DNA from: a virus
DNA: 25,323 bases
Virus record (IMG/VR): IMGVR_UViG_3300005841_000080
Span: 1 to 25,323 of that record
Direction: 5' to 3' (one strand)
The notes below the pieces were generated by a model. That model saw nothing but the letters and a program-made list of their open reading frames with translations, had not been told where the DNA came from and did not search any database. Every line of letters begins with the position of its first letter. The first letter of the stretch is position 1. Positions 1 to 25,323 of this stretch are shown in pieces. The position numbers and the translations under genes are program-made.

Positions 1-176
1 GTGGTCAGGCCGTAGACGGTGCCGTGGTCGGTCAGCCACTGCGCCCAGGGCAGGGTCGCTGTCGGTGGGGTGTCCACGTCGATGACCTCGCCGGGGGTGT
101 CCGGGATCAGCATGTTCGCCAGGGAAACGCTGACACCGGGGACGATCGAGGTGATCCGCCAGGACCGTGTCGCCAT
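1..176 (-). CDS. Minor tail protein, N-terminal fragment cut by window edge
   Basis: An open frame starts with ATG at 174-176 and stays open to the left edge, giving about 58 residues. The start is supported by a strong GGAGG ribosome binding site a few bases upstream, just after the stop of the gene at 190. The fragment begins MATRSWRITS and is followed by Val/Pro/Thr-rich sequence. Its place after the distal tail protein and one minor tail gene suggests a minor tail or baseplate component. Too little is present to name a family, so the function is inferred from position only. Confidence 0.6.
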   Translation of the reverse strand, partial: MATRSWRITSIVPGVSVSLANMLIPDTPGEVIDVDTPPTATLPWAQWLTDHGTVYGLT

Positions 177-189
177 GGGTGTCCTCCGC

Positions 190-1173
190 CTACAGGTTGG
201 TGCCGGAGTTGGCGGCGACCGGGCCGAGATCCTCGATGAGCAGATCGATCGACGGGTTGGCGGCCATCTGGACCGTGCCGGCACCGCCGACCCGGGCGAC
301 GGTGAGCATGACGGTCAGGGTGAGGTTCGCCGTCGGGTAGTAGTAGCCGACGGCGGTCGCGGTGTCGGCGGTGAAGCTGGTGGTGTTGTCGCGGCCGGAG
401 TTGAGGGTGGTGGAGCTGGTCGTCGGGGTGGTGCCGTCGATGGTGTAGCGCAGGATCGCCGAGATCGTGTCCCCGGCGGAGGTGCTGGTGAGCAGGAGCG
501 ACCCCGTCGAGACCCGGATGCAGTGCCCGTTCGGCACGAACGCCGCGAGCCTGACGACGCCGGTCTCGGTGGTCGTGGTCGACGAGTTGGTGAGCCGCTG
601 GTGCCGTGCCAGGACCTTGTTGCCGTATACCGCCGCGGTCGGTCGGGAGTCGGTGATGTTGGCGGTCTGCACGCTGGCCTGGCCGGAGGCGATGGACACC
701 AGGGCGAGGGTGATCGCGGAGTTCGGCTCGGCCGGCGTGCCGGAGCCGGTGTCTTCCAGCAGTTCGAGGGTCCAGTCGTAGGTGCCGGAGCCGATGACCT
801 GCTTGTCGCGGATCCGGATGATGATGCGGTGGATTCGGGTGCCCGAGCCGGGGGCGGACGGGGTGACGCAGTTGACCGTGCCGTTGGAGACGACGACATA
901 TTTGCGCTGGTTGGTGCCGTCATCGCCCTGCACCACGGCCTTGCCGGAGCCGATGTCCACCGAGAAGTTCGCGCCGGCGCCGCGCTGCGCGACCAGGAAC
1001 CCGGTGCCGGCGGTGACGGTCAGGACGCCCTCGTTGGGGACCAGGGCGTCGATAAGGGCCCGGTCGTCGGCGGCGTTGTACTGGATCGCTGCGTCGCCGC
1101 CGGTTGCCTGCATCCATAGCGGCTCGTCGACCATGTTGCTGTCGGAGGTCGACACGATCACGGTGTTGGCCAC
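190..1173 (-). CDS. Minor tail / baseplate-type virion protein (327 aa)
   Basis: Putative tail-tip structural protein. The GTG start at 1171-1173 has GGAGGG about 9 bases upstream. The N-terminal ~95 residues (MANTVIVSTS onward, with a GTGFLVAQRGAGANF stretch) resemble the N-terminal region of many actinophage minor tail proteins. The middle (~100-190) is a beta-rich segment with a run of basic residues (HRIIIRIRDK). The C-terminal ~140 residues are Thr/Ser-rich and beta-patterned, as in jelly-roll or Ig-like receptor-facing domains. It lies 52 bases downstream of the distal tail gene and 13 bases before the next minor tail gene, consistent with one tail-tip operon. No catalytic motif was recognised, and receptor binding is only a possibility. 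Confidence 0.65.
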   Translation of the reverse strand: MANTVIVSTSDSNMVDEPLWMQATGGDAAIQYNAADDRALIDALVPNEGVLTVTAGTGFLVAQRGAGANFSVDIGSGKAVVQGDDGTNQRKYVVVSNGTVNCVTPSAPGSGTRIHRIIIRIRDKQVIGSGTYDWTLELLEDTGSGTPAEPNSAITLALVSIASGQASVQTANITDSRPTAAVYGNKVLARHQRLTNSSTTTTETGVVRLAAFVPNGHCIRVSTGSLLLTSTSAGDTISAILRYTIDGTTPTTSSTTLNSGRDNTTSFTADTATAVGYYYPTANLTLTVMLTVARVGGAGTVQMAANPSIDLLIEDLGPVAANSGTNL

Positions 1174-1225
1174 GGATCAACGCCCTCCGAAGTGCAGCTT
1201 TTGTAGTTGTGGTCTTGCGGTTGGG

Positions 1226-2116
1226 TCAGGTCCACAAATCGCGGAATAGGACGTCGAGTTCGCAGCTGGCGTCCTGGGTGCCGGTCGTCATGGAGATCAA
1301 GTTGGCGCCGGGTTGGAGTTCCCACCAGCTCGTCGTCGCAAAGTTGATCTTGTTGTAGTAGCTGAGCGACGGATCCCCGTTCAGCAGGACGGTCCGGGCG
1401 CCGACGTCGATCTCCAGATACGACCCGGCCGACACCGACACCGCGTCCAGCTCGATGACCCCACCCGTCGTCAGGTTCGTGATCACCGGCTCGGTGAACG
1501 CCCCGTACGCCCGCAGGATCGGCGGGGTCGGGATCGTGCCGCTGCTGGTCACCGTGACCGTGGACCCAGCACCGGCCGGCGTGTAGCTCCAGCCGGACCC
1601 GGACACGTAGGACCTCGGGTAGGACCTGCCGGTGTGCGAGGTCGTCGGCCGTAGCGTGCCGACCTGCTGGGTCGGGTCTTCGAGTACACCGGCCGGGACG
1701 ACCCATTGCAGCGAGATGTCCAGCATCACCGCGGAGATCTTGTCGACCACGTACGACGCTGAGTCGCCGCGAAGTTCCGCCCGCCGCTCCCCCGACCACC
1801 CGTCCCGCTGGATGTACAGGAAGGGCCGCTTGTGCGCCGCGGTGAGCGAGCGGAGCAGGTCGGCGATCTGGTGCCGGGTGCCCAGCGACCCGACGGCGTC
1901 GTTGCGGACCAGCAGCCGGCACCGGAACGTCGTCGAGTCGTGCAGGCTGGTCAGGTCCGTCACCCCGGACCGGCCCACCCGCTGCTGGCCGACCACCCGG
2001 GGCGCGGCGAGCGGCAGCTCCGACGAGGCGCAGATGATCGCGTCGGAGGCGCTCGGTGTCGGCGGCCGCAGCCACACCGACGTGGCGCCGTCGACGATGC
2101 GGATCGAGTTGGTCAC
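1226..2116 (-). CDS. Distal tail protein (Dit-like), 296 aa
   Basis: Probable distal tail protein, the hub joining the tail tube to the tail tip. The first gene after the tape measure in siphoviruses usually has this role, and its length suits the family. The GTG start at 2114-2116 overlaps the tape-measure stop (GTGA) and has GGAG about 7 bases upstream inside that gene, so translation is probably coupled. The N-terminal half includes a segment typical of these proteins, with a FLYIQRDGW motif and a following beta-rich part. The C-terminal half (~150-296) is Thr/Ser/Gly-rich and beta-patterned, as in the galectin-like domain of Dit proteins. The call rests on position plus general pattern, not on a catalytic or diagnostic residue. 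Confidence 0.7.
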   Translation of the reverse strand: MTNSIRIVDGATSVWLRPPTPSASDAIICASSELPLAAPRVVGQQRVGRSGVTDLTSLHDSTTFRCRLLVRNDAVGSLGTRHQIADLLRSLTAAHKRPFLYIQRDGWSGERRAELRGDSASYVVDKISAVMLDISLQWVVPAGVLEDPTQQVGTLRPTTSHTGRSYPRSYVSGSGWSYTPAGAGSTVTVTSSGTIPTPPILRAYGAFTEPVITNLTTGGVIELDAVSVSAGSYLEIDVGARTVLLNGDPSLSYYNKINFATTSWWELQPGANLISMTTGTQDASCELDVLFRDLWT

Positions 2117-5100
2117 GGCGCCACTCCGGCGACGGACAACCCGAGGTCAGGTCCGCTGATCTCCACCTTGACCGGCCGGGCGGACAGGGCCTGCGCGAGC
2201 CGGGCGATCGTGTAGTCGTCCAGCCGGGTCGGCAGGTCGGCGTTGCGCATGTGCTCGTCCGCCCCTGTCGCGTTGTTCACGACATTGAGACCGCGGCGCA
2301 ACGTGCCCCCACGGTCGAAGCGCGGGACCTTGACCAGGCCGCCGGAGGCCATGTGCCCGAGGTGCGCGAACGAGGACAGCGGGGTGACGCTGCTGCCGAG
2401 GTGCACGCCGCGTGAGCCGGTCGACTCGAAGGCGAGCCCAGCGAGCCAGCCTGCGGTGTGACCTACCGAGCCGCCGCCGGCTTCGCCCGGGTTGGCCCAG
2501 CCGGCCGAGAAGACACCCATGCCGGGTTTCGGGAAGAAGCCGGCTTCGTTGCTGGTGGAGAAGGTGTGGCTGTAGGGCGACCTGCCGTGAAGGATGTTCC
2601 AGACCGCTGACACGATGCCGCTGCAGTCGTACCCGTCCGGGCCGGCCGACGCCCAGATGTACGGTTTGCCGTCCTGGGCGCGGAGGAAGTTCTGTGCAGC
2701 GCCGACGTCGCCGCCCTCTGCGCCGAAGCCCAGCTTGTTCTTGACCCAGCTGACCAGGGTGGTGACGAGCTTGCGGGCGGCGCCGATGCCGAGTCCACGG
2801 ATCGCACCTGCGCCGGGGATCTGACCGAGCAGCCCGTCGACCTTCCCGCCCAACCATTTCGCCGGGTTGATGATGGCCTCGACCAAGCCACCGTCGGCGT
2901 AGCGGCCGATCGCGATGCCGGACGATCCATCGCCGGGATGGGGGGGCTTGCGGCGGCCGATCAGCGAGTCGAAGTAGTTCACGCCGAGGTCGCGGACCAC
3001 GTGGGCGGGGATGACGTACTCGCCGTTGGACGCCCAGATCGGGATCTTGTCGTCGCGGGGTCCGCCCGGCCCGCTGAGCAGGCCGCCGTCGGCCATCGCC
3101 GAGGGTGGCTTGCCGCCACCTCCGCCTCCCCCGCCGCCGCCGAAGGGGTTGCCGACGTGGGGGATGCGGTCCTTGACCCCGACGAAATCCGCGACCTTGT
3201 TGATCGAGTCGATGATCCCCCGGTTGATCACATTGTCGATCACCCAGGAGATCGGCGTCGCGACAACCGACTTGATCCTGTCCCATGCCTTGCCGATGAA
3301 ATCGACGCTCTTGGAGAAGGCGTGCGGGATGGTCTCGGTGACGAAGAAGGCCAACTCGCTGAAGATCGGCTTGATGCCGTGGTTCCAGATGGTGCCGAAG
3401 AAGTCACTGACACCACTCCAGATGATCTGGATGCCGTGCCAGACGGCCACGAACTGAGGCCAGATCACCGCGGTGATATAGGTGATGAAGGCGGAGAAGA
3501 TGGCCTTGGCGACGCCCCACCAGAAGCCGATCGAGTCGCCGATGGCCTTGAACGCCGGTCCGAAGATGGTGTGCCACAGCCACAGCACGACGGGCGCGAT
3601 CACGGCCTCGAAGTAGATCTTCAGGGCGGCGAAAACGATCTGGATGACCACCCACCACGCGTGGATCATGAACTTCATCGCCGTGAAATACGGGTGGATG
3701 ATCGTGTGGTAAAGCCACATCACCACGGCGCCGACCACGTCGATCGCGCCCTTCACGAACGCGAAGTACATCTTGATCCCGGCCCACCACGCCTTGGCCA
3801 GTAACACGATCCCCTCGAACGCCGGCTTGATCGCGTACTTCCACAGCCACATCACGGCCGGGACGACGTAGTCCATGAGAATCGCGCGGAGCAGCCGGAA
3901 GTAGAACTGGACACCGGCCCACCACAGCCGGACCACGACCATGATCCCGTCGAAGGCCGGCTTCAGCGCGTGCTGGTACAGCCACACCGCGGCGTCGCCC
4001 ACGGCGTGGAACGCGACGACCAGCGCGGCCCACACCGCCTTACCCGCGGTCGCGAGCGCGCGACCAACCGTGTCGACGATCTTGCGGAACTTGTCGAAAT
4101 GGAAGTACGCGTAGACGACCGCAGCGACCAGGGCGAGCACCGCAATGACGATCAGACCCATGGGGGAGAACGCCGCGTCGAGGATCAGCTGAGCGATCGC
4201 CCACGCCTTCGTCGCAATCGCGACGGCCTTTGACCAGGCCAGATACAGGGCGATCTGGATATTCGCGGCGCTGGTGATGACGGCGAAGGTGGCGACGGCC
4301 GCGGTCCACAACCACTGCGCCGCGGCGGCGATCCGCATGATCGCGAACAATGCGCGGAACGCCTCGGTCAGCTTAACGATCACAACAACGGTCGTTGCCA
4401 TGGCGACGAGCCCGGCCGCGGTGCCGGCGATGGCGGCGGTCGCCCGGGTATGACCGGTGATCCATTCGCCGATCGGGCCGAGGATCCCGGTGATGCGTTC
4501 GGTGAGCCGGCCCATCAGCGGAAGCAGCGCCTCGCCGAGGGCGATCCGGACCGTGCCCAGGGTGGCGTGCATCTGGGCGAGCTTGAAATTGAAGGTCTGC
4601 TGGATGACACCCCAGCCGGCGACGTGGTTCCCGGCCTCGGTGGTGGCCTTGGACACCATGCCGATCGCGGTCGCGGTGTTGCCGGAGTTTTCCCCGGTCA
4701 ACATCAGGGCGACGTTCATTCCGGTGGCGTCGCCGGTCGCCTTGGCCAGGGCACCCGAGTAGGACTGCATGGCCTGTGCGGCGGTGAGTTGCTGGTCGCC
4801 GAGCCGGTGGGTGGCGCCGGCCAGGGAGGCGAAACTCATGGCCTGCTGCGCCTGGATCGGGGTGAGGTCGCGGGCGGCCTTGCGGTACTGGATGAACGTG
4901 ATCGACCCGTCGAGCAGCCGCTGCCCCAACTCCCGAACCTGCGGCGACAGGCCGTTCAGGGCGGTCTTCAGCTGCAGGATCACCTGGTCGGTGCCGGGTG
5001 GCATCAGCTTCAGGATCCGCTCGGAGATCTCCGCCAGGGTGCCGGACAGGCCCTTCGTCTTCAGATCGCTGGCGAGCTGGTTCGTCGTCAGGCCGAGCAG

Positions 5101-5871
5101 CGCCAGTTCCTTGGCCTGCACGCTGGTGGGGTTCTGCATGTGCCGGATCGCGTCGGCGAGGTTCTGGGTGGCCTGCTCCGCGGAGATGCCGTGCAGGGTC
5201 ATCGACGCCAGAGAGCCGAGGATGTCGTCGATGCTGATCCCGGCCGCGGAGGCGACGGGAAGCACCGAGTGCAGGGCTCCGGTGAGCTGCTCGAACGTTG
5301 TCTTACCGGCCGCCGTGGCGGCGACCAGCTTGGACACGATCTCCGCGGACTTGTCCGCGGACAGGTGGTAGTCGACCAGCGCGGTTGTGGTCGCGTCGGT
5401 GACCTTGGTGAGGTCGGCGTTCTCCGCCTTCGCACCCTCAGCAGCCGCGCGTAGAACCTTCAGCGCTTCGGCGCCGTGGAACGACCCGGATTCCACGGTG
5501 TACATGGCCTTGCCGAGGGCTTCGACGGTGGTGCCGACCGGCCCGGCCATGGCCAGGATCCCGTCGCTGACGATCTTCAGGTTGCCGCTGACCCTGGTGC
5601 CGGTCTCACCCGCACTGGTCGTCAGTCGGACCATGGCGGCCTCGAAGTCCCCGGCTGCCTTGACACTCTTCGCCAAGAGCAGGCCGAGGCCGGCCCCGAA
5701 CCCGACCACCATCAGCTTGGAGGCGCTCGACCCGAACGAGCGGCCGAACGCCTCGCCCTGCTTCATGCCGGCGGCGCCGAGCCGGGCTGCGGCCACACCC
5801 GCGGCCGCCTCCGTGGGGAACGCCAACATGTTCGGCGCGATCCGGACGAAGACGGTCGCGAGCGGGGCCAC
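2113..5871 (-). CDS. Tape measure protein with C-terminal NlpC/P60-like hydrolase domain
   Basis: This 1252-residue protein sets tail length and probably helps DNA cross the envelope. The GTG start at 5869-5871 lies just after the T-frame stop. In order it has an Ala-rich N-terminus (1-75); a TP901-type tape-measure core (~75-430, from KAAGDFEAAMVRL); hydrophobic stretches (~478-500 and 571-590); four Trp-rich repeats of about 45 residues, anchored on W630, W675, W719 and W764; and ten consecutive Gly (911-920). A GGLLSGPGG...EYVIPAHVV motif follows at 929-958. Residues ~1055-1175 look like NlpC/P60: YDCSG with candidate Cys1083, and GHTAGW with candidate His1138. At about 0.15 nm per residue, an upper bound is a tail near 190 nm. 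The hydrolase domain probably acts on peptidoglycan during entry. Confidence 0.93.
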   Translation of the reverse strand: MAPLATVFVRIAPNMLAFPTEAAAGVAAARLGAAGMKQGEAFGRSFGSSASKLMVVGFGAGLGLLLAKSVKAAGDFEAAMVRLTTSAGETGTRVSGNLKIVSDGILAMAGPVGTTVEALGKAMYTVESGSFHGAEALKVLRAAAEGAKAENADLTKVTDATTTALVDYHLSADKSAEIVSKLVAATAAGKTTFEQLTGALHSVLPVASAAGISIDDILGSLASMTLHGISAEQATQNLADAIRHMQNPTSVQAKELALLGLTTNQLASDLKTKGLSGTLAEISERILKLMPPGTDQVILQLKTALNGLSPQVRELGQRLLDGSITFIQYRKAARDLTPIQAQQAMSFASLAGATHRLGDQQLTAAQAMQSYSGALAKATGDATGMNVALMLTGENSGNTATAIGMVSKATTEAGNHVAGWGVIQQTFNFKLAQMHATLGTVRIALGEALLPLMGRLTERITGILGPIGEWITGHTRATAAIAGTAAGLVAMATTVVVIVKLTEAFRALFAIMRIAAAAQWLWTAAVATFAVITSAANIQIALYLAWSKAVAIATKAWAIAQLILDAAFSPMGLIVIAVLALVAAVVYAYFHFDKFRKIVDTVGRALATAGKAVWAALVVAFHAVGDAAVWLYQHALKPAFDGIMVVVRLWWAGVQFYFRLLRAILMDYVVPAVMWLWKYAIKPAFEGIVLLAKAWWAGIKMYFAFVKGAIDVVGAVVMWLYHTIIHPYFTAMKFMIHAWWVVIQIVFAALKIYFEAVIAPVVLWLWHTIFGPAFKAIGDSIGFWWGVAKAIFSAFITYITAVIWPQFVAVWHGIQIIWSGVSDFFGTIWNHGIKPIFSELAFFVTETIPHAFSKSVDFIGKAWDRIKSVVATPISWVIDNVINRGIIDSINKVADFVGVKDRIPHVGNPFGGGGGGGGGGKPPSAMADGGLLSGPGGPRDDKIPIWASNGEYVIPAHVVRDLGVNYFDSLIGRRKPPHPGDGSSGIAIGRYADGGLVEAIINPAKWLGGKVDGLLGQIPGAGAIRGLGIGAARKLVTTLVSWVKNKLGFGAEGGDVGAAQNFLRAQDGKPYIWASAGPDGYDCSGIVSAVWNILHGRSPYSHTFSTSNEAGFFPKPGMGVFSAGWANPGEAGGGSVGHTAGWLAGLAFESTGSRGVHLGSSVTPLSSFAHLGHMASGGLVKVPRFDRGGTLRRGLNVVNNATGADEHMRNADLPTRLDDYTIARLAQALSARPVKVEISGPDLGLSVAGVAP

Positions 5872-5875
5872 GGGT

Positions 5876-6522
5876 TCAGCCCCCCAACTGTGTGATCAGC
5901 GAAACTCTGGCCCCGTCGTCATCGGGGTGCGCATAGAGCTGGTCGTCCCACTTGTCGAGGTCTTCCTGGGTGACACCGTCGCCGGACGGGCGCAGGTAGA
6001 CGTAGACGAAGTTGCAGATGGCCCGGACGGGCATCAGGTCGAGCGGCCCAAGTCCGCCGGAGAAACCATGCCCTCGATCAATGAGGGCTCCTTCGAGTTC
6101 ACCAGTGTTTTCGGCCGCCCAGCCGATGAGTCGCCAGGCGGCGTGGTAGGGCGCGCGGTGATCTTCTCGATGCACCGCTGCACCAGGGACATCAGGTCGT
6201 CGGCCTCCGCCTTGGTGTCCATCGCGTGCCGCTCGAACGCCGCCCACTCCGACTCATCGACACAGTCGCGGATCATCGCGTACAGCGCGGCGAGGCCGGC
6301 CATGTCGGACGAATCGAGACCCTGCGCGGAGGCGTGGGCGAACTTCAGCAGCGGCATCAGCCCGATCGAGGCCGCCATGCGGAACTCGCGACCCATGAAC
6401 TCGACCTTGCGGCCGTCGCCGACGATCTCGCCTTCGGCCGGGCCGACACCCTCCGCCCGGGCCTGCGCATCCTGCGTCGTGAGCCGCCGCGCCTTCGTCG
6501 GGCGGCTGCGCTCGCTAGCCAC
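5876..6522 (-). CDS. Tail assembly chaperone G-T frameshift product (T extension in -1 frame)
   Basis: Siphoviruses make a longer chaperone by ribosomal frameshifting between two overlapping frames located between the tail tube and tape-measure genes. Here the upstream G frame ends at 6034, while a second frame is open from 6247 to a TGA at 5876. Its codons begin one base upstream of the G codons, so a -1 shift would join them. The T-specific part reads as ordinary protein (WRLIGWAAENTGELEGALID, later NFVYVYLRPSGDG, ending SLITQLGG), and the tape-measure GTG follows at once. I found no textbook XXXYYYZ slippery heptamer in the shared 6034-6247 stretch, so the exact junction is unknown. An AAAA run (minus strand of 6108-6111) and the GGG around 6048-6052 are places to test. 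Confidence 0.6.
6034..6522 (-). CDS. Tail assembly chaperone G (162 aa)
   Basis: G-type chaperone thought to bind tail tube protein and tape measure during tail assembly. The likely GTG start at 6520-6522 overlaps the tail-tube stop by eight bases, pointing to translational coupling. The body is helical and acidic (KVEFMGREFRM...LLKFAHAS...ESEWAAFERHAMD). It ends in a Pro/Ser/Thr tail (ARPTTPPGDSS), as is common in actinophage G proteins just before the shift zone. Position between tube protein and tape measure and the overlapping second frame are the main evidence. A TTG start at 6537 is possible but has no better ribosome binding site. Confidence 0.75.
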   Translation of the reverse strand: MASERSRPTKARRLTTQDAQARAEGVGPAEGEIVGDGRKVEFMGREFRMAASIGLMPLLKFAHASAQGLDSSDMAGLAALYAMIRDCVDESEWAAFERHAMDTKAEADDLMSLVQRCIEKITARPTTPPGDSSAGRPKTLVNSKEPSLIEGMVSPADLGRST

Positions 6523-7108
6523 GCAGCGTTCCAGCACCGTACGGGGTGAACGGGCGGCCGGAGGCGCCGATTTCGAAGTTGAACTCCGCGGTGAAGGTGC
6601 CCACGTTGGCGCCCTTCTGCCGCTTCACGGACAGGGTTCCGGTCTGCAGGCACTGCTCGGCGACCCACCGCTCGGTGTTGTCGTCGGACTCCCAGCCGAG
6701 CGCGCATCGCACTTCCTGGCCGGCGGCGGGCAGGATGCCGGTGGACAGCAGTGTGGTGCCGGAGCCGGTGGTGGTGATGGCCCCGGAGCCGCCGTTGACG
6801 ACGCGCTTCCAGGTGGTCAGGTTGACCTGCATCAGCTCGAACTTCACCCCGGAGGTGCGGCCGGTGGTGGTGTAGGCGACCACGTCGAGGTACTCCTCCG
6901 CCTCGATCGCGTCGACCTTGGGCGCGTAGGTGAGTTCGTGGCCGCTCTTGGTGATGCCGATCGGCAGCCACGCCCCGGCGGTGGCCCACAGGTCAGTGAA
7001 GACCGAGCCGACGACGGTGTTAGCCGGGAACGCGGTTCCCAGCGGCGCGGAGTACAGCACGCCCGCGCCGATAGCCAGGGCGTTCTTGGGGACCGCTACG
7101 TTCGCCAC
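6515..7108 (-). CDS. Major tail tube protein (197 aa)
   Basis: Probable tail tube subunit, which polymerises around the tape measure. The GTG start at 7106-7108 has a strong AGGAG site about 8 bases upstream, as expected for an abundant product. The sequence has the usual tube-protein pattern: an N-terminal strand region beginning MANVAVPKNALAIGAGVLYSAP (first residue GTG-encoded), a central segment with an insertion-loop feel (TTTGRTSGVKFELMQVNLTTW), and a C-terminal beta region ending in NFEIGASGRPFTPYG. It is the first gene after a strong intergenic hairpin (7150-7175) and sits directly before the G/T chaperones, the canonical place for the tube gene. Confidence 0.85.
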   Translation of the reverse strand: MANVAVPKNALAIGAGVLYSAPLGTAFPANTVVGSVFTDLWATAGAWLPIGITKSGHELTYAPKVDAIEAEEYLDVVAYTTTGRTSGVKFELMQVNLTTWKRVVNGGSGAITTTGSGTTLLSTGILPAAGQEVRCALGWESDDNTERWVAEQCLQTGTLSVKRQKGANVGTFTAEFNFEIGASGRPFTPYGAGTLRG

Positions 7109-7149
7109 GGACTAACTCCTTTGGTGGCACGGGTTTCGGGGGAACGCAA

Positions 7150-7175
7150 AAGCCCACGCGGTTCCGCGTGGGCTT
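7150..7175 (-). terminator. Hairpin terminator or attenuator upstream of tail tube gene
   Basis: The arms 7150-7161 and 7164-7175 form a perfect 12-bp G/C-rich stem with a 2-base apex. On the minus strand the hairpin is followed by TTTTGCG, a short T-run. It lies in the gap between the gene ending at 7201 and the tail tube start at 7108. It could end transcription from the head/neck genes, or partly attenuate it before a separate start for the tail module. Its activity is inferred. Confidence 0.7.
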
Positions 7176-7200
7176 GGGTGATGCAGTTCGAGGTGGGGGG

Positions 7201-7533
7201 TTAGGACTTCGGCTGCTGGGCGGTCTTCTTCGGCGCCGGCTTGGCATCCGGGTCGGGGAACCGCTCGATCAGCTCGCCGCGGGTCATGTCGTCGACCTGC
7301 TCGCGGGTGAGTTCCTGGTCGTGTGCCAGCGCGTAGTCGCGCCACTTCGCTGCCGGCGCGGTCTCGGCGGGGCGTTCCCACGCTTCCGGCCGGGCCGCGT
7401 CAACATCGATCCCGAGGACCAGGCCAAGGTCGGCGACCACGTCGGCGTACATGCCGTCACCGGACCGGTAGCCGCACACGCCGTTGATGTAGACGTCCCG
7501 GCGGGCGGTGAAGTCATACGGTGGATAGGCCAT
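7201..7533 (-). CDS. Small virion-module protein, unknown (110 aa)
   Basis: Not recognised as a named family. It begins MAYPPYDFTARRDVYINGV, has one Cys (~20), a mixed alpha/beta middle (YADVVADLGLVLGIDVD) and a Lys/Pro-rich C-terminus (KPAPKKTAQQPKS). A helical segment TREQVDDMTRGELIERFPD resembles short helix-extended-helix or Rho-N-like motifs seen at the C-termini of phage head/neck proteins. The ATG at 7531-7533 overlaps the stop of the upstream gene by one base (TGATG), so translation is coupled. The strong hairpin at 7150-7175 follows its stop. Position suggests a neck or tail-assembly protein, but this is weak. Confidence 0.65.
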   Translation of the reverse strand: MAYPPYDFTARRDVYINGVCGYRSGDGMYADVVADLGLVLGIDVDAARPEAWERPAETAPAAKWRDYALAHDQELTREQVDDMTRGELIERFPDPDAKPAPKKTAQQPKS

Positions 7534-7856
7534 CACACGCCGCCAAGGATGTAGTAGGTGACCTCGGCTGCGGTGGCGTCGATGGTGACCGCGACTCGAC
7601 CATTTGCGTCGCCCCATGCCGAGTTGACCCGGGCGGCCTTCGCCGTTCCGGTTAGAAGTTGGATGGTGCGATTGCTGACCGCGAGGCCATCCTGGGTGGC
7701 GCTGTTGGTCAGGATCACGTTGTGGGTACCGGCTCCGGTATTGATCCACAGAACCACAGCGCCAGCGGGGACGGTGTCCGCCGATGCCGTGCCGGTGCGT
7801 TTTGTTGATATTGCTCCGGCGGACGACGCGGCGTTTTCGGCGGCGTAGTCGGTCAT
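7533..7856 (-). CDS. Small beta-rich decoration-like protein (107 aa)
   Basis: Probable small structural protein. After a Ser/Ala/Thr-rich N-terminus it reads as a short beta-barrel: DTVPAGAVVLWINTGAGTHNV, a middle with SNRTIQLLTG, then GRVAVTIDATAAEVTYYIL. This order (ordered-strand opening, N-T-G-A-G turn, late VTVTI...YYIL strand) resembles small phage head-decoration or cement proteins that occur as single short domains. The ATG at 7854-7856 overlaps the stop of the preceding gene by one base (TAATG), giving a chain of coupled genes. A decoration role is inferred from fold pattern; its location between gp10-like and tail tube genes would also fit a tail or neck component. Confidence 0.6.
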   Translation of the reverse strand: MTDYAAENAASSAGAISTKRTGTASADTVPAGAVVLWINTGAGTHNVILTNSATQDGLAVSNRTIQLLTGTAKAARVNSAWGDANGRVAVTIDATAAEVTYYILGGV

Positions 7857-8161
7857 TAGTCCTCCACCCAGTAAATGCACCAAATGCCTGCGATGTAGAG
7901 CACGCCGTCCTCGCCGGGAACTCGGATTCCTAGTGCCAGTTCTTCGGGATGACCCGGGACTGCCCGCACGTGGACCGGAATCGGGAGGGCTTCCGCGGCG
8001 GCACCGTTGGCGCTGTTCCGGCCGGTCGTTGCGTAGCCACCGGCGGAGATCGCAACCGTTCCCTCGCCGCCTGATGCGCTGGTCCAACTCATGCCCCAGG
8101 CATCGGCGTTGCTTCCGTACATCGGGGACGGGTTCGACGCGAAGTAGGTGTGGAAGGACAT
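7856..8161 (-). CDS. Small virion-module protein, unknown (101 aa)
   Basis: Unrecognised. The ATG at 8159-8161 has a clear AGGAGG site about 10 bases upstream, which overlaps the TAG stop of the gp10-like gene. The N-terminal half is Ser/Gly/Ala-rich (MSFHTYFASNPSPMYGSNADAWGMSWTS is aromatic and polar). The C-terminal half alternates hydrophobic residues and ends GVLYIAGIWCIYWVED, a strand-like finish. It is coupled by TAATG to the next gene. Short beta proteins in this position are common in actinophage head-tail modules, and I would treat it as a candidate minor virion protein. Confidence 0.6.
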   Translation of the reverse strand: MSFHTYFASNPSPMYGSNADAWGMSWTSASGGEGTVAISAGGYATTGRNSANGAAAEALPIPVHVRAVPGHPEELALGIRVPGEDGVLYIAGIWCIYWVED

Positions 8162-8175
8162 CCGGCTGGGTCCTC

Positions 8176-8478
8176 CTATCGGTATCGGTCGGCTGAAGGG
8201 ACGAGGAATGGGCGCGGCGGTAGGTGGACGGTGCCCAGCTCGTGGAAGCGCATGTAGAACCTGGCCCGCTCCCAGCTCACGTGGACCTCGGGATCGAGTC
8301 CGGGCTGCGGTTCGGGGTGGATGGAGTCGGCACCCTCGCCGCTGCGCCGTGGGGCGCGGGAGCGGGCCTCGGCGGCGATCTGCTCGCCGAGTTCCATCAG
8401 CGCCTGCATCACGAGCGGGTCGCTGGTGAGGTTGGACAACGCCGAGCGGTCCCAGGTGGTTTCGACGTCGTCGGCCAT
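8176..8478 (-). CDS. HK97 gp10-like head-tail joining / tail completion protein (100 aa)
   Basis: Probable tail-completion or neck protein of the HK97 gp10 family. The ATG at 8476-8478 was chosen because GGAGG lies 8 bases upstream; further upstream the frame overlaps a divergent gene. Family features are the amphipathic helix LMQALMELGEQIAAEARSRAP, followed by an R/S/G loop (RRSGEGADSIHP), a strand with VSWERARFYMRFHELGT, and the near-terminal PPRPFLVPS typical of these proteins (the RPFLxPA-like end). It lies downstream of the tail terminator, interrupted by a plus-strand gene. Confidence 0.78.
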   Translation of the reverse strand: MADDVETTWDRSALSNLTSDPLVMQALMELGEQIAAEARSRAPRRSGEGADSIHPEPQPGLDPEVHVSWERARFYMRFHELGTVHLPPRPFLVPSADRYR

Positions 8479-8497
8479 GGGGGATCGCCTCCGGTCA

Positions 8498-8503
8498 TAC
8501 GAT
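8498..8503 (+). promoter_or_regulatory. -10 box positioned for a leaderless transcript
   Basis: TACGAT fits the actinobacterial TANNNT -10 pattern. Six bases separate it from the ATG at 8510, so transcription would begin at or next to the start codon. No ribosome binding site of useful strength precedes that ATG, which supports a leaderless mRNA. No good -35 hexamer is present 17-18 bases upstream, so promoter strength is uncertain. Confidence 0.5.
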
Positions 8504-8509
8504 CGGCAG

Positions 8510-8842
8510 ATGACTGAGCCGGAACGCGAGTACGACACCGTGACCGCCGCCGACCGCCTCGACGTGCTGCGGTACATCGAGGACAGCGACCCGCAGCCCG
8601 TCGCCACCGACACGGCACTGATGGCCCTCGCCGGACTTCGGCTGACGTACGCGATCTACCACAGCGGGAAGGACTTCATCCTGTCGATGCCGAACCCGCT
8701 GCTGAGGGCGTACGCCAACGCGTGCACCGTGTTCGACCCGTCCGGATATCGCGCCAGCAGGGCCGAGCTTCAGACGAGCACCGCACCGACGAGTACCTGC
8801 AGCGACAGGACCGCCTCCGGGCCGTCTGGGGAGTTGGCGTAG
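8510..8842 (+). CDS. Plus-strand cargo (moron-like) protein, unknown (110 aa)
   Basis: This is the only convincing plus-strand gene in the window. Codons end in G or C almost throughout, as in the other real genes. The product is acidic and helical at first (MTEPEREYDTVTAADRLDVL), has a central LMALAGLRLTYAIYHSGKDF, then a FDPSGYRASRAEL segment and a Ser/Thr-rich tail. No signal peptide or membrane segment was seen, and the family is not recognised. It starts 32 bases from the divergent gp10-like gene, and its last 73 bases overlap the 3' end of the tail-terminator gene in antisense. A separate promoter at 8498 and reversed orientation fit a moron expressed independently of late genes, for example in a lysogen; this is inference. 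Confidence 0.7.
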   Translation: MTEPEREYDTVTAADRLDVLRYIEDSDPQPVATDTALMALAGLRLTYAIYHSGKDFILSMPNPLLRAYANACTVFDPSGYRASRAELQTSTAPTSTCSDRTASGPSGELA

Positions 8843-9219
8843 TCGCCGGTGGTGGACTGGATGCCCATCCAGGTCATGCCGCCGGCCATGTCCGGGTTCA
8901 CAGCCATTGCCGTGGCGATGGTGTCCGCGACCGCCTCCAGGTCGGCTTCGGCGGCTTCGACATCGGCATCGGCATCGGGTCGGATCACCCGCGCGTAGAC
9001 GCCGACGGTGACCGCCTCCGACACCGCCGTACCCAGCTCCGCCGCAAGGTCGGATGTGACGCCACGGGTTCCGCCGAAGTAGATGACCTTCCTGGTGATG
9101 TCGCGGGCCGGGTAGGAGTAGGCAACCTGCCACCCGTCCAAGGCCCCCGCCGGGGCCGCGAGAGCGGTGAGAGCGTCTCGCAGGGCCCGTTTCGCGGCGT
9201 AGGCCATCGTGGACTTCAC
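8770..9219 (-). CDS. Tail terminator / tail completion protein (149 aa)
   Basis: Probable tail terminator that caps the tube and docks it to the head. The GTG at 9217-9219 was chosen because GGGAG lies 6 bases upstream; an ATG four codons later is possible. The sequence has an N-terminal helix (AYAAKRALRDALTALAA), then GWQVAYSYPARDITRKVIYFGG, a beta-strand pair common in this family. Next comes AVTVGVYARVIRPDADADVEAAE with an acidic helix, and a C-terminal GPEAVLSLQVLVGAVLV strand. The overall pattern, length and location before gp10-like and tube genes match actinophage tail terminators. Its 3' end overlaps the plus-strand gene at 8510-8842. Confidence 0.7.
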   Translation of the reverse strand: MKSTMAYAAKRALRDALTALAAPAGALDGWQVAYSYPARDITRKVIYFGGTRGVTSDLAAELGTAVSEAVTVGVYARVIRPDADADVEAAEADLEAVADTIATAMAVNPDMAGGMTWMGIQSTTGDYANSPDGPEAVLSLQVLVGAVLV

Positions 9220-9229
9220 GGCGCGCTCC

Positions 9230-12085
9230 CTAGCCGACGGTGGACACGGTCGTGGCGGCCTCGGCCGCGGAGGCTCTTGCGGATCCCACGTCGGCGCCGG
9301 TGAGGATGGTCGCGGCACCCAGCGTGCCGGTCGCGGCTGCGGGGCCCTGGTCGGCGCCGGTTCCTGAGCCGGTGCCGTCCACACCCCAGCGGGGGGTGTA
9401 GATGCTGGTGGCCGGCGCGTTCAAGGCCAGCCGTCCGACTCCGGTCTGTAGCCGGATGTCGATACCGGTGACGACCGGTCCGGGCAGGACGGCGAGGCCC
9501 GCCCGCCCAGCGGCGACGGCGCGTTTGAGGTCGAGGCCGGTCGTGGCGGTGACGAGCAGCACCCGCGTGGTCTGCGGGGCCACCTTGCGACCGGTGGCCG
9601 CTGCCCGCAGCGGAATTGCGGTGGTGCCGGACTGGGCCCGGGCGGCCTGTGTGGTCTCGACGCCGACAGTGGTGAGGACCACCGTGGCGGTGGCCGTGGC
9701 GGTCGCCCGTTTCGTCGCCGCGCCGGTGGGGCGTGGGGTGACCAGTGCGCGGCCGGCACACCCGATGCTCTTCCGTGCCGCCGCGGCGGCGCTGACGGCA
9801 ACAGCGCTGGCGCCTGTGCGGGACACCGCCTTGCGGGCGGCCGCGGTGCCGGCGACGGCGATGGTGCAGGTACCGGTCTGCTGCCGGGCGGTGCCGCTGG
9901 TTTCCGCGCCGCCGCTGGTCAGTGCGGCCCGGGCGGTGCCGGCCTGCGGCGCCGCCTTCGCGGCCGTCGCAGCCGTTCGCAGCGCCACCTCGGCTGTGCC
10001 GGTACGGGATACCAGCTTCGCCGCCGCCGCAGCTGTGCGCGTTGCAAGTTCCGCCGCGCCGGCCTGGCCGTGCGCCGCGAGACCAGCCGTGCGCAGCGCG
10101 ACCTCGGCGCGGCCCGTTGTCGGCGCGGTTTTCGTCGCGCGGCCCGTGGCCGTCACGGCGAGGGTGGTGGTGCCGGCCTGCGACACCACCTTGACGGCCG
10201 TCGCTGCGGCGCGCAGCACCGCCTCGGCCGTGCCGGTCTGGCCGTGTGCAGCCAATGCGGCCGGGCGGAGTGCGGCCTGGGCGCGGCCGGCCACGGATGC
10301 GGTCTTCGCTGCCCGGCCCGCGGCGGCCGCCGCAACGGTGGTGGTGCCGGTCTGCTGCCTGGCCGCGGCGGTCGTCTCGGTGCCGGTGGCGGCCAGCGCC
10401 AGCCGCCCCACGCCGGCCTGCGGCGCCGCCTTGACCGCGGTGGCGTCCGCACGCACGCACAGCTGCGCTGTGGTTGCCGCGGTCGCCGTCTTGCGGGCCG
10501 ATCCGGACCCGACGGCCGCGAGAGTGCAGGCCCCCGTCTGGGCGGCCGATTTGACCGCGGACCCGGCCGCGGTCAACCCCAGGGGGGTTGACCCGGTCTC
10601 GGCGGACCCGCCACTGACTGCGGCGGGCAGGATCTCGATATACGCCCAGTTCGCCTCGGTCGACGTGCCGGGCAGGTGGAACCGCAGCAGGTTGGACTGG
10701 CTGGAGACGTCATCCGGCACCAGCCGTTTGATCATTCCCCAGCCGATTTGACCGGCGATGGTGCCCAGGCTGGACGCGGCGGCCTGATAGCAGCCCTGAC
10801 CGGCCTTGGCCGTCCCGACGACCGTCCAGTCGCACATCACCGCGAAGCCCTGGCCGAGGGTGGCGGATGCGGTGTACGTCTGGTCGAGCATCGACACGGA
10901 CGCCGAGCCCGCCTTGCCGTGGGCACCGACCGGGGTCGAGGAGTCCTGGTTGGTGACCACCAGCACCTGGAGGGCGGCCTGCCGCGTCGGCGACGCGGCG
11001 TTGTTGTTGACCGTGACACTCATCGGTGCGCCGGTGACGACCGGGGCCGTCCAGATGGCGGCCTGCCCGTTGCGCCCTGCCGCGTCCGCCCGGGACTGCC
11101 AGTCGCGCAGGGTGTAGGTGAGCGGCACACCGAGGCTGTCGGTGATCGTGGGTGTGGACGGGTTCACGCCGGCGCCGCTGTTGCCGGCCCACAGCACCAG
11201 CAGCATCGACCCGGACGGTGGGCGGAACGTGCTGGTCGCGGTGCCGGTTGCCGTGCCCGCAATGTTCAGGGCCACCTCGGGCGAGGTCTCACTGATCCGC
11301 AGGCCGGTGTCCGTCGGCGCCGCATCGGCCGTCCCCGACCAGGGGCTCCACACCCCGTTCGGGGAGATCCCGTCCCCGGGTGGGTGAGACCACACAAACG
11401 GTGGCGGGTCCTTCTCCGGCGGGTCACCCACCAGCGGGACCAGCTCCACGTACACCCAGTTCAGGGACACGCTGGAGCTGGGCAGGTTGCTGATGAGGGT
11501 GGTGGTGGCGCCGTTGGTGCCGTCCGCCGCGGTGCGCCGCGGGAACGCGTACGAGATCTGCCCGGAGATGCTGCCGGCCGGGTCCTCGGTGCATCCGGTG
11601 CCGGCGGTCTGGGTGCCGGTGGTGTCCCAGTCGCAGATCGCCATGAAGCCCTGCGAACTGTCCGCGGTGGCGGTGTAGGACTGCGACACCGTGGTCGTGG
11701 AGAACCCGTTGCCACCGGACCCACCGGTGCCGACGAGGGCGTTGGTGACCACCCAGACGCGCAGCGCCCCATGGGTGGCGGCGGTGGAGTTGTTGGTGAC
11801 GCTCACCGTCATCGACGCGCCGACGGTGACGGCGGCCGTCCACATGGCGGCCTGGCCGTCGGGGTGGCCGATCGGGTCGTCCTCCGCGCTGCGGTGGTCG
11901 ACCAGGATGTAGCTGAGGTGGGCGCCGAGGTTGTCGGTGACCGTGGGCATCGGCGGAAGCTCGCCGGTGCCGGAGTTACCCGCCCAGCCGACCACCAGGA
12001 CAGAGTTGTCCGGTGGGGTGAACGGCGCCGTGGTCGCGGTCGGGTTGCCGGTGACCAGTGAGGGAGATGAGGCGTCGATGTTCAC
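9230..12085 (-). CDS. Large virion-surface protein: duplicated beta domain plus 20-residue repeats (951 aa)
   Basis: Probable structural fibre or appendage; no enzyme motif was seen. The GTG at 12083-12085 has GGAGGG about 10 bases upstream. Residues ~20-217 and ~286-487 are two copies of one beta-rich domain: compare WAGNSGTG...PTVTDNLG with WAGNSGAG...PTITDSLG, and ICDWDTTGT with MCDWTVVGT. A Pro-rich linker (218-285) joins them. From ~497 to 890 there are about 19 copies of a 20-residue Ala/Thr-rich unit, consensus near xTGTAxVALRTAATAAKxAx, ending in a Gly/Ala/Thr-rich tail. The alternating pattern suggests a beta-solenoid or extended rod. It lies in the head-neck region before the tail terminator rather than after the tape measure, so a head fibre or collar appendage is more likely than a tail fibre. 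Its Ser/Thr richness makes it a plausible glycosylation target. Confidence 0.75.
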   Translation of the reverse strand: MNIDASSPSLVTGNPTATTAPFTPPDNSVLVVGWAGNSGTGELPPMPTVTDNLGAHLSYILVDHRSAEDDPIGHPDGQAAMWTAAVTVGASMTVSVTNNSTAATHGALRVWVVTNALVGTGGSGGNGFSTTTVSQSYTATADSSQGFMAICDWDTTGTQTAGTGCTEDPAGSISGQISYAFPRRTAADGTNGATTTLISNLPSSSVSLNWVYVELVPLVGDPPEKDPPPFVWSHPPGDGISPNGVWSPWSGTADAAPTDTGLRISETSPEVALNIAGTATGTATSTFRPPSGSMLLVLWAGNSGAGVNPSTPTITDSLGVPLTYTLRDWQSRADAAGRNGQAAIWTAPVVTGAPMSVTVNNNAASPTRQAALQVLVVTNQDSSTPVGAHGKAGSASVSMLDQTYTASATLGQGFAVMCDWTVVGTAKAGQGCYQAAASSLGTIAGQIGWGMIKRLVPDDVSSQSNLLRFHLPGTSTEANWAYIEILPAAVSGGSAETGSTPLGLTAAGSAVKSAAQTGACTLAAVGSGSARKTATAATTAQLCVRADATAVKAAPQAGVGRLALAATGTETTAAARQQTGTTTVAAAAAGRAAKTASVAGRAQAALRPAALAAHGQTGTAEAVLRAAATAVKVVSQAGTTTLAVTATGRATKTAPTTGRAEVALRTAGLAAHGQAGAAELATRTAAAAAKLVSRTGTAEVALRTAATAAKAAPQAGTARAALTSGGAETSGTARQQTGTCTIAVAGTAAARKAVSRTGASAVAVSAAAAARKSIGCAGRALVTPRPTGAATKRATATATATVVLTTVGVETTQAARAQSGTTAIPLRAAATGRKVAPQTTRVLLVTATTGLDLKRAVAAGRAGLAVLPGPVVTGIDIRLQTGVGRLALNAPATSIYTPRWGVDGTGSGTGADQGPAAATGTLGAATILTGADVGSARASAAEAATTVSTVG
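9416..10597 (-). repeat. About 19 tandem ~60-bp coding repeats
   Basis: These encode residues ~497-890 of the 951-residue protein. Repeat starts marked by [QRT]-[TA]-G fall at residues 516, 556, 578, 598, 616, 636, 656, 674, 694, 714, 736, 756, 776, 818, 838, 858 and 879, with degenerate units at 537 and ~796. Spacing is 18-22 residues. Some units carry an acidic GxE/D variant (GTETT, GAETS, GVETT, GLDL, GIDI). Copies have diverged at the DNA level, which implies age and selection on the protein pattern. Confidence 0.85.
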
Positions 12086-12132
12086 GGCTCAATGCCCTCC
12101 CGGGCCGCCAGGTCAGGGATGCGGCATCGCTC

Positions 12133-12441
12133 CTACGCGACGTTGGTGCCCATGAGGTGTTTCGCGTCGAACCAGAAGTCGTTGGTGCTGGCCTGGGTGT
12201 TCACCGCCGTGGAGATCAGCCACAGGTTGTTCATCGCGGTGAACGCGGCCCGCAGCTGCGTGTCCTCGCCGGAGCCGTACCCCAGCGTGCCGGTCATGTA
12301 GGACGAGGACAGCAGTGTCGTGTCGTCGAGCTGCTGCGTCTTGAACCGCGCACAGACGAACAGGCTGTTACGCACCGCCACGAGCGCGCCGCCCATGAAG
12401 CTGTCGAGTCCGGCCTTGGTGATCGTGTAGCCAACGGACAT
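12133..12441 (-). CDS. Small virion-module protein, unknown (102 aa)
   Basis: Unrecognised small protein. The ATG at 12439-12441 sits after a TAGGAG sequence that combines the upstream stop codon with the ribosome binding site. It begins MSVGYTITKAGLDSFMGGAL, has a polar middle (FKTQQLDDTTLLSSSYMTG) and a C-terminal AFTAMNNLWLISTAVNTQAS...FWFDAKHLMG. It belongs to the run of small genes between the adaptor and the 951-residue protein, so a capsid-surface or neck role is likely. The opening segment and Gly-rich turn recur in small actinophage virion proteins, but I cannot assign a family. Confidence 0.65.
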   Translation of the reverse strand: MSVGYTITKAGLDSFMGGALVAVRNSLFVCARFKTQQLDDTTLLSSSYMTGTLGYGSGEDTQLRAAFTAMNNLWLISTAVNTQASTNDFWFDAKHLMGTNVA

Positions 12442-12452
12442 CGGGGGGTCTC

Positions 12453-12992
12453 CTAGGACCAGATACGCACGGACAGGTCGTTGCAGGTGACGGTGTTCAG
12501 CGTGCTGGGCGTGCCCCACTGGGCGCCGACCGTGATCGTTTTGACGATCGTCGTATCGATCGTCACCGTTCTCGCAGCCGCAGTCGTGGGCAGCGCGAAG
12601 TCGCTGTACGCGGTCAGCGAGGTGGCGAAATGGCAGTGGCCGGTGCCGACGATCTGGCCGGACGTGCCGGTCAGGCGGACCCGGCCGTGGTAGGTCAGAA
12701 TCCACGGCACGGCCGTGACGCTGGCCGTGGTGGTGATCGCGCCGGTTGTCGCCAGGGCGACACCTGCTACTCCGCCGTAGTAGAAGCCCAGCAGCAGGGT
12801 GGGCGGGCCGGTGGTGGTCGAGAACTGCCCCCACGCCTTCAGTTCGATCTCCACGCCCTGTTCCAGGGTGTACGCGGGCAACTGCTTCTGCGGCAGCGTG
12901 GAGATGTCGGTGAGGGTCGTGGTGTTGGCCAGCGCCGCGCCGTCGGTGATGTGGAGCGGCGGCAGGACGGTGGGCCAGTACTGGCGTGCCAT
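12453..12992 (-). CDS. Beta-sandwich virion protein, probable head decoration/surface (179 aa)
   Basis: Putative structural protein. The ATG at 12990-12992 follows AGGACGG, which overlaps the TAG of the upstream gene. It opens with PPLHITDGAALANTTTLTDIS. Its strands alternate throughout, including VEIELKAWGQFST, LLLGFYYGGV, ILTYHGRVRLTG, TVTIDTTIVKTITVGAQWG, and it ends SVRIWS. This order resembles the single-domain jelly-roll proteins often encoded near phage capsid genes. It is Thr-rich and has no motif of an enzyme. It is probably co-expressed with the adaptor and the 951-residue protein. A decoration role is inferred. Confidence 0.65.
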   Translation of the reverse strand: MARQYWPTVLPPLHITDGAALANTTTLTDISTLPQKQLPAYTLEQGVEIELKAWGQFSTTTGPPTLLLGFYYGGVAGVALATTGAITTTASVTAVPWILTYHGRVRLTGTSGQIVGTGHCHFATSLTAYSDFALPTTAAARTVTIDTTIVKTITVGAQWGTPSTLNTVTCNDLSVRIWS

Positions 12993-13003
12993 GTCACACC
13001 GTC

Positions 13004-13684
13004 CTAGATCGCGCTGGCGTCAAGGACGAGGGCGCCGATCGCGGCGGTGATCTGCCCCTGGCCTGCGAACTGTTCGGGGACGACCTTTTCGAAATAGACC
13101 TCGCCCTGGCCGGTGAGGTCGACCGCGGCACCACCGGAGGTCAGGGAGATCTGGAACGTGTCGGTGGCGGTGCCGACCACGAAGTAGGCGCCGCCCTCGG
13201 TGATGCCGGCCGGAATGGTTTCCCCGACGACGTTGAACAGGATCACCCGGTCCGCGTTGGCCAATCCGTGACCGTTGCTGGTGATCGTGTTGTTGGTCAC
13301 GTTGGTCGAGTCGACGGTGCCGAACCCCTTCTTCGGCGTGGCGCCACCGAAGACCGAGTAGCCGCGGAAGTTGTTCGTGTTACCACTGGAGGCGTTCCAC
13401 AGCGTGAAGAAGCCGTACGTCCCGGCCGGCACGTCGAACGTCAGCGCACCCGTGTTCGAGACCGAACCAGAGGCCGGGGTGCCCCACGTCACCGCGATCC
13501 GGGCGTAGGCCGGCGACCCACCGGTCGCCTCGGTCGCCGCGGCGTTCGTACCCGTGCCGGGGGTGGTGTCCGTGGGTGGGGCGGTGGTCAGGGTGTTGAT
13601 CCCGACGTGGGTGATGATGCCGGCGATCCCGCCACCGGTGCCGGACTTCAGGGCCTCGTTCTGGGCAATCGCGTTGAAGGGCAC
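13004..13684 (-). CDS. Virion protein with inserted HGLxxxDxV-type beta domain (226 aa)
   Basis: Putative virion-surface protein. The GTG start at 13682-13684 has GGGGAAG upstream. Residues 1-118 form an outer beta domain (HVGINTLTT...YARIAVTWGTPASG...FDVPAGTYGFFTLWNASS). Residues ~122-194 look like a separate mobile beta domain found inserted in many phage tail and head proteins: NNTITSNGHGLANADRVILF, then PAGITEGGAYFVVG and DTFQISLTSGGAAVDLTG. The outer domain resumes at GEVYFEKVVPEQFAGQG and finishes ALVLDASAI. The domain-in-domain reading is from pattern recognition and fits a surface-exposed, evolvable protein. It directly follows the adaptor. Confidence 0.7.
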   Translation of the reverse strand: MPFNAIAQNEALKSGTGGGIAGIITHVGINTLTTAPPTDTTPGTGTNAAATEATGGSPAYARIAVTWGTPASGSVSNTGALTFDVPAGTYGFFTLWNASSGNTNNFRGYSVFGGATPKKGFGTVDSTNVTNNTITSNGHGLANADRVILFNVVGETIPAGITEGGAYFVVGTATDTFQISLTSGGAAVDLTGQGEVYFEKVVPEQFAGQGQITAAIGALVLDASAI

Positions 13685-13710
13685 GGACTTCCCCTACTTT
13701 CCTGCGTGGT

Positions 13711-14580
13711 TCACGCGACGACCGGGCGGCGGTCCCGCCGGTAGCGGTGGTAGACGGCGTCGATCTCCTGGTAGCCGGTGTGGTCTTTGTCCGCGACGGC
13801 CATGACGGTGGCGTGCAGGGTGCCGGCCTCGTTGCTGTAGGTGGCCAGCCGGTCGGGGATGCCGGAGCGGGGCTCGTTGAGCAGGTGCCGGAGGTGGCTC
13901 ATCCCGGCGCCCGCGACCCGGCCGGGTGGCCGGTCGAGGCCGTGTTCGTACTCGACGACGATGTTCGACCCGCCGGCCGGCCAGATCGACCCGGTGGGCA
14001 GGGTGAGCATCCCCGACTCGGACAGGCCGACCGCGGCGACGGTGGGGGTGGACCAGGCGACCCCGGACACCGTGACGGAACGGAGCGCGCGCAGCCAGGG
14101 CCAGCGCACGCCGATACGGTCGCCGCCGTTGCCGGACAAGGTTTCCCGCCAGTACCGGGGCACGAACGCCTGGCGGCAGATGCGCTCGCAGTCGTCCTCG
14201 ACCTCGATACGCCTGGCCACGATTGCCGAGGTCGGATAGGTCGTCGTGTTGGCCAGTGACGGGTCACTGGCCCGTGCCTCGGCAATGCCGAAGTGGAAGC
14301 CGCCGACGATCTCGACCCGGTCGGTCAGGGTGACGGTGCCGCCGCCGAGGGTGCCGGTCCAGGCGACATCAAGCCAGTCGAGGTTCGTCTGGCTCGGCAG
14401 GACGAATGAGTAGGTGCCGGTGGCGCCGTGTGTGGCTGCGCCCGAGGTCACCCCGGTCCCGTCTGCCGCCCGCGTGACGGCCACGGTTACGGCTCCGCCT
14501 GCGTCGGTTGGTGTCTCGTCGACGTAGAAGACCCGGGTCAGGTTTGCTGCTGCGGTGCGGACGACCCGGATCAGGGACAC
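13711..14580 (-). CDS. Head-to-tail adaptor with N-terminal beta domain (289 aa)
   Basis: Probable head-tail adaptor that binds under the portal. The GTG at 14578-14580 overlaps the 3' end of the second glycosyltransferase gene by ten bases. Residues ~15-95 form a beta domain (RVFYVDETPTDAGG...GTYSFVLP...DRVEIVGG). The region ~113-150 carries the characteristic actinophage adaptor helices: TTYPTSAIVARRIEVEDDCE, then RICRQAFVPRYWRETLSG. The rest has a beta region (NIVVEYEHGLDRPPG) and a helix with HLRHLLNEPRSGIPDR. The protein is longer than a minimal adaptor because of the N-terminal domain. This is the first ordinary structural gene after the glycosylation cassette, and overlap with it implies shared late expression. 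Confidence 0.75.
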   Translation of the reverse strand: MSLIRVVRTAAANLTRVFYVDETPTDAGGAVTVAVTRAADGTGVTSGAATHGATGTYSFVLPSQTNLDWLDVAWTGTLGGGTVTLTDRVEIVGGFHFGIAEARASDPSLANTTTYPTSAIVARRIEVEDDCERICRQAFVPRYWRETLSGNGGDRIGVRWPWLRALRSVTVSGVAWSTPTVAAVGLSESGMLTLPTGSIWPAGGSNIVVEYEHGLDRPPGRVAGAGMSHLRHLLNEPRSGIPDRLATYSNEAGTLHATVMAVADKDHTGYQEIDAVYHRYRRDRRPVVA

Positions 14581-15293
14581 CGGGTGCTCCGCGCCTCGAC
14601 GAGGGCCTTGACCTTCACCGCGTCGCCGGCGAGGCCGGCGCCGCGCCACGCATCGAACGCCTGCCGGTCGGCTTGGTGCCGTGCTGCGGCGTTCGAGGCC
14701 CGGTAGCTGTCGTCCCAGGCCGCCTTGCCCGCAGCGGGGTGAAGGTGCTCGATGACCACGTCGGGTCGGTAGGCGATGCACCCGGCCGCCCGGCCCAACT
14801 CCAGCACCGCGTTGTCGACGTACATGTGCGCGCAGGTAGGCAGCATCATCCACCCGACCGCGCGGACGAGATCGGCGGACACGACCCAGGCGGTGGGTAG
14901 GTCCGGTCCCTGGAGCAGGTCGTTGCCGTAGGCGATTCCGACACCACCCGGCATCGCCTCGATCGCCTCGATGAGCTTCAGATTCCAGTCGCCGCGCGGC
15001 CGGTGGTCGTCGCCGAGCGATGCGAGGTAACGCGGCGGGTCGGGGCTGTCGATGGCCTGCTGGGCAAGATGGTTGGTCCAGGCCGACAGTGACCGACGCT
15101 CACCCCGGTAGGCATGAACGCGGAACGCCGCTGGCACGACTCGGCATACGCTCCAGTAGTCGGCCTTGTCGTCGTTGTCGAGACCGACCCAGATTTCGAC
15201 GCTGCCGGCCGTCGTGGTGTGGATCGCCAACTCCAGTTCGGCGAGCTGTTGCGGGCGGCCGCGCGATGGGGTGATGACGGCGAGGTCAGCCAT
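14571..15293 (-). CDS. Glycosyltransferase, GT-A / family 2-like (240 aa)
   Basis: Probable nucleotide-sugar glycosyltransferase. The ATG at 15291-15293 overlaps the upstream stop by eight bases. The N-terminus, ADLAVITPSRGRPQQLAEL, is the classic GT-A opening strand and nucleotide-binding loop. It continues VEIWVGLDNDD, then YLASLGDDHRPRGDW with GDDH at 94-97 in place of a DxD motif that would hold the metal and sugar nucleotide. A later VVSADLVRAVGWMMLP and YVDNAVLELGRAAG match the acceptor-side region of family 2 enzymes, followed by VIEHLHP. No membrane segment is present, so it should act in the cytoplasm on protein or sugar intermediates. It is the third gene of the cassette after the capsid gene and may extend a glycan begun by the fused enzyme at 15479-16840. 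Confidence 0.82.
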   Translation of the reverse strand: MADLAVITPSRGRPQQLAELELAIHTTTAGSVEIWVGLDNDDKADYWSVCRVVPAAFRVHAYRGERRSLSAWTNHLAQQAIDSPDPPRYLASLGDDHRPRGDWNLKLIEAIEAMPGGVGIAYGNDLLQGPDLPTAWVVSADLVRAVGWMMLPTCAHMYVDNAVLELGRAAGCIAYRPDVVIEHLHPAAGKAAWDDSYRASNAAARHQADRQAFDAWRGAGLAGDAVKVKALVEARSTRCP

Positions 15294-15486
15294 CGGTCGC
15301 CTCGTAACGGAAGACAAACAGCCCGTTAGCGCGGATCACCGTCACGTCGCTGAGCAGCGGTAGGCGTTCCATGACGAAACGCCGGATCTCCTCCGCCTCG
15401 ACCATTGTGATGCTGCCCTCGCACCGGACGATCAGGTGGTCGCCGGGTCGTACAACCGTGGCCTCGACGATCGGCACGTCAGCCAT
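15286..15486 (-). CDS. Small alpha/beta protein in glycosylation cassette (66 aa)
   Basis: Small protein with ATG at 15484-15486, overlapping the upstream gene by eight bases and the downstream one by eight. It has an RPGDHLIVRCEG strand, an acidic helix EAEEIRRFVMERLPLLSD, then VTVIRANGLFVFRYEATDG. Similar short RPGDxLVVR...RLPxVxVVV proteins are scattered in actinophage structural modules without known function. Its place between two glycosyltransferase genes may be meaningful, as an accessory or adaptor, or may simply reflect operon packing. Confidence 0.65.
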   Translation of the reverse strand: MADVPIVEATVVRPGDHLIVRCEGSITMVEAEEIRRFVMERLPLLSDVTVIRANGLFVFRYEATDG

Positions 15487-16840
15487 TGCGTACCCACCAG
15501 CCGGCCGGGTTCTGACTGACCGCCGACGTTCGCTCGACGGCGATGTCCCTCGACCATTCAGGCTGGCCGTACAGGAAGCGGGCCACCGCGTCCAGCGGTG
15601 TGCCGGCATTCGTCGACAGACCGTGGTCTCGCGAACGCGAATCGGCGCCGTAGCCGAACAGGGTGTCCTCGACCACGAGGTAACAGCCGGGCGATACCAG
15701 CCCGCCGTACAGCTTGATCTCCTCGGCGACGTGCGGGGCGGAGTGGTCGGAGTCGAGCGACACCATGCACCGTCGGCCGTCGACCAGTTCGGCCACCCTC
15801 GCCGCAATGTCCGGGTCGATGCTGCTGCCAAGGAGGTAGTCAACGCCGGTCGTGGGGGGTCCCAGCCTGGCGTGTGACACATCGACGGTGACGACCGCGA
15901 GGCCCTGTTCGGCGAACCAGCGGGCCGACGCGCCGGTGTGGGTGCCGGTCTCGACCACCACCTCCGGCTTGGTCGCCGCGATGATCGCGGCGTAGCGGTC
16001 CAGGTCGGCGGGCAGCTTCCACATGCCGTGGTGGTCGTGCTCGCCATGGGCCAGCGCTTCGAACGACTCCTCGATGTCGATGGCCACCGTGAGGTCCGGG
16101 TACGGCTGAAGGGTCACCGCTTCCTGCATGACGTAATCCAGCTCGGACAGCCAGACCTCCTTGTGGTGGGTGGTCTTGACGCCGGTGTGCACGACCGGGA
16201 CGATGCCGGCCTTGAGGAGCCGGCCGCAGAAGGCGATGTCCTCCCCGACGATGTCGTCCTGGTGGTCGTACAGCATGTCGAACCAGTGGTTGCCGACGTC
16301 GGCGCGTACCTTCTCCAGCGCCGATCGGTGGATGAGTAGGAACGCCGCGCCGGTTCCCGCGACCTCGGTGACCTTGTTGTCCTCGTAGTCGCCGAAGTAG
16401 CAGAACGACGGACGGTCGTCGTCCCCCGTCTTGCCGATCTTGTACATGGTGGGGACGATCGTGCGGCGCCACCCGCCCATTCCGTCGTACGCGGCCTCCA
16501 TCGCGGCGAAACACAGCGCGCCGACGACCGGGCGGGTCACCGGGTCGGCCGCTTCGTCCAGCAGTCGGTGGACGGCGTTGGCCGCCCACCCCATGTCGGT
16601 GTCGATGAACAGCAGCCACTCGTGGTCGGTCTTGTCCAGGAACAGGCGTGCGGCGTAGTTGCGGATGTGGGCGAGGATGCCCGACCCGCACCGCAGGTTG
16701 AGCGGCTTACGGGCGATGCGGCGACCGTGGTCGAGGTCGTATTCGAGCATGCCGCGCATGCTTTCGTGCCAGGAGTGGCTGACGTGCTCGTTGTGCAGGT
16801 AGGCGATCTGCACGATGCCGTCGCCGGGCTGGTTGGCCAT
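15479..16840 (-). CDS. Fused glycosyltransferase and CmcI-like sugar O-methyltransferase (453 aa)
   Basis: A two-domain enzyme. The ATG at 16838-16840 has AAGGG upstream. Residues ~10-235 are a GT-A glycosyltransferase: HIRNYAARLFLDKTDHEWLL, then the metal-binding DTD at 80-82, a VAGTGAAFLLIHRSAL acceptor-side stretch and GEDIAFCGRLLKAG at 199-212, as in family 2-like enzymes. Residues ~265-453 match the cephalosporin-hydroxylase/CmcI family of SAM-dependent methyltransferases: VVVETGTHTGASARWFA (SAM loop, 294-310), SLDSDHSAPHVAEEI (361-375), PGCYLVVEDTLFGYG (384-398), and the closing NPAGWWVRNG. Known relatives include rhamnosyl O-methyltransferases of mycobacterial glycolipids. The order suggests transfer and methylation of a sugar in one polypeptide. 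There is no transmembrane segment. It is first in a three-gene cassette after the capsid gene, so the acceptor is probably a virion protein; this is inferred. Confidence 0.85.
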   Translation of the reverse strand: MANQPGDGIVQIAYLHNEHVSHSWHESMRGMLEYDLDHGRRIARKPLNLRCGSGILAHIRNYAARLFLDKTDHEWLLFIDTDMGWAANAVHRLLDEAADPVTRPVVGALCFAAMEAAYDGMGGWRRTIVPTMYKIGKTGDDDRPSFCYFGDYEDNKVTEVAGTGAAFLLIHRSALEKVRADVGNHWFDMLYDHQDDIVGEDIAFCGRLLKAGIVPVVHTGVKTTHHKEVWLSELDYVMQEAVTLQPYPDLTVAIDIEESFEALAHGEHDHHGMWKLPADLDRYAAIIAATKPEVVVETGTHTGASARWFAEQGLAVVTVDVSHARLGPPTTGVDYLLGSSIDPDIAARVAELVDGRRCMVSLDSDHSAPHVAEEIKLYGGLVSPGCYLVVEDTLFGYGADSRSRDHGLSTNAGTPLDAVARFLYGQPEWSRDIAVERTSAVSQNPAGWWVRNG

Positions 16841-16855
16841 TGCGCCCTTTCGGTT

Positions 16856-16913
16856 GGGGGAGAGTCCCGGGCCCGTTCCGCGGCGCGGGACTCTCCCCCA
16901 CGTCGCGGAACGG
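16856..16913 (-). repeat. Two interleaved perfect inverted repeats after the capsid gene
   Basis: Stem A pairs 16856-16869 with 16886-16899 (14 bp). Stem B pairs 16873-16882 with 16904-16913 (10 bp). One B arm lies in the loop of A and the other outside it, so the two cannot be simple nested hairpins. They would have to alternate, or form a strained pseudoknot. They fill the gap between the capsid stop (16924) and the glycosyltransferase-methyltransferase start (16840). No T-run follows stem A. A role as terminator or attenuator of readthrough into the glycosylation cassette is inferred. Confidence 0.75.
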
Positions 16914-16923
16914 ACGATTGCGG

Positions 16924-18315
16924 TCAGCTACCGGAGTAGGCCAGCTTCGTGATGGACTTCGGGCGCCGCGCGAAGGTCACGGCCTCATAGCCCCACACGC
17001 CGATCCGGACCAGCGCCGGGCCTACCGGCTGCTCGAACTGGAACTGCATCGGCGGGGAGATCGAGAACAGCTGTTCCTGGCTGTTGAGGATGAAGCCGGT
17101 CGACGCGCCCACGCTCGGCGAGGTCACCACGTTCAGGGTCTCCAGCCGTCCCTGGAATCCACCGGCGAAGGTGTTGCCCAGATCGCCACGGCCGACGGGG
17201 TTCTGTGCCGGGTACGCCTGCGCCAGGATCAGCGGCCGGCCGGTGGTGTCCGTCAGCTTCAGGTACGAGGCCCACCGGGCCGAGGTGCCGACGAACAGGT
17301 CCGGGTCACCGGCCGGTGCGTCCGCGATCGCGACGATGCCGTCCAGGATGCCGGCCCGCTGGTTGATGATGTCCGTCGTGGTCAGCACGCCCGCGGAGAC
17401 GGTTGCGGTGTTCACGCCCGCGACCGCGGTGATCGCGACGATGGTGAGGATTTCGGCGTTGTCGTAGAAGTCGCCGATCATGTCCCCCCAGATGACGGCA
17501 TCGACCGCGGGGTTGCTGGCCTCCAACATCTGCCGGGACACCTCGGTGAACCCCGTGATGTCGGTCGGGGTGACCGTGATCGTGCCGTAGCCGGGGTTGG
17601 TGATCGTCGCGTTGATACCTTCCACGGTGCTCGACGTCTTGGCCACCGTCCCCGCGACCGGGATCGTCCACGCGAACGGGCCGGCCCACGGCACCTGACG
17701 CAGCTGTGCGGCCAGGCGCAGCTTCTTGTGCATGACCGGGGCGAACTCCTCGGCCAGCCACACCGGTGGGACGAGGCCGGCACCCAGCGTGGTCGCGCCC
17801 GCGCCGAGCACGGCACGCAGATGCGTGTCCTGCTGCGCCCGGCCGATCATGACCTGGGTGTACCGGGCGAGACGTTCGGCCGCCGCCTTGTCCCCCATCT
17901 TCTGCGACCGGTACTGGTCGGAGACGAAGGAGTACTCGCCGCCCCGGGTGTAGGTGCCCGGGTCGCGGTCCAGGGTCCGTCCGCCGCCCAGGTTCACCGA
18001 CCGGGTGCCGGTATCGACGCTGTCCTGGCGGTCGTCGGGTTCCTGGCCATCCTCACCGGCGACCCGCGCGGCAGCGGCACCGGCGACCAGGTCGTTCATC
18101 TGGGCGACCTTGGCGTTGCGGACCTCGATCTCCGACAGATCCTCGATCTGCTGGTACAGAACCTGCGAGCGCTCGCCCATGTCGACGACCGACCGCAGTT
18201 CCTCGGAGGTCATGTCTCGGCGGCCTTCGGCGGCCCGTTGCTGAAGGCCGGCGATGGACGTCTGCAACGTCGCGTACTGCTCTTTCAGCGACTCAAGGTA
18301 GATGTTCTTGGGCAC
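16924..18315 (-). CDS. HK97-fold major capsid protein with N-terminal delta domain (463 aa)
   Basis: Major head shell protein. The GTG at 18313-18315 was chosen because GGAG lies 6 bases upstream and the downstream sequence starts the expected scaffold helix; upstream starts would add a Cys/Pro-rich, unlikely leader. Residues ~1-70 form a coiled coil (LKEQYATLQTSIAGLQQRAA and YQQIEDLSEIEVRNAKVAQ), the delta or scaffolding domain that the protease removes. A linker follows (~85-125). The core has the usual strands and helices: AVLGAGATTLGAGLVPPVW, VPWAGPFAWTIPV, GFTEVSRQMLEASNPAVDAV, GNTFAGGFQGRLETLNVV, and a C-terminal VGPALVRIGVWGYEAVTFAR. The order protease then capsid is canonical. A structured leader precedes it. 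Confidence 0.92.
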   Translation of the reverse strand: MPKNIYLESLKEQYATLQTSIAGLQQRAAEGRRDMTSEELRSVVDMGERSQVLYQQIEDLSEIEVRNAKVAQMNDLVAGAAAARVAGEDGQEPDDRQDSVDTGTRSVNLGGGRTLDRDPGTYTRGGEYSFVSDQYRSQKMGDKAAAERLARYTQVMIGRAQQDTHLRAVLGAGATTLGAGLVPPVWLAEEFAPVMHKKLRLAAQLRQVPWAGPFAWTIPVAGTVAKTSSTVEGINATITNPGYGTITVTPTDITGFTEVSRQMLEASNPAVDAVIWGDMIGDFYDNAEILTIVAITAVAGVNTATVSAGVLTTTDIINQRAGILDGIVAIADAPAGDPDLFVGTSARWASYLKLTDTTGRPLILAQAYPAQNPVGRGDLGNTFAGGFQGRLETLNVVTSPSVGASTGFILNSQEQLFSISPPMQFQFEQPVGPALVRIGVWGYEAVTFARRPKSITKLAYSGS

Positions 18316-18325
18316 GACAATCTCC

Positions 18326-18387
18326 ACGTTTCCACAGGGACAGGGATGCTCCGTGTGACCGGGGTGTCGCACAATCCGTGGAAACGT
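18326..18387 (-). promoter_or_regulatory. Inverted repeat in the capsid gene leader
   Basis: The arms ACGTTTCCAC (18326-18335) and GTGGAAACGT (18378-18387) are perfectly complementary over 10 bases, with a 42-base loop. On the minus strand, the 3' arm ends beside the GGAG that serves the capsid start. The 140-base protease-to-capsid gap also has four near copies of GGGTGT(C/T) on the plus strand (about 18362, 18393, 18412, 18434). It could control capsid translation or mRNA stability; no known RNA family was recognised. Confidence 0.45.
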
Positions 18388-18455
18388 CGTGAGGGTGTCG
18401 GCCGGGGGCCGGGGTGTTCACGCGCCGGACGCGGGGTGTCGGTCTGAGCTGGGTG

Positions 18456-19091
18456 CTACTTCCTCTTGGCGTTGAACGGTAGGCCGAGCTTGATGGTGCG
18501 GATCAACAGGTCGGTGTCGGGCAGGTCGCGGATGGCGCCGGGCATCAGGAACTGCTCGGCGCGCCTTTTCAGGTCTGCGTCGGCCTCGTCGAACACGGCC
18601 TGGGTGGCGCGGCTGCGGACGCCGACCACCGCCGCCTGGTCGCCGTAGGCGCCTTCCATGACGATGGCCACCTCGCGCAGGTCGGCGGTGACCCGTTCCA
18701 CGGTGCCGTCGGCGAGTTTGCGGTCCTTCGCCGCCCGGAACATGATGCTGAGCTGGTCGAGGGCGTGGTCGCGGACGAGTTCCAGCGTCTCGTCCCCGGC
18801 CGGGGTCTTCGACGTCTGTAGCTCCACGTACAGGCCGGCGGCGTCGTCGCGCAGCAGCGACGCCGCGCCGATCAGCGTCCCGCCCAGCAGCGCGTGTTCC
18901 CGCGCGAACTTCACCCGCTGCGGCTTGTCGAGCTGGTGGTTGAACGCGCCCCGAGAAAACTGCTCGACCAGCCGGTCGTCGATGCGGGTCGGCGCGTAGT
19001 ACGGCACCGCGATCCCGTACACGGTCCGGCCACCGCCGGAGGAGCGGACTTCCAGGTCCGGGGCGAAGGAGCGGAACAGGTTTTCGGTCAT
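18456..19091 (-). CDS. HK97-type prohead serine protease (211 aa)
   Basis: Head maturation protease of the S78-type family that cleaves the capsid delta domain. The ATG at 19089-19091 follows the previous stop by three bases. The conserved opening is present (VYGIAVPYYAPTRIDD, then EQFSRGAF). Likely catalytic residues are His66 in REHALLGG and Ser115 in LDQLSIMF, with an acidic residue near 139-145 (LREVAIVMEGAYGDQAAV). The stretch DDAAGLYVELQTSKTPAGDE is the usual central strand region. A C-terminal helix-rich tail (DEADADLKRRAEQF onward) may be scaffold-like. Length and order between portal and capsid match the family. Confidence 0.92.
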   Translation of the reverse strand: MTENLFRSFAPDLEVRSSGGGRTVYGIAVPYYAPTRIDDRLVEQFSRGAFNHQLDKPQRVKFAREHALLGGTLIGAASLLRDDAAGLYVELQTSKTPAGDETLELVRDHALDQLSIMFRAAKDRKLADGTVERVTADLREVAIVMEGAYGDQAAVVGVRSRATQAVFDEADADLKRRAEQFLMPGAIRDLPDTDLLIRTIKLGLPFNAKRK

Positions 19092-19094
19092 GTC

Positions 19095-19367
19095 TCAGCC
19101 CCGCCGGGTGCCGTCGCGGAAGTAGTGCATCTCGTGCGCCGAGCAGATCTTCGCGCCGGGTACGACCCGGCCGTCGGCGTAGTGCCCGGTGCCGTCGTCG
19201 ACGACGCACATGCCCGGATCGCTCCGGGTCGCCTTCGGGGCGGGCTCGTCGTCCACGGCCGGCGTCGGGTCGGCCTTCGACGCGTCGCCGGAGGAGCGGG
19301 ACGTGTGGTGCAGCGCCGCCGTGTCGGTCTCGGGCCCGGTAGCCCTGCTCTCGGTTGCTTTCGCCAC
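19095..19367 (-). CDS. Small protein between portal and protease, unknown (90 aa)
   Basis: The GTG at 19365-19367 has AGGAG 8 bases upstream. The N-terminal half is low in complexity and rich in Ala, Ser, Thr, Asp and Pro. The second half is compact, with GMCVVDDGTGHYADGRVVPG, then AKICSAHEMHYF. Two Cys and two His (Cys-xn-Cys-x2-His-x2-His) could bind one metal ion, but this is a guess. It is spaced 10 bases from the portal stop and 3 bases from the protease start, so it is co-expressed with both. I know of no assigned function for such proteins in this slot. Confidence 0.65.
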   Translation of the reverse strand: MAKATESRATGPETDTAALHHTSRSSGDASKADPTPAVDDEPAPKATRSDPGMCVVDDGTGHYADGRVVPGAKICSAHEMHYFRDGTRRG

Positions 19368-19377
19368 GACTGCGCTC

Positions 19378-20658
19378 CTATCCGTCGTACTTGCTGGGTT
19401 GCTGCGCCTTCTTGGCCGACTTCGGGGGCTTGATCGGCTCGGCGGGCGTCATGGGTCGCATCGGGGTGGTGGTGGGCGTGATGGCGGGTGGGGAGACGTA
19501 GGCGTCCGGCATGGCCGGTTTGTCGGGCAGCGGCGGACGGTGCTCCAACTCGCGGACCTCGTCGGTCGTCAGGAACCCGTTCTTCAACGCGATCTCGTGG
19601 GCCTGGTATCTGGTCAGGGTGTCGGCCCGGAGGATGGCGTCGACGTTGGCCCTGGCGCACGTTCCGCGGGGGAACGCCAGCGTCAGGGTCTGCTCGAACC
19701 TGGCGACATGTCCGCCGAGGGAGAACTTGAGGAGGTTCACCTCGTCCTGGGAGATGTTGCTGTACTGCCTGGCGCTGTTCATCCCACCGAGCCAGCCCAC
19801 GGGCAGGCCGAAGACCAGCTCCAGCTCGTTGAGGGTCATCTTGCGGGCCTCGACGAGTTGCAGCTGCTCCGGATTCCAGCTCAGCGGCACGAACTTTGTG
19901 GACGCGTTCGTGACCGCGATCGACCGGGTCCGCTGGTTGGCGAGCCACTGCGCCTTCAGGTCCATCGCCTCGGTCTCGGTCAGGTCGGGGTTCGAGGACT
20001 CCAGGACGCCGGTGGGGACGCCGTGGGTGGACAGCGACCGGGCCTGCGACGACTGTTCCTGCGCCAGGCTGAACGTGTTGAGGTGGTTCTCCAGGACGCC
20101 CATGCCCCGCACCGCGCCGGGCTCACAGGGGCCCTTGATATGGATGACGTCCTGGCTGCCCAGCGCCTTCAGGCTCCCGATCGTGTACTCCAGGGCGCCC
20201 ACGGGTAGCGGGGAGTCCGTGTATTGGGTGACCCGCCGGACCTGACACATCTGCGCCGGAACCGGCAGGATCGCCGTGGGCCAGCCGGCGTAGTTGCGGG
20301 CGGCGATGACCCCGATGGCGTTGCCGTGGAAGATCAGGTCCAGGCCCATCGACGAGAACGTTGTCATCCGGGTGTCCGGTGGGGACGGCTGCTCCAGTAA
20401 CGGCGGAGTGGGGTAGATCTTCTCTTCGGGCCGGTCGGCGTACTCGCGGTAGCTGTCCCAGGGGAACTGGCCGAGCAGGTCCGACAGCAGCACTGAGGCC
20501 CGCCACGCTCCCGGGATGCCCAGGGCTCCGCGGTACGTTCCTGGGCTGACGAAGTCCGGGCCAAGGTTGTCGATGATCGTGTAGTTCTGGCTGACACCGG
20601 TCACCGTGTCCGTCGCGGTGATCCGCGTCGACCGGGTGAACAGGCGTCCCAGGCCCAT
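19378..20658 (-). CDS. Portal protein, HK97/SPP1-type siphovirus (426 aa)
   Basis: Portal subunit forming the dodecameric gate through which DNA is packaged. The ATG at 20656-20658 was chosen because it directly follows the upstream stop; upstream codons in frame lie inside that gene. Portal features are an N-terminal LGPDFVSPGTYRGALGIPGAW, the EYADRPEEKIYPTPPLLEQP turn, MTTFSSMGLDLIFHGNAIGV, and then IHIKGPCEPGAVRGMGVLENH. The stem-like region has LMTxNE-like helices (LKAQWLANQRTRSIAVTNAS and LELVFGLPVGWLGGMNSARQ), and AFPRGTCARANVDAILRADT near the crown. It is 426 residues, typical of HK97-like portals. It lies between terminase and protease, as expected. Confidence 0.92.
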   Translation of the reverse strand: MGLGRLFTRSTRITATDTVTGVSQNYTIIDNLGPDFVSPGTYRGALGIPGAWRASVLLSDLLGQFPWDSYREYADRPEEKIYPTPPLLEQPSPPDTRMTTFSSMGLDLIFHGNAIGVIAARNYAGWPTAILPVPAQMCQVRRVTQYTDSPLPVGALEYTIGSLKALGSQDVIHIKGPCEPGAVRGMGVLENHLNTFSLAQEQSSQARSLSTHGVPTGVLESSNPDLTETEAMDLKAQWLANQRTRSIAVTNASTKFVPLSWNPEQLQLVEARKMTLNELELVFGLPVGWLGGMNSARQYSNISQDEVNLLKFSLGGHVARFEQTLTLAFPRGTCARANVDAILRADTLTRYQAHEIALKNGFLTTDEVRELEHRPPLPDKPAMPDAYVSPPAITPTTTPMRPMTPAEPIKPPKSAKKAQQPSKYDG

Positions 20659-20659
20659 G

Positions 20660-20887
20660 TCAGATCTTGCCGGCCTCGCGGAGCATGCCGACCACGACGA
20701 GCGTGACCCCACCGACCATGAGGGTGACGGCGAGGCCCCATTGCAGGTAGATGCCGGTGCCGGCGCCGGCGGCGCCGCCGAGTTGGGCCAGCAGCGGCCA
20801 GGACGGCAGGGCGGGGAACCGCAGGCCCCGGACGCGTGGCTTGGCGGGGAGCCGTGCCGCAGCCTCGAACGTCTCGTAGGTGGTCAC
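20660..20887 (-). CDS. Small membrane protein between terminase and portal (75 aa)
   Basis: The start is GTG at 20885-20887, with GGAGAG about 4 bases upstream. It ends one base before the portal start, so the genes are coupled. The N-terminal ~30 residues are polar and basic. Residues ~31-70 are hydrophobic (LLAQLGGAAGAG, then WGLAVTLMVGGVTLVVVGML), predicting one or two membrane helices, and it ends REAGKI. No signal peptidase motif was seen. A membrane protein in this slot is unusual for a packaging module. It might be a late inner-membrane protein, for instance in lysis timing or superinfection exclusion, but no evidence decides. Confidence 0.7.
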   Translation of the reverse strand: MTTYETFEAAARLPAKPRVRGLRFPALPSWPLLAQLGGAAGAGTGIYLQWGLAVTLMVGGVTLVVVGMLREAGKI

Positions 20888-20901
20888 GTCTCTCCTCGCG
20901 G

Positions 20902-22404
20902 TCAGTAGACCTTGGACCTCGGCGTCATGGCCCGGCGTAGCGCCCACAGCGCGGCGGTGACCGCACCGGCGGGGCAGAACCCGGTGGAGTTCTGGCGGTC
21001 CCAGGCCCGGGCGTCGCCGAGTTTGCGTTCCTGACCGCCAGCGACGGCGGTGTTGAGCGCGTGCTGGTTGCCGTGCCGCACGTTGCGGGCCGCGGTGTCC
21101 TTGCCGGCGACCCCGTCGACGAGGTCTCCGAACGAGCGGGCGGCGTCCTGCATGGTCATCTTGACCAGGGGGATGTTGGCGTCCTCGAAGTCCTTCAGCA
21201 GCGACCCGGCCGGCCCGCCGGGGTCGAGGGCGAGGACGCTGCCCGGCCACCGTTTCAGCAGTTCCTGCGCTCGGGGCAGGCACCATCCGGTGCCGGGCCG
21301 GTGGTCGACCCCGTCGTCGTTGGCGGTGAGTTCGACCTGCCTTAGCCCGTCGCCGCGGCGCCACGCCACGCCGATGGCGGCCATGCTGTGGTCCCATTCG
21401 ACTTCCAGGCCGAACGCGATCGGTTTTTCCGGCGCGTCGGGGACGTCGATGGCGGCGGTCCAGTCGGGTTCGGAGATGACCAGCCACCGGGCGATCTCGT
21501 CGATCGGCCAGACGCCGAGGTGTTCGGTGTCGAACTTCTCGGGCCTACCGGCCTCAGTGAACGCCTGCAGCTGCTTGGCGAGGAACCACTCGGAGATTCG
21601 GATGCCGAGGGCCGGGTTGCAGTCGTACCAGACCTGGGGGTCGGTCCGGTCGAACTTCTCCGGCGGCGACCACTCGTACACGGCGACCCGGTCGCCACCG
21701 TCCGAAACTGCGCGGCGCCGCACTGAGGGCAGCATCGCGTCTTCGGGGACCGGGCCGATGTCCTCGTCGGGAGGTGTGGTCGTGTAGATGATCTGTGGGT
21801 TCGGGATTGTGGCCAGCGTCGGCGTCTGCGCGGCGAACTGGCCCACCGTCAACGCCCACGCCTCGTCAAAGATGGTCTTGGACCCGGTCAGGCCACGGCC
21901 CGCGCCCAGGGACCGGGCCACGAACTGCAACATGCCGCCGCCGGCGTGGCGCGTGAGGTAGATCCCGGGGTCGTTGGTCCCCTGGACGATCCGCTGGACC
22001 CGTTTCGACAACCAGTCCGACCCGTCGATGATCTCCTTGAGTCGACGCAGAGCGGCCATCGAGGTGCGGAACTGGTGCGCGCTGTGCAGGATCAGCGGCT
22101 CGCGGAACAGGAACAGCCCGCCCAACTCGACCGCTTCGGTGAACCCCCCCTTGCCGTTCTGCCGGCTGACCAGGAGAAGCAGCTCGTAGGCGGACCACAG
22201 CCCGTCGTCACGGATCCCGAACGCGTCGCGGGTGATGGACGCCTGCCACGGGTCCAGGGGACGCCCGATCTGGTCCATGAAGTCCACGACCTCGTCGCCG
22301 TACGTTCTGACGTACGGCGGCGCCTTATGAACCCGCGGCGCCTGCGACCCGAGTCTTACGCCGTTCGGCGAGGTCGTCGCGGACGGCACCAGCAATTCGG
22401 TCAA
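20902..22404 (-). CDS. Terminase large subunit (500 aa)
   Basis: Motor ATPase and nuclease that packages DNA. The TTG at 22402-22404 was chosen over a TTG at 22440 because GGGAGA lies about 6 bases before it; the gene then overlaps the small subunit by 80 bases. Residues 71-90 (SAYELLLLVSRQNGKGGFTE) hold the Walker A variant SRQNGKG, and 177-183 hold Walker B (TIFDEAW). The adenine-binding and coupling region (YTTTPPDED, ~207-215) follows. The C-terminal nuclease has LEVEWDHSMAAIGVAW (~333-348), LALDPGGPAGSLL (~391-403) and an Asp near 464-469, probably the acidic catalytic residues, assigned tentatively. Length and motifs fit HK97-like actinophage terminases. Confidence 0.93.
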   Translation of the reverse strand: MTELLVPSATTSPNGVRLGSQAPRVHKAPPYVRTYGDEVVDFMDQIGRPLDPWQASITRDAFGIRDDGLWSAYELLLLVSRQNGKGGFTEAVELGGLFLFREPLILHSAHQFRTSMAALRRLKEIIDGSDWLSKRVQRIVQGTNDPGIYLTRHAGGGMLQFVARSLGAGRGLTGSKTIFDEAWALTVGQFAAQTPTLATIPNPQIIYTTTPPDEDIGPVPEDAMLPSVRRRAVSDGGDRVAVYEWSPPEKFDRTDPQVWYDCNPALGIRISEWFLAKQLQAFTEAGRPEKFDTEHLGVWPIDEIARWLVISEPDWTAAIDVPDAPEKPIAFGLEVEWDHSMAAIGVAWRRGDGLRQVELTANDDGVDHRPGTGWCLPRAQELLKRWPGSVLALDPGGPAGSLLKDFEDANIPLVKMTMQDAARSFGDLVDGVAGKDTAARNVRHGNQHALNTAVAGGQERKLGDARAWDRQNSTGFCPAGAVTAALWALRRAMTPRSKVY

Positions 22405-22600
22405 GCGGACTCTCCCTACCGACGACCGGCAGCGAGTCAAGCTCGCGGATCACGTCGCGGAGTTCCTTCGACAGGACCGCAACGTCGCGGCCCTCAGCTT
22501 CCTGGAGTTCCTGGGCGACCTTGTTGCGGATGGCTTCCAGTGACGCACGCCGGTCGTCGCGGTCGACGATCGTGGACAGGTTCGGGCGTCCGCGGGTCAT
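22325..22600 (-). CDS. Terminase small subunit-like protein (91 aa)
   Basis: Probable small terminase, which recognises the packaging start on DNA. The ATG at 22598-22600 follows an AAGGAA sequence. It starts TRGRPNLSTIVDRDDRR, then has a helical body LEAIRNKVAQELQEAEGRDVA with SKELRDVIRELDSL, typical of the short actinophage small subunits, and a basic tail DDLAERRKTRVAGAAGS. Its gene overlaps the large subunit. It is short for the wider family, so the DNA-binding function may rest with its N-terminal basic part. The noncoding stretch beside it is a natural place for its recognition site. Confidence 0.75.
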   Translation of the reverse strand: MTRGRPNLSTIVDRDDRRASLEAIRNKVAQELQEAEGRDVAVLSKELRDVIRELDSLPVVGRESPLDRIAGAVRDDLAERRKTRVAGAAGS

Positions 22601-22628
22601 TTCCTTACTCTCCGCTTATCCGGATTGC

Positions 22629-22645
22629 CGTTACCAACGGTAACG
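22629..22645. promoter_or_regulatory. 17-bp palindrome, operator-like or leader hairpin
   Basis: CGTTACC and GGTAACG flank a three-base centre (AAC on the plus strand). It sits 29 bases before the small terminase start. As DNA it has operator form; as RNA it is a 7-bp hairpin with a 3-base loop. A related half-site (GTTACCGAACGTGA) lies near 22934. Binding by any regulator is inferred. Confidence 0.4.
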
Positions 22646-22832
22646 AGTCCAGGATCACCCGAGTCGCCACTACTGGCCGTCACAATGGGCAGTGGCGGAG
22701 GGTAGTGCCCCGATTCGGCGGCCCAAGGTGCGATCATCCTTTCGGTCGAGTTCTCCCTAAGGCGTGATCCACGAGCAAGCCGCTGACCTGCATAAACGCG
22801 ATCCGCGAGGGTTAGATGATCTCCGTATAGGC

Positions 22833-22893
22833 TTGATCAAAAAAAATCGGAGGGCGGGTGGCTCTCGGCCGCGTGTTGATCAGGAAAAAATCG
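22833..22893 (+). repeat. Direct repeat with phased A-tracts
   Basis: Copies at 22833-22849 and 22876-22893 share TTGATCA, then A-rich sequence (8 A in the first, 6 A in the second), then ATCG. They are 43 bases apart, about four helical turns, so the A-tracts face the same side of the helix and could bend the DNA. A binding site for terminase or a host factor is possible. Confidence 0.5.
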
Positions 22894-23051
22894 ACCCGAC
22901 CCTATGTTACTCTCAGTCAATGATCATCCGAATGTTACCGAACGTGATATTCCCTTGATCCACATGATCCCGAGCAATGTGACGCACGGTTACATCGACA
23001 CGAACCGCACCGATACGAGGCCCATCCGCGACGCTCGATCAGTCACGATCA

Positions 23052-23408
23052 TCACCATCGACGATCAGCACTACGCTTCGGCACAGGCACAGCCCGCGTC
23101 CTCGCGCCGTTGCCATGCGACAGGTTGCACCGCCTATGCGCAGGCCCCCCATTGGCAGGGTCCAGCGGCGCACCCCCACGGGTGAGCGGCACCAGGTGAT
23201 CAGCAGTGGCCGACATGGGGTCCCTCCACGGGAGCCTCTTGTCGATAGGCCGACCGCACCTGCAGCAGATGGGTACAGCAGCAGCCAGAACCTTCTCCCG
23301 CCACCGCCTGTACGGCCTACCCATACGGCCCTTACGCAGCTCAGGGTCCCTGTATGTGGTCCACCGCTGCTTACGCTCGGCGTACGTGGGGTGCCTGAGC
23401 CTGCCCAC
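23052..23408 (-). CDS. HNH endonuclease (118 aa)
   Basis: HNH nuclease of the kind that assists terminase cleavage in many phages. The GTG at 23406-23408 is the likely start, but it has no ribosome binding site of its own. Residues 1-45 are basic and helical. The zinc-binding Cys48/49-x-x-Cys51 region (ICCRCGRPI) precedes ADHLVPLTRGG (His71), Asn86 in DPANGGPA, and HRRCNLSHGN, where His91/Cys94 replace the second Cys pair. A short ATG frame of nine codons (23411-23440), with GGAGG upstream, ends two bases before the GTG and might couple translation. Neighbouring terminase genes support a packaging function. Confidence 0.85.
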   Translation of the reverse strand: MGRLRHPTYAERKQRWTTYRDPELRKGRMGRPYRRWREKVLAAAVPICCRCGRPIDKRLPWRDPMSATADHLVPLTRGGAPLDPANGGPAHRRCNLSHGNGARTRAVPVPKRSADRRW

Positions 23409-23493
23409 AACTACGGGGTACAGCGCCAGGGTGCGGGCATGGGGGTTCCCCTCCTACAGGGGTAAGGGATTCCGGCGAGGGTGCCTGATAGCG

Positions 23494-23516
23494 GGCACGC
23501 AGAAGTCCGGCGTGCC
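23494..23516 (-). terminator. Hairpin downstream of lipoprotein gene
   Basis: GGCACGC (23494-23500) and GCGTGCC (23510-23516) make a perfect 7-bp stem with a 9-base loop, 28 bases after the lipoprotein stop. There is no T-run, as is common in high-G+C terminators. Termination activity is inferred. Confidence 0.45.
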
Positions 23517-23543
23517 GATCATCTGTCCTGACCAGCGAATCCG

Positions 23544-24056
23544 TCAAGTCGCCACGTCGATCAGCACATCACCAATCAGCACCGACGTGATCCGAACCCC
23601 ATCCGGCACGTCGAAGACGTACTGGTTCGTGTCCTTCACCCCCGGGTTCACCGGGCCCGCGAGCCAGCGGGTGCCCTCGTACCGGCGTCCCTTCACGTCG
23701 AACGCGGCGAAGTCAGGGCTCGACGTGTCGTCGAACCGCGCCGGCTCCGCCTTGGTGTTGGTGTACTCGATCGACGCCACGCACACCCGCCCCGGATGAC
23801 CCGCATCATCGCCGTTCTGGAGCAGCTTGCCCGCCTCGCCGCACTGCGCGCCAACCAGGACCATCCGCCAACCCGGCACGTCGAACGGCTTACCCACCTC
23901 CCCCGACCTGCTCGACGAGGACGGCGAGACCGGATTTGGTGCGGGTTCCGCAGACGGGCGGCCTCCGGTCGGGGACGCAGCCGGCGACCCATCGTCCGAA
24001 CAGCCAGCCAGCAACACCAGAGCGACAGCAGCAACCACCAGGAAGGGTCGAGTCAC
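23544..24056 (-). CDS. Lipoprotein with DUF4352/telokin-like domain, own promoter (170 aa)
   Basis: Secreted, lipid-anchored protein. The GTG at 24054-24056 was chosen because it begins the signal peptide exactly and lies 5 bases after a -10 box. Residues 1-18 form a signal sequence (VTRPFLVVAAVALVLLAG), with lipobox LAGC and acceptor Cys19. A disordered Ser/Pro/Ala linker (~20-50) follows. Residues ~50-170 form an Ig-like beta domain: VGKPFDVPGWRMVLVGAQC, then CVASIEYTNTKAEPARFDD, DFAAFDVKGRRYEG, and a final YVFDVPDGVRITSVLIG. This order is like DUF4352 domains of actinobacterial lipoproteins. It stands alone between a promoter and a hairpin inside a phage packaging region. A phage-encoded surface lipoprotein could block superinfection, as Ltp does in a streptococcal phage; this is inference. 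Confidence 0.85.
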   Translation of the reverse strand: MTRPFLVVAAVALVLLAGCSDDGSPAASPTGGRPSAEPAPNPVSPSSSSRSGEVGKPFDVPGWRMVLVGAQCGEAGKLLQNGDDAGHPGRVCVASIEYTNTKAEPARFDDTSSPDFAAFDVKGRRYEGTRWLAGPVNPGVKDTNQYVFDVPDGVRITSVLIGDVLIDVAT

Positions 24057-24061
24057 GGCTG

Positions 24062-24091
24062 ACAGTATGACCCAAGACCACAACCTGTCAC
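24062..24091 (-). promoter_or_regulatory. Sigma-70-like promoter for lipoprotein gene
   Basis: On the minus strand, -35 GTGACA (24086-24091, five of six to TTGACA) is followed after 18 bases by -10 TACTGT (24062-24067, TANNNT). Five bases then precede the GTG start at 24056, so the transcript would be leaderless or nearly so. Together with the hairpin at 23494-23516, this makes the lipoprotein gene a self-contained unit. Confidence 0.65.
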
Positions 24092-24141
24092 ATAGACCGA
24101 TGGGAGTCGCTTCGCTCCCCGCCTAACGGCGGAGTGGCTGA

Positions 24142-24333
24142 TCAATCGCCGTCGCTGAACGGAACGAGCCGGCTGAACACCGGCATCACCACCCCGTCGC
24201 TCGCCGCGGCCCACTGGCACGCCAGAAGCTCAGCAACAAGAGGGCGGTCGGCGGCGATCAGGTACTTGCGGATCTCGTCCATACGGGGCGGGCGTCTCAG
24301 CGCCACGCCTACGTGGACCTCGTAGACGCCCAT
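24142..24333 (-). CDS. Small protein, unknown (63 aa)
   Basis: The ATG at 24331-24333 overlaps the upstream stop (TGATG), so translation is coupled; the longer frame to 24381 lies inside the upstream gene and is unlikely. It begins MGVYEVHVGVALRRPPRMDE, then IRKYLIAADRPLVAELLACQ, then a WAAASDGVVMPVFSRLV strand. It looks like a compact alpha/beta protein with no signal or membrane segment. I do not recognise the family. Coupling with the 90-residue gene suggests a shared function. Confidence 0.6.
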   Translation of the reverse strand: MGVYEVHVGVALRRPPRMDEIRKYLIAADRPLVAELLACQWAAASDGVVMPVFSRLVPFSDGD

Positions 24334-24605
24334 CAGGCCGGCACGTCGCAACGACCCGGATGACCCAACGGCTGCTTGCAATCATCGCTACACGCCGGGC
24401 TCACACCGTCACGTGCCAGCAGCGGCCGGACGTCACGGTGGGCCGCATAGAGGTGCGCAAGGTCGGTACGTAGACACACCGCGCGACCTGCACGGACGTC
24501 ATCGGCCCCGAAGACGCACTCGGCCACCTCGATGACAACGGGTATGGAGTCCTGGCCGGCAGGGCCCCTGATCAGGCCGCCGCGGGCGAAGTCTTTCGAG
24601 GTCAT
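24333..24605 (-). CDS. Small protein with tape-measure-like motif and Cys knuckle (90 aa)
   Basis: The ATG at 24603-24605 has a GAGG site upstream. Residues ~6-37, FARGGLIRGPAGQDSIPVV and then AECVFGADDV, resemble the GGLLSGPGG...KIPIWASNGEYVIPAHVV motif of the tape measure at 2113-5871, a motif also seen in small free-standing actinophage proteins. The C-terminus has ACSDDCKQPLGHPGRCD, a Cys/His cluster that could bind zinc. It is translationally coupled to the 63-residue gene. The product probably works early rather than in the virion, given its upstream place. Function is unknown. Confidence 0.65.
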   Translation of the reverse strand: MTSKDFARGGLIRGPAGQDSIPVVIEVAECVFGADDVRAGRAVCLRTDLAHLYAAHRDVRPLLARDGVSPACSDDCKQPLGHPGRCDVPA

Positions 24606-24663
24606 GTTGGCACATCCTCAGCTCCACCTAGCCGGCCCTGGACTTTGGGCACCAGTGGACTGC

Positions 24664-25248
24664 TCACGCCGCTTCTCCGTTCGAGTCCAGCTCATCATGC
24701 TCCGCGGCCTCAGCAGCGAGGTCGTCCCGCCACGTGTGCTGTCCGCAGTTTCTACACCAAAGGCACCGAATTACCCCCGTCTCGCCGCGTTCCACCCACA
24801 TCGCCGGCTGCCGGGTCTCGTGCGGCTCCTCAACAGCCGGCACCCAGCGCACCTGATCCGGCCTACCCGGCTCCGGATCGGGCACCGACACCACCCACCG
24901 CTCCCCACAGTGCCGGCAGCTCACGCCGACGATGCCGCGGCCGGCCGACTCCGGCGGGGACAACATCCCCTCAATGCGGATCTTCCACCTGCGGCAGTTC
25001 CGCTCCACCGCCACCGCCATCAGGTCCCGGTCCGTCCGCCCCGCGATCGCCGCAGCCACCGCCCGCAACAGCAGCCCGGTCATCGGCGGAGAATCCGGGT
25101 CCGTGTCGGTCGGGCCGTTGCGGTACCGGCGGCGGTCCAACCCCAGCACCGCAGCCCACGCCCCCACACTGGCCAGGATCTCCGTCCACAAATCCAACGC
25201 ACCCTGATCCAACGGAGCCCGCGTCCCCGGAGACGTCCGACCCCCCAC
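24664..25248 (-). CDS. Zinc-ribbon actinophage protein, 5' end uncertain (194 aa)
   Basis: Unnamed actinophage family: a helical N-terminal half (ALDLWTEILASVGAWAAVLG, then TGLLLRAVAAAIAGRTDRDLM and NCRRWKIRIEGMLSPP), followed by paired Cys knuckles (SCRHCGERW and RCLWCRNCGQHTW) that probably bind zinc. It ends in an acidic tail. The GTG at 25246-25248 is only a placeholder start. The frame remains open through the terminal palindrome to the window edge (reading EAIASSSGG upstream), so the gene may begin outside the reliable sequence. This family is common near the start of the packaging side of actinophage genomes, but its job is not known to me. Confidence 0.65.
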   Translation of the reverse strand: MGGRTSPGTRAPLDQGALDLWTEILASVGAWAAVLGLDRRRYRNGPTDTDPDSPPMTGLLLRAVAAAIAGRTDRDLMAVAVERNCRRWKIRIEGMLSPPESAGRGIVGVSCRHCGERWVVSVPDPEPGRPDQVRWVPAVEEPHETRQPAMWVERGETGVIRCLWCRNCGQHTWRDDLAAEAAEHDELDSNGEAA

Positions 25249-25323
25249 CCCACCACTCGACGAGGCGATCGCCTCGTCGAGTGGTGGGGTGGGGGGTCGG
25301 ACGTCTCCGGGGACGCGGGCTCC
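25214..25323. repeat. 110-bp perfect palindrome at the window edge (arms of 55 bases)
   Basis: Bases 25214-25268 are the exact reverse complement of 25269-25323. The centre is the natural palindrome GAGGCGATCGCCTC. The arms stop exactly at the window edge and are each 55 bases, a common de Bruijn k-mer size, so an assembly fold-back is likely. It includes the presumed 5' end of the gene at 24664-25248. Confidence 0.95.

What the first reader, a model, noticed from the sequence alone, without database searches (positions are those of the whole stretch)
23494..24091. Self-contained lipoprotein unit in the packaging region
The gene has a -35/-10 pair with 18-base spacing, a leaderless GTG, a clear lipobox and a hairpin after its stop. 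All of this is independent of the surrounding phage operon. Phage-encoded surface lipoproteins are known to block DNA entry of superinfecting phages (for example Ltp in a streptococcal phage). The DUF4352-like domain makes a mechanism by tape-measure or cell-wall contact possible.
Basis: partly seen in the sequence, partly recalled or inferred. Interest (0 to 1): 0.52.

Follow-up and report, generated by a model that had tools for sequence, protein, structure and literature searches.

The report
Phage surface lipoprotein with own promoter
A soil bacterial virus carries a separately controlled gene for a small protein that is probably anchored on the outside of its host's membrane, switched on by the same kind of signal as the gene that keeps the virus dormant, and its most likely job is to protect the dormant virus's host, for example against other viruses.

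Summary
On the minus strand GTGACA (24091-24086), 18 bases, TACTGT (24067-24062) lies 5 nt before GTG 24056, so the transcript would be leaderless. The protein (170 aa) has a good lipobox (LAGC, Cys19). The post-stop hairpin (23516-23494) is real but unremarkable and lacks a T-run, so the terminator is unproven.
A second phage (G002; 97% identical protein) keeps promoter, gene and hairpin, with a 17-base spacer, inside a homology block that starts sharply at 24139; its upstream genes differ. Across 4986 start codons of the near-identical circular phage G001, only four have this promoter geometry: the lipoprotein, the cI-like repressor and two small ORFs. The G002 repressor has it too. This points to expression in the lysogen.
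The ectodomain is predicted to be an MPT63/DUF4352-like beta-sandwich (1LMI, Z 11.1), not an Ltp fold. Distant relatives in actinophages mostly sit beside the integrase; some share the leaderless architecture.
Best reading: a moron, a lysogenically expressed surface lipoprotein of the DUF4352-like kind already known in actinophages. Superinfection exclusion is the likeliest function but untested; tape-measure contact has no support here.

The parts
24114..24138 (-). hairpin just after the stop of the upstream gene; possible upstream insulator, no T-run
   Evidence: fold and shuffles, 50-nt stretch -18 kcal/mol, z -1.45; the one base that differs in G002 (GTTA to GTGA) is in the loop
24095..24108 (-). 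second weak hairpin of the same stretch
24062..24091 (-). promoter GTGACA-N18-TACTGT, 5 nt before the start codon (leaderless geometry)
   Evidence: kept in G002 with a 17-nt spacer
23544..24056 (-). lipoprotein gene, GTG start, 170 aa: signal peptide 1-18, lipid-anchor Cys19, Ser/Pro-rich linker about 20-49, beta-sandwich domain about 50-170
23494..23516 (-). 7-bp GC-rich hairpin 28 nt after the stop codon; terminator function unproven
   Evidence: identical in G002
23411..23440 (-). 9-codon leader ORF (MPAPWRCTP, stop) behind a strong GTAGGAGGGG, ending 2 nt before the HNH start; boundary of the next unit
   Evidence: read; kept in G002
23052..23408 (-). HNH endonuclease next to the small terminase; its 5' half lies in the same homology block as the lipoprotein
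   Evidence: PF01844 E 4.5e-7; phrog_338 E 1.2e-21; identity profile

Best explanation
The unit is a moron: one gene with its own promoter, sitting between the early genes and the HNH/terminase genes of a temperate actinophage. In the lysogen, host RNA polymerase starts at the GTG itself (same -35 and the same leaderless geometry as the phage's cI-like repressor gene), so the gene is on while the lytic operons are off (inferred). The product is exported, lipidated on Cys19 and held outside the membrane on a Ser/Pro-rich linker (predicted). It displays a DUF4352/MPT63-like Ig-type beta-sandwich (predicted). Most likely role: protecting the lysogen at the envelope, with superinfection exclusion at DNA entry or receptor level the single likeliest function (inferred by analogy). 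My confidences: lipoprotein 0.9; own promoter active in the lysogen 0.75; superinfection exclusion 0.4.
For: Promoter geometry found at 4 of 4986 start codons in G001 and 5 of 2474 in G002; in both phages the list contains this gene and the cI-like repressor (repressor family hit). The phage is temperate: integrase, antirepressor, excisionase-like gene, divergent repressor/HTH pair. The block 24138 to about 23239 is 85-100% identical per 60-nt window between two phages (11 of 15 windows at 97% or more), while upstream it drops to 40-57%. Only lipobox ORF in each phage. Fold: 1LMI Z 11.1, 3CFU Z 9.9; best viral fold matches are actinophage lipoproteins and DUF4352 phage proteins; profile match to DUF4352 lipoproteins 95.6%. 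In 12 other phages looked at, 10 have the relative within about 2.5 kb of the integrase, a place for lysogenic genes; Jablanski's lies alone among tail genes, on the opposite strand, and is also leaderless. For K4 mycobacteriophages (Chancellor gp44 and kin) the authors suggest lysogenic expression and defence (PMC5679791, passage).
Against: No expression or phenotype data. Not all relatives are leaderless: 3 of 9 sequence families are, against 3 of 173 other annotated genes; several have a ribosome-binding site instead. Unlike most relatives, this gene points the same way as the late operon, so late read-through is possible. The terminator is weak. dN/dS is uninformative: 5 amino-acid changes and 3 silent codon changes between the two phages. 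No shared operator with the repressor region was seen by eye.
Confidence: 0.5

Rival explanations
1. Lysogenic conversion without exclusion: the lipoprotein acts on the host envelope (adhesion, cell-wall or lipid binding, stress), and any effect on other phages is incidental.
For: The closest solved fold is the secreted M. tuberculosis protein MPT63, followed by other secreted or lipoprotein beta-sandwiches of bacteria; a Nostoc plasmid DUF4352 lipoprotein is the nearest sequence in the plasmid set.
Against: Fold says nothing about function; phage genomes keep relatives mainly beside integrase/repressor genes, where known exclusion genes also lie.
Confidence: 0.3
2. A lytic-phase receptor blocker (T5 Llp-like in logic, recalled): made during infection to stop progeny from being lost on debris or to stop a second phage.
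For: Same orientation as the late operon, directly upstream of HNH/terminase genes, so late read-through is possible.
Against: Own leaderless promoter shared with the repressor; relatives are mostly opposite to structural genes.
Confidence: 0.12
3. An immunity lipoprotein for a secreted polymorphic toxin.
For: Some prophage immunity proteins of M. abscessus are predicted lipoproteins (PMC8092301, passage); the relative in prophiGD05-1 lies next to a polymorphic toxin/immunity pair.
Against: The gene next to it here is a small HNH protein of the packaging type without a secretion domain; no toxin gene was recognised nearby.
Confidence: 0.05
4. A chance ORF or silent remnant with a promoter-like sequence.
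For: The hairpin alone is explainable by chance; no expression data exist.
Against: 97% identical intact homologue with the same promoter in a second phage; beta-sandwich model matching secreted proteins; Cys19 lipobox conserved.
Confidence: 0.03

Closest known systems
MPT63/DUF4352-type lipoproteins of actinophages (Fionnbharth gp44, Chancellor gp44, Eyre gp34, Sleepyhead gp36, Jablanski gp17)
   Same: Lipobox or signal peptide, Ser/Thr/Pro-rich linker, DUF4352/MPT63-like domain, temperate actinophage; Jablanski's and Eyre's also have a -10 in leaderless position
   Different: Sequence identity is marginal (27% over 82 aa at best); here the gene lies between early and packaging genes, co-directional with the late operon, far from the integrase
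Ltp of Streptococcus thermophilus phage TP-J34 (PMC3952083, passages only)
   Same: Phage-encoded lipoprotein with a lipid anchor, Ser-rich spacer and an outer domain; described as a moron transcribed in the prophage
   Different: No Ltp family match, beta-sandwich instead of repeat domain, not in the lysogeny module; no exclusion shown
Cutibacterium acnes phage Aquarius gp41 (PMC11480721, passages only)
   Same: Actinophage exported protein proposed for superinfection resistance
   Different: Reported as Ltp/cystatin-like; its authors call the mechanism unconfirmed; not compared by sequence here
PHROG 806
   Same: Match E 8.2e-5 over residues 15-155; Sleepyhead gp36 and the Nostoc DUF4352 protein match it best too
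   Different: Family of unknown function; weak match, weaker still for the G002 homologue (E 0.0027)

Membership tests
Bacterial lipoprotein (lipobox class) | Positive N-terminus, hydrophobic stretch, L-[A/S/T/V]-[G/A]-C within the first 35 residues | tested here: met
   MTRPFLVVAAVALVLLAGC, kept in both phages; Pfam LPAM_1 only E 0.43, below its cut-off
DUF4352 (Pfam PF11611) | Match to the Pfam model over its curated cut-off | tested here: not met
   No hit at E<=1 nor at E<=10 in a six-frame search; so it is not filed as a PF11611 member
DUF4352/MPT63-like fold group | Ig-like beta-sandwich like MPT63 or YjhA | tested here: met
   1LMI Z 11.1 over 112 residues, 5BXG 11.0, 3CFU 9.9, 4LES 9.7; model from only two near-identical sequences, mean pLDDT 70.9, about 82 over 51-170. 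That YjhA is a DUF4352 protein is recalled
DUF4352/MPT63-like fold group | Profile similarity to proven DUF4352 lipoproteins | tested here: met
   hhalign 95.6%, E 1.1e-8 for a single comparison, against an alignment of 4, of which 2 (Sleepyhead gp36, Nostoc) were tested and pass the PF11611 cut-off
Ltp (host cell surface-exposed lipoprotein) | Ltp repeat domain recognised by Pfam | tested here: not met
   No Ltp-type family among hits at E<=1; predicted all-beta
Ltp (host cell surface-exposed lipoprotein) | Blocks DNA injection through the tape-measure protein | not testable with these tools
   Mature protein is acidic (pI 4.67, -6.2), own tape-measure C-terminus is not basic; targets would be other phages
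Moron | Own promoter | tested here: met
   sequence level only
Moron | Own terminator | tested here: inconclusive
   7-bp hairpin without T-run
Moron | Inserted as a unit between phage genes, different neighbours in relatives | tested here: met
   sharp homology edge at 24139; other edge inside the HNH gene
Moron | Expressed in the prophage and useful to the lysogen | not testable with these tools
   only inferred from the repressor-like promoter

The most novel reading that the evidence does not exclude
Temperate actinophages carry a scattered class of Ig-like (MPT63/DUF4352-type) surface lipoproteins that are wired to the repressor's own leaderless lysogenic promoter style and act as a second, envelope-level immunity layer; because the unit brings its promoter along it can be planted even in the packaging region, as here, or among tail genes, as in Gordonia phage Jablanski.
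Probability: 0.25. Interest if true: 0.6.

Novelty: new member of a known kind. Interest (0 to 1): 0.38.

Why it matters
Most genes of temperate phages are silent in the lysogen, so the few with repressor-style promoters are the best candidates for functions that change the host. A start-codon scan for leaderless promoters picked out the repressor and this lipoprotein in two related phages, which suggests a cheap way to find lysogenic genes from sequence. If the Ig-like lipoproteins do exclude other phages, they would be an envelope-level defence class distinct from Ltp. The prediction is directly testable in existing Gordonia and Mycobacterium smegmatis phages that carry relatives.

Tried and rejected
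Ltp membership: rejected on family search and fold. DUF4352 as a Pfam assignment: not met, kept only as fold and profile likeness. Known defence families: no PADLOC hit at E<=0.1 for 4 proteins of the region. RNA families: none over threshold in 5 sources. Solved structures by sequence: one irrelevant hit, E 0.42. NCBIfam: nothing over cut-off. Host: two scans of genome contigs, with the lipoprotein and with the terminase alignment, found nothing, so the host is only inferred as actinobacterial from terminase relatives (the named groups are mostly Mycobacterium, Gordonia, Arthrobacter, Propionibacterium, with some Streptococcus and Lactococcus). GenBank phages by tblastn with the lipoprotein: none at E<=1 of 50,697 records. 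Universal leaderless rule for the class: rejected; Sleepyhead, Fionnbharth, Milly, Miramae, prophiT49-3, prophiGD05-1 and Wanderer do not have it. In counting families I grouped window with L003, Eyre with Angelique, Sahara and ThankyouJordi, and Fionnbharth with Milly; Jablanski, Sleepyhead, Miramae, prophiT49-3, prophiGD05-1 and Wanderer counted one each (9 in all). Adephagia gp40 has the -10 but I dropped it before the family count because it lacks a lipobox cysteine and is only 100 aa. prophiT49-3, prophiGD05-1 and Wanderer relatives look membrane-anchored without a lipobox (read). Before I had a narrower count of 3 of 5 families (p 0.0002); the fuller 3 of 9 gives p 0.0016, and the sample was chosen by similarity, not at random. 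The background of 173 genes left out the lipoproteins and repressors, and a few genes of the fetched stretches that were cut, joined or had a second start. Of six repressors looked at, three (G001, G002, Sleepyhead) show the leaderless -10 and three (Eyre, Fionnbharth, Adephagia) do not. Operator sharing between repressor region and lipoprotein promoter: looked for by eye only in the output, none seen.

Papers: searches. I saw search listings with abstract starts, and passages of PMC11480721, PMC11373665, PMC3952083, PMC8092301 and PMC5679791; no paper was read whole. No listed paper links DUF4352 to phage exclusion (3 papers, all on staphylococci by title).

Full report
What is there. The window is a 25,323-base virus record. 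It is part of a phage of which a near-identical longer record, G001 (67,816 bases), is held: two blocks of 99.97-100% identity cover window 1-11049 and 10924-25275, and they overlap on the window, so the two ends of G001 repeat about 126 bases and the window spans the join; G001 is therefore a circular, essentially complete molecule. The window's last 45 bases or so are an inverted copy of the bases before them and are not found in that position in G001 or G002, so they look like an assembly fold-back. The main genes in the window run on the minus strand: three early genes, the lipoprotein, HNH, small and large terminase, portal, protease, capsid, and so on to the tape measure.

The unit. On the minus strand, in order: hairpins after the stop of the upstream gene (24138-24114 and 24108-24095), GTGACA 24091-24086, an 18-nt spacer, TACTGT 24067-24062, 5 nt, GTG 24056, a 170-codon gene ending at 23544, then a 7-bp hairpin 23516-23494. 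The gaps to the neighbouring genes are 85 nt and 135 nt. There is no Shine-Dalgarno. The start is supported by the homologue in G002 (locus L003), where one base of the spacer is missing: the spacer is then 17 and the alternative upstream TTG falls out of frame. The hairpin is real but of a kind found in 147 of 3000 random 70-nt windows and after 11 of 86 predicted genes, and it has no T-run, so I do not count it as a shown terminator.

More than chance? I scanned every ATG, GTG and TTG on both strands for a TANNNT 4-8 nt upstream with a -35 of at least 4 of 6 at 16-19 nt. G001: 4 of 4986. They are this gene; the 145-aa cI-like repressor (G001 36029, GTGACA-N17-TAGCCT-7 nt-ATG); a 56-aa ORF at 47155 with a perfect TTGACA; and a 105-aa ORF at 38963. 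G002: 5 of 2474, namely this gene, the repressor homologue (8377) and a second start 2 nt from it, and two short ORFs. The repressor call rests on PHROG repressor families (E 6e-9), a divergent 89-aa HTH gene and an antirepressor with KilAC and BRO domains downstream. The same -35 letters (GTGACA) stand before repressor and lipoprotein in G001. The criterion was written around this gene, so its own hit is no test, but the repressor's hit in both phages is.

Mobility. Between the window and G002 identity per 60 nt is 0.85-1.00 from 24138 to about 23239 (11 of 15 windows at 0.97 or more), and drops to 0.40-0.57 just upstream (24139-24618) and 0.60-0.73 downstream inside the HNH gene. The unit with its promoter is thus one side of a recombination block; the upstream genes differ. 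The protein is 97% identical (5 substitutions and a 2-residue gap in the linker). Non-coding and coding parts are about equally conserved, so this is recent shared ancestry and not a measure of constraint; 5 replacement and 3 silent codon changes are too few for dN/dS.

The protein. Signal peptide with LAGC lipobox, Ser/Pro-rich linker, folded domain. No Pfam domain; PF11611 not found at E<=10. PHROG 806 E 8.2e-5 (0.0027 for the G002 copy), a family also hit by Sleepyhead gp36 and a Nostoc plasmid lipoprotein, both of which pass the Pfam DUF4352 cut-off. A model from two sequences (mean pLDDT 70.9; about 82 for residues 51-170; the five models ranged from 41 to 71) is a beta-sandwich whose best solved matches are MPT63 (1LMI, Z 11.1, 112 residues, 2.9 A), 5BXG (11.0), YxkC in a model (11.0), YjhA 3CFU (9.9), 4LES (9.7) and YcdA 4R4G (8.3), standing above the other rows at 7.6 and below. 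Among predicted viral structures the best is the Sleepyhead lipoprotein (E 3.5e-7), followed by unnamed, DUF4352 or DUF5067 phage proteins and the Eyre lipoprotein. Profile comparison to four such proteins gives 95.6%. Pairwise BLAST to Fionnbharth gp44 gives E 2e-5 for one comparison, to the Nostoc protein 3e-11 for one comparison but 0.04 in the plasmid search that found it, and to Sleepyhead gp36 only 0.11.

Where the relatives live. I looked at the neighbourhood of 12 phages with DUF4352-like proteins (chosen by similarity to the fold hits). In 10 the gene lies within about 2.5 kb of the integrase: Sleepyhead, Eyre, Sahara, ThankyouJordi, Angelique, Fionnbharth, Milly, Miramae, prophiT49-3 and Wanderer. 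prophiGD05-1 has it next to a polymorphic toxin locus. Jablanski has it alone between tail chaperone and tape measure, on the opposite strand. Tblastn finds 34 Gordonia records of the Eyre type and 55 records of the Fionnbharth type, 48 of them Mycobacterium. A TANNNT 4-8 nt before the start is found in 3 of 9 sequence families (window/G002; Jablanski; Eyre and its three relatives looked at) against 3 of 173 other annotated genes (Fisher p 0.0016), and the three background hits are an HTH gene beside Eyre's lipoprotein, the gene divergent from Fionnbharth's repressor, and Adephagia's integrase. So the leaderless promoter is a feature of lysogeny-region genes in these phages and of some, not all, of these lipoproteins.

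How it probably works. Shown at sequence level: lipobox, leaderless promoter geometry shared with the repressor, conserved unit. Predicted: export, lipidation, Ig-like domain. Inferred: expression in the lysogen while lytic genes are off, and protection of the lysogen at the envelope. Ltp itself was described as a moron with a lipid anchor, Ser-rich spacer and repeat domain, transcribed in the prophage (PMC3952083, passages); the architecture is alike, the domain is not. For the MPT63-like lipoproteins of K4 mycobacteriophages the authors already suggested lysogenic expression and defence (PMC5679791, passage). So the kind is known; the position in the packaging region with a portable repressor-style promoter is the new detail.

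Verdict. Observation confirmed, with the terminator part unproven. Interpretation partly supported. A new, divergent member of a known kind: lysogenic surface lipoprotein moron of an actinophage.

Noticed in passing
window 25279-25323: The last 45 bases or so are the inverted copy of the bases just before them; G001 and G002 continue differently, so this is probably an assembly fold-back.
   Followed up: yes
window 23411-23440: A 9-codon leader ORF behind a strong ribosome-binding site ends 2 nt before the HNH start and is kept in G002; possible translational coupling or leader control.
   Followed up: partly
L015 16029-16466 (G001 36029-36466) and L018 near 8377: The cI-like repressor genes of both phages have leaderless promoters with GTGACA or GTGACC at -35; a similar one precedes the Sleepyhead repressor.
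   Followed up: yes
L016 about 2067-5463 (G001 42067-45463), with the regulator gene at G001 39524-40951: A DUF2637/HTH protein and an FtsK/SpoIIIE-like protein lie near the integrase and tRNA-Val, resembling the transfer genes of actinomycete integrative elements inside a phage genome.
   Followed up: no
L016 9659-11233 (G001 49659-51233): A TROVE-domain (Ro60-like) protein gene, PF05731 E 5e-20; no known RNA family over threshold in the phage.
   Followed up: partly
window 15482-16840: A 453-aa protein between capsid and tail genes with a C-terminal rhamnosyl O-methyltransferase/CmcI domain (PF04989 E 4e-30), possibly glycan modification of the virion.
   Followed up: no
G001 47155 (L016 7155): A 56-aa ORF with a TTGACA-N17-TATATT promoter in leaderless position; another candidate lysogenic gene.
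   Followed up: no
phage TM4, NC_003387.1 31152-31277: A short C-terminal remnant (81% over 42 residues) of the Fionnbharth-type MPT63-like gene remains in TM4.
   Followed up: no
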